Assembly (NCBI RefSeq): GCF_011065895.1
Contig: NZ_JAALCR010000008.1
Coordinates: forward strand, 248,001 to 312,000
DNA length: 64,000 nucleotides
Reading direction: 5' to 3'
Source of the DNA: Paludisphaera rhizosphaerae
Lineage (GTDB): Bacteria > Planctomycetota > Planctomycetia > Isosphaerales > Isosphaeraceae
Below the pieces are notes generated by a model. The model was not told the DNA's origin, made no database searches, and saw nothing but the letters and a program-made list of their open reading frames with translations. Positions 1 to 64,000 of this stretch are shown here, in pieces; position 1 is the stretch's first letter; the number at the start of each line of letters is the position of its first letter. Made by a program: the position numbers and the translations under genes.

Positions 1-1312
1 CCAACCAGCGCTGGTGGGCCAGGGCGGGGGCCTCGGCGGCCCCTCGGAGGAACTGCTTGAGCTTGAAGTCGAACGAGAAGTTGCGGTGGTCCACCGGCAA
101 GCGGCCGACGGCCGCCTCGGCCAGCGCCCGGGCGGGGCGGGGGAGGCTTCGGAAAACGCGGGCGGCGCGCTCGGCCTTGAAGGTCGGATAGCCGGCGATC
201 AACTCGTCGGCCCCGTCACCGCCGAGGGCCACCGTGACGTGCTCCCGGGCGAATCGGCTCAGCAAATGCGTGGGGAGGATCGAAGCGTCGCCGAACGGTT
301 CGTCGAGCCAGCCGGCGACCTGAGGCAAGAGGTCCATCATTTGCTCGATGGAGAAGACCCGCTCATGGTGATCGGTCCCCAGGAACTTCGCGACCTCCCG
401 CGCCGGGCCGCTCTCGTCGAAGCTGGGGTCCTCGAAGCCGATCGAGAACGTATGGACGTTCGCCGCCGGCTCGACCTCGCAGAGCGCCGCGGCGACGCTC
501 GACGAATCGACGCCCCCCGACAGGAAGACCCCCAGCGGGACGTCGGAACGCCGATGCCGGGCGACCGAGTCGCGGAACGAGCCCCAGAACCGCGAGGCCG
601 CCTCCTCGAAGGACGGGGGCGACGGATCACGCGGGTCGCCGGCCCTCGGGAAGAACCGCGAGACCCGGACGCGGCCCTCCTCCCAGACCAGCACATGCCC
701 GCGCGGGAGCTTCTTCGCACCCCGCCAGATGGAATAAGGCGCAGGCACATACTCATAAAACAAATAACGGGCCAGGCCGTCGCGATCGAGTTCGCGGGAG
801 ACCTCGGGATGCTTGAGCAGAGCCTTGGGCTCGGAGCCGAACGCCAGACCGCCGCCGGGAAGCTCAGCGTAGTAGAGCGGCTTCTGCCCCATGCGGTCGC
901 GGGCCAGCACCAGCCTCCGCCGGGGGCCGTCCCAGATCGCCAGGGCGTACATCCCGTTGAGACGCTCGACGAACGCCTCGCCCTCCTCCTCGTAGAGGTG
1001 GACGAAGGTCTCAGTGTCGCAGCGAGTCCGATAGCGGTGGCCCTTCGCCTCCAGGCCGGGCTTGAGGTCGGGCTCGTTGTACAGCTCGCCGTTGTAGACG
1101 ATCCAGATCGAGTCGTCCTCGTTGGGCAACGGCTGGGCGCCGCCCTCGACGTCGATGATCGAGAGCCGCCGATGCCCCAGGGCCACCGGTCCCGCGACGT
1201 GCACGCCGTCGCCGTCCGGGCCGCGGTGGGCGAGACTCGCGGTCATGGCCTCGATCGTCGACCGATCGGCCTCTCGCCCGCCCCCGTTCACGAATCCCGC
1301 GATCCCACACAT
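1..1312 (-). CDS. asnB: Asparagine synthetase (glutamine-hydrolysing), 3' end cut by window edge
   Basis: The protein begins MCGIAGF, the hallmark of class II glutamine amidotransferases in which Cys2 attacks glutamine. The start is fixed because Cys2 must directly follow the initiator Met. The N-terminal domain continues with HRGPDG, GHRRLSI and YNGELYN. The synthetase domain follows with the ATP-pyrophosphatase loop LSGGVDSS and, later, LGGDGADE. The usual product converts aspartate, glutamine and ATP to asparagine in the cytoplasm. The reading frame stays open to base 1, so about the last quarter of a normal AsnB (roughly 600 residues) lies outside. Related enzymes also amidate cell-wall or exopolysaccharide precursors, and the missing C-terminus prevents that distinction. 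It is divergent from the DNA repair pair to its right. Confidence 0.93.
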   Translation of the reverse strand, partial: MCGIAGFVNGGGREADRSTIEAMTASLAHRGPDGDGVHVAGPVALGHRRLSIIDVEGGAQPLPNEDDSIWIVYNGELYNEPDLKPGLEAKGHRYRTRCDTETFVHLYEEEGEAFVERLNGMYALAIWDGPRRRLVLARDRMGQKPLYYAELPGGGLAFGSEPKALLKHPEVSRELDRDGLARYLFYEYVPAPYSIWRGAKKLPRGHVLVWEEGRVRVSRFFPRAGDPRDPSPPSFEEAASRFWGSFRDSVARHRRSDVPLGVFLSGGVDSSSVAAALCEVEPAANVHTFSIGFEDPSFDESGPAREVAKFLGTDHHERVFSIEQMMDLLPQVAGWLDEPFGDASILPTHLLSRFAREHVTVALGGDGADELIAGYPTFKAERAARVFRSLPRPARALAEAAVGRLPVDHRNFSFDFKLKQFLRGAAEAPALAHQRWL

Positions 1313-1460
1313 GCCGCCGCCGGCTCCTTCGCCCGCATCCCGCCTCGCCGTCGCTCCCGCCGGTTCAGCGTAACTCAAGCCTTCCATCGCGGGAAAGACG
1401 TGGATGCAAGAACACGACGCGATAACTGGACATCCGAACCCTCAACCCTAGAATGATCCG

Positions 1461-2522
1461 ATGAGCACCGGCGACCTCCTAAAACCGACCGACGCGGGCC
1501 TCTACTGCGAGGTCGGCGACTTCTTCGTCGATCCCCGGCGGCCCGTGCCGCGGGCCGTCGTGACGCACGCCCACGCCGATCACGCCTGCTGGGGATGCGG
1601 TCGGTATCTCTGCTCGGCGGAAGGTCAGGGGGTGCTTCAGATCCGGATGGGCCGCGAGGCCGTCGTGGACTCGCTCCCCTACGGCGAGGCCGTCGAGATC
1701 AACGGCGTGCGGGTCTCGCTCCACCCGGCGGGGCACATCCTGGGCTCGGCGCAGGTGCGGCTGGAGCATCGGGGCGAGGTCTGGGTCGCCTCGGGGGACT
1801 ACAAGGTCGAGCCCGACGCCACGTGCACCCCGTTCGAGCCCGTCGCTTGCCACGTCTTCGTGACCGAGTCCACCTTCGGCCTGCCGATCTACAGGTGGCC
1901 CTCGCAGCAGTCGGTCTTCGACGAGATCAACGCCTGGTGGCGGGCCAACCGTGAGGCCGGCAAGGCCAGCTTGCTGCTGGGCTACGCCCTGGGGAAGTCG
2001 CAGCGGCTCCTCTCCGGGCTGGACCCGTCCATCGGCCCGATCTACACGCACGGGGCCGTCGAGAAGCTGAACCGGGCCTATCGCGAGGCCGGCGTCGCCC
2101 TGCCGCCCACCGCTTATGCGGGAACGGCCGCGAAGGGCAAGAGCTGGGGAGGCGCGATGATCGTCGCCCCTCCTTCGGCACAAGGGACGCCCTGGGCCCG
2201 CAAGTTCGGGCCGGCCTCGACGGGGATCGCCTCGGGCTGGATGACCATCCGGGGGACGCGGCGGCGCAAGGCCCTCGACCGCGGCTTCGTCCTCTCCGAC
2301 CACGTCGACTGGCCGAGCCTGCTGGGCTCGATCGCGGCCACCGGCGCAAGCCGCGTTCTGGTCACCCACGGTTACACGGCGGTCGTCGTCCGCTACCTGC
2401 GAGAGCAGGGGCTCGATGCGGAGATCCTCGCCACTCGCTACGAGGGCGAGGGAGACGCCCAGGATCGCGCCGAGGTCGACGCGATGGAGACCGAGGCTGA
2501 GGCGGTAGAGGAGGCGTCATGA
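1461..2522 (+). CDS. DNA ligase-associated exonuclease (metallo-beta-lactamase fold)
   Basis: A 353-residue metallo-beta-lactamase/beta-CASP-type protein. The metal site HAHADH is at residues 36-41 (H36, H38, D40, H41), with further conserved segments HPAGHILGSAQV, SGDYK and a C-terminal SDHVDW followed by VTHGY. It matches the family annotated as ligase-associated DNA exonuclease, whose genes sit next to an ATP-dependent ligase. The next gene begins inside its stop codon (ATGA), so the two should be co-translated. By family, it probably trims DNA ends before sealing. The helicase and phosphoesterase genes that often complete this cluster are not nearby. Confidence 0.9.
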   Translation: MSTGDLLKPTDAGLYCEVGDFFVDPRRPVPRAVVTHAHADHACWGCGRYLCSAEGQGVLQIRMGREAVVDSLPYGEAVEINGVRVSLHPAGHILGSAQVRLEHRGEVWVASGDYKVEPDATCTPFEPVACHVFVTESTFGLPIYRWPSQQSVFDEINAWWRANREAGKASLLLGYALGKSQRLLSGLDPSIGPIYTHGAVEKLNRAYREAGVALPPTAYAGTAAKGKSWGGAMIVAPPSAQGTPWARKFGPASTGIASGWMTIRGTRRRKALDRGFVLSDHVDWPSLLGSIAATGASRVLVTHGYTAVVVRYLREQGLDAEILATRYEGEGDAQDRAEVDAMETEAEAVEEAS

Positions 2523-4120
2523 AAGACTTCGCCCGCCTGTACGCAGACCTCGACGAGACGACCCGGACCGGCGAGAAGGTCGAGGCGCTGACCCGATACT
2601 TCGCCGAGGCCCCGCCGGCTGACGCCGCGTGGGCGGTCTACTTCCTGATCGGCCGCAAGCCGAAGCAGGTGGTGCCGTCGAAGAAGCTCCGCGAGTGGGC
2701 GGCGGCCGAGGCCGGCGTGCCCGACTGGCTATTCCAGGAGTCGTACGACGCGGTCGGAGACGTGGCCGAGACCGTCGCGCTCCTGCTCCCCCCCTCGGAG
2801 AAGTCGACCGACCTACCGTTGGCCGAGTGGGTCGAGAACCGGCTCTTGCCTCTCCGCGGGGCCGACGAGGAGACGCAGCACGCCGCAATGCTCGAAGCGT
2901 GGGGGGCCATGGATCGTCCCCAACGCTTCGTCTGGAACAAACTCATCAGCGGCGGCTTCCGCGTGGGGGTCTCGCAGCAGCTCGTGACGCGGGCGTTGGG
3001 GAAGGCGGGTGGGATCGACCCGGCGGTCGTCGCGCACCGTCTGATGGGCGACTGGGAGCCGAGCCCCGGTTTCATCGCACGCCTACTCGCGGCCGAATCC
3101 GACGACGCCGACCACTCGCGTCCGTATCCCTTCTGCCTCGCCTACGGCCTGGAAGCAGAGCCCGAGACCCTGGGGCCGCTCGAAGATTGGATCGCCGAGT
3201 GGAAGTGGGACGGCATCCGATCACAGCTCATCCGTCGCGGCGGCGACACCTTCCTCTGGTCTCGGGGCGAGGAACTGGTGACCGACCGTTATCCGGAGCT
3301 TGCCACGTTGGGCGCCTTCCTGCCCGAGGGAACCGCGATCGACGGCGAGATCCTGCCGTACCTCGACGGCGCTCCGCTCCCGTTCGCGCAGCTCCAGCGG
3401 CGGATCGGCCGCAAGACGGTGGGGAAGACGATCCTGGCCGAGGTCCCCGTCGTACTGATCGCCTACGACCTGATGGAGATGGACGGCCGCGACCTTCGCG
3501 CCGAGCCCTTCGAGTCCCGGCGCACGCGGCTGGCGAGTCTGGTCGAGAAGGTCGCGCAGCCCAACCGGATGATCCTCTCGCCTCTGGTCGTCGCCGACAC
3601 ATGGGAGGCGACGGCAGCGGCCCGGCTCCAGGCGAGGGACCACCATGCGGAAGGCTTGATGCTCAAGCGCCGGGGCTCGCCGTATCATGTGGGCCGCAAG
3701 CGGGGCGACTGGTGGAAGTGGAAGGTCGATCCCTTCACCGTCGACGCCGTCCTCACCGCAGCCCAGCGCGGCAGCGGCAAGCGGGCGAGCCTCTACACCG
3801 ACTACACCTTCAGCGTCTGGGACGACGACCGCCGACTGGTCCCCTTCGCCAAGGCCTACTCCGGCCTCACCGACGCGGAGATCGCCCAGGTCGACGCCTT
3901 CGTCCGCCGCAACATGGTCGAGAAGTTCGGCCCTGTGCGGACCGTCAAACCGGAGCTCGTCTTCGAGCTGGCCTTCGAGGGCATCCAGCGCTCGCCGCGG
4001 CATAAGTCCGGCATCGCCGTCCGCTTCCCACGCATCCTCCGCTGGCGTCACGACAAGCCGGCGGAGGAGGCTGATTCGCTGGAGTCAATCCGCGCCATGC
4101 TGCCGGGAGAGGAGAAGTGA
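2519..4120 (+). CDS. ATP-dependent DNA ligase (exonuclease-linked family)
   Basis: A 533-residue ATP-dependent DNA ligase. The adenylation motif is WKWDGIR, with the nucleophilic lysine at about residue 229, preceded by the alpha-helical ligase N-terminal domain (residues about 1-200). Later motifs include EEL...DRYPEL, DGEIL (motif III), EGLMLKRRGSPY (motif IV) and WWKWK (motif V), followed by the OB-fold domain. It seals nicks through a ligase-AMP intermediate and is distinct from the NAD-dependent replicative LigA. The start overlaps the exonuclease stop by 4 nt, which indicates translational coupling. The length and partner gene fit the ligase family found with the exonuclease, not LigD of NHEJ, because no Ku, polymerase or phosphoesterase domain is present. 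Confidence 0.93.
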   Translation: MKDFARLYADLDETTRTGEKVEALTRYFAEAPPADAAWAVYFLIGRKPKQVVPSKKLREWAAAEAGVPDWLFQESYDAVGDVAETVALLLPPSEKSTDLPLAEWVENRLLPLRGADEETQHAAMLEAWGAMDRPQRFVWNKLISGGFRVGVSQQLVTRALGKAGGIDPAVVAHRLMGDWEPSPGFIARLLAAESDDADHSRPYPFCLAYGLEAEPETLGPLEDWIAEWKWDGIRSQLIRRGGDTFLWSRGEELVTDRYPELATLGAFLPEGTAIDGEILPYLDGAPLPFAQLQRRIGRKTVGKTILAEVPVVLIAYDLMEMDGRDLRAEPFESRRTRLASLVEKVAQPNRMILSPLVVADTWEATAAARLQARDHHAEGLMLKRRGSPYHVGRKRGDWWKWKVDPFTVDAVLTAAQRGSGKRASLYTDYTFSVWDDDRRLVPFAKAYSGLTDAEIAQVDAFVRRNMVEKFGPVRTVKPELVFELAFEGIQRSPRHKSGIAVRFPRILRWRHDKPAEEADSLESIRAMLPGEEK

Positions 4121-4162
4121 ACTGGACGATCGATCGCGGCCTCAGGGCCACCGACGACGTCA

Positions 4163-4187
4163 CTTCTCCCCACGGGCGAGGGAGAAG
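4163..4187. terminator. Hairpin between convergent genes
   Basis: Inverted repeat with arms CTTCTCCC and GGGAGAAG (8 bp) around a 9-nt loop. It lies between the ligase gene on the plus strand and the oxidoreductase gene on the minus strand. There is no T-run. It could terminate both transcripts or be a degenerate copy of the palindromic repeats seen elsewhere in the window. Confidence 0.4.
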
Positions 4188-4230
4188 GTTTGGGGCGCTC
4201 CTTACGGAGGGCCCTTCCGAGCCTGCTCGC

Positions 4231-5640
4231 TCAACCCGTTGCCAGGGCGTCCGTCCCGTACGGCGAGCGCTGGGGGCGGTGGAGCATTTTGTCGGCTTCG
4301 GGGTCGTTGATGAAGCGTTCGGCGGTGGGGTCCCACTTCAGGGTGCGGCCGGTCTTCATCGCGATGTGGGCGATGAGGCAGGCGGAATTGGATCGGTGGC
4401 CGACTTCCGCCGGCGCGGCGGGCTCGGCGCGGGTCCGGATGCTCGTCAGCCAGTCGAGGTGATGGTCATGCTTCGGGCTGGCGTGGAGCTTGACCGATCC
4501 CGTGGGCGTGGTCGGGTCGACGAGTCGGGGATCGGAGGCGTCCATCGACTTCGTCTGATTCGTCCCAGCCGGGACGGGGTAACTCCCGCGGGTCACCCAG
4601 ATCCAACCGTCCTCGCCGATGAACTTCACACCGTTGGGAAGCTTGTCGCTGATGACCATCAAGGCGCCGTCAGCGTAGCGGGCCTCCACGTGGTACGGGC
4701 CGTGGACGTCCCACAGGCCGGCCTTCGGGAATTCGGCCGTGGCGTGGACCTCGACCGGACCGGAGTGCTCGACGCCCAGCCCCCAATGAGCGATGTCGAC
4801 GTGGTGAGCCCCCCAGCCGGTGATCATCCCCGCGCCGAACTGCTCGCAGCGCAGCCAGCCGGGGCGGTCGTACCGCTTCTTGATATCGGGCGTTTGAGGA
4901 TGGACGCGGTCGAGCGTGTAGGGGACCAAGGGAGTCGAGCCCAGCCACATGTCGTAGTCGAGATTCGAGGGCGGCGTGGGGGTCGGGTCGCCGCCGGCGG
5001 GGTCGATCGGGAGGCCGATCTCGACGCGGACGACCTTGCCGATCTTTCCGCTGCGAACCAACTCGCAGGTCCGAAGGAACTGAGGATCCGACCGCTGCTG
5101 GCTGCCGATCTGAAGGATCTGCCCGGTCTTCTTCACGGCGTCGGCGACCTGCCGGCCTTCGTGGACGGTCAGCGAGGTCGGCTTCTGGAGGTAGACGTCC
5201 TTGCCCGCGAGAACCGCCTCGATCGCCGGCTGGGCGTGCCAGTGGTCGGGCGTGCTGATGCAGACCGCGTCGATCGCCGGGTCCTTCAACATCTCCCGAT
5301 AGTCGTGATAGGTCTTCACCTTCGCGTAGCCCTCGGCCCCGAGGCGTCGGGCGTATGATTCCTCGATCATCGTCTTGCCGTCCGCCAGGCGGACGTCGTC
5401 GAGATCGCACACAGCGACGAACCGGGCGAGGTCCGCGTGACGCAGAACGCCGGGCATCTCGGACGTCCGCGCGATCCGGCCGCAGCCGATCTGCGCGACG
5501 TGGATCAGGTTGCTCGGCGCCGAACTCCCAAAAACGCGGGAGGGCACAATCGTCGGGAAGCCGATCGCCCCCACGCCCAGCATCGCACGAAGAACCGTTC
5601 GTCGGGTCGCTCGAGAATCGAGATGACTTTGCGTGTTCAT
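4231..5640 (-). CDS. Gfo/Idh/MocA family oxidoreductase with Tat-type leader
   Basis: A 469-residue NAD(P)-dependent oxidoreductase. Residues 1-35 look like a twin-arginine leader (ATRRTVLRAMLGVGAIG), then the Rossmann segment VAQIGCGRIART follows. The family lysine motif is YLQKPTSLT (EKP type), and a C-terminal GWGAHHVDIAHWGLG motif is present. Such proteins oxidise or rearrange sugars and inositols, and the secreted planctomycete set is largely uncharacterised. The chosen ATG overlaps the upstream ThuA gene by 4 nt (ATGA). A start further upstream would run through the ThuA coding sequence. Last gene of a DUF6807-ThuA-Gfo operon; substrate unknown. Confidence 0.9.
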   Translation of the reverse strand: MNTQSHLDSRATRRTVLRAMLGVGAIGFPTIVPSRVFGSSAPSNLIHVAQIGCGRIARTSEMPGVLRHADLARFVAVCDLDDVRLADGKTMIEESYARRLGAEGYAKVKTYHDYREMLKDPAIDAVCISTPDHWHAQPAIEAVLAGKDVYLQKPTSLTVHEGRQVADAVKKTGQILQIGSQQRSDPQFLRTCELVRSGKIGKVVRVEIGLPIDPAGGDPTPTPPSNLDYDMWLGSTPLVPYTLDRVHPQTPDIKKRYDRPGWLRCEQFGAGMITGWGAHHVDIAHWGLGVEHSGPVEVHATAEFPKAGLWDVHGPYHVEARYADGALMVISDKLPNGVKFIGEDGWIWVTRGSYPVPAGTNQTKSMDASDPRLVDPTTPTGSVKLHASPKHDHHLDWLTSIRTRAEPAAPAEVGHRSNSACLIAHIAMKTGRTLKWDPTAERFINDPEADKMLHRPQRSPYGTDALATG

Positions 5641-6407
5641 GGTTTGGACTCCCCCATCGCCCATCGGATTCCGTTGCGGAGAATCGTTCGGTAGAGCGGG
5701 TCGTCGTAGTGTTCGGGTTTGTGGCCGAGAGCCAGGTAGAACGTCCGGCCGCCGTCGGCCTTGAGGGTCCACGCCAGGGGGACGGAGTCGCCCAGCAGGC
5801 CGCCGGGGTCGGCCTTGATCTTACCGTCGTCGATCTTCGTGGGGTCGGTGACGAGGACGGGGTGGATGTCGGGGCTGAGGAACTCGTGATAGTAGCACTC
5901 GTCCTCCCAGGTGAAGGTCGAGGGGACGCCGGCGGCGACCGGGCTTTCCGCATCCTTCACGCGGACGGTGAACTTCTGAAGCTTGGGGTGTCGGCGAAAC
6001 TTGCCGCCGGCGATCGACCAGTAATACGGCCAGGTCCGCTCGGAGCCCGTCGCCGAGTGGATCCCCACGTAACCGCCTCCCGCCTTGATGAACCCCTTGA
6101 AGGCCTCGCGCTGGGCGTCGTCGGTGAAGGCCTCGTTGTTGCTGTTGGAGAAGATGAGAACCTTGTACTTCTTGAGGTTTTCGGGCGTGAAGACGGCGGG
6201 GTCGTCGGACGAATCCACGACGCAGCCCATCTCAGCGCCCAGGGCCTTCAAGGCCTCAACGCTGTGGGCGATGTTGGCGTGGACGTACCCCTTGCCGTCA
6301 GGGGTGTAGTTGCGGGTGTAGACCAGCAGCCGAGGCTCCGCCGCGAAGGCCGAGACGGGAACCAACAGGAGGAGGAACAGAGGGGCGAATCGCAGGCGGG
6401 TGATCAT
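5637..6407 (-). CDS. ThuA domain-containing secreted protein
   Basis: About 256 residues with a Sec signal peptide (residues 1-22, hydrophobic FLLLLVPVSA, ending AFA). The ThuA/glutamine-amidotransferase-like fold follows: LVYTRNYTP, a VVIDSSDD-like segment, GGGYVGIHSATGS (the GG-x-VGIH motif of the family) and a C-terminal AWTLKADGGRTFYLALGH. ThuA proteins occur in trehalose/disaccharide utilisation and in many planctomycete glycan loci, probably acting on sugars or sugar derivatives outside the cytoplasm. Its ATG overlaps the stop of the DUF6807 gene, and its own stop overlaps the start of the Gfo/Idh/MocA gene, both by 4 nt. The exact reaction is unknown. Confidence 0.9.
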   Translation of the reverse strand: MITRLRFAPLFLLLLVPVSAFAAEPRLLVYTRNYTPDGKGYVHANIAHSVEALKALGAEMGCVVDSSDDPAVFTPENLKKYKVLIFSNSNNEAFTDDAQREAFKGFIKAGGGYVGIHSATGSERTWPYYWSIAGGKFRRHPKLQKFTVRVKDAESPVAAGVPSTFTWEDECYYHEFLSPDIHPVLVTDPTKIDDGKIKADPGGLLGDSVPLAWTLKADGGRTFYLALGHKPEHYDDPLYRTILRNGIRWAMGESKP

Positions 6408-7606
6408 GGCTTGGTGTCTCCGGTGGGGAGCCATGCGGCTTTGCCTTCGAGGGCGAAGGCTTCGGTCAGGCGGTCGAGGCGAGCGGCGTCGGCAGGGCCG
6501 CGATGGATCCAGACGCGATAGCGAAGGACCGTCGGCCGACCGGGTTCCAGTGTCTTGGGCGTCACGCCAGGCCAGCCGACGCACAGAACGCCGTAGTGCC
6601 GAGTGAGCCAATTGGGGGGGAAGTCGGGGTGTTCGGGGGCCACGAGGATCGCTGCGCCAGTGGTCTCCGTTGCAGCGGCGAACTTCGCCGAGAAGTCGGC
6701 CCAGGGGAGCTTCGTCATCAGCAGGTCGTCGGGGCCGTTCCCCTTGGGGGTGGTGATGACAAGGTCGTGGCGCGGGGCGAATCGGAGATTCAAGCCGCCG
6801 TAGCTCTTGCCCGCCGCACCGTCGAGCGTCACCGGATCGGAGCCCGGCTCCAGGACGAGCGTCACATCGACGATCCGGGAATCACGGGTCGCCGGGTGAA
6901 CGTCGAGCCAGACGCGCTCGGTGAGCAGCTTGCGGCCGTCGGCCATCCAGCCGTTCTCGATTCCCAAGAGCGCCCCGGAAGGCCCCGTATCGCGAGCCAG
7001 CCAGCGGCCGAACTCGTGATGAACGCCCTTGAGCAGCCAGAGGTCGTATTCCTTGCCGCCGACGATGACGTGCGGCCAGGCCCAGAAGAGGCCGCGGTGA
7101 TGGAGATGATCGGCGGGGAAGTCGTCGGTCAGAGACTCGCCCTCGATCCCATAGAGCGGGTGGACGTAGCTGCTCCGCGAGCGATCCTCGGGCAGGCCGT
7201 CATGGCTGATGACGCCGTGGTTGTAGACCAGCACCGGCCGGTCGTTCTCCCAGAGCCCCAGCGAGCGACGGTCGACGTTGCGGAAGGTGAACGACGAGGC
7301 GTGCGTCGCGGCCGAGTCGGTCTCCAACTTGAACCGACGCTCGCCGCTCTCCGACGTTCCCGGGATGTCGGCGACAAGCCGTCCCGCACCCTCGGCCGGC
7401 GAGCCGTCGGCCTTGCGGTTCGGGACGATGAAGGCTGGAGCGGATGCCGTCCCACGCGCCTGCTCGACGAGTTTCAGGGCTTTCCCCTCGAAGCCGGCCG
7501 GCGCGGAGACCGAGACGCGGAGGGTTTCCTTTGAGGCCGGGACCGAGAGTATCGAGTCGTCTGCGGATACTGAGGAAGCGAGGACCAGCGAGAAGGCGAG
7601 AACCAT
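6404..7606 (-). CDS. DUF6807 (PmoA-type) secreted protein
   Basis: About 400 residues. The start was chosen at an ATG that gives a clean Sec signal peptide (VLAFSLVLASSVSA). Upstream in-frame codons run through a palindromic repeat and are unlikely to be translated. The family is recognised by RPVLVYNHG, the LHHRGLFWAW motif (conserved His pair), FGRWLARD and a late GVLCVGWPG segment. Proteins of this family are annotated DUF6807 or PmoA-like, with a galactose-mutarotase-like beta-sandwich. They occur beside Gfo/Idh/MocA and ThuA genes in planctomycetes, and no activity is established. It heads the three-gene operon, with ATGA coupling to ThuA. Confidence 0.85.
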   Translation of the reverse strand: MVLAFSLVLASSVSADDSILSVPASKETLRVSVSAPAGFEGKALKLVEQARGTASAPAFIVPNRKADGSPAEGAGRLVADIPGTSESGERRFKLETDSAATHASSFTFRNVDRRSLGLWENDRPVLVYNHGVISHDGLPEDRSRSSYVHPLYGIEGESLTDDFPADHLHHRGLFWAWPHVIVGGKEYDLWLLKGVHHEFGRWLARDTGPSGALLGIENGWMADGRKLLTERVWLDVHPATRDSRIVDVTLVLEPGSDPVTLDGAAGKSYGGLNLRFAPRHDLVITTPKGNGPDDLLMTKLPWADFSAKFAAATETTGAAILVAPEHPDFPPNWLTRHYGVLCVGWPGVTPKTLEPGRPTVLRYRVWIHRGPADAARLDRLTEAFALEGKAAWLPTGDTKP

Positions 7607-7766
7607 AACGGCCTTCCCCCCTCGCGGGGGAAGGTGGCCGCAAAGCGGCCGGATGAGGGGGGATCGGCAAGGCCCTGGGAGCGAAGCCCCGGATGCACGC
7701 CCGACAGCGGTCGTCCCCCTCATCTGATCGCTTCGCGATCTGTCTTCCCCCTCCAGGGGGGAAGAC
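7607..7766. repeat. Composite 160-bp inverted repeat element, copy 1
   Basis: Two arms in inverted orientation. The left arm (about 7610-7662) has hairpins CCTTCCCCC/GGGGGAAGG and GGCCGC-AAA-GCGGCC and ends GGATGAGGGGGG. After about 50 nt of spacer, the right arm (about 7713-7766) starts CCCCCTCATC and has hairpins GATCGC-TTC-GCGATC and GTCTTCCCC/GGGGAAGAC. The whole unit, spacer included, is similar to the reverse complement of 41495-41652. It lies just upstream of the DUF6807 gene and downstream of the enolase-superfamily gene. It resembles REP/MITE-type intergenic palindromes. No transposase is visible. Confidence 0.85.
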
Positions 7767-7854
7767 TTTCCTCGGTAACGCTCAATCCGAACTCCAACGA
7801 CCCTCACCCGTCCCTCCGGGCGACGCGGCTTCGCTGGTACCTCGATCATCGTTC

Positions 7855-9081
7855 TCATACGTCCCTCGCGAGCAGTTCGGGGATGCGGGATTCGTCGATC
7901 TCGACGCCCAGCCCGGGTCCTTCGGGGACGGCCAGGGAGCCGTCCTCGACGACGAACGGCCGCTTGAGCAGGCTGGCGCCGAGGAACTGGGGGCCGTTGA
8001 GCGCGGCGGGGTATTGCAGGTCGTAAGCGCCGTAGAGTTGGAGCGCGGCGGCCAGGGCGAGGTCGGGGTCGGTCAGACCGCTTCCCAGGAACCGCAGGCC
8101 TCGGCGCTGAACGATCTCCACCTGGCGACGGGCCTCGGTCAGCCCGCCGCAACGAGCCGGTTTCATGGCGACGCCGTCGAGCAGGCCCAGCTCGATGAAC
8201 TCCTCCAACTCAACCGACGAGACGATTCCCTCGTCCATCAGGATCGGCAGGGCCTTCTGCTGGACGAGCCTCCGATACCCGCCCAGCCGGTTCGCGGGCA
8301 GGGGCTGTTCGAGCACGGCGACGCCCGCGTCGGCCAACTTGGGGGCGACGGCCAGGGCCGTTTCGACGTCGTATCCGCCGTTGGCGTCGGCCCAGAGGAA
8401 GCCGTCGGGGATCAGCTTCTTGACCATCCGGCAGAGGGCCAGGTCGAACTGCGGATCGGGCGCGACCTTCACGTTGAAGTGGCGATAGCCCCGCGCCTTC
8501 CCCTCGGCGATCAGGCGCTCCACATCATCCAGCGTCTTGGGGTTGAGCGTCCAGCTCAGGACGACCTTACGCTTCCCCTTTCCCTCGCGGCCCCAGCGCT
8601 CGGCCGCGGACTTCCCCTCGATCCGCCCGGTCAGGTCGAAGAGGGCCAGGTCGATGCCCGCCTTGGCGATCGGTTGTCCGGTCGAGAACGACGGCGCGAT
8701 CGCGTGATTCATCTCGGCCTGGATCGCGTCGCCGTCGAAGGCGTCGCGGCCGATCAGGACTGGGGTGAGGTACTTGCGGACCGTGGTGGTTACGGTCTCC
8801 AGCGTCTCATAGCTCCAGCGCGGGATGGGAACGCTTTGGCCCCAGCCGACCGCTCCGTCCTCGCTGGTGATCTTCACCAGCACGGACGCCCGGCCGCCCG
8901 GCTTGCCGTCGGGCGTCTCCAGGAACTTGAACCGGCCGACCACCGGGTAGACGACCGGGAACGCCTCCACGGCCGCGATCTTCGCCGACATGACGGCTCC
9001 CCGGGTGGAATGAGGGAGCAGCATCGCCGCCCCCCCCAGTCCGAGCAGGCCTCGTAACGCGGCCCTCCGCGACGCTCGCAT
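7855..9081 (-). CDS. Mandelate racemase/muconate lactonizing enzyme family protein
   Basis: A 408-residue enolase-superfamily enzyme with a Tat-like leader (ASRRAALRGLLGLGG). The capping domain spans about residues 33-150. The barrel carries the Lys acid/base in FNVKVAP (K205), metal ligands D232 (WADANGG), E258 (VLEQPL) and D283 (LMDEG), and K307 (AMKPARCGG). This pattern is closest to the MLE/dipeptide-epimerase subgroup, but the first Lys of the usual KxK pair is Asn203. GGAGGGAG sits 8 nt before the ATG. These enzymes abstract a proton alpha to a carboxylate, for example in acid sugars or dipeptides. Substrate unknown. It probably belongs functionally with the neighbouring oxidoreductase operon. 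Confidence 0.88.
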   Translation of the reverse strand: MRASRRAALRGLLGLGGAAMLLPHSTRGAVMSAKIAAVEAFPVVYPVVGRFKFLETPDGKPGGRASVLVKITSEDGAVGWGQSVPIPRWSYETLETVTTTVRKYLTPVLIGRDAFDGDAIQAEMNHAIAPSFSTGQPIAKAGIDLALFDLTGRIEGKSAAERWGREGKGKRKVVLSWTLNPKTLDDVERLIAEGKARGYRHFNVKVAPDPQFDLALCRMVKKLIPDGFLWADANGGYDVETALAVAPKLADAGVAVLEQPLPANRLGGYRRLVQQKALPILMDEGIVSSVELEEFIELGLLDGVAMKPARCGGLTEARRQVEIVQRRGLRFLGSGLTDPDLALAAALQLYGAYDLQYPAALNGPQFLGASLLKRPFVVEDGSLAVPEGPGLGVEIDESRIPELLARDV

Positions 9082-9177
9082 TCCGCACGCTCCCTCCGGG
9101 CCGCATCGACCGAAGGCCCGGCAACCTCAATTAGAAGAGGCCCGGATGCGTGGATCAAGCGTGCGGCGACCGGCGCT

Positions 9178-9726
9178 TCAAAGCTCGCCGTCGACGCCCA
9201 GCTTGTGGAAGTAGTGCTCCACCTTGTCCTGGTTCTCCAGCAGCCAGTCGATCGACGGCTCGATTCGGAGAGCCTTGCGGATGACCTTCGCCGTGGCTTC
9301 GCGGTGGACGTCGAAGAGGGCCTTGTGGTCGAGATTCTCGACCTTGGTCACCGACGGATCCAGCCAGACGGAGTAGATGATCCCCAGGTCGTTGACCTTG
9401 TCGCGGGGGATGTCGCCGGCGCGGACGGCGTCGAGCACCCCGTGGGCGATCGCCGCCTGGACGGTCCCCATCAGGATGTTGGTGTACTTCGAGTCCTTGA
9501 CGGTCACCTTGCTGACCATCACCGTCGCCGGGCGGACCTGAACGTCGCTGTTGAGGATCGCGAAGACTCGCGAATGCCCCTTCACCTGGTCGCCCACCAG
9601 ATTCGCCAGCGCGTGGCCGACGGGCCCGTCCAACTCGCCGATCACCACCTCAGGCTCGGCGCAGAGGTAGTCCTCGGCCCCTTCCACCAACGCCTCGCCC
9701 GTCCGCAGCACGATCCGATCGCTCAT
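9178..9726 (-). CDS. fae: Formaldehyde-activating enzyme (Fae) homologue with altered catalytic position
   Basis: A 182-residue protein aligning over its length with Fae, which condenses formaldehyde with tetrahydromethanopterin in the cytoplasm. Recognisable segments are TGEALVEG, VVIGELDGPVGHALANL, ATVMVSKVTVKDSKY and a helical VHREATAKVIRKAL. In Methylobacterium Fae the sequence EVAHIDL contains the His implicated in catalysis; here the aligned segment reads CAEPEVV, placing Glu24 at that His. About 20 C-terminal residues extend beyond the usual Fae core. AGGAG lies upstream of the ATG. Planctomycetes are known to carry H4MPT-linked C1 genes, but no other such gene is in this window. It may be a Fae paralogue with changed chemistry. 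Confidence 0.8.
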   Translation of the reverse strand: MSDRIVLRTGEALVEGAEDYLCAEPEVVIGELDGPVGHALANLVGDQVKGHSRVFAILNSDVQVRPATVMVSKVTVKDSKYTNILMGTVQAAIAHGVLDAVRAGDIPRDKVNDLGIIYSVWLDPSVTKVENLDHKALFDVHREATAKVIRKALRIEPSIDWLLENQDKVEHYFHKLGVDGEL

Positions 9727-9742
9727 CGTCTGACTCCTCTTC

Positions 9743-9763
9743 GGCCTCGTCGTTTACGAGGCC
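9743..9763 (-). terminator. Hairpin downstream of the SYLF gene
   Basis: Arms GGCCTCGT and ACGAGGCC (8 bp, perfect) around a 5-nt loop. It lies between the stop of the SYLF-domain gene and the start of the Fae homologue on the same strand, so it probably ends the SYLF transcript. No clear U-tract follows. Confidence 0.45.
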
Positions 9764-9826
9764 CCGAGGATAGCCGAAGGCGCGTGCCGCCGGAAGCGGG
9801 CGGGACCGGCAGTCGTCTCGTCCCTC

Positions 9827-10888
9827 TCAGCGCTTCGGAGGATCGAGGGCCGGGAAGTCGTCGAGGTCGGCGTCGGGATTGGGTTTGGCCTTCGGCCTGG
9901 ACTCGACCTTCGGACGCGAGGGGATCGCAGCTGGCAGATCTTCCTCGTTGGGCCGCATCGAAGGCTTCGGGCCGGGCTTGGCGCTGGGGAGCGGGTCAAG
10001 GTCATCGTCACCCTCGATCACCGGCTCGGGACGAACGACGCGGGGACGGGTGCGCGGGGCGGTGGTGGTGCTCGGACGGCTGGAGGTCCGCGGGACCGCT
10101 CCCTCGATGACGGTTTCGTCGCCGTTCTCGTCCAGGATGATCGGCTCGCCGTCGATCACCTCCGCGGGGCGGCCGACGACGGGGACGGGGGAGGCGGTCT
10201 TCTCAGACAGGAGCGCCTGGAGCGTGCCGGCCTCGGCGGAGACGGGGAGCGTGCTGTTGACGGCCAGGATCTCGCCGACGGAGACGGGCCGGCCGTAGTA
10301 GGCCATGTTCGCCCGCCAGTCGATCTGGAGCGTTCCCCCCTCGGCCGAGACGCCGGCGAAGACGCCTCGGGTGTTCGAGTACGACAGAATCTCCGACTTC
10401 AAGGCGACGTCGGTGCCGGCCTCGAACCGCTTGCCCACCGGCCCGGCGGCCGCGCCGACGTCCACGCCGAGGGTCAGCTTGTCCTTCCCCTTGATGAAGC
10501 GGTCGAGACCGCGCTGGGTCTGGAAGACCAGGATCAGGTCGGTCTTCTGGGCGCCGGCCTGGAAGCCGAAGCTGCCCCCCACCAGGTGGATGAAAACCGG
10601 GTTGCTCCACTGGCCGTCGGCCTGACGGACGAGCAGCACGCCCCGGCCGAACCGGGCGCCGATGACGAAACCAGCCTTGACCATGTTCGGGATGATGGCG
10701 ATTCCCTCGGCCTTGCGCATCACCAGCCGGGGCATGCCGGTCTTCGGGTTGCGCGTAACCTCGCTCATCGCCTGGATCGCCTGGCCGACGACCACGTCGG
10801 GAGGCTTCTGGGCCATCGCGGGGGTCACGGCGAGCCAAGTGAGCACGCAGCACAAGGCGGCCGACCGCATCCGATTCGGGGTCCGCAT
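9827..10888 (-). CDS. Lipid-binding SYLF domain protein, secreted
   Basis: A 353-residue protein with a Sec signal peptide (residues 1-26, ending AMA). A SYLF (DUF500/Ysc84-like) domain occupies about residues 30-220: AEGIAIIPNMVKAGFVIGARFGRGVLL, then FIHLVGGSFGFQAGAQ and DLILVF, ending near YSNTRGVFAGVSAEGG. SYLF domains bind phosphoinositides in eukaryotes, and bacterial versions are thought to associate with lipids in the envelope. The C-terminal 120 residues are Pro/Asp/Lys-rich, low in complexity and probably disordered. A promoter-like sequence lies about 75-105 bp upstream, and the gene appears to be transcribed alone. Confidence 0.88.
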   Translation of the reverse strand: MRTPNRMRSAALCCVLTWLAVTPAMAQKPPDVVVGQAIQAMSEVTRNPKTGMPRLVMRKAEGIAIIPNMVKAGFVIGARFGRGVLLVRQADGQWSNPVFIHLVGGSFGFQAGAQKTDLILVFQTQRGLDRFIKGKDKLTLGVDVGAAAGPVGKRFEAGTDVALKSEILSYSNTRGVFAGVSAEGGTLQIDWRANMAYYGRPVSVGEILAVNSTLPVSAEAGTLQALLSEKTASPVPVVGRPAEVIDGEPIILDENGDETVIEGAVPRTSSRPSTTTAPRTRPRVVRPEPVIEGDDDLDPLPSAKPGPKPSMRPNEEDLPAAIPSRPKVESRPKAKPNPDADLDDFPALDPPKR

Positions 10889-10963
10889 CGATGTTCTCGC
10901 TTTCTGGGGTCGCGCGACGGCGCTGTTCCCGACGGCCGAACGGTCGGCCTGGAAGATGCGGCG

Positions 10964-10992
10964 GGTTTACAACCGTTCCGATTTTTCGTCAA
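10964..10992 (-). promoter_or_regulatory. Predicted sigma-70-type promoter for the SYLF gene
   Basis: On the minus strand, TTGACG (10992-10987) and TAAACC (10969-10964) are separated by exactly 17 nt in an AT-rich patch (AAAAAT) that stands out in this GC-rich DNA. The predicted start point would leave a leader of about 70 nt. The -35 box is good and the -10 box is weak. Confidence 0.42.
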
Positions 10993-11019
10993 GTCGAGCC
11001 GGGCTTCGGCCGACGGCCC

Positions 11020-12942
11020 TCAGCGGATGATGCGGAGGTCCAGCGGCTCGTCCGATCGGGCGGTGTTGACGCGGACACGCGGGTCAGACGCGGCATCGTC
11101 GAAACGGATCGGCGTCCGGCCGTCGGGACGGGCGACGTGCACGGGAGGCTGCTTGCCCGCGGCCATGGCGGTCCGGTCGGAGGCGTATTCGTTGTAGTGT
11201 ACGGCCAGCACCCGGCGCATCTCGCGGATAGCGGCGTCCGTTTCCTGGGCGCTATGACCGCTGGAGACGATCAACTCCGACATCGCGCCGTCGAGGTGGG
11301 CGCTGAGGTAAGGCACCACGCCGTCGCCCCCTTCGGGGAGCGGCTCCTTGCCGTTGTAGCCGATGATCGAATGGAACGGCACCTCGTCGCGCATCGGCAG
11401 CTTGGACATCGCCTGGAGCACCGGGTTGGCCAGTCCGAGTTGGGCCACGCTGGTGGCGTAGCGCTCCCCCTTGAATTGCCAACCGAGGTCGTCGCTCCCG
11501 TTGAGCTTTGCCAGGGCCCCCTGAATGTCCAGCACGTCCTTGGGAACGCGGATCAGCCGTGAAGCGACCCGACCGACCCACGCGTCCCCCAACGGGCTCC
11601 CGTGGTGAGGCGTCGACACGAAGACGACGCGGGTGACCGTCGGCACCGGTGCGAAGAACATGGAATCGACCAGCATCTGCTTCTGCTCTTGATCGAGCAC
11701 GACCTCGTCCGGCGATTTGTCGGAGGCGGCCTGCCAGAGCGACTCGCCGCTGTCGCTGATCATCATCCGCGAGAGCAGCCCTCCCATGCTGTGGCCGACG
11801 AGGATCATGTCGTTGAGCGCGGGGTCCTTCCCGAGCGGGTCGAACTCGTCGCGGATCGACACCAGCGACTGCCGCAGCCGCGCCGCGGAAGTCAGGATCG
11901 GATTGCCGGTCGAGTAGAAGAACATCCAGAACTGGTAGCGTTTACGCAGCTCGGGGTCGCCGCGAAGCTCGTTCATGGCGTCGGCCCAGGCGCCGGGGCT
12001 GGACATCAGACCGTGGACGAAGATCACGGGGATCTTGCCCGGCTGATATGGGTCCATCATGAAGATGCCCGTCCTGCCGTCGTACTCCGAGGGATACAGC
12101 ACCCCAAGCCGACCGACGAGGTCGAGGTTCCCTTCGTGGAACTGGCGGGCGACGCCGATGGTCATGTCGTAGGCCAGGGGGAGAGCGGGGCCGCCGTTGG
12201 GGCTCCACATCATGTCCGGATTCTGGGTCGGATCATGCAGCACCAGAACGGCCGACGGCTCGCCCGGTCGACCAGGACGGATCACGGCCGACGACGAGCG
12301 GAAGAGCTGGGCCGGGAAGTGCCTTTCCGAAGGGTCGGTGACGTCCACGCCCCCCTCGACGGCCTTGGCGCGGTCCTCGACGGTGCGGGCCATTCGGATC
12401 ACCACCGGTGCGCCGACGCCCCCCCGCGCCACCGTGCGGTGGAAGCCCTTAACCTCGAACTGCTGCGCCGGCAGAACCTCCTGCCAGAGCGCCGCGTCGT
12501 AGATGCCGACCTGGCCCCCGACGCCGACGCCGGACTGCTCCATCGCCTCTTTCCAGGAGATCCCCTCGGACTTCACCCGGCGGTCGGCCGTGGCCAGCAT
12601 GTATTCGATGGCCCGGCGATAGGCGCTGCGGGCGTCGAGCACCTCGGGCGGAAGATCCTCGTTCGCCCCGCCGCCGACGACCATCGGCAGGGCCTCCAGC
12701 GCGGCGTCGCGGAAGTAGGTGACGGCCCAGGCGGGGTGCTTCCGGTCCAGTTCCAGCCCAGTGCGAATCAGGGCGTGCGCGCGACGGTTCCCCGCCGGCA
12801 CGAGCGCCTCGGCCTCGATCAACTCATGGGTTTCGCGCGCCGCGATGGGCTTCTCATGCACGACGATCGACGCGCAGCCTCCCACCGTCGCCAGCGTGAG
12901 GGCCGTCGCAGTCAGACACAAGAGACGCCGAGTCGGAATCAT
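11020..12942 (-). CDS. Alpha/beta-hydrolase lipoprotein
   Basis: About 640 residues. The ATG giving MIPTRRLL is preferred over a GTG 15 nt upstream because GAGG lies 9 nt before it. A lipobox VGGC (Cys23) follows the hydrophobic segment, so the protein is probably a membrane-anchored lipoprotein. Residues about 300-560 form an alpha/beta hydrolase: PVIFVHGLMSSPGAW (oxyanion region), DMILVGHSMGGLLSR (nucleophilic Ser), VFVSTPHHGSPLGD and a C-terminal SSGHSAQE supplying the likely catalytic His. The layout resembles PGAP1/lipase-like esterases. The N-terminal 300 residues have no fold I recognise. It overlaps the upstream permease gene by 89 nt. Substrate unknown. Confidence 0.82.
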   Translation of the reverse strand: MIPTRRLLCLTATALTLATVGGCASIVVHEKPIAARETHELIEAEALVPAGNRRAHALIRTGLELDRKHPAWAVTYFRDAALEALPMVVGGGANEDLPPEVLDARSAYRRAIEYMLATADRRVKSEGISWKEAMEQSGVGVGGQVGIYDAALWQEVLPAQQFEVKGFHRTVARGGVGAPVVIRMARTVEDRAKAVEGGVDVTDPSERHFPAQLFRSSSAVIRPGRPGEPSAVLVLHDPTQNPDMMWSPNGGPALPLAYDMTIGVARQFHEGNLDLVGRLGVLYPSEYDGRTGIFMMDPYQPGKIPVIFVHGLMSSPGAWADAMNELRGDPELRKRYQFWMFFYSTGNPILTSAARLRQSLVSIRDEFDPLGKDPALNDMILVGHSMGGLLSRMMISDSGESLWQAASDKSPDEVVLDQEQKQMLVDSMFFAPVPTVTRVVFVSTPHHGSPLGDAWVGRVASRLIRVPKDVLDIQGALAKLNGSDDLGWQFKGERYATSVAQLGLANPVLQAMSKLPMRDEVPFHSIIGYNGKEPLPEGGDGVVPYLSAHLDGAMSELIVSSGHSAQETDAAIREMRRVLAVHYNEYASDRTAMAAGKQPPVHVARPDGRTPIRFDDAASDPRVRVNTARSDEPLDLRIIR

Positions 12943-14875
12943 CCGCGAGAACCTCACCGGTCCAAATCATCGCAGAGGGCAGCCCGGCGGGGATCTTAGC
13001 GTGGACCGGAATCCTGTCTGCGCAGGAATTCGGTGTATCGTCCCCTTTGCCCGACCGGTGAGGGCGGCCGACCACGGCGTCAAAGGAGCCGGTCAACGAG
13101 GCGTGAAACGCGACCGTGCATGCCGCGATGGCGGCCGTCGCGACCAGCCAGGCGACGGCGACGCTCCGCGAGCCGACCCAGGGGGCCAACGGCGTCCGCT
13201 TGAGCCAGGGAACCGCACCGCCCTGAGTGACTGCGGCAACCTCCTCCCAGGTGAAGAGGGGAGCCATGGCCAGGATCGGAGGAATGACCGATGTCAGCAG
13301 GGTGACTCCGGCGATGGCCGCAAGCGCGCGGGGCCAGCCGGCGGGATCGAGGGGCCACTTCGCCTTCTCGGCATTGAGCCCAGCGGTGACGCCCAGCGAA
13401 CTGTAGAGCGGATAGGAAATCCCCAGCCAGACAAGTCCGGCCAGGAACCCAAGCGGGTGAATCGCCCCGGAAGCCAGCCCCAGAAGCCAGAGCGTCATCA
13501 GCCAGTAAACGGCCTCCCGAGTCCTCCAGAGAGCACCGCGTGACTTGCCGCGGACGATCTCGCGGCCTGTCAGCGGAGTGGCCAGCAGCCCGAGCCAGGT
13601 GTCGCGGAGACGTTCGCGGTTGATCGACTCGGCAGCGGCCCCGACGAGCCCCACCGAGAACGCCAGGACGAGCAGCGACGTGAACTGCCGGATCGCCAGA
13701 TTAAATTCGAGCCGGGCTCGACCCGGTCCCGGGGGTGAGATCGTCCCCACGACGAGCCGCTCGGCGATCACGCGCGTCAGCGGGTTTTCCTCGGGGATGT
13801 AATAGGCCTCGGTCGACGGCCCATAGCCTCGTGAGAGCAGTTCGGCGAAGGCCGGCCCGGCGAACCACCAAACGCCGACCGCGCACACCGTCGTCCCCAA
13901 CCACTGCATGAGCCTGTTCGAGAGATGCTGTGCGCGCCCCCTCGGTCCGCGAGCAAACTGCTCGCTCCAAAAGATCGGGTCGTCGCCGCAGGGGCGACGC
14001 GGCGGGGTCCAGCGGTTGGCCGCGCGGAGCGATTTCAGGGCGCCCGCTCGCCCCTCGGCGTCGTTCAACTCACGCGAGGCCGGCCGCAGACGATAGGTCG
14101 CCCAGGCCGTCGCGGCGACCGCCAGGACGACCTGAATTGCCGCCATTCGGAAGACCCCCTCAGCGAACCCCCAGGGTCGGGGGAACGCCCCCAGCAGGCT
14201 CGTCGCCAGGCCGAACGGCGAGCCATCGAGGGCCCAGAGAAGCGGCGCTGTCATCCACGGCGGCAACGGAGGTAAGACGAGGGGACGAATTATCAGGAAC
14301 GTCATCGGCAGGGCGTACCAGACATAGATCCACCAGCCCGCCGCGAACGTCGCCCGAACGGTCGTCCTCGACTCGACCGAAGCGACGAGGCAGAGTCCCG
14401 CGACCCCCAGCGCCGTCGACGCCGCAGCGAGCATCGAAAGCCAGGCAAGTCTCGGGTCGACTCCGCCGAAGTAAACGAGCAAGACCACCACGGGGAACGT
14501 GGCCAGCGTCGCGTTCGCCGTCCGCAAGAGATGAGCGGCCATGACGCCCACGACGACTTCGAGGCTGGTGAACCGCGTCGCCAGCAGAGAATCCAGCGAC
14601 TTCCGGTCGCGCTCCGAGGCGATCGCCGCCGCCAGCGACGACGTGAACCCGAACGCGACGCACATCTGCACGAAAGCCACCACTGCGAACGCCGTGTGCG
14701 CGAATCGCGCCGCACCGCTCACGCTCAGACGATCCCAGCCCATCCAGTCCCACAGTCCCAGACAGCCGACCACCGCCGCGCCGGCCAACGCGGCCGCCGC
14801 CAGCCGATCGCGGAACAGCGACGCACGCTCAACCGAGGCCGCGAACTCACGCTTGATGAATGGGGCGATCATCAT
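12854..14875 (-). CDS. ABC-2 type permease, two membrane halves in one chain
   Basis: About 673 residues with many hydrophobic helices, starting MMIAPFIKREF, typical of ABC-2 permeases. The family signature before the second helix appears twice: SERDRKSLDSLLATRFTSLE at about residues 87-106 and NRERLRDTWLGLLATPLTG at about 419-437. So two permease halves are joined by a soluble loop (residues about 265-325). The last about 60 residues, after the final helix, are polar and run 89 nt into the next gene. No ATP-binding subunit is adjacent, so its ATPase must be encoded elsewhere. In-frame start codons further upstream exist, but the chosen one fits the family N-terminus. Confidence 0.8.
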   Translation of the reverse strand: MMIAPFIKREFAASVERASLFRDRLAAAALAGAAVVGCLGLWDWMGWDRLSVSGAARFAHTAFAVVAFVQMCVAFGFTSSLAAAIASERDRKSLDSLLATRFTSLEVVVGVMAAHLLRTANATLATFPVVVLLVYFGGVDPRLAWLSMLAAASTALGVAGLCLVASVESRTTVRATFAAGWWIYVWYALPMTFLIIRPLVLPPLPPWMTAPLLWALDGSPFGLATSLLGAFPRPWGFAEGVFRMAAIQVVLAVAATAWATYRLRPASRELNDAEGRAGALKSLRAANRWTPPRRPCGDDPIFWSEQFARGPRGRAQHLSNRLMQWLGTTVCAVGVWWFAGPAFAELLSRGYGPSTEAYYIPEENPLTRVIAERLVVGTISPPGPGRARLEFNLAIRQFTSLLVLAFSVGLVGAAAESINRERLRDTWLGLLATPLTGREIVRGKSRGALWRTREAVYWLMTLWLLGLASGAIHPLGFLAGLVWLGISYPLYSSLGVTAGLNAEKAKWPLDPAGWPRALAAIAGVTLLTSVIPPILAMAPLFTWEEVAAVTQGGAVPWLKRTPLAPWVGSRSVAVAWLVATAAIAACTVAFHASLTGSFDAVVGRPHRSGKGDDTPNSCADRIPVHAKIPAGLPSAMIWTGEVLADDSDSASLVSDCDGPHAGDGGRLRVDRRA

Positions 14876-14967
14876 GTCCGCCGCTCCCTGGAATCCAACG
14901 ACACCTGTCGTAGCAGCGGTCATTAGACAACGGGAACGCCGCGAATTCAAGGGGCCTTAAAGGAGCT

Positions 14968-15930
14968 TTAGAAATGGGCGGAGGCGGCCTCGGCCTTCTC
15001 GACGTCGGGCGAGTGGTGGGCGGAGACGCAGGAGAGGACGCTGGCCGTCACCAGGATCATTGCCAGGCCTTCGGCGGCCGTCGGGAGCCGCCATTCCCAC
15101 AGGAAGGCGTAGACCAGCGCGAAGAGCGTCTCAAAGAGGATCATCTGGCCGACCATCGTCAGAGGAAGCAGCCGGCTCATCCGGTTCCACAGGGCGTTGC
15201 CGACGATCGACGCAAAGATCGCCAGGCCGGACGCCACCCCCATAAACCGCAACCAGGCGGCAGGGGCGTGCGAACGGCCTCCCAACGTCCAGGCGGGGAC
15301 GACCAGGAGCAGGGCCAACGCCCCCGTCGTCAAACCCGCGAGCAGGTTCCAATCATAGGCGGAAACGTGGTCGAGTCGCGCAAGCCAGCGGGCGTTCTCC
15401 ACCGCATAGGCCGTCCATGCGACGAGTGCGCCGACGGCGCAGAGGAGCCCCACCAACCGCGTCGATTGCGTCCCAGTGTCGTCGCCGCCGAGCGACTGCC
15501 CGGCGATGCACGCGACCCCGGCGGCGCCCAGCAATAGCGATGGAGCCAGCCGACGCAGCGGGGCCGCGCCGGGGTCGCGACTGCCGATCAGCGTGACCGT
15601 CACCGGCAGCATCCCGACCACCAACGAGGCCATCGCCATCCCGCCGAGTTGAACGGCGTTGGCGAGCAGGACGTAGTAAAGCACGTTGCCGAGAAAACTG
15701 AGCCGGAAGAGCCCCCGCCAATGGGGGCCTCCGAGCGACTCGGTCAGCGCGCGCCAACGGGGGGCGACGAGAGCCGCGGAGATCGCCCCGTAAGCCAAAT
15801 AGCGGGCCGACGCGATCTGGAGCGGGGTGAAATCGCGGACCAATTCCGGCGCAAGGAAGACCAGGCCCCAAAGCGCCCCAGCGGCGATGCCGCAGACCAC
15901 CCCAGCCCACGTTTTGCTCGAATCCGACAC
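14968..15930 (-). CDS. EamA/DMT family transporter
   Basis: About 320 residues with ten hydrophobic segments in the EamA (drug/metabolite transporter) pattern: AGALWGLVFLAPE, ASARYLAYGAISAAL, GMAMASLVVGMLPV and, in the second half, LVAWTAYAVENARWLAR and MVGQMILFETLFALVYAFLW. I chose a GTG start because AAGGAG lies 10 nt upstream. A longer reading would begin with an Arg-rich stretch overlapping the protease gene. It is probably an inner-membrane exporter of amino acids or other small metabolites, which cannot be narrowed from sequence. It starts 28 nt after the HtrA-like protease stop, so the two are probably co-transcribed. Confidence 0.88.
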   Translation of the reverse strand: MSDSSKTWAGVVCGIAAGALWGLVFLAPELVRDFTPLQIASARYLAYGAISAALVAPRWRALTESLGGPHWRGLFRLSFLGNVLYYVLLANAVQLGGMAMASLVVGMLPVTVTLIGSRDPGAAPLRRLAPSLLLGAAGVACIAGQSLGGDDTGTQSTRLVGLLCAVGALVAWTAYAVENARWLARLDHVSAYDWNLLAGLTTGALALLLVVPAWTLGGRSHAPAAWLRFMGVASGLAIFASIVGNALWNRMSRLLPLTMVGQMILFETLFALVYAFLWEWRLPTAAEGLAMILVTASVLSCVSAHHSPDVEKAEAASAHF

Positions 15931-15958
15931 GCGCGACCGACTCCTTGGGGAACGCCCG

Positions 15959-17476
15959 TCACGGCATCGGGATGTTCGGGGGCTCGGCCTTCGGGCCAAC
16001 GATCGGAATGGGAGCGATGCGGCCGTCTGGAGTGAAGACGACCAGGGGGAGCCGCCGTTCGAGGTCGTACCCGCGAATTACGCTCAGGAACTGGAGCAGC
16101 GAATCGACCCGGTTCTGTTCGACGGCGACAATCCACATCCCGGGCCGCAGGCCGGCGTTGTAGGCAGGCCCGGAGGCGACGACGCGCTCGACCTCAACAA
16201 TGGGCCGGCTCTTGCCGTCGGGCCCCGTGACGTTCGACTCCTTGACGCGGAAACCCAGCGGGGCGATCTCCGGGTTCGTGGGGCTCTCGGTCAGCGTGAC
16301 GGTCGCCGTGCGTTCGACGCCCTCGCGGTAGTAGACCAGCGGCACGGCGATCCCCGCGCCCAGATCAGCGGCGATATAGCGGAGCCCGATCGAGTCGTGG
16401 ACGGGGCGGCCGTCGAGCGAGACGATGACGTCGCCCTGCTTCAACTCGGCCCTCGCCGCCGGGCCGTCGGGCAGGACGCCGGCGACGGCCACGCCGTCGG
16501 TCCCCTTGGGGAACTTCAGCACCTTGGACGTCTCGGCGTCGAGCGGCTGCATCGCCACTCCGAGGAACCCTCGCGTCACCTTGCCGTCCTTGATGAGCGC
16601 GTCGACGATCCGCTTCGCCAGGGCCGAGGGAATCGCCAGGCCGATCCCTTCATAACCGCCGGACTGGGTGATGATCGCCGTGTTGATGCCGACGATCTTG
16701 CCCGAGAGGTCGACCAGCGGACCGCCCGAATTTCCCGGGTTGATCGCGGCGTCGGTCTGGATGAACGACTCGTACTCAGCGATCCGCAGGTCGTTGCGCT
16801 CGGTCGCCGAGACGATCCCAGCCGTGACCGAGTGGTCGAAACCCAACGGGCTGCCGATCGCCAGAACCCAGTCGCCGATGTCCAGCTTGTTCGAGTCGCC
16901 CCACTGGGCGGCCGTTTTCAGCTCGGTCTTAACCTGAAGCACGGCCAGGTCGGTCTTCGGGTCAGCGCCGACGAGCCGCGCCGGGAGGTCGTCGCGAGGG
17001 CCGAGGCGGACGACGATCTGATCGGCGTCCTGGATGACGTGGTTGTTGGTGACGATGTACCCGTTGGCCGCGTCGATCACCACGCCTGAGCCTAGCTCGC
17101 TGCGGATGCCTTCCCCTCGCCCTGGCGCTCCCAGGGGCAGGCCGTGACGGCCGACTCCCGGGCTGCCCCGGAACGAGCGGACGTTGACGACCGCCGGGGA
17201 GATGGCCGTCGTCGCCAGCCGAAAGAGCCGCGACGCCTGGCTCACCGCCCCTTGCTCGTCCAGTTTCGCGAGCGCCGCTGACGCCGCTTCCGCCCGACCG
17301 GTCTCCCAGGCTCGACCGGCCCGCTCGGCGATGATCGGCACGCCGTAGACGGCCAGTACGGCCAACGACAACAGCCCCAGGATCATGACGAACCCGCGAC
17401 GGACCGGCGGCGTCGTCGGCCTCGGCGGCGGCGCGTCGTATCCGTACCCCTCGTCGGTTGAATCGTAGTCGGACAT
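15959..17476 (-). CDS. HtrA/DegP-type serine protease with PDZ domains
   Basis: A 505-residue membrane-anchored trypsin-like protease. One hydrophobic segment (residues about 29-46) anchors it. The catalytic triad is His146 (VTNNHVI), Asp176 (KTDLAVL) and Ser250 (NPGNSGGPL). Residues about 300-390 form a first PDZ domain (GFLGVAMQPLD, GPAARAELKQGDVI) and about 410-490 a second PDZ-like domain (GPAYNAGLRPGM). It probably works in periplasmic protein quality control or as a regulated-cleavage protease. The protein has an acidic, Pro-rich N-terminal tail facing the cytoplasm. The EamA transporter gene follows closely. Confidence 0.92.
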   Translation of the reverse strand: MSDYDSTDEGYGYDAPPPRPTTPPVRRGFVMILGLLSLAVLAVYGVPIIAERAGRAWETGRAEAASAALAKLDEQGAVSQASRLFRLATTAISPAVVNVRSFRGSPGVGRHGLPLGAPGRGEGIRSELGSGVVIDAANGYIVTNNHVIQDADQIVVRLGPRDDLPARLVGADPKTDLAVLQVKTELKTAAQWGDSNKLDIGDWVLAIGSPLGFDHSVTAGIVSATERNDLRIAEYESFIQTDAAINPGNSGGPLVDLSGKIVGINTAIITQSGGYEGIGLAIPSALAKRIVDALIKDGKVTRGFLGVAMQPLDAETSKVLKFPKGTDGVAVAGVLPDGPAARAELKQGDVIVSLDGRPVHDSIGLRYIAADLGAGIAVPLVYYREGVERTATVTLTESPTNPEIAPLGFRVKESNVTGPDGKSRPIVEVERVVASGPAYNAGLRPGMWIVAVEQNRVDSLLQFLSVIRGYDLERRLPLVVFTPDGRIAPIPIVGPKAEPPNIPMP

Positions 17477-17624
17477 GCTCGACGCGGCCCCCCGATCGGC
17501 TCGATCCTTCCGCTCGTCCGCCCGATCGAACGCCCGAGCGGTAAGTCATTCTGGGGAAGCCTCTCCGGGAAATCAACCGGAGTGGACGGCGTGACGCCGT
17601 CGGCGTCTTCTCTCCTCCCGCGCA

Positions 17625-17657
17625 AAGACGAGGGCGCGTGCATCGCGCCCTCGTCTT
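17625..17657 (-). terminator. Strong hairpin downstream of the S53 peptidase gene
   Basis: Perfect 14-bp stem (arms AAGACGAGGGCGCG and CGCGCCCTCGTCTT) with a 5-nt loop, 23 nt past the stop of the S53 peptidase gene and before the HtrA-like gene on the same strand. It is the most stable simple hairpin in the window. There is no U-run after it, as is common in GC-rich genomes. Confidence 0.65.
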
Positions 17658-17679
17658 CCGTCAGACCCAGGAGGCTCGC

Positions 17680-19662
17680 TCAGTTCGCCGAAGGCACGAA
17701 AAAGACGATGCGTCGGCGGTCGTCGGCTTTGCGGCGGCGACGGGCGTGCCAGAGAACGGCGACGGCGCCGAAAGCGGCGGCCATTCTCGGGGCGGCGCCG
17801 ACGACCGCCTCCTCTTCCTCGCTCGAGGTCCGGCCGCCGAAGTCGGCGGGGGCGGGCCGGCTGATCCGAACGCCGGCCAGGGCCTCATCCCAGAGGGCCT
17901 CTTGATCCACCGGCTCGGCCGCCGGCACGGCGTCTTCGGGGGCTCGGTCCGGCGCGGGGGTGGGAGACTCCGGCTGGGCTTCGGACGGCGTCGACGCCTG
18001 ATCGACGGCAGCGGCGGGGGTCGAGGGCGGGAGCGCCGGAGTCGACTCGGTTGCGCCGAGCGTTTCCGAGCCGTTCTGAGACCACGAAACGGGATAACTA
18101 AGCGACTGGTTCGGCAGCGCGGCGCTGGTCGCCGTCGCCGTCAGGTCGACCGAAGACGAAACGACCGTCGAAGCCGTCGCGGCGGACTGGGCGGGGGCGG
18201 TCGCGGCGGCCGTCTGAGCGGCGGCAGCGGCGATCTCGACGGCGGTGGTCGTCGAGGCGACGGTTTCCTCGGCGGTGGAGGTCGTCGAACTGGCGTCCTC
18301 CACAGCACGATAGCGGAAGGGCGGACGAGAGGGGACGACGCGGATCGGGGTCGTGGTCGTCGTCGTGGTGGTCACGCTCGTCGACGCGCCGGCGTAGGCC
18401 GCCGCGGCCGACCAGATGGCCGATGCCTTGGGCGAGCCCAGACCCGTGACGATGTCGTAGCCGGACTTCGCCGAGCCGGCGTAGTTGGCGCCGGAGGTGA
18501 TGTCCGTGAAGTACGACGTGTAATAGGCCGATCGCGACGTCGAGGTGCCGTACTGGCTGTAAAGCAGCGTGAGCGTCTGGCTGGAGCTAAGGGCCGTTTT
18601 GCCGACCGCGAATCGGGCGGCGTCGGCGTCGGCGATCAGGCCGGCCCACACCGGGGCGCCGGCGCTGGTGCCGCCGACCTTGAACCAGCCCGTCTGGCCG
18701 AGCCCGCTCACCGTGGTGTAGATCGCCACACCCGTCGTCGGGTTGGCGTCTGCGGCGACGTCGGGGACGATACGCCCGGTTGCCGCCGACGATCCCAGCG
18801 CACTGACCTGATAGGTCGGCAGCGACTCATAGCGGCTGACGCCGCCGGTGCTGCCGCTGTAGCCCGACCAGTACGACCCAGAGGCGCTCCAGGCCGTCTC
18901 GGTTCCGCTCGAAGAGAGCGTGGTGCCGCCGACGCTGACCACATACGGGGAGCTCGCCGGCCACTCGGCCCCGTAAGCGCCGCCGTCGTCGCCCGAAGCG
19001 GCGACGAAGGTGACGCTCGAATTGGCGAAATACGACGCCGTGTCGTAAATCGTCTGGCTCGCCCACTCGCTCCCGCCCCAGCTCATCGAGACCACGTTCG
19101 CCAGTTTGGACGCGGTCTGGACGGCGGTCATCAAGTCGGTGACGCTCGACGAGTTGGCCTCGACCAGGACGATCTTCGCTCCCGGGGCGACGGCGTGGGC
19201 CCACTCGACGTCCATGGCGGTCTCCAGCGACCAGCCGGCGTCGGTCTGGGGCAGGTTCGTCGTCGAACCGTACTGATTGACGACCGTCAACGAGGCCGCC
19301 GCCAGGTGGTAATAACTGCTGAAGACCGCCAGGTCGTTCTGGATCGTCGGGTTGTTGTACGCGCCGACGATCGCGATCGTCGTCCCCGCGCCGGTCGTCG
19401 ACGAGGTGCTGAATCCGTAGGCGCTGATCAACTGAGACGGCGTGACCGCCGACGACGACGGAGTCGGATTCGTCACCGCCGTACTGATCGCCGTCGTGTC
19501 GCTCGAAGTCGTCAGCGTGGCGAGATAGGCCGATATGCTGGGGTAGATCGTCGTCGAGAGGACCGTGCGATCCTCCAAACATTCGAGGCGAACCGCCAGG
19601 GATCGGGACCGGTGGTGAGAAAGCGGGCGGCGCGCGGACGTGCTGCGGCGCAAGAGGTTCAT
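17680..19662 (-). CDS. S53 (sedolisin/kumamolisin-type) serine-carboxyl peptidase with LEDR leader
   Basis: About 660 residues. The ATG giving MNLLRRSTSARR begins a basic leader containing LECLEDRTVLS (residues about 26-36), the LEDR motif common at the N-terminus of exported planctomycete proteins. The peptidase domain (about 75-440) carries the ExxxD pair Glu147/Asp151 (SLETAMDVEWAHA), SGDDGG (oxyanion Asp225), Ser333 in GGTSAGAPVW and the calcium-site block FTDITSG with GYDIVTGLGSP. No sedolisin propeptide domain is visible. A Ser/Thr/Ala-rich linker leads to a C-terminal hydrophobic segment and Arg-rich tail (HARRRRKADDRRR), suggesting cell-surface anchoring. It is probably an acid endopeptidase outside the cell. 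A strong terminator follows. Confidence 0.87.
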   Translation of the reverse strand: MNLLRRSTSARRPLSHHRSRSLAVRLECLEDRTVLSTTIYPSISAYLATLTTSSDTTAISTAVTNPTPSSSAVTPSQLISAYGFSTSSTTGAGTTIAIVGAYNNPTIQNDLAVFSSYYHLAAASLTVVNQYGSTTNLPQTDAGWSLETAMDVEWAHAVAPGAKIVLVEANSSSVTDLMTAVQTASKLANVVSMSWGGSEWASQTIYDTASYFANSSVTFVAASGDDGGAYGAEWPASSPYVVSVGGTTLSSSGTETAWSASGSYWSGYSGSTGGVSRYESLPTYQVSALGSSAATGRIVPDVAADANPTTGVAIYTTVSGLGQTGWFKVGGTSAGAPVWAGLIADADAARFAVGKTALSSSQTLTLLYSQYGTSTSRSAYYTSYFTDITSGANYAGSAKSGYDIVTGLGSPKASAIWSAAAAYAGASTSVTTTTTTTTPIRVVPSRPPFRYRAVEDASSTTSTAEETVASTTTAVEIAAAAAQTAAATAPAQSAATASTVVSSSVDLTATATSAALPNQSLSYPVSWSQNGSETLGATESTPALPPSTPAAAVDQASTPSEAQPESPTPAPDRAPEDAVPAAEPVDQEALWDEALAGVRISRPAPADFGGRTSSEEEEAVVGAAPRMAAAFGAVAVLWHARRRRKADDRRRIVFFVPSAN

Positions 19663-19874
19663 CGGTGCGACCTCGGAGGATGATCCGTGGATGTCGATCA
19701 ACGGTCGTATGAAAATCGGCTTGCCGAGGTCGAAGCTCCCCCAGGGCCGTGTGGGCGGCCCCGGGGGATCGGACTTCGACGTCTCAGGAAACCGTCTGAA
19801 CCATAGATCGCCTGAACCCCCAAAAACCGACGCCGACACTGCAGATTTTCTAAAATTCTTCAGAAACCAAGACG

Positions 19875-22061
19875 TTACCGCGGCGAGTCGAAGGCCGGCA
19901 AGACGTAACTGTAGGCCGTGTAGCGGATTTCACTCCACGCCGTCTCGACGGCCGGACGCCCCGGAAGCAAGGACCGAGGAACCGGCGTGAATCGAACGCG
20001 TACTCGGATCGCGGACCGCCCACGCGTGAGGTCGTGCGGAACGAGGAACTCGTCGTCGCGGAAGCGACGGTTGGAAGTCTGCTCGACGGGCTGAGTCGGG
20101 GCGGTCTCCCCCTTGGGGTTCGAGTAGTAGCATGTGTTCGAACCGGACAGATACCAGATCCCGGCGTTCCGCCAGGGGCCCACGGCCTGTCCGTCCGTCC
20201 CGAGGTCGGCGACCTCCACCTCGGCTCGCTGATTCGGGTAGGAGTAGTCGAGCGTCCTTCTCAGCAGGACGCCCAGGTTGGCCGGGTCGAGCTTCAGGGT
20301 GAACTCGGAGGTCCCCTTCGTCGAGCGTCCCCGTTCGGCGTGGGCGGGGAAGACTTCACGGCCCTTGACGTGGTCGACGCCCCGCTCGTAGCGCGAGACG
20401 ATCTCGACGGGGGCCGATGCGTCGGGCGATTGGTAGGCGTGGGCCTTTTCGCTCGCATCGTCGCCGATCTCCAGCACGTCGGTCGGGACGAGCGACGGAG
20501 CAGGGAGGCCGTACCAGTAGGCGACGGTTTCGTAATGCTGGGTCGACTCGTTGGTGCCGCCGTGTTCCAGGGTGATGGTCGCGTTACGGCCGAAGGGCAT
20601 GAGGTCGGCCAGGAGGAACCGGTAGGCGGATTCGATCCTGTCCTCGGGAGCCGCGGCGGTCTTTGCGTCCTTCGCGCCTGTGGGGTGGCCGGCGAAGGGG
20701 AGGGTCATGTTCCGGCCCCCCCAGTAGTCGCCGCCTCCTCCCCATTCTTCGGTTCCCGTTCCCTGGGCCTGGGGAGTCTTCGAATCGTCGAAGTAGAACC
20801 GAGGGTCTCCCTCCAGGGTCGTTAGATCGGCGTCGTGCGAGAAGATGAACGAGGTCCCGACGAACGAGCCCGACCAGTCGCCGCCCCCCTCGACGCGGCG
20901 GGTGTCCAGCAGCGTGAGATCCTCGCCGGCCGTTGGGTGGGGGTGGTCGACGTACGAGGCGTGAAAGTAGCCAACGTGGTTCGCCGGGCCTTCGTATTTC
21001 TCGTGGCGGATCGACCAGCGGACGTCCGAGACGGTCAGGCCGTCCTCCCCGACCAACTCAAACCGCGCGGACTTGAAAAAGGGCATTGGAAAGTAGCAGG
21101 CCAGATGGACGCGTTCGGGATCGGACCGAACGTGGACGGGGAATGCCTTGACCAGGAACTCCTTGTGCTCGCGGTTGTAGAGCGTTCCCGCGCCGAAGAA
21201 GAGGGCGATGGGGGCGTCGATCGACGGCGCGTTGCGACCGTCCCAGGTCGCGCGAAGACGAGCGCGGCCGAAGGCGTGGGCCTCGGCCTTCGGGACTGAG
21301 AACTCCACGGCTCGGACCGTCGTCGGCCCGTTGAGCATCGCCAGCGCGGCGGGTTGGCCGTCACGTAAGTGAAGGCGTCCGTGATCCTCGGTCAGTCCGT
21401 CGCGACCTGCCGGAGCGAGGTCGGTCCCCGCACGGTCGATCAATTCCAGAACGGCCGGGGGCGGCGACTTCTCCAGGCTCCAGGGGTGCAGTTCGCGCGA
21501 CAGTTTCACCCCGGGCGGGTAGAGGTGGTAGATGTAGTAGCCGGTGCCGTAGTGGGTCCGACCGTAGGCCATGCGGAACGAGCGGTCGAAGGCGATCGGC
21601 GTCCAGGACAGGTCGGCCCCCTTGGTGTCCGCCCAGGTCCAGACCAGAGGCTTCACGAACGCCGGCTCAGGCAGGAAGACCGACCCCGGCGCGGGGTGGT
21701 CGGGATCGGCCGTGGAGGTCTCGCGAATGACGTGCGGCACGCCGTCGACCTCATACGTCCACGGGCTGCCGTGCCAGTGGTTGTAGCGGGCGAAGTAGAG
21801 TACGCCCCGTCCCTCGACGTCGAGTGTGACGTTGAAGTTCTCGCGCTCCTGGTAGAGGAAGTGCGAGGCGTCCGCTCCCTCGTTGCCGCCCTTTCGATCG
21901 TAGGTGCTGCGCATGTAAGCGCGGACGCCGATCCGCTGGAGGGGCCACTGGTCCCACTGGAGATAGGCGTCCGCCCCCACCGGGATCACCGGCGGCTCAT
22001 CCGCCCTCGCGGCGACCAGGCCGAAAGAGCACAACCATACCGCCAGTCCGACCCGGTGCAT
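19875..22061 (-). CDS. DUF2961 (GH172-type) secreted glycoside hydrolase
   Basis: A protein of about 728 residues with a Sec signal peptide (VWLCSFGLVAARA); AGGA lies 8-11 nt before the ATG. The DUF2961 core includes LYQERENFNVTLDVEG, a double-jelly-roll middle, HVGYFHASY, and the signature GTGTEEWGGGGDYWGG around residues 465-480, which corresponds to the GTGTED motif of the family. DUF2961 proteins define GH172, whose characterised members are alpha-D-fructofuranosidases and arabinan-degrading enzymes, so a furanoside substrate is likely but not proven. It lies 76 nt downstream of the GH5-like gene on the same strand and near the GH127-sulfatase gene. Confidence 0.85.
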   Translation of the reverse strand: MHRVGLAVWLCSFGLVAARADEPPVIPVGADAYLQWDQWPLQRIGVRAYMRSTYDRKGGNEGADASHFLYQERENFNVTLDVEGRGVLYFARYNHWHGSPWTYEVDGVPHVIRETSTADPDHPAPGSVFLPEPAFVKPLVWTWADTKGADLSWTPIAFDRSFRMAYGRTHYGTGYYIYHLYPPGVKLSRELHPWSLEKSPPPAVLELIDRAGTDLAPAGRDGLTEDHGRLHLRDGQPAALAMLNGPTTVRAVEFSVPKAEAHAFGRARLRATWDGRNAPSIDAPIALFFGAGTLYNREHKEFLVKAFPVHVRSDPERVHLACYFPMPFFKSARFELVGEDGLTVSDVRWSIRHEKYEGPANHVGYFHASYVDHPHPTAGEDLTLLDTRRVEGGGDWSGSFVGTSFIFSHDADLTTLEGDPRFYFDDSKTPQAQGTGTEEWGGGGDYWGGRNMTLPFAGHPTGAKDAKTAAAPEDRIESAYRFLLADLMPFGRNATITLEHGGTNESTQHYETVAYWYGLPAPSLVPTDVLEIGDDASEKAHAYQSPDASAPVEIVSRYERGVDHVKGREVFPAHAERGRSTKGTSEFTLKLDPANLGVLLRRTLDYSYPNQRAEVEVADLGTDGQAVGPWRNAGIWYLSGSNTCYYSNPKGETAPTQPVEQTSNRRFRDDEFLVPHDLTRGRSAIRVRVRFTPVPRSLLPGRPAVETAWSEIRYTAYSYVLPAFDSPR

Positions 22062-22137
22062 CGGCGAGTCCTCCCTACGATGGGCTCCGATCAAACCGCA
22101 CCGTACTCCTCGCGCGAGACCGGAGCAAGCCGGTCGA

Positions 22138-23364
22138 TCACTCGATCCCGGCGTAGCGACGGTTGAAGCGCCGGGCGCGTTCGACGAGAGCCGGATGGGA
22201 ACGAGAGTCAACGGTCAGGTCGGGCTGCCAGGGGAAGTGCCAGACCCAAACGGCGATCAGCGAGACGCCCTCTTCCTCGGCCATGTCGATGTAGGCACGA
22301 GCCCATCTGGCGTCGGGGTCGGATTTGAACGAGGGGACGTCCTGACCCATCTCGCCGACGAACAGGGGAAGACGTGCGGCCCTGACCGCGCGGGCCGTGA
22401 GGCGGGCTCGTTCGAGGGCGTCGGGACCATTCCCCTTCGGGCCGGCGTCGGTGGTTCCCGGGCCGTAATGGTGGAGACTGAAGAGGTCGAGCGGCTCGGG
22501 CTGGGCGGCCAGTTCATTGGCCAGATGCTCGCGCCAGGAATCGTCGCGATAGCGGAAGTCCGGGAAGGTCTCGCGACGGCTGGTCGCCTCGGGACGGACG
22601 CCCGCGTCGCCGCTCGTTACGGGACGGTCCGGGTCGATCGACTTGATGAACGCGGCCTGCTCGCGATAGACCCGCTGCACCATCTCCCAGGTCAGCGAGT
22701 CCTCGCGCTCGCCGGTCTCGCGGACGACGGCGCCTTCGGGATACACCCCACGCGGCAGGAGTGGGAGCCCCTTCATGTCGACGTCGGCGGCCAGCATGAG
22801 CTCGTTCTCCAGCTCCCAGGCCAGAACGGTGGGGTCGTCGTTGTAGCGTTTGACGAAGGTCTCGACGTAGCGACGGTTCTCCGCCCAGGTCTTCGACGAG
22901 GGGTCGAGGATCGCACTGCGGGGCTCGGCGAAGGCGAGATGACGGCTGGCGACGTTGAGGCAAGGGACCAACCGCACGCCCGACCGTTTGCAGAGGGCGA
23001 ATAGTTCGTCCATGCCTCGCCAGTAGGCGGCGGGATCGCGGTCGTAGAGCCGCGACGATTCGATCGGATACCCGGGCCCGGCGAAGAACCGGATGAACGC
23101 CATCCCGCTGCGCGAGGCGTCCGCGACGGCCTCCTCGGCGGCCGCCCGGGCTTTCTCGGGCGTGCCGTAGACGTGGGGGATATGGAACCAGGTCCCCAGG
23201 TAGATCTGGTGCAGATGCGGCACGTTCACGCCGATCGCGCGATACTCCCGCCCCTCCCGTTCGAGCCGAGGGCCTCGGGCCGTGACACGAGCCTCAACGG
23301 GCCCCTCGGCCAGCGCGGCGAGATTCCCGAGGAGTGCCACGACGACGAAGACGATTCGCTGCAT
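22138..23364 (-). CDS. Secreted GH5-like (clan GH-A) glycoside hydrolase
   Basis: A 408-residue protein with a Sec signal peptide (MQRIVFVVVALLGNLAALA). A TIM barrel of clan GH-A type follows: RAIGVNVPHLH near the first strand, FIRFFAGP, the acid/base WELENEL (Asn187-Glu188), LHHYGPG, and the nucleophile FVGEMGQ (Glu338). The pattern fits GH5, where mannanases and related endo-glycosidases are common, but the subfamily is not clear. Probably periplasmic or extracellular. It is divergent from the GH127-sulfatase gene (149-bp intergenic) and in line with the GH172 gene, suggesting a shared glycan target. Confidence 0.85.
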   Translation of the reverse strand: MQRIVFVVVALLGNLAALAEGPVEARVTARGPRLEREGREYRAIGVNVPHLHQIYLGTWFHIPHVYGTPEKARAAAEEAVADASRSGMAFIRFFAGPGYPIESSRLYDRDPAAYWRGMDELFALCKRSGVRLVPCLNVASRHLAFAEPRSAILDPSSKTWAENRRYVETFVKRYNDDPTVLAWELENELMLAADVDMKGLPLLPRGVYPEGAVVRETGEREDSLTWEMVQRVYREQAAFIKSIDPDRPVTSGDAGVRPEATSRRETFPDFRYRDDSWREHLANELAAQPEPLDLFSLHHYGPGTTDAGPKGNGPDALERARLTARAVRAARLPLFVGEMGQDVPSFKSDPDARWARAYIDMAEEEGVSLIAVWVWHFPWQPDLTVDSRSHPALVERARRFNRRYAGIE

Positions 23365-23513
23365 GTTGGGTTCCTGGATCCCTGTAAGAGGCTCGGCGGC
23401 GGCGACTCCGACGGTATCGCCTCACGGCGGCGGTGGCTAGCGGCGAGCGTCCGAATCGGGTCTATTGCCAACAAGGTCCACGCCTTGCGAAAACCCTCCC
23501 GAGAGACCACGGC

Positions 23514-26500
23514 ATGAAAATCCGCACGCCCATCGTCCTTGCGATCCTCGCCACGGCGTTCGCGACGGCCGCCGCGCCGCCGGATACGCCTCCGGAACGT
23601 CCGTTGCGAAAACCGGCGGGAATGCGGATGGACGCCTCGGGCCCGTTGCGGGCTTATCTCGACGCCGTTACGACGAACTGGCTCTTGCCAGCCCCGAAGG
23701 CGAACCCCGCCATGCTGGCGATGTTCGCCGACCGCGATCGACAGCCTTATCGCAACCTCCTGCCGTGGTCGGGGGAGTTCGCCGGCAAGTACCTCACGGG
23801 CGCGTCGCAGGTCTATCAGGCCACGCACAACCCTGAGCTGGGCAAGTCGCTCCGCGAGTTCGTCCGGGCGCTGCTGCCGCTGCAGGACGCCGACGGCTAC
23901 TTCGGACCCTTCCCGAAGGAGCATCGCCTGACCGGTTCGGCCCCGAACATCGACAACAAGCCGGGCTCCACCTGGGACGCCTGGGGGCATTATCACATGA
24001 TGCTCGGCCTCTTGACGTGGGATGAGGCCGTCGGCGATCCCGACGCCCTGGCCGCCGCCGTCAAGATCGCCGACCTGCTTTGCAACCGCTACCTCGGCGA
24101 GAAGCGGCCCAGGATGGTCGACGCCGGCTCGACCGAGATGAACCTCGCCCCGGCGCACGCGCTGATGATGGTTTATGAGAAGACCCGCCAGCCGAAGTAC
24201 CTGGAGTTGGCCAAGCAGGTCGTCGCCGAGTTCGCCGCGGTCGGCGGCGACGGCAAGCCGCTGGCCGGGGACTACCTCCGGCGCGGCCTCGCGGATGAAC
24301 CGTTCTACAAGACCCCCAAGCCTCGATGGGAGAGCCTGCACCCGATGGAGGCCCTCGCCGCGCTGGGGCGCGTCGAGGCCGACGCCGACGCCCGCAAGGC
24401 GTTCGCCAACCTCTGGTGGAGCATCGCCGAGCTGGACCGCCACGACAACGGCGGCTTTTCCTCCGGCGAGCAGGCCCAGGGCGACCCCTACCATCAAGGC
24501 GCCATCGAGACCTGCTGCACCATCGCCTGGCTCGCCCTCACGGCCGACATGCTCAAGCAGTCGGGCGACCCCGTCACGGCCGACGAACTGGAGCTTTCCA
24601 CGCTCAACTCGGCCCTCGGGATGTTCTCCCCCTCAGGCCGGTGGAGCACCTACAACACGCCGATGGATGGCGTCCGCCTCGCCAACTACCACGAGATCGT
24701 CTTCCAGTCCCGCCCGGGCTCGCCCGACTTGAACTGCTGCTCCGTGAATGCGGCTCGGGGGATCGGCCTGGTCTCGCAGTGGGCGCTCCTCAGCGACGAC
24801 GACGGCGTGATGATCCTGAACTGGTACGGAGCCGGCCGCCTTTCCGGCCGCCTGAAGGGAGGCGCGAACGTCGGCTTCGAGACGGAGAGCGACTACCCCG
24901 CCTCCGGCCGCGTCCGCATCAAGGTCCGCATCAATCAGCCCACGACCTTCCCACTAGCCTTGCGCATCCCCCAATGGTCGACCGCCACGAAGATCAGCGT
25001 CGCCGGCAAGGCTGAAGCCGACGTCAAACCGGCGACCTACCACAAGATCAATCGCGAGTGGAAGGACGGCGACGTCGTCGAGATCGACCTGGACATGACG
25101 CCCCGCGCCTGGGTCGGCGAGAAGGCTTCCGCAGGCCGTTCCGCCCTCTACGCTGGGCCGGTCTTGCTGGCCTACGACGCTCGCCTGAACGACAACGGCC
25201 CCGACGACCCCGAGCCGATCGACGCTCGCTCCATCAAGCTCGTCCCCGCTTCGTCATGGAAGGGACCGTACTCTCCGATCGTCCTCGCCGAGGCCAGGAC
25301 CACGGCCGGCAAGACGGTGAAGCTCTGCGACTTCGCCACCGCCGGCGCGGACGGCTCGCGCTACCGCTCGTGGCTTCGCGTCGAGAACGTCGCGGCGACG
25401 CCTTTCTCGCATGACCACACTTTCCGCACCGGACCGGCGACCACGCCGACGCCAGCGGCCGTCAACGCCCCGCCGAAGACGAAACGGCCGAACGTGCTGC
25501 TGATCCTGGCCGACGACATGGGCTTCTCCGATCTCGGCTGCTTTGGCGGCGAGATCGCCACGCCCAACCTGGATCGGCTGGCGGCGAACGGGCTGCGGTA
25601 CTCGCAGTTCTACAACACGGCGCGATGCTGGCCGTCGCGGGCGGCGATCATGACCGGCTATTACGCCCAGCAGGTCAACCGCGACCCTGCGAGGACGCGC
25701 CCAGGGTGGGCGGCGCTCCTGCCGCAGTTGCTCAAGCCGGCGGGGTATCGGGCTTATCACTCGGGCAAGTGGCACATCGACGGCCCGGTCCTGGCCGGAG
25801 GCTTCGATCGGTCGTACCTGTCTGAGGACTACGACCGCCATTTCACGCCGAAGAAGCACCAGATCGACGACAAGCCGCTGCCGCCGGTTAAGCCTGGCGA
25901 CGGCTACTACAGCACCACGGCCATCGCCGACCACGCCGTCGACTGGCTCGCTGAACACGAAAACAAACACAAGGACGAGCCGTTCCTCCTCTACCTGGCG
26001 TTCATCGCGCCCCACTTCCCGATCCAGGCGCCGCAGGAGGACATCGACCGCTATCGCACGCGATACCTCGAAGGCTGGGACGCCCTTCGCGAAGCCCGCC
26101 GCAATCGCCAGAAGGAGTTGGGGCTGCTTGACGCCGCGTTGTCTCCGCGCGACCCGAAGACGATCCCCAGTTGGAACCTCCCCGAAGCCGAACTGAAGAA
26201 GCGGATCGGCCCCGGCGAGGCCGGCTACGCCGTGGCCTGGGACTCGCTCACCGACGAGCAGAAGACGTTCCAGGCGACCAAGATGGCGATCCACGCCGCG
26301 ATGGTCGACCGCCTCGACCGCGAAGTCGGCAAGGTCCTGGCGAAGCTGGAGGCGGCAGGAATGATGGACGACACCCTCATCCTCTTCGCCTCCGACAACG
26401 GCGCCAGCGCCGAGGAGATCATCCGAGGCGACGGCCACGACCCGAACGCTCCCGCCGGCGCGGATCACACGTTCCTCTCGCTGGGCCCCGGTTGGTCGAC

Positions 26501-26990
26501 CGCGTCGAACACGCCCTTCCGGCTTCACAAGTCGTGGAACCATGAGGGAGGCGTGGCGACGCCGCTGATCGCCCACTGGCCGGCGCGGATCAAGTCGAAG
26601 GGTCAGTTCCGCCGCGCTCCGGGGCACCTGATCGACGTCGCCCCCACGCTGCTGGAGTTGGCGGGTCTCTCTGCTCCCGATTCGTGGGAAGGCCGCCCTC
26701 GGCCGTCACTGCCGGGCAAGAGCCTGGTCCCAACCTTCGACGCCGACGTCGCCGTTAATCGCGACGTCATCTTCTTCAGGCACGAGAAGAACAAGGCGCT
26801 CCGCCGGGGCGACTGGAAGATCGTCGCCGCCGGCCAGAACGCCCCGTGGGAACTCTACGACCTGGCCGTCGACCGCTCCGAGACCCGCAACCTCGCCGCC
26901 GAGAAGCCCGAGATCGTCCGAGAGATGGCCGAAATCTGGGGCCGTCTCGACCGTGAGTATCAAGAGCAGGGGGCCTCGGGGGGCAAGTAG
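23514..26990 (+). CDS. GH127 (beta-L-arabinofuranosidase-type) - sulfatase fusion, secreted
   Basis: One reading frame of 1158 residues encoding two complete enzymes. A Sec signal peptide (LAILATAFATAAA) precedes a GH127/DUF1680 domain (about 30-640) with the zinc-thiolate site Glu332 and Cys334 (IETCC) plus Cys408-Cys409 (NCCSVNA), matching the Glu, Cys and Cys-Cys site of HypBA1-type arabinofuranosidases. A short Pro/Thr linker leads to a sulfatase (about 663-1150): RPNVLLILADDMGFSDLG (Asp667, Asp668 metal ligands), CWPSR (Cys705, the formylglycine site), SGKWH and SDNGAS. The sulfatase part has no leader of its own. Predicted action: removing sulfate and L-arabinofuranose from one glycan outside the cytoplasm. 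No maturase gene is seen here. Confidence 0.9.
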   Translation: MKIRTPIVLAILATAFATAAAPPDTPPERPLRKPAGMRMDASGPLRAYLDAVTTNWLLPAPKANPAMLAMFADRDRQPYRNLLPWSGEFAGKYLTGASQVYQATHNPELGKSLREFVRALLPLQDADGYFGPFPKEHRLTGSAPNIDNKPGSTWDAWGHYHMMLGLLTWDEAVGDPDALAAAVKIADLLCNRYLGEKRPRMVDAGSTEMNLAPAHALMMVYEKTRQPKYLELAKQVVAEFAAVGGDGKPLAGDYLRRGLADEPFYKTPKPRWESLHPMEALAALGRVEADADARKAFANLWWSIAELDRHDNGGFSSGEQAQGDPYHQGAIETCCTIAWLALTADMLKQSGDPVTADELELSTLNSALGMFSPSGRWSTYNTPMDGVRLANYHEIVFQSRPGSPDLNCCSVNAARGIGLVSQWALLSDDDGVMILNWYGAGRLSGRLKGGANVGFETESDYPASGRVRIKVRINQPTTFPLALRIPQWSTATKISVAGKAEADVKPATYHKINREWKDGDVVEIDLDMTPRAWVGEKASAGRSALYAGPVLLAYDARLNDNGPDDPEPIDARSIKLVPASSWKGPYSPIVLAEARTTAGKTVKLCDFATAGADGSRYRSWLRVENVAATPFSHDHTFRTGPATTPTPAAVNAPPKTKRPNVLLILADDMGFSDLGCFGGEIATPNLDRLAANGLRYSQFYNTARCWPSRAAIMTGYYAQQVNRDPARTRPGWAALLPQLLKPAGYRAYHSGKWHIDGPVLAGGFDRSYLSEDYDRHFTPKKHQIDDKPLPPVKPGDGYYSTTAIADHAVDWLAEHENKHKDEPFLLYLAFIAPHFPIQAPQEDIDRYRTRYLEGWDALREARRNRQKELGLLDAALSPRDPKTIPSWNLPEAELKKRIGPGEAGYAVAWDSLTDEQKTFQATKMAIHAAMVDRLDREVGKVLAKLEAAGMMDDTLILFASDNGASAEEIIRGDGHDPNAPAGADHTFLSLGPGWSTASNTPFRLHKSWNHEGGVATPLIAHWPARIKSKGQFRRAPGHLIDVAPTLLELAGLSAPDSWEGRPRPSLPGKSLVPTFDADVAVNRDVIFFRHEKNKALRRGDWKIVAAGQNAPWELYDLAVDRSETRNLAAEKPEIVREMAEIWGRLDREYQEQGASGGK

Positions 26991-27001
26991 CCGAGGGCCC
27001 C
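26969..27001. terminator. Hairpin at a convergent gene junction, overlapping a stop codon
   Basis: Arms GGGGGCCTCGG and CCGAGGGCCCC pair with one mismatch around an 11-nt loop containing the fusion gene stop codon. It lies between the plus-strand GH127-sulfatase gene and the minus-strand ceramidase-like gene, whose stops are only 16 nt apart, so it may terminate both. Confidence 0.5.
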
Positions 27002-27006
27002 GCGAT

Positions 27007-28536
27007 TCAGTCGAGTTGCGGGCGACGATCCCCGTAGGCCCAGGGCTTCCCCTTGAACGGGAGGGAGGCCGGGGCCTTGGGGACGGGCCCGGGGGTCAGC
27101 GACTTGCACATCTCGGCCAACGCGTCGACGATCTTGCGGCCGGCGGTGGGCTCCATGTTGCTGTAGCTGGTCAGACGGGTCTCGTAGCCGCCGCCGGTCT
27201 GCGGGTCCAGGGCGCTCTCGTGCGGGATGTAGCCGAGCGAGTCGTTTGCCAACGAAACCGGGAACGTGAACGGGAACTTGGATCCGGCCTTCAACTCCAG
27301 GCCGTAGGCGACGAAGTACTCAGCCGGCGACGAGAGGAAGACGGCGGGGCCCACCTGAATCGCCTGGACCTCGGCGTCGACCTCGGGATGCTTCTCAAGG
27401 CGATGGGCCAGGACGACCGTCTCCTTGGCGAACGTCCAGTCGGTCAGGTCGACGCTCTTCTTGTCCTTCTGGACCATCTCCATCGCCGCCGCGACGTGCT
27501 CCGGCAAAGGCCGCCGGCGCTTGAGGTGGACGGTCTTGCTCACGGCGACGACCGGAGCGAGCGGGCCGGCGTGCTGCTCAACGGCGACAAGCTCCTTGCA
27601 GGCCTCGGCGCCGACGGTGCCGCCGACGAGTCGAGCGACGACCTCACCGGACCTCTTGGTCTGGTAAGGAGCGCGGTTGTCGACCTGGGTGACGTCGCCC
27701 GACATCCCCGGCATGAAGACGACCACGGAGTCCTCGCCCATCAGGCCGCGGATGGTCCGCTCCACGTAGTAGATCCAGTCGGCGGAGATTCCCTCGGGCC
27801 CGGTCGTGCCGTGGCAGGCGAAGTTGAACACGCAGCCGAGGAACTTCCCCTTCTCATCCCAAACGCCGATGACGCCGACCTCGGGGTCGACCGGTCCGGC
27901 GGGCTCGACGATGTCCGGGTTGCCGACGCCGGGGTGGGTCATGGCGTGGCCCTGCTTCATCAGAAAGCGGCGGTTGAACGCCACTCCCTCCGCCTTGCCG
28001 AACCCCGCCCCGGCCTTCGCGGCGACTCGCTTGGCGTCGGCCTCGACGACGGCGTCGATGACGCCCGCCTTGACCTTCTCCAGATAGGCCGTATCGGCGA
28101 CGACCGATTCCTGCTCGACGAGCCGCCGGATGAGCGGCGGGGCGTCGGCGTACTCGTTGGGGAGGAACATCCCGGTGGGGCCGGCGTTGTGCGAATGCGA
28201 GGCCGCGATCATGACCGAGCCGCCGGGGATGCCGGTCTTCGCCTCGATCGCCGAGCGGATCTCCTTGACGGTCTCCCCCCGAATCAACAGCGCGTCCAGG
28301 CCGACGAGCGCCACCCGGGCCTTGCCGTCGTCGAAGACGACCGCACGGGCCTTGCACGCATCATGAAACGCCTTGTGGTAGGCCTTCCCGTAGCCGCCGG
28401 GCTGCTCCGCGCCAATCGCCGGCGAGACGTCGCGCTCGGCGAACCCCGCCTTGAACACCGGCCCGTCGGCCTTAGACGCCGTCGAAAGCCCGAAGACCAG
28501 GATCGCCGCCGCGAGCCATCGCGTCGCCATCTGCAT
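27007..28536 (-). CDS. Neutral/alkaline ceramidase-like secreted protein
   Basis: About 509 residues with a Sec signal peptide (ATRWLAAAILVFGLSTASKA). The ATG was chosen for an AGGAGGT sequence 6 nt upstream. The ceramidase N-terminal fold is shown by FKAGFAERDVSP, VALVGLDALLI, IAASHSHNAGPTG (metal-binding His pair), FNFACHGTT and VVFMPGMSGDVTQVDN. Characterised neutral ceramidases hydrolyse the ceramide amide bond, but planctomycete genomes hold many relatives that lack the immunoglobulin-like C-terminal domain, as here, and their substrates are unknown. It converges on the GH127-sulfatase gene. Confidence 0.85.
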   Translation of the reverse strand: MQMATRWLAAAILVFGLSTASKADGPVFKAGFAERDVSPAIGAEQPGGYGKAYHKAFHDACKARAVVFDDGKARVALVGLDALLIRGETVKEIRSAIEAKTGIPGGSVMIAASHSHNAGPTGMFLPNEYADAPPLIRRLVEQESVVADTAYLEKVKAGVIDAVVEADAKRVAAKAGAGFGKAEGVAFNRRFLMKQGHAMTHPGVGNPDIVEPAGPVDPEVGVIGVWDEKGKFLGCVFNFACHGTTGPEGISADWIYYVERTIRGLMGEDSVVVFMPGMSGDVTQVDNRAPYQTKRSGEVVARLVGGTVGAEACKELVAVEQHAGPLAPVVAVSKTVHLKRRRPLPEHVAAAMEMVQKDKKSVDLTDWTFAKETVVLAHRLEKHPEVDAEVQAIQVGPAVFLSSPAEYFVAYGLELKAGSKFPFTFPVSLANDSLGYIPHESALDPQTGGGYETRLTSYSNMEPTAGRKIVDALAEMCKSLTPGPVPKAPASLPFKGKPWAYGDRRPQLD

Positions 28537-28647
28537 CACTGCACCTCCTCGATCGCCCCATCGGCTGCTCAACCCTTGTTGAACGCTTCGGGTACGAAGG
28601 TGCTTGAAGCGCGGCTCGGAATCAAGGGGGAGCCCATTCCGGCCGGG

Positions 28648-29049
28648 TCAGGAAGGGACGGGGTCGAGGACGTTCGCAGGATAAATGCAAGCCCCCTCGA
28701 CGAGCCGGTCGCCGAAAGGCGTCGGCCCAAGCCAGTGAGGCGAGGTTCGCGTGGAACCGTGAACGATCTCACGGGCCGCGCGAGCGAATGGGTTGGACGA
28801 GGGGATGACTTTGACCTGGAAGAGATCGATTCCACCGTCATTCATCGCGTCGACCGCCTCACGGACGATGCGATACCCCTTCCGAGGGTCGGCGTTCTCA
28901 AGGGCATCGGAGGCGATGAAGAGGTACCATCCTGGAACGTCCGTCTCCTTCAACCAGAATGCCGCCGAAATGGGCATCACGGCGTTGACCTTCCTGACAA
29001 GTTCAACGCCGGCCGTGATCTGCTCTTTCACCAGTATTGCTTGATCCAT
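28648..29049 (-). CDS. Uncharacterised 133-residue partner of a HEPN protein
   Basis: I do not recognise this family. The 133 residues are predicted alpha/beta with no signal peptide or membrane segment: an N-terminal helix (ILVKEQITAGVELVRKVN), strands (AAFWLKET, WYLFIAS), a helix (KGYRIVREAVDAMNDGG), a strand (IDLFQVKVIP) and a helix (NPFARAAREIV). Its start lies inside the last 22 nt of the HEPN gene, so the two are probably translated together and may form a complex. The expected MNT-type nucleotidyltransferase motif (GSxARG) is absent. A role as antitoxin or regulatory partner of the HEPN protein is an inference from the gene pairing only. Confidence 0.7.
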   Translation of the reverse strand: MDQAILVKEQITAGVELVRKVNAVMPISAAFWLKETDVPGWYLFIASDALENADPRKGYRIVREAVDAMNDGGIDLFQVKVIPSSNPFARAAREIVHGSTRTSPHWLGPTPFGDRLVEGACIYPANVLDPVPS

Positions 29050-29459
29050 GGAAGCACTCCGGCGACAGGGTCCGCCACGGCGTCGTAGATGGCGTGAGCG
29101 ACGGCCTCGACCGTCTGCTCATATCGCTTGCGCTCGTTCCAATCCTTTAGAGCAGACCAGTTCTCGGTCAAGAGTAGACCAGACGAGCCCGCAATGATCA
29201 TCTGGCTGTCCTGTTCAAGTTGTTTCTCAAGCTTGGCCAGGTTGAGCAGCGTCGGCAGATGATGCGTGAACACCTTCTTGGCGATTTCCGGGTCGTAGAA
29301 GTCGAATTCCTTCGTCCGCCTGGCGATGCAGGCCTTGAGCGCGCATTCGATCGCGTAGCCTGCAAGATAGTAGGCTCCGGACCAGCGGGCGGCGGAGAGG
29401 AGGGCCTCCGCGCCCAGAACACGGTCCTCGGCGAGTTGCTGGAGGTCGGATCGATTCAT
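29028..29459 (-). CDS. HEPN domain-containing protein
   Basis: A 143-residue all-helical HEPN protein. The family core is the helix AGYAIECALKACIARR, preceded by AEDRVLGAEALLSA and followed by the THHLPTLLNLAKLE segment. The canonical Rx4-6H ribonuclease motif of HEPN toxins is not clearly present; RYEQTVEAVAH has the residues too far apart. So it may belong to the non-nuclease, ligand- or complex-forming HEPN group. It overlaps the downstream 133-residue gene by 22 nt. No good ribosome-binding site is seen at the ATG, and a TAGTAT sequence just upstream suggests a very short leader. Confidence 0.82.
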   Translation of the reverse strand: MNRSDLQQLAEDRVLGAEALLSAARWSGAYYLAGYAIECALKACIARRTKEFDFYDPEIAKKVFTHHLPTLLNLAKLEKQLEQDSQMIIAGSSGLLLTENWSALKDWNERKRYEQTVEAVAHAIYDAVADPVAGVLPWIKQYW

Positions 29460-29484
29460 CGTCGGTGAATACTATGGACGCACC

Positions 29485-29510
29485 GGGGCGAGGTCCATCG
29501 ACCTCGCCCC
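29485..29510 (-). terminator. Hairpin downstream of the Gfo/Idh/MocA gene
   Basis: Perfect 11-bp stem (arms GGGGCGAGGTC and GACCTCGCCCC) with a 4-nt loop, 14 nt past the stop of the minus-strand oxidoreductase gene and before the HEPN gene. It probably separates the two transcripts. Confidence 0.6.
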
Positions 29511-29523
29511 AGGCTTGGCGGAC

Positions 29524-30531
29524 TCAGAGGTCGACCCGCCTTCCCTCGCGGGCCGACTGCTTCTCCGCCAGTACGAGGCGGACGGTTTCGCGGGACTGGA
29601 AGGGGGTGACCACGGCCTCGACGGACTCGCCGGCGACGGCGCGGGCGAAGTGGTCGATCTCGCGGGTGTAGCCGTCGCCGGGGGGGAGTTCGGGCGTGAA
29701 GGCCTCGCCCTCGGCGGGGCAAACGCGGAAGGCGGGGGTGCGGGTGCAGTCGAAGACGATCGTCGCCTTCTCCAGCACGATGTTGAAGCTCATCTCGAAG
29801 CCGAAGGTCGGGGCCATCCGCCAGGTGCTTTCCGCGACGACCGCCGGGCCGCCGGGGTAGAAATACTGGCTGGAGACGTAGGCCAGCGGGCCGTCGGCGA
29901 TGGAGGAAACGGTCGTCGGCATACCGAAGACGTGATGGACGTAATCGGTGTCGTGGATGTGCAGGTCGAGAGGCTGGCCGCCGGAGCGGGCCTCGTCGGC
30001 GAACCAGTTGTCCGGGCTCCAGTTGGGGGCGGTCGAGAACCGCCGGAAGGTGGCGGCGATCGGTTTGCCGTACTTCTCCGACTGGATCAGGTCGCGGGTG
30101 ACGACGTACTCTGGCCAGAACCGGATGCAGTGACCGATCTGAAGGACCTTGCCCGTCGCCTTGGCGGCGGCGATCATCCGATCGCATTCCTCAGGGTTCA
30201 ACGCCATCGGCTTCTCGCAGAGGACGTGGACGCCGGCCTCCAGGGCCTTGATCGTCGCCTCCGGGTGAACGAAGGTGGGGAGGGTGATCGAGATCGCGTC
30301 GACCTCGCCCGAGGCGAGCATGTCGTCAAGGCTGGTGAACGTCTTCACGCCCGTCAGATCGATGTGGTCGGCCGCGCCCTGGACGTTCCCCTTGGGAGCC
30401 CCGCCGGCGTCGGCCAGAACCTTTGGGTTGGCCTCGCAGATCGCCGCGATCGTCGCGCCGGGCTGCGTCTTCCAGCAGCGATAGTGCATCCGGCCCATAA
30501 AACCGAGACCGACGATCCCGACGCGAATCAT
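29524..30531 (-). CDS. Gfo/Idh/MocA family oxidoreductase, cytoplasmic
   Basis: About 335 residues, starting MIRVGIVGLGFMGRMHY, a clean Rossmann glycine motif at the N-terminus with no leader, unlike the secreted relative at 4231-5640. The lysine motif is LCEKPMAL (EKP), followed by IGHCIRFWPEY and GGQPLDLHIHDTDYVHHVFG, which holds the Asp/His residues conserved in the catalytic site. It probably oxidises or reduces a sugar or cyclitol with NAD(P). AAGGAAG lies 5 nt upstream of this ATG, which decides it over an ATG 15 nt earlier. It is transcribed away from the metallopeptidase-like gene, and a strong hairpin follows. Confidence 0.9.
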   Translation of the reverse strand: MIRVGIVGLGFMGRMHYRCWKTQPGATIAAICEANPKVLADAGGAPKGNVQGAADHIDLTGVKTFTSLDDMLASGEVDAISITLPTFVHPEATIKALEAGVHVLCEKPMALNPEECDRMIAAAKATGKVLQIGHCIRFWPEYVVTRDLIQSEKYGKPIAATFRRFSTAPNWSPDNWFADEARSGGQPLDLHIHDTDYVHHVFGMPTTVSSIADGPLAYVSSQYFYPGGPAVVAESTWRMAPTFGFEMSFNIVLEKATIVFDCTRTPAFRVCPAEGEAFTPELPPGDGYTREIDHFARAVAGESVEAVVTPFQSRETVRLVLAEKQSAREGRRVDL

Positions 30532-30650
30532 AAGAACTTCCTTCAATCTAGCTCGGACAATGGGTCAGCGCGGGCCTCACGGGAGCCGCGTCACGATCAG
30601 GATAGCAATCGTCGGCCGACGATCCAAGGCCGGCGACGAGGGGGGACGGC

Positions 30651-32222
30651 ATGGGGAGGAAGCTTCGTCGGCGGTTCGCCGCTGTGATTCTGGCGGTCGG
30701 GTTCGGGATCGTTCCAGGCCTCGGCCAGACGGTCGTCTCGCCGCCGCCGGATTCGTTCTTCGCGCTCGTCGACGAGCCCGATCGGGCCGCGGCCCGGGAA
30801 TTCTATGGCAAGTTCCTGGACATCGACGGCCTGCCCGTCGCCGCGGCGGCGGTCGTCGACGATCGGGCGCTCTTTCGGACTCGCGAGATCGTCGGCCGGA
30901 TGCTCGCCGGCCGTCCCGACGTCGCGAAGGCCATGGCGACTCGCAAGATGTACCTCGTCGTCATCGGCAAGGATCAAGTCTACACGGAGATGCCCGAGTA
31001 CCGCCACGCCCCCGATCCCGCCTTCCTCAACGAGCGCGTCCGAGGCACTGGCGGCCGGCCCACCAGCTTCGGCGAAGAGAACCTGCTGTCGCTGCCGCTC
31101 GACCGCTACGACGACGAGAGCATCGCCGTTCACGAGTTCGCCCACACCATCGACGGAATCCTGGAATCGATCGAGCCCGACTGGCGCAAACGGCTTCGCG
31201 GCGTCTACCGGGCCGCGATGGACGCCGGCCTCTACCGCGACGCCTACGCCTCCGGCAACGCCGGCGAGTACTGGGCCGAGATCGTCCAGAGCTACTTCGA
31301 CTGCAACCGCGTCAACAACTGGAACCACGGCCCGGTCGGCTCACGCGAACAACTCCGCGTCTACGACCCCGCCGGCTACGAACTCGCGCGTTCGACTTTT
31401 CGACTGGCCCCCGATCAGGACTGGCGTTACTCGTGGCTCCAGAAGCTCCCCAACGTCGCTCCGCCGCCGGCGAAGTTCGGCTTCGACGCCTACTACACGA
31501 AGGCGACCTGGGCCCGGAGCTTCCCCGTCCTCGGCCGTGAAGTCGTGGACGACGCCCTCCTGCGAGCCAACGACATCATCCGGAAGATGTTCGCCTACCG
31601 CCACGACGTCCTGAAGGCCCTGATCGACGAGGGTTGCCGCCTCGTCGTGCTGGGACCGGGCGAGTCGATCGCCGACCTCCCGGAGTGGAAGGACCTGAAA
31701 GAGCAGGGGGTCGACGGCCTCGCGCGATGCCTCGAATACGCGCCGGGACGGAAGCTCATGGTCGTCGGCGAGGAGAGCGTCCTGGGCGACCCTTCGGCCC
31801 CGATGGTCGGCGCCGATCCCGTCGTGCGCGTCCTCGCCGGCGCGGTCCTCCGCGGCCCCGGCCGTCGCCCGGTCGCCCCCGACCGCAACCCTCGCGACCG
31901 CAACATCCAGCAGTACGAACTGCGAGTGAAGCGGCTGGACGTCCAGTTCGACGATCGCCTGAAATCACTCTTTGAGACTGCCAAGACCGCCGGCAAGTGG
32001 CGCGGGACCGCCGCCGGCCGCGACCACGACTCCTACTGGGTCGAGGGCGTTCTCGCCTACTTCGACGCCCAGGGCCAGACGCCCGCCCCCGCCGACGCTC
32101 CGCAGCATATCGCCACCCGCGAAGGCCTCCGCGCCTACGACCCTCCCCTCGCCGAATTCCTCGACGAGGCCACCGCCTACCGCGGCAAGGTCGACTGGCG
32201 GCTGCCTCGCCGACAGCCCTGA
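30651..32222 (+). CDS. Secreted metallopeptidase-like protein made of two tandem copies, second copy inactive
   Basis: A 523-residue protein with a signal peptide (residues 1-25, VILAVGFGIVPGLG). Copy 1 (about 45-265) contains VHEFAHTID, an HExxH zinc site (His161, Glu162, His165), and GEYWAEIVQSYFD, whose Glu210 is a possible third ligand. Copy 2 (about 275-520) repeats the order of segments: REVVDDALLRANDIIRKMF matches AAAVVDDRALFRTREIVGRM, YWVEGVLAYFD matches YWAEIVQSYFD, and REGLRAYDP matches REQLRVYDP. In copy 2 the HEFAH position reads YELRV, so zinc binding is lost there. I do not recognise a named peptidase family. A pseudo-enzyme half suggests a binding or inhibitory role. A smaller HExxH protein at 52133-52882 shares the general layout. 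Confidence 0.78.
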   Translation: MGRKLRRRFAAVILAVGFGIVPGLGQTVVSPPPDSFFALVDEPDRAAAREFYGKFLDIDGLPVAAAAVVDDRALFRTREIVGRMLAGRPDVAKAMATRKMYLVVIGKDQVYTEMPEYRHAPDPAFLNERVRGTGGRPTSFGEENLLSLPLDRYDDESIAVHEFAHTIDGILESIEPDWRKRLRGVYRAAMDAGLYRDAYASGNAGEYWAEIVQSYFDCNRVNNWNHGPVGSREQLRVYDPAGYELARSTFRLAPDQDWRYSWLQKLPNVAPPPAKFGFDAYYTKATWARSFPVLGREVVDDALLRANDIIRKMFAYRHDVLKALIDEGCRLVVLGPGESIADLPEWKDLKEQGVDGLARCLEYAPGRKLMVVGEESVLGDPSAPMVGADPVVRVLAGAVLRGPGRRPVAPDRNPRDRNIQQYELRVKRLDVQFDDRLKSLFETAKTAGKWRGTAAGRDHDSYWVEGVLAYFDAQGQTPAPADAPQHIATREGLRAYDPPLAEFLDEATAYRGKVDWRLPRRQP

Positions 32223-32315
32223 GACACGCCGGAGCGAATACCGACCATCGCCCAAGCGTCTCGTCTGGAGCGCAGCCGACCAGCGGCGCGCACCCCTTCG
32301 ACGCGAGGCCGTTCC

Positions 32316-34412
32316 ATGCCACGAATTTCATTCCTGGCCCTTCTACACCTCGGAGCCTTCGTCCTGCTCGCCCCGACGGTCGGAGCCCAAGTCGGAGGCG
32401 AGCGAGTGACGGGTCGACTCGCTGGAGGACGCGCCGTCGAGGCCGTCATCCACCGCCCGGTCAACGCCCTGTCTGCGGCCGTCCGATCGGGCGATTCGAT
32501 CATCGCCGCGACTCCGGCCGGCGGCCTGTTGCGATTCGACGGCCCCACCCCGCGACTGGCCCGCGAGCGTTGGGACCTCGACTCGCCGATCGCCTGCCTC
32601 GGTCGGGGCCCGGACGAGTCCGTCTTCGCCGGCCTGACCGACGGCCGGATCGGTCGCATTGACCCAAAAAGTCTTGCGCTCACGGAGGTCGTTCGACTGA
32701 CGCAGGAGCCGGTTTGGATCGGCTGGAGTTCGGCGGCTGGCGACGGCAAAGGGGGGTTCGCGGCAGTCGTGAGGGGGGAAATCCACGACCTCGCCGCGGG
32801 TCGCGTGATCAAAACCGAGAAGGGGATATCCACCTGCCTCGTCGATCGCGAGGGCCGCCTATGGGTTGGTTTCGACGGGGGAGAGTGGGGCGGCCGCGTC
32901 GCGCGTGTCGACCTGAGGACAGGCACGATTGCCGAGATTCCTCCGCCGCCCCAACCGCCCACGAAGTTCGACCCCAAACCCAAGCCCTACTGGCCGGGAG
33001 TCTACGGATTCGTCGAGCTGCGCGACGGCCAGGTCTGGGCGCTCGGCGGCGTCTTGCATATGGGTCTCGCCGAGGCTTGGATCATACGCGTCGACGCCCT
33101 GATGCCGAGTGTGTTGCTGGCTCGAAGCAAGCCGCCGAACGTCGATTTCGCTCAGATGCCCGTCGGTCCGGTCGCCCCCGTCACCCACGTCGTCGAGCGT
33201 GACGACGATCTGATAGTCCTCTCGTACAGCGATATTTTCCGTGTCGACAAGGCGCTGAAAGATTGGAAGTCGGCCGATGAACTCGACATCCGTTATAAGA
33301 GCGGCCGCCCCGACGCCATGGCTTCTTATCCAGCCGTCCAGGCGCTCTTACCCCCGTCGCGCGTGGGCGAGTCGATCGTCGTCGCGACTGCCGGGGAGGG
33401 GCTCATTGTCCTGAACGGCGGCAAGACTGCTCCGCTGAGTTCGAACGGCCGGCTCGGAGCCTCAGAAATCCACCGAATCGAGAAGTCAGCCGAAGGGATC
33501 CTCTTCATCGAGGACGACGAGTTTCCCATCTGGACCCTGGGCTCTGACGGGTGGAAGACCGTCGACCTGGCCCCGCCATTTCAGATCGACCCTAACAGCG
33601 ACGCCCCCGAGTTCGAACGCGACTTCAAGGCGTGGGCCGAAACCCAGGTTTTCGTAGCCCCAGATGAGACGATCTACACCGTGAGCTGGACCGGACACAA
33701 TCCCGGCACGGTCGCCACCGCGCGTCGCGAGGCCGGCAAGTCGATCCTCTTGGGGCTGGAGACCTCTTCGGTGGGAGGCGCGGGAACCTTCCTCACGCCC
33801 GATGGGACTCTCTGGGACATGGACGACTGGCTGCGGCGATTCTCCAACGGCCGTTGGAAACGCGTCGCTCCCCGGAGCGAGATTCGCTCGCCCTCCCGAC
33901 CTTACGGCTGTCTCACCCCCAAGGGGCCGCCTTGGCTGGTGGTCGACCGCGATTATGAGTATGGCTCGGCCCATCCGTGGCGACTCGTCCCCGATGCGCC
34001 CGACGTCCAGCGCCGGCTGACGGAGATCGAGTTGTCTGAGAACGGCGAGGACTTGTGGTTCAAGGCGGCGATCCCCTGGGACAACGGCCTCACCCTATTC
34101 GCCACCAGCGCGGGGATGCGTACCTACGACGTCGTCGCCGACCAGTTCGACAAGGTCGATTTCCCTATCCCGCCCGAACCGAAGAAGCTGCGAGCCCTGG
34201 CCCGAGACGGCCGGGGCCGTCTGTGGCTGGGGGGCGACCAGGGACTGTTCCTGGCCGTGGCCGGGGCGAAGTCGGTGGAGGCGTTCGACGCGATCCCCGA
34301 ATTCCACGGCGTCGAGGCGCTGGCCCTCGCCGCCGACCCGGCCCATGCCGACGGCGTGATCGCCTCGCTCGGGGCGCGGGGCGTCGCGTTCGTGAGGGCG
34401 CTCGAACCTTAG
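32316..34412 (+). CDS. Secreted beta-propeller protein
   Basis: About 698 residues with a Sec signal peptide (FLALLHLGAFVLLAPTVGA). The rest is a series of beta-propeller-like blades of the type found in sensor-linked propeller repeats: STCLVDREGRLWVGFDGG, QVFVAPDETIYTVS, TFLTPDGTLWDMD and ALARDGRGRLWLGGDQG each carry the D-G-x-L-W pattern. No kinase, enzymatic or membrane domain follows, so it is a free secreted propeller, possibly a binding or scaffold protein. It lies 93 nt after the duplicated metallopeptidase-like gene on the same strand and may be co-transcribed. No specific function can be assigned. Confidence 0.75.
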   Translation: MPRISFLALLHLGAFVLLAPTVGAQVGGERVTGRLAGGRAVEAVIHRPVNALSAAVRSGDSIIAATPAGGLLRFDGPTPRLARERWDLDSPIACLGRGPDESVFAGLTDGRIGRIDPKSLALTEVVRLTQEPVWIGWSSAAGDGKGGFAAVVRGEIHDLAAGRVIKTEKGISTCLVDREGRLWVGFDGGEWGGRVARVDLRTGTIAEIPPPPQPPTKFDPKPKPYWPGVYGFVELRDGQVWALGGVLHMGLAEAWIIRVDALMPSVLLARSKPPNVDFAQMPVGPVAPVTHVVERDDDLIVLSYSDIFRVDKALKDWKSADELDIRYKSGRPDAMASYPAVQALLPPSRVGESIVVATAGEGLIVLNGGKTAPLSSNGRLGASEIHRIEKSAEGILFIEDDEFPIWTLGSDGWKTVDLAPPFQIDPNSDAPEFERDFKAWAETQVFVAPDETIYTVSWTGHNPGTVATARREAGKSILLGLETSSVGGAGTFLTPDGTLWDMDDWLRRFSNGRWKRVAPRSEIRSPSRPYGCLTPKGPPWLVVDRDYEYGSAHPWRLVPDAPDVQRRLTEIELSENGEDLWFKAAIPWDNGLTLFATSAGMRTYDVVADQFDKVDFPIPPEPKKLRALARDGRGRLWLGGDQGLFLAVAGAKSVEAFDAIPEFHGVEALALAADPAHADGVIASLGARGVAFVRALEP

Positions 34413-34431
34413 AGTCGCCCCCTGTCGTCGC

Positions 34432-35508
34432 TCAGGAGATCACCACGCGGCCGGGTTGGTCGGGGGTGACGGGCTCTTCGACTTCGATCTCGCGGTCGAG
34501 GAACGCGCGGATGGTGGCGACGTTGGTGCGGAGGTGGTCCGTGACCTCCGAGACCGTGTAGACCGATCGGCCCTCGGCCAGCGCCAGGGGGAGCAGGATC
34601 TGGTCGGCGGAATGGGGGTCGACGGCGGCGTCGGGGACGGCCAGGAAATCGAGCAGTTCGTCCACGGCCTCGTCGGCGACCTGTTCCGCGGGCTTGCCGC
34701 GCTCGCCTAGACCAACGAACGCGGCCGGCGCGGTGCCGGCGTGCTCGGCCGTGAGGGCGATGGCCGCCCCCTGGCCGGGGCTCGGCCACGAGGCGGTCTC
34801 GATGTCGATCTCCACGTTCCAGCCCTCGTCGGCCAGCCGCGAGAGGGCCCGCTCGCGCATCCGGCGGGCGACGTCGTCGCGGAGGTTCGAAGTCCCGGCG
34901 ACGCCCCTAATGCGGACCAGATCTCCCCGAGTCGTACGGATCCAGGGGCGAGGCTGGGCGGGCTCGATCCAGGCTTCCAGGCGTCCGCCCCCCTTGGGGT
35001 AGAAGCCGGCCGAGGGCATCGCCAGCGCCAGGGGCATCCCCAGGTTCGCCAGATGTCCGCGCCAGGTCTGTTCCAGGAAGAGGAAGGCCGGGGCCTTGGG
35101 GTTGAACGTCCCGCCCGTCAGCGCCACGCGGCGGGCGGTCTCGGACCGCATCGCCAGAGGTAGGTGGAGCGTCTGCAGGACCAGGCCGGTGGAGCCGGCG
35201 GTGCCGATGTCCAGCGTGAGGTCGCCGGCCTCGATCGAGCCAGGGCGGAAGACCAGGTCGCGCGAGCCGACCTCCGCGCCGAGAACGTCGGCGCGGCCCA
35301 GTCGGGCGGCGGCCTCGACGGCCATCTTGTGCTGGGGGCGAAGCCCCGGCTTGTCGCGGTTGGCCCGGATCTTCACGATCCGAAACGGCTTGCCCGTCAG
35401 CAGCGACAGCGACAGCGCCGTCCGCAGGATCTGGCCGCCTCCCTCGCCGTGCGAGCCGTCGAGGACGACGAGACGTTCCGAGGAAGACGGGGACTTGGGA
35501 GAGGACAC
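34432..35508 (-). CDS. rtcA: RNA 3'-terminal phosphate cyclase
   Basis: About 358 residues. RtcA converts an RNA 3'-phosphate to a 2',3'-cyclic phosphate using ATP. The N-terminal DGSHGEGGGQILRTALSLS is the family signature, followed by RANRDKPGLRPQH, TAGSTGLVLQTLH, FYPKGGGRLE and DPHSADQILLPLAL, in which His299 is the likely adenylated residue. A GTG start is chosen because GGAG lies 8 nt upstream and the length then fits the family (about 340 residues). A longer reading adds a Pro/Arg-rich stretch of no known fold. The usual partner RtcB and the regulator RtcR are not here. It converges on the propeller gene with 19 nt between stops. Confidence 0.92.
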   Translation of the reverse strand: MSSPKSPSSSERLVVLDGSHGEGGGQILRTALSLSLLTGKPFRIVKIRANRDKPGLRPQHKMAVEAAARLGRADVLGAEVGSRDLVFRPGSIEAGDLTLDIGTAGSTGLVLQTLHLPLAMRSETARRVALTGGTFNPKAPAFLFLEQTWRGHLANLGMPLALAMPSAGFYPKGGGRLEAWIEPAQPRPWIRTTRGDLVRIRGVAGTSNLRDDVARRMRERALSRLADEGWNVEIDIETASWPSPGQGAAIALTAEHAGTAPAAFVGLGERGKPAEQVADEAVDELLDFLAVPDAAVDPHSADQILLPLALAEGRSVYTVSEVTDHLRTNVATIRAFLDREIEVEEPVTPDQPGRVVIS

Positions 35509-35761
35509 GGCGCGCGCTCCCCTAGGGGCCCGAGGGCTGGCGGGAGAGGCCCGCAGCGGTCGCATCGGCCCCGGTCCGCCCGGGTGCGCCGCGTGGGCGA
35601 TCCAGCGCCTCCGACACGCCCCGTCCACGTCCGGTTCGAGGGGAATTCGCCGGCGTTCTCCGGGGCTGAGTTCGGGCTCCATGGTCGCGCTCCTGCGGTG
35701 CGAGGTCAACGGGCCGCCGTCCCGCCGGGGCCGGATCGTACGAATGGGTCGAAAAGAGTCC

Positions 35762-36697
35762 TTAGCGGGGAGACTCGTCGCGGGCGGGGGTCGGGGCGGC
35801 CTCGGCGACGGGCTCGAGCGGGGCGGTCTTCCTCCCCCTCTCGTCGATCACCCCCATCTGATTCCGATCGGCCCAGATCAAGACCATCCGCTGGGTCCGC
35901 TGATCGGGCTGGTCGCCCGAGGCCGTGAACAGAAACGCCCCGAGGCTGCGCTCCTGATCCGGGTGGCAGCCCAGAACGACCGTCTGGTTGGGCTCGACGA
36001 CGAGGTTCGCGGTCAGGTCGCTCAGGGCGTCCTGCTGCTGACCGTTAGCGATCTTGAATTCCTGCGGGGAGTAGCCGGGCCCCGGTTGAAGCGGCTGGTA
36101 CGAGGTTTGAACCTGCCCGTGGTGAACTTCGGGCGTGAGCCGCAGGGCGACCGAGCCGGCGTCGTGGTGCTCGGGGGTGACGCGGTAGAAGCCGGAGGCC
36201 TGGCTGTAGTCCTTGCCGGTGACGCGGCCCGCCAGGTTCAGCAGCAGGCTGACCTGATCCAGAGGCTCAGCGAGCGTGAACAGCTCCTGGGTCGACTCCG
36301 GAACCAGGAACGTGACCGGCTCGACCTTGTTCGGCGGCGGGGCGTTGAGCAGGGCTTCCAGCTCGCGCGGGAGGTCGCCGGTGATCCGGCCGATCCGCAC
36401 GCCGTTGGCCTGGAGCGCCTGACGTTCGGCAGGGGCGACGGCCTGCTCGTCGACCGATCGCCAGACGGTGTCATTGATGGTGGGATCGCGGAAGGGACGG
36501 CTGAGGATCGCCATCCGGAGGGTGACGCGCTTGGGCTCGATCATTTCGCCCCGGTTGGAGCCGAAACCGCCCAGAAGGTTGTCCGGACGGATGCCGTCCT
36601 TGCGGGCGTTACAGCCGCAGGCTCCCGCCAACCCCAGCGCCAGGCCCCCCAGGGCGGCCCGCCTCGTAACGCCCGAACGCCCTCGAAACGCACGCAT
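35762..36697 (-). CDS. Uncharacterised lipoprotein with Tat-like leader
   Basis: About 311 residues. The leader GVTRRAALGGLALGLAGACGC contains a twin-arginine pair and a lipobox ending at Cys29 (or Cys27), so the protein is probably a lipid-anchored envelope protein. The remainder is predicted beta-rich and has no domain I recognise: EPKRVTLRMAIL, DTVWRSVDEQAV, RITGDLPRELEALLN, VEPNQTVVLGCH and RTQRMVLIWADRNQMG. The last segment and its position suggest a secretin- or pilotin-like periplasmic role at most, but this is a guess. It is divergent from the histidine kinase gene with 150 bp between starts. The tail is Pro/Ala/Glu-rich. Confidence 0.75.
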   Translation of the reverse strand: MRAFRGRSGVTRRAALGGLALGLAGACGCNARKDGIRPDNLLGGFGSNRGEMIEPKRVTLRMAILSRPFRDPTINDTVWRSVDEQAVAPAERQALQANGVRIGRITGDLPRELEALLNAPPPNKVEPVTFLVPESTQELFTLAEPLDQVSLLLNLAGRVTGKDYSQASGFYRVTPEHHDAGSVALRLTPEVHHGQVQTSYQPLQPGPGYSPQEFKIANGQQQDALSDLTANLVVEPNQTVVLGCHPDQERSLGAFLFTASGDQPDQRTQRMVLIWADRNQMGVIDERGRKTAPLEPVAEAAPTPARDESPR

Positions 36698-36847
36698 GGC
36701 GCGGAATCCTTTCCGCAGGAACAGTGCCGGGACCTCCCCCGTCGACGGGGGGCGAGTGTAGGAGGACTTGACGGAGGCGTCAACCGCAGTCGATCTCGTC
36801 GATCGAGGGCATCTGCTCGAATGATCAGGTTGTAGGCGGAAGGGCCG

Positions 36848-39800
36848 ATGGTTATACCAGGTGACGAAGACTCTCCGCAGCCTCGCATCAGGACGAACAA
36901 CGAGGTCGAGCGACGTGGCCACGATTCGACGTGGAAGGATCCTCTGGTGACGGCCCTGCATGCCGCGATTGCATCCGCGGCGGGCCTTGACGCCGCACGC
37001 CTGCTGGGCGTCGCGACGGCCCTCGGCTGCGCGGCGGCGGCCTTGCTGCTGGCGCGACGGTTCGGCCGGGCCGTCGGCGGCTCGGCCAGGCTGCCTCGTT
37101 CGGTTTTGGGAGCCATAACGGCGTTCGTCGCGCTCTCGGCCGCAGGCGCGCTCTCGACGGCCCTCGGCGATCCTCTTCCCGGCGTTCGGCCGATTCTGGC
37201 GGCGGGGCAGGCGGTCGCCGCATGGGCCGCGGCGCTGAGGCTCGCGAAGGGGGGCCGAGTCTTGCCCCCCGCACCCGACGCCGAGGACGAGAACGGCCCC
37301 GACTGCGAGACCGCCGTCGACCCCGACTCGCTCTCCGAGGCCCTCGGCCAGGCTCGCCGCGACGCCCGCTGGCTCCGGCTCTTCGCCAGCCGGACCGAGG
37401 AGGGGATGATCGTCACCGACGCCCGCCATCGGATCCAGTGGGTCAACGCCGGCTTCACCCGGATCACCGGTTACGACGCCGACGAGGTCCTCGGCCGCGT
37501 CCCGGGCGCCTTCCTCCAGGGGCCGGAGTCCGATCCCGCCGTCCGAGCCTTCATCAGCCAGCGACTCCGCGCCGAGAAGCCAGTGCGGGCGGAGATCCTC
37601 AACTACGCCAAGAGCGGCCGGGCGTACTGGGCGGCGATGGAGATCCAGCCCCTCTTCGACGCCGACGGCCGGCTGGTGAACTTCCTCTCGGTCCAGACCG
37701 ACGTTACCGAGCGCAAGCGGGCCGAGCGCCGACTGGAAGCCCAGTACGCCGTGATGCGGATCCTGGGGGACTGCACCCGACTGGACGAAGCAGCCCCCCA
37801 CCTGCTGGCGACGATCGGCCGAACGCTCGACTTCGACGTGGCCGCCTTCTGGATCTGGGATCGCAACGCTCGGTCTCCCCGGCCGGCGGGTCGGCCCTGG
37901 TCGTCGGGCCGGGTCGACGCCTCCTCGGCCGTCGAGGGCCTGGGGAACAGCCTCGCCGGGCCGATGGAGCGGGTCTGGACGACCGGCGCTCCGGCCTGGG
38001 TCTCTGAGATCGCCGCCGACCGCACCTCCCCCGGGACCGAGACGCCCCGCCGCGGCGTCCGGAGCGTGGTCATCATCCCGGTGGCCGACGCCGAGAAGTC
38101 CCCGCTGATCGGCGTGCTGACCCTCTTCAGCCGCGAGCCCCTCGCCCGCGACGAGCCTCTGCTGCAGGTGCTCACGACGCTCGGCCGGCAGGTCGGCCTG
38201 TTCGCCGAACGCCGGAAGGCGGTCCGTGAACAGATCGAGATCAACGCGCGGCTCAACGCGATGCTCGACGCCTCCACCCAGTCGGCCATTGTGGCGACCG
38301 ATCCGACCGGCCTCATCACGATTTTCAACACCGGCGCCGAGCGGATGCTGGGATACACGGCCGGCGAGATGATCGGCCGGACGACCCCATTGATTCTCCA
38401 CGACACCGCCGAGGTCGCCGCCCGCGCCGCCGATCTGGCCGCCGAGACCGGCCGCCCCGCCCAGGGCTTCGAGGCCCTCGTCGCCCGGGCCCGCCGCGAC
38501 GACCATGACGTCCGCGAGTCGACCTTCGTCCGCAAGGACGGCACGAAAATCCCCGTCCTGCTGGCCGTCACCGCCGTCCGCGACCCCGAGGGAGTGCTCC
38601 GCGGCTTCCTCAACATCGCCACCGACCTCAGCCAGCGCCAGGCGGCCGAGCGCCAGGTGCGATTGAGCGAGGCCCGGCTGCGGAGGCTCGTCGAGGCCAA
38701 CATCTTCGGCGTGGCCTTCGGCGAGATGACCGGCGCGCTGACCGACGCCAACGACGCCTTCCTGGACATGCTGGGATATTCGCGCGACGAGCTGGCCGAC
38801 GGCGGCGTCCACTGGCTGAACCTCGTTGAAGACACGTCCACGCGGTGGGTCCGCCGCTGCCGGGTGCAGCTTGCCAAGCACGGCTCCTGCACGCCGTTCG
38901 AGATCCAGGTGCGCCGCAAGGACGGCCGAACGCTGCCCATCCTGCTGGGCCTGGCCCGGCTCGACGAGACCCGCCACGACGCCCGCGCGCCGATCGTCGC
39001 CTTCTGCCTGGACCTCACCGAGCGCAAGGATCTGGAGGACGAGCTTCGCCGCCACGCCGCGGATCTCGCCGAGGCCGACCACCGCAAGAACCAGTTCCTC
39101 GCCATGCTCGGCCATGAGCTGCGCAACCCGCTGGCCCCGATCCGCAACGCCGTCGCCCTGCTCAAGCGCCGGGGAGGCGACGACCCGGACCTCGTCTGGG
39201 CGCGAGACGTGATCGACCGGCAGGTCTCGCAACTCGCCCATCTGGTCGGCGACCTGCTGGAGATCGCCCGGGTGGATCGCGGCAAGATCGCGCTCCAGAA
39301 GACGCCGACCGACGTGGCCGCAGTCGTCACGGCGGCCGTGGAGACCAGCCGGCCCGAGATCGACGCCCACGGCCACAGCCTGTCGATCGTGCTCCCGCCC
39401 GTTCCGACCTTCGTCATGGCGGACCCGATCCGGATGGCCCAGGTCCTCTCCAACCTGCTGCACAACGCGGCCAAGTACACCCGCGACGGCGGCTCGATCC
39501 AGATCTCCGCCGCCGAGGAGAACGGCTGGGCCGTCTTCCGGGTCCGCGACGACGGCATAGGCATCCCCCCCGAGATGCTCGGCCGCGTCTTCGACGTCTT
39601 CACCCAGGTCGACCGCACGCTCGACCGCTCCGAGGGGGGCCTGGGCCTGGGCCTGGCGCTGGTCCGCAGCCTCGTTGAGCTGCACGGGGGGACCGTCGAG
39701 GCCCGCAGCCAGGGCCTCGGTCGCGGCAGCGAGTTCAGCGTCCGCCTGCCGGTCGTCGCCGCCGAGCCGAACGTCGACTCCCAGGCGCCGATCGACGCCG

Positions 39801-40231
39801 AGGCCGAGCCCGAATCCGCGCCTCCCATCATCATGCCGTCGCGGCGCGTGCTGGTGGTCGACGACAACGTCTCCTCCTCCGAGAGCCTGGCGTTGGTCCT
39901 GCAGTATGAGGGCCATGAGGTGGAGGTCGTCCACGACGGGCCGGCCGCTCTCCAGGCGGTGGCCGATCGAGATTTCGACGTGGTCTTCATGGACATCGGC
40001 CTCCCCGGCATGAACGGCTACGACGTGGCGAGGAACCTCCGCGCTCGTCCCGAACTGGCCTCGCTCCCCATCGTCGCCGTCACCGGCTACGCCGACGACG
40101 AGGCCCGCCGCCTCTCCCACGAGGCCGGCTTCGACCACCACTTCGTCAAGCCCGTCGACCCCGACGCCATCCTCGCCTACGTGGCCTCCCTCGAATGGTC
40201 CGAGCCCCAGCCCGCCCCCGCCGAACTCTAA
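36848..40231 (+). CDS. Hybrid sensor histidine kinase (PAS-GAF-PAS-PAS-HisKA-HATPase-REC)
   Basis: A 1127-residue inner-membrane signalling protein. Residues about 30-135 hold three hydrophobic segments. A LOV-like PAS domain follows (about 170-295: NAGFTRITGYDADEVLGR, FLQGP), then a GAF domain (about 305-465), PAS (about 470-605) and PAS (about 610-735). HisKA has MLGHELRNPLAP, with the phospho-accepting His756. The ATPase domain carries LLHNAAKYT, DDGIGIPPEM and GLGLGLALV. The C-terminal receiver has VVDDN, Asp1049 in FMDIGLPG, VTGY and KPVD. The first PAS lacks the LOV photoactive cysteine. The receiver may pass phosphate to an unlinked phosphotransfer protein, since no response regulator is adjacent. 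Confidence 0.93.
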   Translation: MVIPGDEDSPQPRIRTNNEVERRGHDSTWKDPLVTALHAAIASAAGLDAARLLGVATALGCAAAALLLARRFGRAVGGSARLPRSVLGAITAFVALSAAGALSTALGDPLPGVRPILAAGQAVAAWAAALRLAKGGRVLPPAPDAEDENGPDCETAVDPDSLSEALGQARRDARWLRLFASRTEEGMIVTDARHRIQWVNAGFTRITGYDADEVLGRVPGAFLQGPESDPAVRAFISQRLRAEKPVRAEILNYAKSGRAYWAAMEIQPLFDADGRLVNFLSVQTDVTERKRAERRLEAQYAVMRILGDCTRLDEAAPHLLATIGRTLDFDVAAFWIWDRNARSPRPAGRPWSSGRVDASSAVEGLGNSLAGPMERVWTTGAPAWVSEIAADRTSPGTETPRRGVRSVVIIPVADAEKSPLIGVLTLFSREPLARDEPLLQVLTTLGRQVGLFAERRKAVREQIEINARLNAMLDASTQSAIVATDPTGLITIFNTGAERMLGYTAGEMIGRTTPLILHDTAEVAARAADLAAETGRPAQGFEALVARARRDDHDVRESTFVRKDGTKIPVLLAVTAVRDPEGVLRGFLNIATDLSQRQAAERQVRLSEARLRRLVEANIFGVAFGEMTGALTDANDAFLDMLGYSRDELADGGVHWLNLVEDTSTRWVRRCRVQLAKHGSCTPFEIQVRRKDGRTLPILLGLARLDETRHDARAPIVAFCLDLTERKDLEDELRRHAADLAEADHRKNQFLAMLGHELRNPLAPIRNAVALLKRRGGDDPDLVWARDVIDRQVSQLAHLVGDLLEIARVDRGKIALQKTPTDVAAVVTAAVETSRPEIDAHGHSLSIVLPPVPTFVMADPIRMAQVLSNLLHNAAKYTRDGGSIQISAAEENGWAVFRVRDDGIGIPPEMLGRVFDVFTQVDRTLDRSEGGLGLGLALVRSLVELHGGTVEARSQGLGRGSEFSVRLPVVAAEPNVDSQAPIDAEAEPESAPPIIMPSRRVLVVDDNVSSSESLALVLQYEGHEVEVVHDGPAALQAVADRDFDVVFMDIGLPGMNGYDVARNLRARPELASLPIVAVTGYADDEARRLSHEAGFDHHFVKPVDPDAILAYVASLEWSEPQPAPAEL

Positions 40232-40611
40232 CGCCGCCGTTGGCTTCGCTTGCATACGGAGCCAATTCGGAGGTCAGACGCAAGTTGTTGTGCAACAAGG
40301 CTTTGGTCGCGGTTTCCGGGTCTCGCGGATTGGCTTCGATCGGCCAGAAAGGCGACATCGACGGGGACGAGAATGGGGCTGTTACCGATCGTGCGCCTAC
40401 GACGAGCGCCTCACGGGGACAAGCGTGGGCACGGTGTCTGGAAGGTAGGTCGATCGTCGTCATGGGGGCGGCCTCATGGAAGGTCTGTCTATCGATACAA
40501 TGGGAGCGCGGGGCGAATTCTGAACGGGAAATCGCCCCGCCCGTTGCCGCCGTTGCTCGTTAGAATCAGTCCGCGTGAACAGATCCCCAATACCGGAGCG
40601 AGCCGTCAGAC
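40232..40611. other. Intergenic region with hairpin and palindrome half
   Basis: No convincing gene in 380 bp; short open frames here lack codon bias and family features. A hairpin with arms GCGGGGCGA (40508-40516) and TCGCCCCGC (40532-40540) and a 15-nt loop lies 70 nt before the J-domain gene. ACAAGCGTGGGCACGG (40419-40434) closely matches half of the palindrome at 45675-45699. The segment 40255-40330 is less GC-rich than its surroundings and may hold a promoter. Confidence 0.5.
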
Positions 40612-41433
40612 ATGACTCAGGGCGAAGAGACGGCCTATGCTTGCTGCTCGGCCGGGATTGGACGGTGGTGCTGGTTCGTCTGGGCGAGCGAGGAGGAGGC
40701 CAAAGACCTGGCTTCCCCCGTGTCGCGGGGCTACGAGAAGAACGCCGATGCGGCCGAGCGGAAGGCCGTCGAGGCGGCCGGCGAGGGGGCCAAGCGGCTG
40801 CCGACGAAGTGGGCGTCCGGCTACCTGCGTCACGGCGGCCGATCGGGAGGCGGGGAAGAAGCAGCGCCGCGGGTGAAGCCCAAGAGCCGGCTAAGCCGTC
40901 GCCCGGATACGAACGCCCCGGCGAGACCGAAGGCTCCCGCCCGTCTCGCCTTCCTGTACGCCGCGTCCGAGAGCGACCAACCCGGCTCGCGAGGCGAGGT
41001 CGAGGTCGTCAGGCACCGGATCGTCCGGCAGACCGCCGGGAAGTTCTACGTCGACCGCGAACCCTTCCGCGAGGAGGAGTGGACCGGACAGGAGCCGGAC
41101 GCCCCGAAACCTCGGACGCTGGCCGTCGACCGTGAGACCCTGAGGCGCGAGGGGCGGTTTCCCCATCGAGGGTCGAACTTCTACATCAGCGAAGACGCAG
41201 GCATCCGGGAGGTGCATGCGACGTTGACGGCTCGACACCCCTGGTGCGCCACGCTCGGCGTGAGGTTCCCCTGCTCGCCGCAATCGATCAAGGCCGCCTA
41301 TCGAAGACTCGCCCGCGAGGCCCACCCGGACGCCGGCGGCGATCCCGCCGAGTTTCGGGCTGTGGAGCGGGCCTATCGCGAGGCCCTGGCCTACTTCGCC
41401 TCGCCTGACGATACGGCGAAGCCCGGGACGTAA
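40612..41433 (+). CDS. J-domain protein
   Basis: A 273-residue protein whose C-terminal 55 residues form a J domain: LGVRFPCSPQSIKAAYRRLA, then EAHPDAGGD with the HPD motif at residues 238-240, and FRAVERAYREAL. J domains stimulate the ATPase of Hsp70/DnaK. There is no Gly/Phe region or zinc-finger domain, so it is a class C co-chaperone. The N-terminal 80 residues (CCSAGIGRWCWFVWASEEEA) and the middle basic linker have no fold I recognise and may select clients. No signal peptide is evident. It stands alone between the kinase gene and a palindromic repeat that may end its transcript. Confidence 0.85.
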   Translation: MTQGEETAYACCSAGIGRWCWFVWASEEEAKDLASPVSRGYEKNADAAERKAVEAAGEGAKRLPTKWASGYLRHGGRSGGGEEAAPRVKPKSRLSRRPDTNAPARPKAPARLAFLYAASESDQPGSRGEVEVVRHRIVRQTAGKFYVDREPFREEEWTGQEPDAPKPRTLAVDRETLRREGRFPHRGSNFYISEDAGIREVHATLTARHPWCATLGVRFPCSPQSIKAAYRRLAREAHPDAGGDPAEFRAVERAYREALAYFASPDDTAKPGT

Positions 41434-41494
41434 TTTCATTCCCTCTCCCGTCGGGCTGACGATCCGACGCTTTTTCGTCGGCGGCGATCAAGAC

Positions 41495-41652
41495 GTCTTC
41501 CCCCCTGGAGGGGGAAGACAGACCGCGAAGCGGTCAGATGAGGGGGATGACCGCCGTCGGATCCGCATCCAACGAAACGACTTCAAAGCGAAGCCGATCC
41601 CCCCTCATCCGGCCCTTCGGGCCACCTTCCCCCGCGAGGGGGGAAGGCCGTT
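41495..41652. repeat. Composite inverted repeat element, copy 2 (opposite orientation to copy 1)
   Basis: About 158 bp. From the left: arm with hairpins GTCTTCCCCC/GGGGGAAGAC and GACCGC-GAA-GCGGTC then AGATGAGGGGG; a spacer of about 60 nt; then CCCCCCTCATCCGG with hairpins GGCCC-TTC-GGGCC and CCTTCCCCC/GGGGGAAGG. The reverse complement matches 7607-7766 throughout, spacer included. It lies between the J-domain gene and the convergent CE15 esterase gene and could also stop transcription. Confidence 0.85.
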
Positions 41653-41678
41653 GTGGTCCGGATTTCGGGGGCGTTGGT

Positions 41679-43013
41679 TCACTTCTTCAGATGAGCATCC
41701 GCGAAGTTCAGGTAGGCGTCCCAGTCTGAAGCCAAAACGTCGTGCTTGCCGGGGCGGTAGCGATAGGCGAGGGTCCCCTTGCTCAGGGAGTCCTCGGCCG
41801 GGGAGGGCCATTCCTTCAGGGTCAGGCCGTCCGTGCCGAGGAGGCGGTAGACGGGGTCGGCGGCCTTGGCGGAGAGGAATTCGCCGCGAGGATCGGCCCA
41901 ACGGTCTTCCTCAGCGCTGCTGACGATCAGCGGGCGGGGGGCGATCAGGGCGAGCAACTCGTGGTGGTCGACGGGGAGCTTTTCCTCGTGGCCGGAGTAC
42001 TGCTTGTAGTTGCCGCAGAACCAGTGCGGGAAGCTGGTGTTGAGGTGGGCGACGTCCTCGCCGTAGTTCCGTCGCGAGAGCGCTGCGCCCCCTTCGCCCG
42101 AGTTGTTGGAGACGACCAGGGCGAATCGCTGGTCCTGGGCGCCAGCCCAGAGGGCCGTCTTGCCGAGCCGCGAGTGGCCCATCACGGCGACCTTCTTGCC
42201 GTCGACTTCGGGGACGGTTTCCAGGTAGTCGAGCGCCCGGCTCAAGCCCCAGGCCCAGGCGCCGATGGAGCCCCACTGATCGGGGTCGGGCTTCGTCTGG
42301 CCGGGGCGGTAGAACAGCGGCTGGACGCCGTTCTGAAAGCCGTCGTCGTAGTCGGGGTCGATGTCGTTGTAGCAGACCGTCGCCAGGGCGTAGCCCCGGC
42401 CGACGATCTTGTCGACGCACCAGCGGTCGAACACGGAGCCCCGGCCGGCCTCGGTCGCCTTGTGGTCGACGATCTTGCCGTCCTTGGTCTCGCGCATCCA
42501 GCACGTCGGCACGCGCACGCCCGGATCGTTGCTGACGGCGTGGTTCCCCTCGAAGTTCAGCCCCAGGAAGGCCGGCGCGCGATGGGTCGCCGAGGCATCC
42601 TTGGGGAGGAAGAGCAGCAGGTCCATGTGCGGCGCGTTCGGCCCGTCGCCGAACCGGATCGTGACGTCGCGGCGGACGGCCTTGCCGCCGAGCGCTTGCG
42701 AGTCCTCCGAGACGACCTCCGATGTGACGACGATCGGCTTCGCCGGCGTGGGCGTCTTGCCGAACACCTGCGACTCGAACAGCCGCAGCAATTCGGGCCG
42801 ACGCGTCTTCACCCAGAGTTCGGGCGTGGTGACCTCGCGGCCCTCGACGGTCCGCAGCGGGTCGGGGAGCGAGTACGGCTTGACCGCCGCCTCGTCGTAG
42901 TTGGCCTTCGACTGAGCCTCCACCTCGGCATCGAAAACCGTCGACATGACCAGGCTCCCCGCAATGAGCCCTCGCGTCATCCATCGACGAGGACCTGACC
43001 ACAACTCGATCAT
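41679..43013 (-). CDS. CE15 glucuronoyl esterase, secreted
   Basis: About 444 residues with an N-terminal signal-type segment (TRGLIAGSLVMSTVFDAEVEA). The alpha/beta-hydrolase core has the CE15 pattern GHSRLGKTALWAGA with nucleophile Ser281, the acid Glu307 in NNSGEGGAAL and His424 in GKHDV. CE15 enzymes cleave ester bonds between 4-O-methyl-glucuronic acid of xylan and lignin alcohols, or methyl glucuronate esters. Other landmarks are FLGLNFEGNHAV and CGNYKQYSGHEEKLPVD. GGAGG lies 8 nt before the chosen ATG. It probably acts outside the cytoplasm on plant-derived material. Divergent from the gamma-glutamyltransferase gene (222 bp between starts). Confidence 0.87.
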   Translation of the reverse strand: MIELWSGPRRWMTRGLIAGSLVMSTVFDAEVEAQSKANYDEAAVKPYSLPDPLRTVEGREVTTPELWVKTRRPELLRLFESQVFGKTPTPAKPIVVTSEVVSEDSQALGGKAVRRDVTIRFGDGPNAPHMDLLLFLPKDASATHRAPAFLGLNFEGNHAVSNDPGVRVPTCWMRETKDGKIVDHKATEAGRGSVFDRWCVDKIVGRGYALATVCYNDIDPDYDDGFQNGVQPLFYRPGQTKPDPDQWGSIGAWAWGLSRALDYLETVPEVDGKKVAVMGHSRLGKTALWAGAQDQRFALVVSNNSGEGGAALSRRNYGEDVAHLNTSFPHWFCGNYKQYSGHEEKLPVDHHELLALIAPRPLIVSSAEEDRWADPRGEFLSAKAADPVYRLLGTDGLTLKEWPSPAEDSLSKGTLAYRYRPGKHDVLASDWDAYLNFADAHLKK

Positions 43014-43235
43014 CGCTTTCGCCTCCTCCCGCCGGTCGACCCCGCCAGCGCTCCGTCGATGATGCCCGTCCCCGAAGCCCCATGCAACGGGCGACGTGGG
43101 ATCGGAACGAAGATCCATCGCATCCCAGATCATGAACGATCCTGAATCGATCGTGGCGGCCGGTTCCCGATGCGGTTATGCTCGGCATGACCCAGCCGGG
43201 GATCCTCGCCGAGAGGCCACACACGGGAGCCGAGC

Positions 43236-44957
43236 ATGCCGATGGACCAGCCGCGACGGGCGTTCCTCAAGGGGGGTCTCGCCGGCCTCGCCTATCTGGG
43301 ATCGGGGTGCATTCAGTCGGCACGGGCGCACGACCGGCCTCACGGGGCGGGCCAAAAGACGAGGTCGTCGGTGATCGCGCGTGGCGGCGTGGCGGCGACG
43401 AGCCAACCGCTCGCCAGCGCGGCGGCGATCCGCGTGCTTCAGAAGGGAGGCAACGCCATCGACGCCGCCATCGCGGCCAACGCCGTGCTGGGCGTCGTCG
43501 AGCCGATGTCATGCGGGATCGGCGGCGACCTCTTCGCGATCGTCTGGGATCCGAAGTCGAAGAAACTCCACGGCCTGAACGCCAGCGGCCGATCTCCGGG
43601 CAAGGCGGACATCGCCGGCTTCCGCGCCCGGGGCCTGGACATGATCCCCACCAGCGGCCCGTTGAGTTGGTCGGTCCCTGGCTGCGTCGACGGCTGGGAC
43701 AACCTCAGGCGCAAGTTCGGGACGCTTGGCTGGGCCGACATCCTCGGCCCGGCGATCGAGTACGCCGAGGGGGGCTTCCCCGTCTCCGAGATCATCTCCG
43801 GCGACTGGCGGCTCTCAGCGCGGTCGTTGTCGCGCGTGCCGACCTCCGCCGCCTGCTATCTTCGCGAAGGCCGAGCGCCCGCCGAAGGGGACGTCTTCCG
43901 CAATCCGTACCTGGCGAAATCGCTGCGGGCGGTCGTCGACGGCGGTCGCGACGCCTACTACAAAGGCCCCATCGCCGAGGCGATCGTCCGCTATTCGGAT
44001 TCGGTGGGCGGACTGTTCGCGGGGTCGGACTTCGCCGAGCACACGTCGAGCTGGGTCGACCCAGTCTCCACCAACTATCGCGGCTACGACGTCTGGGAAT
44101 TGCCCCCCAACGGCCAGGGGATCGCTGCGCTCCAGATGCTCAACCTGCTGGAAGCCTACGACCTCAAGAGCATGGGCCCGCAGTCGGCCCAGGCGTTGCA
44201 CCTTCAGATCGAGGCCAAGAAGCTCGCCTACGAGGATCGCGGCCGCTACTACGCCGATCCGGACAAGGCTGAGGTCCCCGTCCGCGAGTTGATCTCCAAG
44301 GAGTACGCGGACCGTCGCCGCAAGCTCATCGACCCCAACCGGGCCAACGACAAGCCCATCCCCGGCGATCCCAAGGGAGACACGATCTACATGACGGTCG
44401 TCGACGGCTCGTTCCTGGCCGTCAGCCTGATCCAGAGCAACTACAACGGCTTCGGCTCGGGACACGTCCCCGGCGAGTTGGGGTTCGCCCTCCAGAATCG
44501 CGGCTGTCAGTTCAACCTGGCCCCCGCGCACCCGAACCGGCTGGAACCTCGCAAGCGGCCCTTCCACACGATCATCCCGGCGTTCGTCACCAAGAACGGA
44601 GCGCCCTGGTTGAGCTTCGGCCTGATGGGAGGCGACATGCAGGCCCAGGGCCACGCGCAGATGATCTGCAACATGGTCGACTTCGACATGGACGTGCAAG
44701 AATCCGGCGACGCCCCACGCTTCCATCACTTCGGCTCGACCGAGCCCACCGGCGTCCCGGCCAAGGGAGGCGGCACGACGGCCCTCGAATCCGAGATCGG
44801 CCCCGACGTCCGCCAGGCGCTGGAGGCCAAGGGCCACAAGCTCGTCGAATCCCGAGGCGGCTTCGGCGGCTACCAGGCCATCCGCATCGACGTCGACCGC
44901 GGCGTCCTCATCGGCGGCACCGACCCGCGCAAAGATGGCGCGGCGATGGGATTCTGA
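43236..44957 (+). CDS. ggt: Gamma-glutamyltransferase, predicted Tat lipoprotein
   Basis: A 573-residue N-terminal-nucleophile hydrolase. Segments GGVAATSQPLASAAAIRVLQ, GGNAIDAAIAANAVLGVVEP and GIGGDLFAIV are the classic large-subunit start. Thr383 in GDTIYMTVVD is the expected self-cleavage site and nucleophile of the small subunit, and SFGLMGGDMQAQGH and GGTDPRKDG follow. The leader RRAFLKGGLAGLAYLGSGC combines a twin-arginine motif with a lipobox Cys, so the enzyme is probably exported folded and lipid-anchored. The family transfers or hydrolyses the gamma-glutamyl bond of glutathione and similar peptides. GGGAG lies upstream of the first ATG; an ATG 6 nt later is possible. Confidence 0.92.
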   Translation: MPMDQPRRAFLKGGLAGLAYLGSGCIQSARAHDRPHGAGQKTRSSVIARGGVAATSQPLASAAAIRVLQKGGNAIDAAIAANAVLGVVEPMSCGIGGDLFAIVWDPKSKKLHGLNASGRSPGKADIAGFRARGLDMIPTSGPLSWSVPGCVDGWDNLRRKFGTLGWADILGPAIEYAEGGFPVSEIISGDWRLSARSLSRVPTSAACYLREGRAPAEGDVFRNPYLAKSLRAVVDGGRDAYYKGPIAEAIVRYSDSVGGLFAGSDFAEHTSSWVDPVSTNYRGYDVWELPPNGQGIAALQMLNLLEAYDLKSMGPQSAQALHLQIEAKKLAYEDRGRYYADPDKAEVPVRELISKEYADRRRKLIDPNRANDKPIPGDPKGDTIYMTVVDGSFLAVSLIQSNYNGFGSGHVPGELGFALQNRGCQFNLAPAHPNRLEPRKRPFHTIIPAFVTKNGAPWLSFGLMGGDMQAQGHAQMICNMVDFDMDVQESGDAPRFHHFGSTEPTGVPAKGGGTTALESEIGPDVRQALEAKGHKLVESRGGFGGYQAIRIDVDRGVLIGGTDPRKDGAAMGF

Positions 44958-44972
44958 CCTGGCATTTCATCC

Positions 44973-45036
44973 ACAACGGCCTTCCCCCCTCGCGGGGGAA
45001 GGTGGCCCGAAGGGCCGGATGAGGGGGCGACCGGCT
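44973..45036. repeat. Single-arm copy of the palindromic repeat
   Basis: ACGGCCTTCCCCCCTCG followed by CGGGGGAAGG forms one hairpin and GGCCC-GAA-GGGCC a second, ending GGATGAGGGGG. It matches the left arm of the 160-bp composite at 7607-7766, but the partner arm is missing. It follows the gamma-glutamyltransferase stop by about 15 nt and may act as its terminator. Confidence 0.8.
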
Positions 45037-45071
45037 CTGCGCCGACCGCGAGCTATCGGGATCTCAGAAAG

Positions 45072-45590
45072 ATGCTCACGCCGAAGCCGTCGCGATTCTG
45101 CGTTTCGATGTTCGGCCTGATGATCGCCGTCGCCGAGATCGCCTCGGGGTTCGCTCTTGGAAGATCCCTGTCGGCGGAATTCGACGCTGGTGATTCACTC
45201 CATCTGTTTGTGAGGTCGGTCTACCTGGCGTGCTCGATCATGGTGGTGTTGAGCGTCCACGTTGTTGCAGCGTGGATTTACGAGAGTCCCATGCCGGCCG
45301 GGCGACTGTTTCGGCATCCCGGATTCAGCGGCCCGGCCATCGCCCTGGCTGTATCCGCGGCCATGGCGGCGCTCCGGTACACCGTACGAGATTCGGATTT
45401 TCGGCTGGTCTTCCCGGCGGTTCTGTGGAGCTTCGCTGGACTGACCATCGCCACTTTCTGGGTGATCACGATCTGGGCGGGTGGTTGGCCGCCGTCGTCT
45501 TGCTCGAACGACAGGGCCGGTCGAATCCTGGGCTTTAGCTGGATCGCGGCCGCTCTGTTGCTGATCCTTCCGGCTTTCATTCGGGGATGA
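45072..45590 (+). CDS. Small integral membrane protein, unknown function
   Basis: A 172-residue hydrophobic protein with about five predicted membrane helices: FCVSMFGLMIAVAEIASGFAL, VYLACSIMVVLSVHVVAAWIY, IALAVSAAMAALRY, LWSFAGLTIATFWVITIWAGG and ILGFSWIAAALLLILPAF. No family is recognised and no catalytic motif is visible. It lies between a palindromic repeat and the fusion gene on the same strand and appears to stand alone. The ribosome-binding site is weak (AGAAAG). The codon bias is typical and the hydrophobic pattern is consistent, so it is probably real. Confidence 0.65.
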   Translation: MLTPKPSRFCVSMFGLMIAVAEIASGFALGRSLSAEFDAGDSLHLFVRSVYLACSIMVVLSVHVVAAWIYESPMPAGRLFRHPGFSGPAIALAVSAAMAALRYTVRDSDFRLVFPAVLWSFAGLTIATFWVITIWAGGWPPSSCSNDRAGRILGFSWIAAALLLILPAFIRG

Positions 45591-45674
45591 ATCAAGAGTC
45601 GATTCGACAGGCGTGAGGCCGTGCTTGCGTGGCCATTGACCGGCGTGGGATGATCGCGAAACCGTCGCCGATCG

Positions 45675-45699
45675 CATGCCCACGACAAGCGTGGGCATG
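45675..45699. repeat. Perfect 10-bp palindromic hairpin
   Basis: Arms CATGCCCACG and CGTGGGCATG flank a 5-nt loop ACAAG, 27 bp upstream of the fusion gene start codon. A related half-site (ACAAGCGTGGGCACGG) is at 40419-40434, so it is probably a small dispersed repeat. It could also affect translation of the next gene. Confidence 0.7.
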
Positions 45700-45726
45700 G
45701 CACCCGTTGATTGCTGGAGTCTTCAC

Positions 45727-48141
45727 ATGACGGCCTTTTACTCCCGTCGTTCTCGGCTAGCACAGGCGTTCGTTCTGTTCGCGACGCTCATCGGCGTGGC
45801 GCAAGCGCAGGAGGCCCCGAAGATCGCCCCTCGGCTGCAGCCGTTCGTCGACGACGGGACCGTCGCCGGGGTGGTGACGCTGGTGGCGACTCCGCAACAG
45901 GTGCTGGACGTGGAGGCCGTCGGCTGGGCGGACGTGGCGGCGAGAAAGCCGATGACGACGGACGCCGTCTTCTGGATCGCCTCGCAGTCCAAGCCGATCA
46001 CGGGCGCGGCGCTGATGATCCTGGTCGACGAGGGGAAAGTCGACGTCGAGGATCCGGTCGAGAAGTATCTGCCCGAGTTCAAGGACGTCCGCGTGGCCGT
46101 ACCGGGAGGCGAGCCGAAGCCGCCGGCCCACCCGATCAAGGTTCGCGAGATTCTCAGCCACACCAGCGGCCTGCCGTTCAGCTCGCCGATCGAGAAGCCG
46201 ACTCTTGACCTCTTCCCGCTGGCCGAGCGCGTCCGCAGCTACACGACTGTGCCCCTCCTGTTCGAGCCGGGGACGAAGTCGCAATACTCCAACGCCGGGA
46301 TCAACACGGCCGGGCGGATCATCGAGGTCGTCTCCGGCATGCCGTATGAGACGTTCCTCAATGAACGCATCTTCAAGCCTTTGGGCATGGTCGACGCCAC
46401 GTTTCGACCCACGGGCGCGAGATTGGCCCGCGTGGCGAAGTCTTACAAGCCCGTCGCGGGCAAGCTGGAAGAGACGACCATCAGCCAGCTCAAGTACCCG
46501 CTCGATTCCCTCGACCGCCAGCCGATGCCCGCTGGCGGCCTCTTCGCCACGGCCGACGACGTGCGCCGGTTTTATCAGATGCTGGCCAACGACGGCGTCT
46601 TCGAGGGGAAGCGGATCCTCTCCGAGAAGGCCGTCCGGATGATGACCTCCGACCAGTCGGGCGAGGCCCATTCGCACTACGGGTTCGGCATCGGCGTGGG
46701 GGGCGACGGCAAAACGTTCTCCCACGGCGGGGCCTATGGCACGGACTCAGGCTACGACAAGGGCCGACGGCTCATCACGGTCTTCCTCGTCCAGCAGGCT
46801 TCGTGGACGGATCGCGGCAAGACGGTTTTGCCGACCTTCAAGAAGGCCGCCTTCGAGACCTTCGAGTCGAAGTCCAGGGCCGCAGCGGCGGCCGACGCTC
46901 CGAAGCCGAACATCGTGGTGTTGCTCGCCGACGACCTTGGCTTCGGCGACGTGGGCTGCTTCGGGCACCCTCGGATCAAGACGCCCGTGATCGACGGCCT
47001 GGCGCGCGAGGGGGCTCGCTTAACGTCCATGTACGCTGGGGCGCCGGTCTGCTCGCCTTCTCGGGCGGCGATGTTCAGCGGGCGGAATCCGAACCGAGTG
47101 GGCGTCCGCGACTGGATCGACCAGGGCTCGGGCGTGCATCTGGATCGTTCGGCGGTGACGGTGGCCCAGCGGTTGAAGGAAGCCGGTTACACGACGTGCC
47201 TGGCGGGCAAGTGGCACCTCAACAGCAAGTTCGACGGCCAGGAGCCCACGCCCGGCGACTTCGGCTTCGACTACTGGTTCGCCACCCAGAACAACGCCAA
47301 GCATCAGGACCCGACCAACTACGTCCGCAACGGCAAGCGTGTCGGCCCGCTCAAGGGGCACGACACGTCGGTGATGGTCGACGAGACCATCAGCTTCATC
47401 GAGAAAGCCGGCGACCGCCCCTTCGCCGCGTTCGTCACGTTCCACGCTCCCCACGAGCAGATCGAGACCCCCGCCGAGTACAAGGCGATGTACTCAGACG
47501 TCGCCGACGAGACGACCCGCGACTACTACGGCAGCGTCACCCTCATCGACCACGAAGTCGGCCGGCTCCTGGCGGCGCTCGACGCCCACGGCCTGCGCGA
47601 GAAGACCCTCGTCGTGTTCACCAGCGACAACGGCCCCGAGGGTTACCTCCGCTACCCCAAGGCGATCCACTCGCATGGCTCGGCCTCGCCGTTGCGGGGG
47701 ATGAAGTTGTCGATGTTTGAGGGGGGCTTCCGAGTCCCCGGCGTCGTCCGCTGGCCCGGCCGCGTCAAACCGGGGACGGAGATCGCTGAACCCGTCGCCT
47801 TCTACGACCTGCTCCCCACCTTCTGCGCCCTCGCCGGGACGACCCCGACCGGGCCGACCGACGGCGCGAACGTGCAACCGCTCCTGGAAGGCCGCGTCTC
47901 AACCGTCGACCGCTCCGTCCCGCTCCACTGGCAGTACGACAACTCCCCCGACGGCCCCTGGCGCCTGGCCGTCCGCCGCGGCCCCTGGAAACTTCTCGCC
48001 GACGCCGACCGCAGGCAATTCGCCCTCTTCAACCTCGCCGAAGACGTCGCCGAAGCCCACGATAAGGCCGCGGAGCATCCGGAGATCGTCAAGGAGTTGA
48101 GCGCGGATTTGAACCGCCTTTATGTGCCGCCGAAGTCATGA
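45727..48141 (+). CDS. Beta-lactamase-like serine hydrolase - sulfatase fusion, secreted
   Basis: One frame of 804 residues with a Sec-type leader (residues 1-27, ending AQA). Residues about 30-375 form a class C beta-lactamase/penicillin-binding-type esterase: SQSK (Ser86, Lys89), YSN (Tyr187) and SHGG (His333). After a short Ala-rich linker, a complete sulfatase spans about 396-800: NIVVLLADDLGFGDVG (Asp402, Asp403), CSPSR (Cys442, formylglycine site), GKWHL, FHAPHEQ and TSDNGPEG. The sulfatase has no leader of its own. The N-terminal domain may be an esterase or D-aminopeptidase rather than an antibiotic-hydrolysing enzyme. The design parallels the GH127-sulfatase fusion at 23514-26990. 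No formylglycine-generating enzyme gene is nearby. Confidence 0.88.
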   Translation: MTAFYSRRSRLAQAFVLFATLIGVAQAQEAPKIAPRLQPFVDDGTVAGVVTLVATPQQVLDVEAVGWADVAARKPMTTDAVFWIASQSKPITGAALMILVDEGKVDVEDPVEKYLPEFKDVRVAVPGGEPKPPAHPIKVREILSHTSGLPFSSPIEKPTLDLFPLAERVRSYTTVPLLFEPGTKSQYSNAGINTAGRIIEVVSGMPYETFLNERIFKPLGMVDATFRPTGARLARVAKSYKPVAGKLEETTISQLKYPLDSLDRQPMPAGGLFATADDVRRFYQMLANDGVFEGKRILSEKAVRMMTSDQSGEAHSHYGFGIGVGGDGKTFSHGGAYGTDSGYDKGRRLITVFLVQQASWTDRGKTVLPTFKKAAFETFESKSRAAAAADAPKPNIVVLLADDLGFGDVGCFGHPRIKTPVIDGLAREGARLTSMYAGAPVCSPSRAAMFSGRNPNRVGVRDWIDQGSGVHLDRSAVTVAQRLKEAGYTTCLAGKWHLNSKFDGQEPTPGDFGFDYWFATQNNAKHQDPTNYVRNGKRVGPLKGHDTSVMVDETISFIEKAGDRPFAAFVTFHAPHEQIETPAEYKAMYSDVADETTRDYYGSVTLIDHEVGRLLAALDAHGLREKTLVVFTSDNGPEGYLRYPKAIHSHGSASPLRGMKLSMFEGGFRVPGVVRWPGRVKPGTEIAEPVAFYDLLPTFCALAGTTPTGPTDGANVQPLLEGRVSTVDRSVPLHWQYDNSPDGPWRLAVRRGPWKLLADADRRQFALFNLAEDVAEAHDKAAEHPEIVKELSADLNRLYVPPKS

Positions 48142-48169
48142 GAGGAGAGTTGCAGCCGCGACGAAGCAG

Positions 48170-48265
48170 CTCAGGATTCGAGCTTGCGAGGTTGTCGCAC
48201 ATCCAGGCTTAGGTCTCGTCGGCGTCCGCCAGCGCTCGATGCGTGATCTTCAGGCGATAGGTCAC
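48170..48265 (-). pseudogene. Remnant of a ParE/RelE-type toxin gene with in-frame stop
   Basis: A GTG overlapping the antitoxin stop (GTGA) begins a frame reading VTYRLKITHRALADADET, then TAA at 48211-48209, then AWMCDNLASSNPE in the same frame. This matches the N-terminal region of ParE-family toxins, which typically read YRVxITPRALxDLxEIYxWI, with the stop at the expected Tyr (TAC to TAA is one change). After about 32 codons similarity ends and the frame runs into the end of the convergent sulfatase gene, so most of the toxin is missing. The position directly after an antitoxin gene supports the assignment. It should not make a working toxin. Confidence 0.68.
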
Positions 48266-48552
48266 CGCGATAATCCGTGCTTGTTCCGCGCGTGTTCCTT
48301 GAGTTCATCGAGCGAGACCGTGCGGCCGGCCTTCATGTCCTCGATTCCCTCCCGGATCCCCTCAAAGATCCGCGCCGCCTCGACGAGTTCGCGTAGCTTC
48401 TGGTAAGAGGCCGCGTCCTGAACGACGACCTCCGCCTTGCCGTTGATCGTCAGGACGATGGGCTCGCCCGTCTCCTTCAACTGCTGGATGAATTCGGGCG
48501 TGCTCTTCTTGAAGTCAGTCAACGACTGGATGTCCCGGCTGACGTCGAACAT
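48262..48552 (-). CDS. Phd/YefM-type antitoxin
   Basis: About 96 residues, starting MFDVSRDIQSLTDFKKST, with AAAGGAAG 4 nt before the ATG. The fold is Phd/YefM: N-terminal DNA-binding part with PEFIQQLKETGEPIVLTINGKAEVVVQDAASYQKL, followed by a long helix and a charged C-terminal toxin-binding tail (AGRTVSLDELKEHARNK). It should repress its own promoter: a near-perfect 22-bp palindrome overlaps the -10 box. The toxin gene that should follow survives only as a short fragment with a stop codon, so this is now an orphan antitoxin. Confidence 0.88.
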   Translation of the reverse strand: MFDVSRDIQSLTDFKKSTPEFIQQLKETGEPIVLTINGKAEVVVQDAASYQKLRELVEAARIFEGIREGIEDMKAGRTVSLDELKEHARNKHGLSR

Positions 48553-48574
48553 GGCACTTCCTTTCGAGATCGAA

Positions 48575-48596
48575 TAAGAACCGAATTCGATTCTTA
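48575..48596. promoter_or_regulatory. Probable antitoxin operator (22-bp palindrome)
   Basis: TAAGAACCGAATTCGATTCTTA, split as TAAGAA-CCGAATTCGA-TTCTTA, is palindromic except for one mismatched pair. It lies 23 bp before the antitoxin ATG and overlaps the predicted -10 box. Phd/YefM antitoxins bind such palindromes to repress their own operon. Confidence 0.6.
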
Positions 48597-48618
48597 GCGA
48601 TCCCTCGATCGACGTCAA
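48591..48618 (-). promoter_or_regulatory. Predicted sigma-70-type promoter of the antitoxin gene
   Basis: On the minus strand, TTGACG (48618-48613) and TAAGAA (48596-48591) are 16 nt apart. The -10 box forms one end of the palindromic operator, so repressor binding would block RNA polymerase. Confidence 0.55.
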
Positions 48619-48636
48619 TCCGTGCCTTTGCTTGGC

Positions 48637-49341
48637 TCATTGCAAACCGACGCGCCCTCCGCCGTCATGAACCCGGCGTGACCGCTTCGGTCCCTCATAG
48701 AGCCACTCGCCGTCGGTGGCGGTGCCGGCCGAGGGGATGACGATGCGATAACGGTCGTCCTGACCTTTGGCTTCGTAGAGAACCTGGTGATCGGCGAATT
48801 CGCTCCCCAGGCGATTCACGAGGTCGTCGGTCGAGTAGAAGTACGACAGGCCGTTCCGCTCGTCGACACTGCCTTCGTCGAGCACATGGAAGGCGTCGGG
48901 GTGGGCGACGTTCATGCGGAGGCTGCCGTCGTAGACGTTCCGGGCGTCGCGGGCGTACTGCCGGCCGAGGACCTGGAACGTGTCGCGATCGGCGTCCTGG
49001 ACGATCGAGTCGTCGAAGTAAATGTGGTTCTTGTCTCGGGCGTAGCGGTCTCCCTTCAGGAACTCGAAGGTCGCGCCGTCGAATCCTTCGAGGACGACGC
49101 CCGCCTTGTAGACGTGGGCCTTGTCGCAGGCGTAACCCGGGGCGGCCAGCACGCGAAAGGTCGCGACGTCGGCGTCGACCTTCCTCACCTCGCGGCCGAT
49201 CGATTCGTTGATGGTCACATAAGTCCACTCGCCGCCGCTCTTCACGTAGCCCGTGGTGCACCCCGCGGCCACAAGGCAGGCCAGGATGAGGATCAACCGC
49301 AGCGGGATCCCGAAGCGAGCGTCGAATTGCCGGATCGTCAT
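48637..49341 (-). CDS. DKNYY-repeat lipoprotein
   Basis: A 234-residue protein with a lipoprotein signal (LILILACLVAAGC, lipidated Cys28). The mature part contains DKNYY-type repeats: YACDKAHVYKAGVVLEGFD, YARDKNHIYFDDSIVQDAD and YARDARNVYDG, each followed by a TFxVL segment. DKNYY repeats are common in bacterial secreted and lipid-anchored proteins and have no established biochemical role. It is probably anchored in a membrane facing the periplasm. Transcribed in the same direction as the antitoxin gene downstream, but 84 bp and a separate promoter lie between them. Confidence 0.8.
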   Translation of the reverse strand: MTIRQFDARFGIPLRLILILACLVAAGCTTGYVKSGGEWTYVTINESIGREVRKVDADVATFRVLAAPGYACDKAHVYKAGVVLEGFDGATFEFLKGDRYARDKNHIYFDDSIVQDADRDTFQVLGRQYARDARNVYDGSLRMNVAHPDAFHVLDEGSVDERNGLSYFYSTDDLVNRLGSEFADHQVLYEAKGQDDRYRIVIPSAGTATDGEWLYEGPKRSRRVHDGGGRVGLQ

Positions 49342-49471
49342 GGCCGCCTTCCCGATCCCAGGTGGAGAGCCCGCGCGTCACCGCGGCGCACGCCTCGAAC
49401 CCGCCGAGCGAGTTCGAAGGCGGCGCCCCACCGATAACGTAGAACGTCTCTCCCCGGAGGAGACCGGGGCG

Positions 49472-51166
49472 TTACTCTTTCGGCCCAACCACCAGCGCCC
49501 AGTCGTGGTCGCCCGGCGGAGGCGCCACGGTGGAGCGGCCTTCGGCGGAGACGGTCAATGCGACCGGCGGAGCCGTCGTCCCCTCGACCGGGTCGAACCA
49601 TCGAACCTGAAGAGGTTTGTCGGCGGGGAGGCCGGAAAGAGCGACGGCGCCCTGGGAGATCAGATAGACCAGCCGCGAGCCGTTGGGGGCCGACACGCAC
49701 AGCGGCGCGGGGGCTTTGCTGGCCGGGTCGGCCCAGGCGGCCTGTTCGGGGTGGGGCTGGAAGTGGTTCCAGTCGGGGATCGATTCGACGAGCTTCTTGG
49801 CGGCGGCGACCTGCGCCGAACCCGGCAGTTTCATGGCGACGTCCCAGGGGGTCGTCCCCCAGTTGTTGCCGGCGGGGGAATTGCCATAGGGCTTGGTCTT
49901 GCCGTTGACCTGCCAGATCCCGTTCGCGCCGTAGGTCCCCCCGGCGCAGCCGGAGGCGATCATGTGGGCCCAGAACGCTTTACGAGCGTCGGCCGCGGTG
50001 AGCATCGGCTTGATTTCCAGGGCCTCGTAACGGGATTCGCCGGTGATGACGGGCATCGTCGGCTGCGTGTTCCAGCCCTCGGCGGCGAGGGCGGCGTGCT
50101 TCTCGGGAGGGGTCCCATGGCCGCTCTGGTGCATGTCGAAGTCAAGGACGGCCGGGTCGGTCAGACTGGCGCGGGCCGTCCGCGCCGGGTGGCAGGTGAT
50201 GAGCCGATGAAACGGGTCGACCGACCGGAGGTAGGCGATGACCTCGGTCCAGCCCGTCTTCTGGCGGGCCTCGTCGCCGGCGCGGTCCTTGGCGAGATAG
50301 AACGGCATGGTCGTCTCGCCGGCCGCGCACCAGACGACGGGATAAGCGCCCCAGCGCGCGACGAGGTTCCGCCAGTGCCGCTTCATGTTCTCCTCGCCGA
50401 GCCAGGGCAGATGGTAGCCCCACGCGCCGACGACGCAGGGGACGAACCCGTCGTCGACGAGCGCGGCGATGCGACGGTCAGCGGCATCGAAGTACGCCGG
50501 GTTGATGCAGGCGTATTCGGGCTCCCAGGGGAAGCCGGCCTCGTTGCGGCCGCGCGCGTCGAAGGCCGGCATGTCCGGATACAGACCGGCGACGATCTGG
50601 ACGACGTTGAAGCCCTTCTTCGCCCGGTCGGCGGCGAGGGCCTGGAAATCGTCGGGCCAGGCCAGGCGATCGGTCAGGCCCATCCACCAGGTGTCGCCCA
50701 GCCAGAAGAACGGGGCGCCGTCGGCGTAGGCGAAGTGGCGGCGGTCGTCGGCGATGCGGATCGCGCCGTGGCGGAGCAGGGGGTTGGCCCCCGTATAGGG
50801 GACCACCTCGACGGAGCCGGCGACCCCGTTCAAGCCGGCGTCCGCGGAGTCGTTGCACGCCGAGACGAACCGATGCACGCCCGGCGTCCGGCTGGAGTAT
50901 CGGACCTTCCACGACTTCCCGCCCGCCCAGAAAGCCGGGACTTTCAGCGTCGCGCCGTCGGGCGTGGTGAAGACCACGTCGAGCGTCAGTTCGTGAAACG
51001 GATCGACCCGATCCCTGGCCGACGTGAAGGCGACCTCCACCACCTTGCCGGCCTCGACGCGCAGGGGATCCGCGGCGAAGGCGGCGTTGAAGCCGGCCGC
51101 CATCACCACGAGAAGGAACGGAATCCATGCCGGGCGCCCGGCCACCGTTCGCGGCGTATGAACCAT
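49472..51166 (-). CDS. DUF5060/DUF4038 (GH140-like) secreted glycoside hydrolase
   Basis: About 564 residues with a Sec leader (WIPFLLVVMAAGFNAAFA). GGGAGGGA lies before the ATG. Residues about 35-115 form a DUF5060-type beta-sandwich (VEVAFTSARDRVDPF). The catalytic TIM barrel of DUF4038 type spans about 130-440: FFWLGDTWWMGLT, KKGFNVVQIVAG, YPVVWCAAGET (likely acid/base Glu) and MPVITGESRYE (likely nucleophile Glu). A small C-terminal beta domain follows (VRWFDPVEG). The family includes GH140 apiosidases acting on rhamnogalacturonan II, but most members are untested. Divergent from the TIM-barrel isomerase gene. Confidence 0.85.
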   Translation of the reverse strand: MVHTPRTVAGRPAWIPFLLVVMAAGFNAAFAADPLRVEAGKVVEVAFTSARDRVDPFHELTLDVVFTTPDGATLKVPAFWAGGKSWKVRYSSRTPGVHRFVSACNDSADAGLNGVAGSVEVVPYTGANPLLRHGAIRIADDRRHFAYADGAPFFWLGDTWWMGLTDRLAWPDDFQALAADRAKKGFNVVQIVAGLYPDMPAFDARGRNEAGFPWEPEYACINPAYFDAADRRIAALVDDGFVPCVVGAWGYHLPWLGEENMKRHWRNLVARWGAYPVVWCAAGETTMPFYLAKDRAGDEARQKTGWTEVIAYLRSVDPFHRLITCHPARTARASLTDPAVLDFDMHQSGHGTPPEKHAALAAEGWNTQPTMPVITGESRYEALEIKPMLTAADARKAFWAHMIASGCAGGTYGANGIWQVNGKTKPYGNSPAGNNWGTTPWDVAMKLPGSAQVAAAKKLVESIPDWNHFQPHPEQAAWADPASKAPAPLCVSAPNGSRLVYLISQGAVALSGLPADKPLQVRWFDPVEGTTAPPVALTVSAEGRSTVAPPPGDHDWALVVGPKE

Positions 51167-51328
51167 CGTCTCCCTCCCAGGCTGTGCGTCGTGTCGATCG
51201 GATCGGGCGGTCATGATAAATCGGCCCGATCGACGCCGGAAGGGCCCGCCCCCTTGCAAGCCGCGTGAGGTGGGTCACAATGACGGGGACCACTCGGCCC
51301 GACAGCTTCGCGATGGAGGCCCGCCGTC

Positions 51329-52105
51329 ATGCTTCAGCTTGGGATCGTCACGTACAACATCGCCAAGGACTGGGACCTCCCCACGATCCTCCAGAAACTG
51401 GAGAAGCTGGGCTACGGCGGCGTCGAGCTGCGCACCACCCACAAGCACGGCGTCGAGGTCGGGCTCTCGGCCGAAGGCCGCCGCGAGGTCCGCAAGCGGT
51501 TCGAGGACTCCCCCGTCGAACTCGTCGGCCTGGGGAGCGCGTTCGAGTACCACAGCCCGGACCCAGCCGTCCTGAGGAAGATGATCGCCGACACCAAGGA
51601 GTACGTCCGGCTGGCCCACGACGTCGGCGCGCTGGGGGTGAAGGTCCGCCCCAACGGCATCCCCAAGGGGGAGGATCCGGAGACCGCGTTCAAGCGAATC
51701 GGCGCCGCGCTGCATGAGGTCGGCGAGGACGCCGAGGGCCAGGGGGTGGAGATCCGCGTGGAGGTCCACGGAACCGGGACCTCCGAATGGCCCGGCTTCG
51801 CCCGGATCATGGAGCTGGCGAACCACCCCAACGTCGGCGTCTGCTGGAACTCCAACCCGCAGGACGTTCCCAAGGGGGGCTCCTCGATCGCGGGCAACTA
51901 CAAGCTGGTCGCGGGGAAGATCCGGACCGTCCACCTCCGCGACCTGACCGACGAAGCCTACCCCTGGCCTGAACTGTTCCGCCTGCTGACCGCCGACGGT
52001 TTCCACGGCTTCACCATGGCCGAAATCCCCGAGAGCACCGACCCGGACCGCGTCCTCCGCTACTTCCGGTCGCTCTGGAAGGCCTATCAGCCCGTCCACG
52101 CCTGA
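51329..52105 (+). CDS. Sugar phosphate isomerase/epimerase-like TIM-barrel protein
   Basis: A 258-residue protein of the xylose-isomerase-like (AP endonuclease 2) TIM-barrel family. Landmarks are LGIVTYNIAKDWDLPTIL, GYGGVELRTTHKHGVEV, GLGSAFEYHS, IRVEVHGTG (metal-binding Glu/His), VGVCWNSNPQDV, IRTVHLRDLTD (His) and MAEIPES (Glu), in the order typical of the metal site. GGAGG lies 9 nt upstream of the ATG. No leader, so probably cytoplasmic. These enzymes interconvert keto and aldo sugars or epimerise inositol derivatives, and in planctomycetes they accompany Gfo/Idh/MocA genes. Substrate unknown. Confidence 0.88.
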   Translation: MLQLGIVTYNIAKDWDLPTILQKLEKLGYGGVELRTTHKHGVEVGLSAEGRREVRKRFEDSPVELVGLGSAFEYHSPDPAVLRKMIADTKEYVRLAHDVGALGVKVRPNGIPKGEDPETAFKRIGAALHEVGEDAEGQGVEIRVEVHGTGTSEWPGFARIMELANHPNVGVCWNSNPQDVPKGGSSIAGNYKLVAGKIRTVHLRDLTDEAYPWPELFRLLTADGFHGFTMAEIPESTDPDRVLRYFRSLWKAYQPVHA

Positions 52106-52132
52106 GGCGTCGTCTCGATCGTGGGGTCTCGG

Positions 52133-52882
52133 ATGAGGGCACCTGGAACAAGGCGCGTTCGGAAAGCGTTGACGCGTGTCGGCCTCCTCGTCCTGGCCGC
52201 GGCGACGCTCCTGATCGGGCCGGCCGCCGGACAGGAACCGACGGCGAACTATGAGACACGCGACCTCGTAGGGTGGAGCGTCCGCATCCACCGCGCCTTC
52301 CCGCGCGACGAGCCGGAGTTGGCGTCGCGGACGCTCGCGCTCCTGGAGGATCAGCTTCGGGCCATCGAGCGAGCGGTCCCCGCTCCGGCCGTGGCGAAGC
52401 TGCGCACGATACCGATCTGGGTCGAACGCGACGAGCCGCATCACCCCTGCATGGCCTACCACCCGTCCGCGTCGTGGCTCGTCGAGCACGACATGAACCC
52501 GGACAAGGCCCGCTGCGTGGAGATCGCCGACGCCCGCAACTTCCTCGACTGGTGTCGCGACCAACCCTGGATGGTCCTCCACGAACTGGCCCACGGGTAT
52601 CATCACCAGGTCGTCGAGGGGGGCTTCAACAATCCGGAGATTGCCGAGGCCCACCGCCGGGCCGAGGCCTCGAAGAGCTATGACAGGGTCCTTCATATCA
52701 ACGGCAAGGAACGCCGGCATTACGCGCTGACGAACCCGCAGGAATACTTCGCCGAGGCCAGCGAGGCCCTCTTCGGAGCGAACGACTTCTACCCCTTCGT
52801 CCGCGCCGAGCTGTCGAAACACGACCCCGAAGGCCATGCACTGATCCGACGCCTCTGGCTCCTCGATCCCCCGACGCGTTAG
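52133..52882 (+). CDS. Small secreted metallopeptidase-like protein (HExxH)
   Basis: About 249 residues with a signal peptide ([18 protein letters not shown]). The core carries [13 protein letters not shown] (His150, Glu151, His154) and, 50 residues on, [14 protein letters not shown], where the second Glu may be the third zinc ligand. A Trp/Tyr-rich middle ([16 protein letters not shown]) precedes the zinc site. I do not recognise a named peptidase family. The order, HExxH then EYxAE, resembles copy 1 of the duplicated protein at 30651-32222. An ATG is chosen over a GTG 12 nt upstream. Only 27 nt separate it from the isomerase gene, so the two may be co-transcribed. Confidence 0.75.
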
Positions 52883-52986
52883 GGGCGGCCGAAGTCGTCC
52901 TAAGGCGCTCGGGGTGGTGCGGGTCGGGGGCCAGGCCTTATGATCGGGCTTTCAACCGGTGTCTCTCCGTCCGTCCCGAGGATCCC

Positions 52987-55626
52987 ATGAAGAGTCTCTC
53001 TCGAGCCTTCTTCGCCGCCGCCGGCCTGGCGGCCGCAGTCGCCTGCGCCTCCGCCGCGCGGGCCGAAGAAGCGAAGCCGCTGCGTCCCCCCTCGGTCCCG
53101 CTTATCGCCCACGACCCGTACTTCAGCGTCTGGTCGAACGCCGACAAGCTCACCGACGACGTCACCCGACACTGGACGGGAACGCCCCAGCCGCTCACCG
53201 GCCTGGTCCGCGTCGACGACAAGACGTACCGGATCATGGGCGCCGAACCCAAGAGCGTCCCCGCGCTGGAGCAGGTCTCCGTCGAGGTCCGGCCGACGAA
53301 GACGATCTACAAGTTCCAGAACGAGGCCGTCGGCGTCGAGTTGTCGTTCCTCGGCCTGGCGATCCCGTACAACCTGGACATGCTCTCCAGCCCCGTGACG
53401 TACGTCTCGTGGAAGGTGGAGCCGCGCGACGGCAAGGAGCACGAGGTCTCGGTCCTGCTGGGGGCGTCGGGCCGACTGGCCGTGCATACGCCCGACCAGC
53501 CGGTGGTCTGGGGCCGCGAGGAGCTGGGCGAGATCAAGGCGGTGAAGATCGGCACCCAGGAGCAGCCGATCCTCCAGCGCCGGGGGGACGGCACGCGGAT
53601 CGATTGGGGATCGCTCTACCTGGCCTCGGGCCAGCCCCGGACGATCCTGGCCGCCGGACCGGCCGAGGCCCTCTTCGACGCCTTCGTCAAGGAAGGGGGG
53701 CTCCCCGGCCGCGACGACGCCGAATCGCCCCGGAAGGTCGAAGACCGCGCCCCGTCGATCGCCCTGGCGACCGCGTTGGGGAAGGTTCAACCCGGCACGC
53801 CGGCCTCGACGTTCGCCATGATCGCGTATAACGACGACTACGCCATCGACTACATGGACGAGTGGCTCGTCGGCTACTGGAAGCACCGCCTCAAGGCCAA
53901 GGGGAAGGGGAAGGACCAGCCGTTCACGGCCCTGCTGCTCCAGCACCAGATGCGCCGGGACGTGTATGAACAGTACTGCGACCGCTTCGACAAGCGGCTC
54001 GTGGAGGTCCTCACCGATCTGGGAGGCAAGGACTACGCGGACATCGGCGCCCTGGCGCATCGCCAGTCGCTGGCGGGCGCGACGCTCGCGGCCGACTCGA
54101 AGGGAATGCCGCTCTGGTTCTCGAAGGAGAACTCGTCCAACGGCTGCATCGGGACGGTGGACGTCATCTACCCGCAGTTCCCCCACCTGATCCTCTTCAG
54201 CACGGTGCTGGCGAAGGCGTCGCTCCAGCCAGTCCTCGACTATTCGGCCTCCCCACGCTGGCCCTGGCCGTTCGCCCCTCACGACCTGGGGACCTATCCC
54301 GCGGCCACCGGACAGGTCTACGGCGGCGGCGAGCGGACCGAGGAGAACCAGATGCCCGTGGAGGAGAGCGGCAACATGCTGCTCATGGTCGCGGCCATCG
54401 CCCACGTCGAGAAGAACGCCGACTTCGCCGGCAAGTACTGGCCCCAGCTCACCAAGTGGGCCGAATACTGCGAGCACTCCGGCTTCGACCCGGCCAACCA
54501 GCTCTGCACCGACGACTTCTCCGGCCACCTGGCCCGCAACGCGAACCTTTCGGTCAAGGCGATCCTCGGCATGGCCGCGTTCGGCCGCATGGCCGCCATG
54601 CGCGGCGAGGACGACCAGGCCCGCCACTACACGAACACGGCCAGGGAACTGGCCCGTAAGTGGATGACCATGGCCGACGCCGGCGACCACTACCGCCTGA
54701 CCTTCGACCCCCAGGCCAGTTGGAGCCAGAAGTACAACCTGATCTGGGATAAGATCCTCGGCCTGGAAATCTTCCCGCCGGAGGTCGCCGCCAGGGAGTT
54801 GGCGTTCTACCAGACCAAGTTCAACAAGTACGGCCTTCCGCTCGACTCGCGCAAGGCGTTTACCAAGACCGACTGGATCGTCTGGACGGCCTCGCTGGCG
54901 CCCGACAAGGCGACCTTCGAATCATTCATCAAGCCGATTCGCCTGATGCTCGACGACACGCCCGACCGGATCCCGTTCAGCGACTGGTACTGGACCGACA
55001 GCGCCAAGCAGGCCGGCTTCAAGGCCCGCCCGGTGATCGGCGGCGTCTTCATCCGCGCCCTGACCGACGCGCTCCCCTACTGGGACAGTTGCCTGGAGCT
55101 GGCCAAGGCCGACGCCAAGGAACTCCCCAAGGAATGGGCCCCGATGCCCAAGCGCCGCGAGGTCGTCAACCTGGTCCCCACGGCGCAGACCGCGCCGGCC
55201 TCGTGGAAGTACGTCCTCCAGCAGCCCCCCGGTTCGTGGACGGCGATCGACTACGACGACCGCGACTGGAAGCAGGGGGAGTCGGGCTTCGGCACGCGGG
55301 GAACCCCCGGGGCCGAGATCCACACCGTCTGGGACGGCCGGAACATCTGGCTCCGCCGCGAGATCGAGGTCCCCGACGCGGCCGTTGACGCCGGCGACGA
55401 CCTGCGGCTCTACATCCACCACGACGAGGACGCCGAGGTCTTCATCAACGGCGTCCGCGCGGCGAAGCTCAACGGCTACACCAGCGAGTATCGCCCGATG
55501 CGCATCAGCCCCGAAGCCCTCAAGGCCCTCAAGCCGGGCAAGAACGTCTTCGCCGTCCACTGCCGCCAGACCCAGGGCGGTCAGTACATCGATCTCGGCC
55601 TGGTGAAACTCGCCCCAGCCGAATGA
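52987..55626 (+). CDS. Glutaminase A-family (DUF4964/DUF5127/DUF4965) secreted protein
   Basis: An 879-residue secreted protein with a Sec leader ([16 protein letters not shown]). The N-terminal block [20 protein letters not shown] and the DUF5127 beta-domain (about 90-320) are followed by the alpha-barrel DUF4965/DUF1793 region (about 330-690): [60 protein letters not shown] and [12 protein letters not shown]. This layout is known from fungal glutaminase A and many Bacteroidetes/planctomycete proteins of unproven substrate. The last about 150 residues add a galactose-binding-like jelly roll ([37 protein letters not shown]), suggesting glycan or cell-surface binding. Glutaminase activity is not certain. 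Confidence 0.85.
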
Positions 55627-55630
55627 CCGT

Positions 55631-55713
55631 CGATCGCCCCCTTCATCCGTCCCATAAGGGCCTTCCCCGTTCACGGGGGAGGGTGGCCCGAAGGGCCGGA
55701 TGAAGGGGGATCG
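55631..55713. repeat. Three-way palindromic repeat copy
   Basis: Outer arms CGATCGCCCCCTTCATCCG (55631-55649) and CGGATGAAGGGGGATCG (55697-55713) pair and enclose two inner hairpins, CCTTCCCC/GGGGGAGG and GGCCC-GAA-GGGCC. The inner part matches the left arm of the 160-bp composite. The predicted fold is a three-way junction. It starts 5 nt after the glutaminase-A-family stop and may act as its terminator. Confidence 0.8.
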
Positions 55714-55740
55714 GCGCCGAAAGCATCACGTCGCCAAGCT

Positions 55741-55932
55741 TCAGGCCGTTCTCGCGGGCGAATTCATCGCCGAGACGACGTCCTTCTCATCCTTCACCCG
55801 AACGATCGCGTCCGGCGAGCCGTCGGGCTTGATCGGGTTCCCGACGAACGAATTGTTCGCGGCGTCGAATTCGGGCGCGGTCGCCGGGACGACCGCCCCA
55901 CTTCGCCCGGTGCGCCCGCTTCGCGCGACCAT
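55741..55932 (-). CDS. Possible small protein or C-terminal gene fragment
   Basis: A 63-codon frame beginning MVARSGRTGRSGAVVPATA and continuing with PEFDAANNSFVG, PDAIVRVKDEKDVVSAM. Codon use is GC-rich in third positions and looks coding, but no family is recognised and no ribosome-binding site is clear. It could be a leftover of a longer gene. The rest of the region 55714-56207 shows nothing I can identify. Low confidence. Confidence 0.22.
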   Translation of the reverse strand: MVARSGRTGRSGAVVPATAPEFDAANNSFVGNPIKPDGSPDAIVRVKDEKDVVSAMNSPARTA

Positions 55933-56207
55933 CTCCGCCTGCGATCGGAGCGGCCCGTCGAAAACCGCGACTGGGGGGCGACGGTCGTTTTGACAAATCG
56001 GGTTTTCGAGGAATTCCGCGCCGGTTTCGCGGCGCTGGGGCGATCGGTGTTGCGTACGGCGGTCCGAATCATCCACGCCACTTCTCATCTCCGCCGGACG
56101 CCGTCGCTTCTCTCCCTATCCCTCGCCGAGGATGGCGAGGCGCCCCGTCGGAGCGCGGCAGGAGGCCCGTCCGACGGGGCTTGAACCCTCAGAAAGGATT
56201 CAATCGC

Positions 56208-57563
56208 ATGTCCACGAACATGGACCGTCCCGAGGCTCCCCGTTCGTCCGATTCGGCCCCGATCCGCCGCGTCCGCCGCAAGGCCCTGCCGGCCGTCGCC
56301 TCGCTGGAAGACCGCAAGCTCATGACGGGCGGCTTCGGCATGGCGATGGGACCGATGGATATGGCGAGCAACGGCCCCGCCGAGATCTCGCAGTTCTCCA
56401 ACACGTCGTTCAACACCGGCGGGCCCCAGCTCTCATTCCGCGGCGACTTCGTCAACAACAGCGGCGCTTCCTCCTCCACGACCGACAGCACCGACAGCAC
56501 CGCCTGGGTCAACGCCGGCGCCGCCGCCCAGCTTGGGCCGTACGCCAACCTGATCTACGCCGGCGGCGACAAGCTCTCCGGCCCGTTCGGAGCCAAGGCT
56601 CCGACAAGCGACTCGACCGACTCGTCGACCACTGACTCGACCGACGACTCGTCGACTGATACGACCGACGCCGACAAGCTCAAGGCGGCGTTCGACCAGC
56701 TTCGCAACGACACGCAGACGATCCAGGACAACTCCGAGGTCACCCCCAAGCTCCTGGCCGCGCTCCGCACGGCCCAGAACAACCTGGTGACCGCCGCGAC
56801 GGGGACCGTCGACTCCGACAAGCTGACGACGTTCCAGGACGACCAGAAGACGATCGTGGACTCGGGGACGTTCACCGCCGATCAGCAGGCGACGCTGAAG
56901 GCGGACTACACAGCCGTCCTTGAGAGCGCCGGGGTCTCCGACGACGCCATCACGGCGTACTTCAGCGCCCTCGACGCCGTCAAGACGGCGAGCAACGTCT
57001 CGGCCGACAATCTGACGACCCTGGCCACCGACCAGCAGTCGGTCCAGGATCTCCTCGACGCCCAAACGCAGAACGGCAGCTCGTCGCAGGATCAGAGCCT
57101 GCCGAGCGCCCCGGGCGACCTGGGGCAGGGGATGCCCGGCGGCGGGATGGGCGGTTTCGGCGGCGGCTTCAGCGGCGGCTTCTCGATGAGCGGGCCGCAG
57201 GGCGGTGGGACCGGGTCGCAGACGGCGCCGACCAGCTCGTTCGGCGGCAGCTTCGGCGGTCAGCAGCAGACGCCGTCGTTCTCGCTGCAACAGCAACAGC
57301 AGGCCGCGCCCGCCGTCTCGTCGCAGGATGGGACCGTCGACCAGCAGGCGACTCCGGCCGCTGCACAGACCGACAGCTTCAGCGGCCAGCAGCAGGCGAC
57401 CCCGGCCGTCGCCCAGCAGCAGAACGGCAGCGTCGGCGGACGTCACCGCACGATGCAGAGCCGCGGCTTCCAGACCGGCAGCGGCGGCATGGCCAACCGG
57501 ATGGCCTCGATGCGGTTCAACCGCGGCAGCGGCTCCACCGGGCGCTCGGCTCGCGGCTCCTGA
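56208..57563 (+). CDS. Exported LEDR-motif protein with acidic linker and Gln/Gly-rich tail
   Basis: About 451 residues, no recognised family. An Arg-rich N-terminus leads to VASLEDRKLMTGG (residues about 31-42), the LEDR leader motif of exported planctomycete proteins. Residues about 88-155 are rich in Ser, Thr and Asp. Then two and a half helical repeats of about 45 residues (about 155-201, 203-246 and 266-285) share DKLxxF..D..TI.D and a following Thr-starting helix. The tail (about 290-451) is Gly-, Gln- and Ser-rich and ends Arg-rich (RFNRGSGSTGRSARGS). AAAGGA lies before the ATG. It is probably a surface or matrix protein. A strong bidirectional terminator follows. Confidence 0.8.
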   Translation: MSTNMDRPEAPRSSDSAPIRRVRRKALPAVASLEDRKLMTGGFGMAMGPMDMASNGPAEISQFSNTSFNTGGPQLSFRGDFVNNSGASSSTTDSTDSTAWVNAGAAAQLGPYANLIYAGGDKLSGPFGAKAPTSDSTDSSTTDSTDDSSTDTTDADKLKAAFDQLRNDTQTIQDNSEVTPKLLAALRTAQNNLVTAATGTVDSDKLTTFQDDQKTIVDSGTFTADQQATLKADYTAVLESAGVSDDAITAYFSALDAVKTASNVSADNLTTLATDQQSVQDLLDAQTQNGSSSQDQSLPSAPGDLGQGMPGGGMGGFGGGFSGGFSMSGPQGGGTGSQTAPTSSFGGSFGGQQQTPSFSLQQQQQAAPAVSSQDGTVDQQATPAAAQTDSFSGQQQATPAVAQQQNGSVGGRHRTMQSRGFQTGSGGMANRMASMRFNRGSGSTGRSARGS

Positions 57564-57595
57564 GTCTGAACTTGCGAACGCGACGACATCCCTCG

Positions 57596-57633
57596 CGGAA
57601 GGAGGCGGCTCCGAAAGGGGCCGCCTCCTTCCG
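57596..57633. terminator. Strong bidirectional terminator hairpin
   Basis: Perfect 13-bp stem (arms CGGAAGGAGGCGG and CCGCCTCCTTCCG) with a 12-nt loop, placed between the plus-strand LEDR-protein gene and the minus-strand rbfA gene, 10 nt before the rbfA stop. It probably ends both transcripts. Confidence 0.7.
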
Positions 57634-57643
57634 TTGAAGGTCC

Positions 57644-58069
57644 TCAGTCGACGGCCTCATCGGGCGCGATGTGATAGATCAGCATCGGCGCCCGCTTGCG
57701 GGTGATGGCCTGGGCGATCTCGCCGCGGAGGTGGCCGGAGGCTTTGGCCAGGTGGTCCTCGACTCGGCTGACCGAGCCCCCCTCGTCGCAGGCGAGTGCG
57801 ACGGAGAGACGCGAGGCGTCAGGAGCCGGCTCGACGCCCAGCACCCGCAGCCCTTGAAGCAGCGGGTCGCCGCACTCGGCCAGCACTTCGCTCAGGGTCA
57901 TGGCCACCTGATGGCAAAGCTGCATCGCCTTGCGGCCCGCCGGCTCGGCCGGACCGCCTCCCCGGCCGCCCCGACGGCTCCGCGCCCCGGGAAACCTCGA
58001 CCCCTCGCGAGCCTCCGCGTCGGCCGGATTCCAGTCCTCACTCCGGCGCAGGGGGAAATGACGTCCCAT
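57644..58069 (-). CDS. rbfA: Ribosome-binding factor A
   Basis: About 141 residues. The C-terminal 100 residues carry the RbfA KH-like fold: RKAMQLCHQVAMTLSEVLAE, DPLLQGLRVLGVEPAPDAS, RLSVALACDEGG and LRGEIAQAITRKRAPMLIYHI. RbfA assists maturation of the 30S subunit and 16S rRNA processing. The first 45 residues are Arg/Gly-rich and longer than in most homologues. The ATG preceded by AGGAC is chosen. The usual neighbours infB and nusA or truB are not adjacent, so the gene is outside its common operon here. Confidence 0.88.
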   Translation of the reverse strand: MGRHFPLRRSEDWNPADAEAREGSRFPGARSRRGGRGGGPAEPAGRKAMQLCHQVAMTLSEVLAECGDPLLQGLRVLGVEPAPDASRLSVALACDEGGSVSRVEDHLAKASGHLRGEIAQAITRKRAPMLIYHIAPDEAVD

Positions 58070-58540
58070 GGTCGTCCTCATTCCTCTGATAATCGGCAAC
58101 GCGTGAAGAAGTCCTTTCGCATCCCGAAGCCGCGCGAAAGCGGCGTCGGCCGCCGTCGCCCGATCGATTGGAAGGGCGCGCGACGGGACGAAACGGGGAC
58201 GGCCCGATCCTGATCTCCCGACTCACAAGCCCGCGCCCCGGCCGCGCGCAATCACGCGTCAAACGGTTCGGCGGTGCGAGAGACGGGGACGCCGAGAGGC
58301 GTCGCGACGCTCAGCGACGACTCGCGGAGGGGGTCGGAGGAATCGAGCCCGACGATTCAATAGGGCGGGGGAAATGAGACATCGTCGGCCTCCTTCGCGT
58401 GAGGAAAGGAGAGGTGGCTACGCGACCGATTCACGAGAATCGCGATCGAACGAGCAACTTCATTGTAGCCCCCCTTCACACGGCGGGCAACCTGGTCTCA
58501 GCAGGACGCGCCGACCGCCGTCAAGGTTCGCTGGGCGTCC
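58070..58540. other. Intergenic region without a recognised gene
   Basis: 471 bp between the ECF sigma gene and rbfA, both on the minus strand. Short open frames on either strand lack family similarity and start signals. It may contain the rbfA promoter and leader. I see no tRNA, riboswitch or palindromic repeat in it. Confidence 0.5.
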
Positions 58541-59314
58541 TCAACAAGCGTTCCGCCTTCGGTCCATCACAGGCCGGCAGCGCTCCAGCAGGCCGAGTTC
58601 GGCCAGTTCTTCTTCGAGGGCCGCATTCGAGCAGTCGGCGAGGGTCTCTCGAACCTCCCTGACGAGCATTCGGACGAACAGGTCACGCGCCCGGTGCACG
58701 TCCACGCGGGCCCGGTTCGCGTCGTACACGTCGTTCAGCAGGAGGGAGAGCCGCGTCGCCAACTCGGCGTAGGAGGCGTCCGGATCCTCGACGCGCGTCC
58801 GGAGGATCGTGTGGTAGCGTTGGCCGGAATCCCCCTTGATCTGCTTCAGGGACGACCAGGCGCGGGCCATCAACTCCAGCCGCCAGCTTGTCTGGAACGC
58901 CTCGTCGTGGGCCTGGGCCCAGGGAGTCTCCGGACCGGCCGCGGGAACGTCCCCGACCAGCCCCTGCGGAGCCGATTTTCGGCGGCGATGGTGGTCCATC
59001 ATCAGGTGGTAGAGCGACTGCTTGAGGAAGTCGCGGAAGCGCCCCTTGCCGGGGTCGACGTTGGCGAACGCCCCCCCCATGAATTTCACCGCGAAGTCCT
59101 GCGACAGTTCTTCGGCCGCCGCTCGGTCCCGAAGGGCGGCCTGGAGATATCGCCGCGCCGCCCCGCTGTAGCGTTCCAGCAGCGCCCTGCGCGCCGTGGC
59201 GGTCTCGTCATCCCCCGGCGTCCCTTTCACCACTCCCGGCGGGTGGGCTTGGCGCACCATCTGCCAGAGAGTGTCGATATGGCTTAGATCACTGAGGTCA
59301 TTCCCGTTGGTCAA
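58541..59314 (-). CDS. ECF-type RNA polymerase sigma factor-like protein
   Basis: A 257-residue protein with the sigma region 2 pattern: LLERYSGAARRYLQAALRD, AAEELSQDFAVKFMGGAF, then KGRFRDFLKQSLYHLMMDHHRRRK. A helical region 4 candidate appears at ASYAELATRLSLLLNDVYDANRARVDVHRAR. This layout is typical of the divergent planctomycete ECF group, whose members are often linked to Ser/Thr kinases. No kinase or anti-sigma gene is adjacent. The start codon is probably TTG, with GAGGGGA upstream; an ATG 18 codons downstream would remove little of region 2. Divergent from the AsmA/TamB-like gene. Confidence 0.78.
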   Translation of the reverse strand: MTNGNDLSDLSHIDTLWQMVRQAHPPGVVKGTPGDDETATARRALLERYSGAARRYLQAALRDRAAAEELSQDFAVKFMGGAFANVDPGKGRFRDFLKQSLYHLMMDHHRRRKSAPQGLVGDVPAAGPETPWAQAHDEAFQTSWRLELMARAWSSLKQIKGDSGQRYHTILRTRVEDPDASYAELATRLSLLLNDVYDANRARVDVHRARDLFVRMLVREVRETLADCSNAALEEELAELGLLERCRPVMDRRRNAC

Positions 59315-59510
59315 GGTTCGGCTCCCCTCGACTCGAAAGCGTCATTGGGCCTGACCGATATTATCAGGATTCGCGGAGCCGTGAAAGCGCTGAAGCCGCA
59401 TCTCAACCGGCCCTTTTCAAAACGCAACATCCTCCCTAATCCGCACAGCCGAACCTCGGCCGAAAGATCGATCTGATCGGCATGATGCGCGCCATCGTCC
59501 GAAGTCGAGA

Positions 59511-59539
59511 TTGGACAAAGTCCGATAGCTCGGTATGGT
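59511..59539 (+). promoter_or_regulatory. Predicted sigma-70-type promoter for the AsmA-like gene
   Basis: TTGGAC (59511-59516) and TATGGT (59534-59539) are 17 nt apart. A start point near 59546 leaves a short leader with AAGGAGG at 59573-59579 before the ATG at 59590. Confidence 0.5.
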
Positions 59540-59589
59540 CGGGCTCCGACCGACCAACACGGTGGCGCTGACAAGGAGGTCGCCAGGTT

Positions 59590-62500
59590 ATGCAGGACAA
59601 GGATGTCGCCGCGAAACCGCCGAGACGCATTCGACGCCTCGTTCGATGGGCCGTCGCTCTCTCGGTCTTGCTGGCCCTTGGGTTTGCGGCGATTCCCACC
59701 TTGCTCGGAACCGCTCCCGCCCGCCGCCTGATCGTGCAGAAGATCAATGACAAGCTCCGCCGAGGGCGGATTGAGCTGGGTGGTTTCGCCCCGTCGTGGA
59801 ATCGCGGCGTCGTTCTGCGGAACGTCGCGCTGGTGGACCGGCAGGGGAAAACCGTGATCTCGGCGGAGACGGTCCAGTCCGACCATGGCCTGATCGGATG
59901 GATGCAGTCGCGCGGGGACCTGGGGACGATCGTCGTCGACGGGGCTACGGTCGACGTGACGCGCCGCGACGACGGGGGGATCGACCTCCTGGACGCGCTT
60001 GAAGGCTTGCTGGGGGGTGGCGATCCCCCGGCCCAGCTGGCGCAAGCCGCGCCGGCGGCCAGCGGCGGTCCGGGAATCTCGGCGAAGGTCGTCGTGAAGG
60101 GGGGCCGCCTGCGCGTCGCCAGTCCAGAACTGGCCGAGCCGATTGTCGCGAGCGCCTTCGAGGCCCAGGCGACTCTCCAGCCCGGCAAGCCGATGAATTT
60201 GGCCCTGAAGCTCCACGACGGCGAGCGGTCGCTGGACCTGCAAACCAACGGCGACGCCGCCGCTCCCACGCTGACGCTGAAGGGCGAGCAATGGCCGATC
60301 GCCGTCCATCGGGCCGGCGTGAAGGCCCGGGGCGACCTCGTCGGGAATCTGGAAGTCGCCAGCACTCAGGGCCTCTGGTCGGCCCATGGCCGGGCGGTCC
60401 TGCATCGGTTCACCGCCGAGGGTCCCGCCCTGGCAGGCGACCGCCTGGCGCTCGACTCCGTCGCGACCGACTGGGACGTTCAGCAGACGGCCGCCGGCTG
60501 GTCGGTCCGCAAACTCGACCTCAAGTCGGCGATCGCCGAGTTGACGGCTGTCGGCGACATGCCCGCGACCAGTTCCCCCACCCGGCTGACGGGCCACGTC
60601 GACCTGGCTGCGGCGTCGAAGCTCCTGCCGCACGCGATCCCGCTCCGCAAGGGGATCACGATCGAGAAGGGTCAGGCCCGCATCGAGGCCGCGACGAGCG
60701 TTCATGACGGAATTGAACGCCTGAACGTGAAGGCCGACCTCGCCGACCTGGCCGCCACGGAATCCGGCCGTCCGCTCACCTTGCAGAAGCCCGCCACCCT
60801 CTCGGCCGCGCTGGTCCGGACGGAGCGCAACGTCGCCGTGGAGTCGTTCTCGCTCAAGGCCGCGGGGATCGACGCCTCCGCGACGGGCGACCTGGAGAAG
60901 GGTCTGAAGCTGACCGGCTCGTTCGACCTGGCGGCCGTCGAAGCCCAGGCTCGCGAGCTGATCGACATGGGCGCTGTGAAGCTCGCCGGCCGCGGTCGGA
61001 TGGCCGCCGACTACCGTCCCGAGAAGGGAGAATTCCGGGCGCGGTTGGCCGCCGAGATCACCGACCTGCACGTCGCCGGGCTGACCGAGGCCCCCGTCGA
61101 TCGCGACCGCGTCCGACTCGACGCCTCGGCCGAAGGCCCCCGCGACGGCCGCGGTCTGCCGGCCGACTGGCAGGCCGTCCGCGTCGGCCTGGCCGCCGGC
61201 GAGACGAAGCTCAGCGTGCTGGCGAAGGCCGACGGGACCTACGACCTCGAAGGGACGACGCCCATCACCACTCCCGCCGCCGGCGTCGTCGCGGCGAAGG
61301 TCTCGACCCGGCCGAATCCGAAGGGCTATGAACTTCAATCCGTCCACCTGACCGCCACACCGGCCGACCCGAAGGAGACGCTCGCGGCGATCGGCGTGAA
61401 CGCCCGGGGGACCTACGAGCCGGCGATCGGCCGCGTCGTGCTGATTCCGGTCGGTCCGCAGCCGTCGCAGTCGATCGTCGTCGGCCCGCAGGGGATGATG
61501 GTCTCCGGGATCGGCAAGGGGGACTCCCCGCTGGGCTTCGAAGCCGTGCTCCAGGGCGACCTCTCAGCGCTCGACCGCACGCTCGCCTACTGGGCCCAGG
61601 TCGACAGCCTCCAGGGCTTCGGCGGCCCCTGGACGGGCCATGCCAAGGGGACCCGCGCGAAGGACGGCCGGCTTGGCTTTGAAACCCGGATCTCCTCGCC
61701 CGACTTCTTCCTCACCACCCACCGAGGCGCGGCCAACCTCACCCTCAACGGCGATTACAGCCCGGCCGACGACAAACTCGCCCTGAAGACGCTCGACCTG
61801 AACACGGCCTACGGCCGGCTGGCCGGGAACGGCACGATCGCCGAGGTCGGCTCGCGACGGCTGGCCGACGTCTCGGGCGTGCTGGAGCCGCGCTGGGAGA
61901 CGTTAGACCCGATCATCGCCGGGGCCGTGGAGCCCACGGCGAAGGTCCGCGCGACGGTGCGGCCCTATCACCTGAAGGGCCCGCTGACGGGGACGACGTC
62001 GCAGATGCTCAAGGGGATGGAGGGTGCGTTGGTGGTCGACCTGGCCTCGGCGCGGGCGTTCGGGATGGAACTGGGCGCGACGCCGATCGCCCTCCGACTG
62101 GGGGGGGGCAAGGCCGTCTTCGACCCGATCGAGACGACGCTCAACGGCGGCAAGGTGTCCATGGGCGCGGACCTGTTCGTGGACGACCCGAACGCCCTGG
62201 CCTTGCGGCTGGTGAGGGGGAGCCGGATCGAGAACGCGGCGATCAACAAGGCCGTTTCGGACGACGTGCTGGCGTTCATCGCCCCCGTGCTGGCGAAGTC
62301 CAGCAACGTCTCCGGCCAGGTCTCGCTGACCACCGAATCGGCGACGATTCCCATCCTGGGAGACGGAACGCTGAACGTCCTGGGGCAGCTCGTCTTCAAG
62401 GACGTCGCCTTCGAGCCAGGCCCGTTCGCGACCGAGTTGGTCTCGCTGACCGGCCGCGACATCAAGAAGCTAACCCTGGCGCAGCCGCTCCAGTTCGAGA

Positions 62501-62952
62501 TCGCCGACGGCCGAGTCAAGCAGAGCGGCCTGACCATCCCGATCAGCGGCGACCTCGCCGCGAAGATCGACGGCTCCATCGGCTTCGACGAGACCCTGGC
62601 GATGCGGGCGAAGGTCCCCATCACGCCCCAGATGCTCGGCGGCAACGCCGCGGCTAACCAGTTCGTCGGCGGCACCGAGATCACCGTCCCCATCGGCGGC
62701 ACGATCGCCCACCCGACCATCGACCGCAACGGCCTGAGAGTCGCCCTTCGCGAAGCCGCCCGCTCCATGGTCCGCCGCAACGTCCAGGCCGAGGCCGGCC
62801 GCCTCCTCGACCGCGCCCTGCCTCAGACCGCAGGAGGCAACGGCACTAACAACGCATCCGGCGGCTCCCTTGGCCGCGACGCCATGAACATCCTCCAGGG
62901 CGTCGGCCGGGACCTCATCCAGCAGCCCCAGGGGGCCAATAAGCCGCGGTGA
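59590..62952 (+). CDS. AsmA/TamB-like membrane-anchored protein
   Basis: A 1120-residue protein with one N-terminal membrane helix (WAVALSVLLALGFAAIPTLLG) and a long, repeated beta-strand body, the pattern of AsmA/TamB/YhdP-family proteins that span the periplasm as a lipid-transfer groove. Family-type segments are ARRLIVQKINDKLRRGRIELGG and VVLRNVALVDRQGKTVISAE near the N-terminus. A C-terminal block (LVFKDVAFEPGPFATELVSL, GTEITVPIGGTIAHPTID) resembles the conserved AsmA C-terminal region. AAGGAGG sits 10 nt before the ATG. By family it is probably involved in outer-membrane lipid transport or biogenesis. Convergent with the SGNH hydrolase gene (19 nt between stops). Confidence 0.8.
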   Translation: MQDKDVAAKPPRRIRRLVRWAVALSVLLALGFAAIPTLLGTAPARRLIVQKINDKLRRGRIELGGFAPSWNRGVVLRNVALVDRQGKTVISAETVQSDHGLIGWMQSRGDLGTIVVDGATVDVTRRDDGGIDLLDALEGLLGGGDPPAQLAQAAPAASGGPGISAKVVVKGGRLRVASPELAEPIVASAFEAQATLQPGKPMNLALKLHDGERSLDLQTNGDAAAPTLTLKGEQWPIAVHRAGVKARGDLVGNLEVASTQGLWSAHGRAVLHRFTAEGPALAGDRLALDSVATDWDVQQTAAGWSVRKLDLKSAIAELTAVGDMPATSSPTRLTGHVDLAAASKLLPHAIPLRKGITIEKGQARIEAATSVHDGIERLNVKADLADLAATESGRPLTLQKPATLSAALVRTERNVAVESFSLKAAGIDASATGDLEKGLKLTGSFDLAAVEAQARELIDMGAVKLAGRGRMAADYRPEKGEFRARLAAEITDLHVAGLTEAPVDRDRVRLDASAEGPRDGRGLPADWQAVRVGLAAGETKLSVLAKADGTYDLEGTTPITTPAAGVVAAKVSTRPNPKGYELQSVHLTATPADPKETLAAIGVNARGTYEPAIGRVVLIPVGPQPSQSIVVGPQGMMVSGIGKGDSPLGFEAVLQGDLSALDRTLAYWAQVDSLQGFGGPWTGHAKGTRAKDGRLGFETRISSPDFFLTTHRGAANLTLNGDYSPADDKLALKTLDLNTAYGRLAGNGTIAEVGSRRLADVSGVLEPRWETLDPIIAGAVEPTAKVRATVRPYHLKGPLTGTTSQMLKGMEGALVVDLASARAFGMELGATPIALRLGGGKAVFDPIETTLNGGKVSMGADLFVDDPNALALRLVRGSRIENAAINKAVSDDVLAFIAPVLAKSSNVSGQVSLTTESATIPILGDGTLNVLGQLVFKDVAFEPGPFATELVSLTGRDIKKLTLAQPLQFEIADGRVKQSGLTIPISGDLAAKIDGSIGFDETLAMRAKVPITPQMLGGNAAANQFVGGTEITVPIGGTIAHPTIDRNGLRVALREAARSMVRRNVQAEAGRLLDRALPQTAGGNGTNNASGGSLGRDAMNILQGVGRDLIQQPQGANKPR

Positions 62953-62971
62953 ACAGGATGCGCGAGGCCTC

Positions 62972-64000
62972 TCAATCGACGGGGATCAGGAGCGAGGAAA
63001 TGACCTGGGCGTAGACCCGATGGCCGAAGTCGTTGGGGTGGTTCACGCCGTTGCCGGTCTGATCCCAGTCCTTCTTGAGCCGGAGGATTTCGCTCCAGAT
63101 CGAGGTGACGTCCGCCAGCGCCACTCCTGGGCCGCAGAGCTTCGCGAGGGCGTCGCGGTACTGCGGGAAGAGATCCTGATTAAGCCTGACCCAATCCCGG
63201 TTGCCGACCATTGTGGCAACGAGGACGACCTCGACCTCGGGGCGTTTCTCGCGGACGCCCTTGATGGCGGCGGCGATCTTGTCCTGAAAGTCCTGGGCGG
63301 GCCTTCCGCTGGAATCGTTCATGCCGAAGGCCAGGATCAGGAGATCGGGCGCCGCCTCGACCACCTTGTCGACCATGGTCAGACCCCACGCCGAGTCCAT
63401 CCCGGAGACGGACAGGTTGACGATGTCGACCCGGCCCTTGTACCGAGCGTGCAGGCTCCTGCTCACCAGCTCCGGATAGGCGGGCTGGAACGGCTTGCCG
63501 CCCGCCCATCCCGAGGCGTTGCATCCCGTGGAGATGCTGTCCCCCAGTACGACGATCTTCAGCGGCTCTTGCTTCCGAAGCCTCTCCAACGTGGTCGGAA
63601 GGGCTCCGGGATCGAACCTCGGCGTCGGCGCTTTCCAAAGGCCGGGCTCGTGCGCGTAGCTGACGATGGTCTGGAGCTTGTGGTACTCAAGCTCCCCGCC
63701 GAAGTAAATCTCGCCGTTGCCGTCCCGGTGCGTAAGCTGATGGCGCTGGCTCTTCGCCGGCCGGCGGAGTGACTCGGGTGTGGACGTCGAAATCCGAGAG
63801 CCCGGCGGGACCACGATCTCGCGCGACCCCTCTTTCCAGACGTAGTCCCGCCCCTCCTCGAACTGGACCTCGCCCGTCGAACTGCGAACGGCGATCATCT
63901 TCCGGATCGGGAAGAGCACCGATGCGCGGGCCTCGCCCGATTTCTCGTCCTTGATGAACAGGACGGACTCCCCCTCCATGACCTCGCCCAACCAGAACGG
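62972..64000 (-). CDS. SGNH/GDSL hydrolase with N-terminal beta domain, 5' end cut by window edge
   Basis: At least 342 residues; the frame is open to the right edge and the first codons read PFWLGEVMEGESVLFI, so the true start is probably outside. The N-terminal part (about 100 residues) looks like a beta-sandwich (ARASVLFPIRKMIAVRS). The SGNH domain begins at KIVVLGDSISTGCNASG (block I Ser), with the block II Gly in NLSVSGMDS, block III ILAFGMNDSS (Asn) and block V GNGVNHPNDFGH (Asp/His pair). Such enzymes are esterases or deacetylases of polysaccharides, lipids or peptidoglycan. Specific substrate unknown. Confidence 0.88.
   Translation of the reverse strand, partial: PFWLGEVMEGESVLFIKDEKSGEARASVLFPIRKMIAVRSSTGEVQFEEGRDYVWKEGSREIVVPPGSRISTSTPESLRRPAKSQRHQLTHRDGNGEIYFGGELEYHKLQTIVSYAHEPGLWKAPTPRFDPGALPTTLERLRKQEPLKIVVLGDSISTGCNASGWAGGKPFQPAYPELVSRSLHARYKGRVDIVNLSVSGMDSAWGLTMVDKVVEAAPDLLILAFGMNDSSGRPAQDFQDKIAAAIKGVREKRPEVEVVLVATMVGNRDWVRLNQDLFPQYRDALAKLCGPGVALADVTSIWSEILRLKKDWDQTGNGVNHPNDFGHRVYAQVISSLLIPVD

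Follow-up and report, generated by a model that had tools for sequence, protein, structure and literature searches.

The window analysed here, the whole 64,000-nt stretch of Paludisphaera rhizosphaerae DNA, carries a gene in which a serine hydrolase and a sulfatase follow one another in a single frame. The features of this gene and of its surroundings, with the basis of each assignment, are as follows:

45727-48141 (+): fused gene, 804 aa, with a precursor of ~87.7 kDa (open reading frame and computed mass)
45727-45807 (+): signal peptide, read by eye, with likely cleavage after AQA at residue 27
45835-46812 (+): PF00144 serine hydrolase module, residues 37-362, with S86xxK89, Y187-S-N189 and H333-G-G335 (Pfam and motifs)
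46864-46899 (+): joint and linker ESKSRAAAAADA, residues 380-391 (alignment and synteny)
46906-47838 (+): PF00884 sulfatase module, residues 394-704, with C442 in CSPSR as the predicted formylglycine site (Pfam and motifs)
47710-48120 (+): SGSH_C-like C-terminal part of the sulfatase, residues 662-798 (PF16347, Pfam)
43236-44957 (+): gamma-glutamyltransferase (GGT) gene, which marks a moved block (gene order)
23433-26990 (+): GH127 beta-L-arabinofuranosidase-like enzyme joined to a sulfatase, 1185 aa (open reading frame and profiles)

From the ATG at 45727, which has a Shine-Dalgarno-like GGAG 9 nt upstream, the fused frame runs without an internal stop to the stop codon at 48139-48141; a sigma-70 promoter scan of this GC-rich region found nothing. 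The protein is ordered as a signal peptide, the PF00144 serine hydrolase, an Ala-rich linker of ~10 residues and a formylglycine-type sulfatase with its SGSH_C part. The leader is made up of RRSR, a hydrophobic stretch and AQA, and no second one exists in the protein, given that the sulfatase module has neither a start codon nor a hydrophobic core, and no ATG occurs between codon 337 and this module. The initial annotation, which had read the locus as one frame with a single leader and expected a product of about 88 kDa, agrees with the stop-free frame, the lack of a second signal peptide and the computed mass of 87.7 kDa. The architecture that it proposed was also recovered, with PF00144 and PF00884 matched at E 2.6e-66 and E 3.8e-60, respectively, both modules at full length according to Pfam, and all of its motifs present (SQSK 86-89, YSN 187-189, SHGG 332-335, LADD 400-403 and CSPSR 442-446), the catalytic motifs of both enzymes being intact.

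The PF00144 match scores 224.5 bits, against a cut-off of 27, and covers profile positions 5-315 of 329 (E 2.6e-66), with the three-motif set of the PF00144 serine hydrolases found as SQSK at 86, YSN at 187 and HGG at 333. The nearest solved relatives of this half are EstG, the ester hydrolase EH7 and a family VIII carboxylesterase (PDB 7uda, 7pp3 and 4ivi), that is, the closest solved structures are esterases of the family VIII kind, and the NCBIfam class C beta-lactamase equivalog reaches 46 bits, far below its cut-off of 415. Given that solved esterases are nearest and that the class C cut-off is missed by far, ester hydrolysis appears more likely than beta-lactam hydrolysis. Of the earlier label “class C beta-lactamase-type esterase”, the class C part is not borne out (46 vs 415 bits), and from its sequence the module is more aptly called a putative PF00144 esterase of the EstB/family VIII-like type. 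It would act as an SxxK serine esterase that forms an acyl-enzyme on Ser86, with the participation of Lys89 and Tyr187.

The C-terminal half matches PF00884 with 204 bits (E 3.8e-60) and contains the sulfatase catalytic set, assigned by motif, of D402/D403, K495, H497, H573, D634/N635 and K660, with CSPSR at 442. The combination of PF00884, a CxPxR motif and this catalytic set is that of a formylglycine (S1) sulfatase, in which Cys442 would be converted by FGE before folding. A true FGE is likely encoded in the genome, where a profile search with PF03781, a broad family, gave a best match of 288 bits. The best solved matches are carbohydrate sulfatases (PDB 3ed4, 9fo1 of S1_16, and 6b0j and 6prm for carrageenan), which are ~30% identical and scattered across several SulfAtlas S1 subfamilies, and at this identity a substrate cannot be transferred to the predicted sulfatase.

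The synteny breakpoint, at 46871-46885, separates the final hydrolase residues from the sulfatase signal peptide, with the hydrolase block reaching window position 46870 and the sulfatase block starting at 46886. According to the protein alignment, the hydrolase is kept to ~10 residues short of the shortest natural C-terminus, and on the sulfatase side an AADA-like signal-peptide end is retained, with the start codon and hydrophobic core lost; the AAAAADA of the linker resembles the end of a sulfatase signal peptide. Given that the hydrolase C-terminus is near complete and that the sulfatase has lost its start and signal-peptide core alone, no catalytic part is missing on either side. The junction DNA is single-copy in the genome. 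An AlphaFold model of the whole chain, which is mediocre (mean pLDDT 67, pTM 0.52, alignment of 10 sequences), matches both folds without defining the domain interface, and continues a helix through residues 363-390 with low confidence.

No fused orthologue was found in 40 relatives, in which each match corresponds to one half, nor among the 45 available genomes of the family, 297 genomes of the class and 392 genomes of the phylum, these three sets overlapping, with the 2-3 best candidates per genome scored in the class and phylum sets. Nine loci on GTDB contigs each hold one half alone, the fusion occurs in 0 of 295 plasmid records, a six-frame check of the loci up to L073 revealed no other open reading frame with both halves, and no paper on a PF00144-PF00884 fusion was found in the literature. 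The orthologues of the two halves are adjacent in no other genome listed. Judged on these sequences, the PF00144-sulfatase fusion is lineage-specific and not a conserved architecture, and the earlier remark that the pairing is unexpected holds in the sense that it is unusual, with no other fused orthologue found. Two kinds of candidates were rejected, namely an apparent tandem in genome G040 (query 12-456, with two TAG), which is a chance extension beyond the hydrolase stop, and the long frames in G050, G230 and G332, each of which contains a sulfatase alone.

The unfused parents can be seen in a genome of the same genus (G005), where one contig, C98, carries the sulfatase orthologue at 23191-24447 (+, 72% identical) and the hydrolase orthologue at 47647-48774 (-, 70%), as separate genes ~23 kb apart on opposite strands. 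The comparison of the window with this 95-kb contig (L026-L028, L088, L089) yields ~14 blocks in a shuffled and partly inverted order, and the hydrolase and sulfatase blocks that meet at the joint come from different places and strands of the contig, with the GGT-hydrolase order kept in both G005 and G001. Given the ~23 kb and the opposite strands that separate the G005 orthologues, an origin from adjacent genes through the loss of a stop was rejected, and one mis-called stop cannot explain the frame.

The next-best matches within the genome itself are 44% identical for the hydrolase and 39-44% for the sulfatase, and a close unfused copy is lacking for both halves. On the branch of this genome, dN/dS was calculated by hand from pairwise NG86 values as ~0.28 for the hydrolase and ~0.26 for the sulfatase, which is not above the values of the unfused G005 branch (0.51 and 0.46, respectively). 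Both halves look to be under purifying selection and neither looks decayed, although the fusion may be younger than much or most of this branch.

The window contains just one more sulfatase, at 23433-26990 and 22 kb from the PF00144-sulfatase gene, and it is likewise part of an end-to-end fusion. Here the GH127 part extends to its natural end, FRTGP (FRTGPPQE or the like in relatives), and the sulfatase part is without its signal peptide, as in the PF00144 fusion. This GH127-sulfatase fusion is absent from the relatives, its parts being separate genes across the 45 family genomes. Across the genome, 51 matches exceed the sulfatase family cut-off; the twelve other longest sulfatase frames were scanned and contain no second enzyme, and the remaining frames are too short by length. 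If all 51 were equally likely, the chance that the two fused sulfatases would be the two of the window is 1 in 1275, a value computed after the fact. Two fusions in one window suggest a local cause, which fits the shuffled gene order, and the pair in one reshuffled stretch is a more unusual point than the single fusion, which is of modest interest.

The PF00144-sulfatase gene is probably a genuine lineage-specific end-to-end fusion, formed through local reshuffling and encoding one exported two-enzyme protein; we infer the export, the activity of both modules and the rearrangement as the cause. Local reshuffling in an ancestor would have put the GGT-hydrolase block directly 5' of the sulfatase gene, and the joint would have deleted the hydrolase stop codon together with the upstream region, start and signal-peptide core of the sulfatase, with the frame kept. 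The product would then be exported once, by way of the hydrolase leader, with the short linker tethering the two active sites.

The fused frame is far beyond chance, and the sole doubt lies between a real fusion and the assembly, where the evidence favours the former. The fusion is carried by one genome, a draft of 110 contigs, in which two separate genes may have been misjoined at ~46870-46886, and perhaps again at ~25440-25485, as would fit the draft state, the single occurrence, the separate genes always present in relatives and the two unique fusions inside one window, which may hint at an assembly problem. On the other hand, the contig is 325 kb long and the joint is single-copy DNA, so that no repeat would have misled the assembler or explains a misjoin. 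Moreover, each joint keeps the reading frame and lies where a complete C-terminus meets a module that has lost its signal peptide, whereas an arbitrary misjoin is expected to cut modules or break the frame, and the partners are non-adjacent in G005, so that the loss of a stop is insufficient. The initial annotation held that homologues consistently encoded as two genes with a stop between them would imply an assembly error; the homologues are indeed consistently two genes, but as they lie at distant loci, and not back to back with a stop, an assembly slip near the joint does not follow. A chimaera is improbable.

The initial annotation proposed a sulfated, acylated glycan or peptide as the possible target, and the fusion may be a dedicated tool, its esterase deacylating and its sulfatase desulfating one and the same glycan step by step. 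Such stepwise action in a single chain has been characterised for P36 of Formosa agariphila, whose S1_25 sulfatase and GH78 rhamnosidase act one after the other on ulvan (PMC8511951). In Formosa, three sulfatase homologues (40-45% identical) lie 5-9 bp behind a PF00756 esterase gene, two BD-FAE esterase genes precede the sulfatase orthologue in G042, where the hydrolase orthologue is itself fused to a BD-FAE esterase, and a glucuronoyl-esterase-like gene and an apiosidase-like gene occur in the window. The Formosa cases represent one lineage, however, the orthologues of the two halves are non-adjacent in every other genome listed, and conserved esterase neighbours of the sulfatase clade were not found in the planctomycetes, given that a clear one lies within ~5 kb in just one of 26 relatives. 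Beside this single planctomycete case and three of three in Formosa, 0 of 20 control sulfatases gave a match to the BD-FAE and PF00756 queries, a weak, distant CE15-like match and a partial PF00144 match each being seen once among the controls; the outcome is not significant. These neighbourhoods are a hint of, and not support for, a shared substrate, and we regard the dedicated-tool reading as rather unlikely. It is less probable still that cleavage of the exported precursor, for instance within AAAAADA, releases two free enzymes, with the fusion altering co-expression alone: an AxA-like trace of the sulfatase signal peptide does survive in the linker, but not the hydrophobic core that signal peptidase requires, and in the model a helix appears to run on through 363-390, at low confidence.

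A broader reading, which is doubtful, sees this carbohydrate-enzyme region as a hot spot where local reshuffling repeatedly places a sulfatase devoid of its signal peptide behind a secreted hydrolase, giving functional, selected fusions, of which the PF00144-sulfatase and the GH127-sulfatase would be parallel products, each coupling desulfation to the removal of another substituent. Both enzyme types of the PF00144 fusion are well known and the chemistry is probably ordinary; its value lies in the fact that a genome of the same genus shows the two unfused parent genes, the separate place of each and the breakpoint. Two events in one shuffled region form a natural experiment on two questions: whether the end-to-end joining of secreted polysaccharide enzymes is favoured by selection or is neutral, and whether esterase-sulfatase tethering helps on decorated glycans.

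Other arrangements were also recorded. In G042, a PF00144 orthologue is fused to a BD-FAE esterase domain (L070:3757-5823, -), a two-enzyme fusion in which this hydrolase has another partner, and contig C13 of the P. rhizosphaerae genome has an 826-aa frame that joins a PF00144 module to a complete NamZ exo-muramidase (L125:1264-3741, +). In the Formosa loci L035, L037 and L038, the PF00756 esterase gene and the sulfatase homologue that follows it after 5-9 bp lie around 5060-7450, and L035, which was scanned in full, encodes SusD, a sugar transporter, GH30 and a further sulfatase as well. Within the window, a 1497-aa frame at 35762-40255 (-) lies antisense to a multi-sensor histidine kinase, and its composition suggests a GC-rich shadow frame and no gene.

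Among known systems, EstG, EH7 and the family VIII carboxylesterase share the PF00144 fold of the N-terminal half, and PDB 3ed4, 9fo1, 6b0j and 6prm the formylglycine sulfatase fold of the C-terminal half, but all of these are single-enzyme proteins, unlike the fused protein, the sulfatases being ~30% identical. The stand-alone PF00144 orthologues of the same genus (G001, 73% identical to the hydrolase module; G005 and G002, 70% each) have the same kind of leader, the same SQSK, YSN and HGG motifs and the same length up to the natural C-terminus, but end at their own stop without a sulfatase. Similarly, the stand-alone sulfatase orthologues (G005, 72%; G042, 69%; G014, 68%) have the same sulfatase module and C-x-P-x-R motif, but possess their own upstream region, start codon and signal peptide, unlike the fused module. 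P36 resembles the fused protein in that one chain unites a sulfatase with another hydrolase, although its partner is a rhamnosidase unrelated to PF00144 (PMC8511951), and a conserved multi-enzyme architecture of the P36 kind was not found here, as no second genome with the fusion was found. Finally, the PF00144-NamZ and PF00144-BD-FAE proteins carry a second enzyme at the PF00144 C-terminus, as the fused protein does, with a muramidase or an esterase as the partner instead of a sulfatase.
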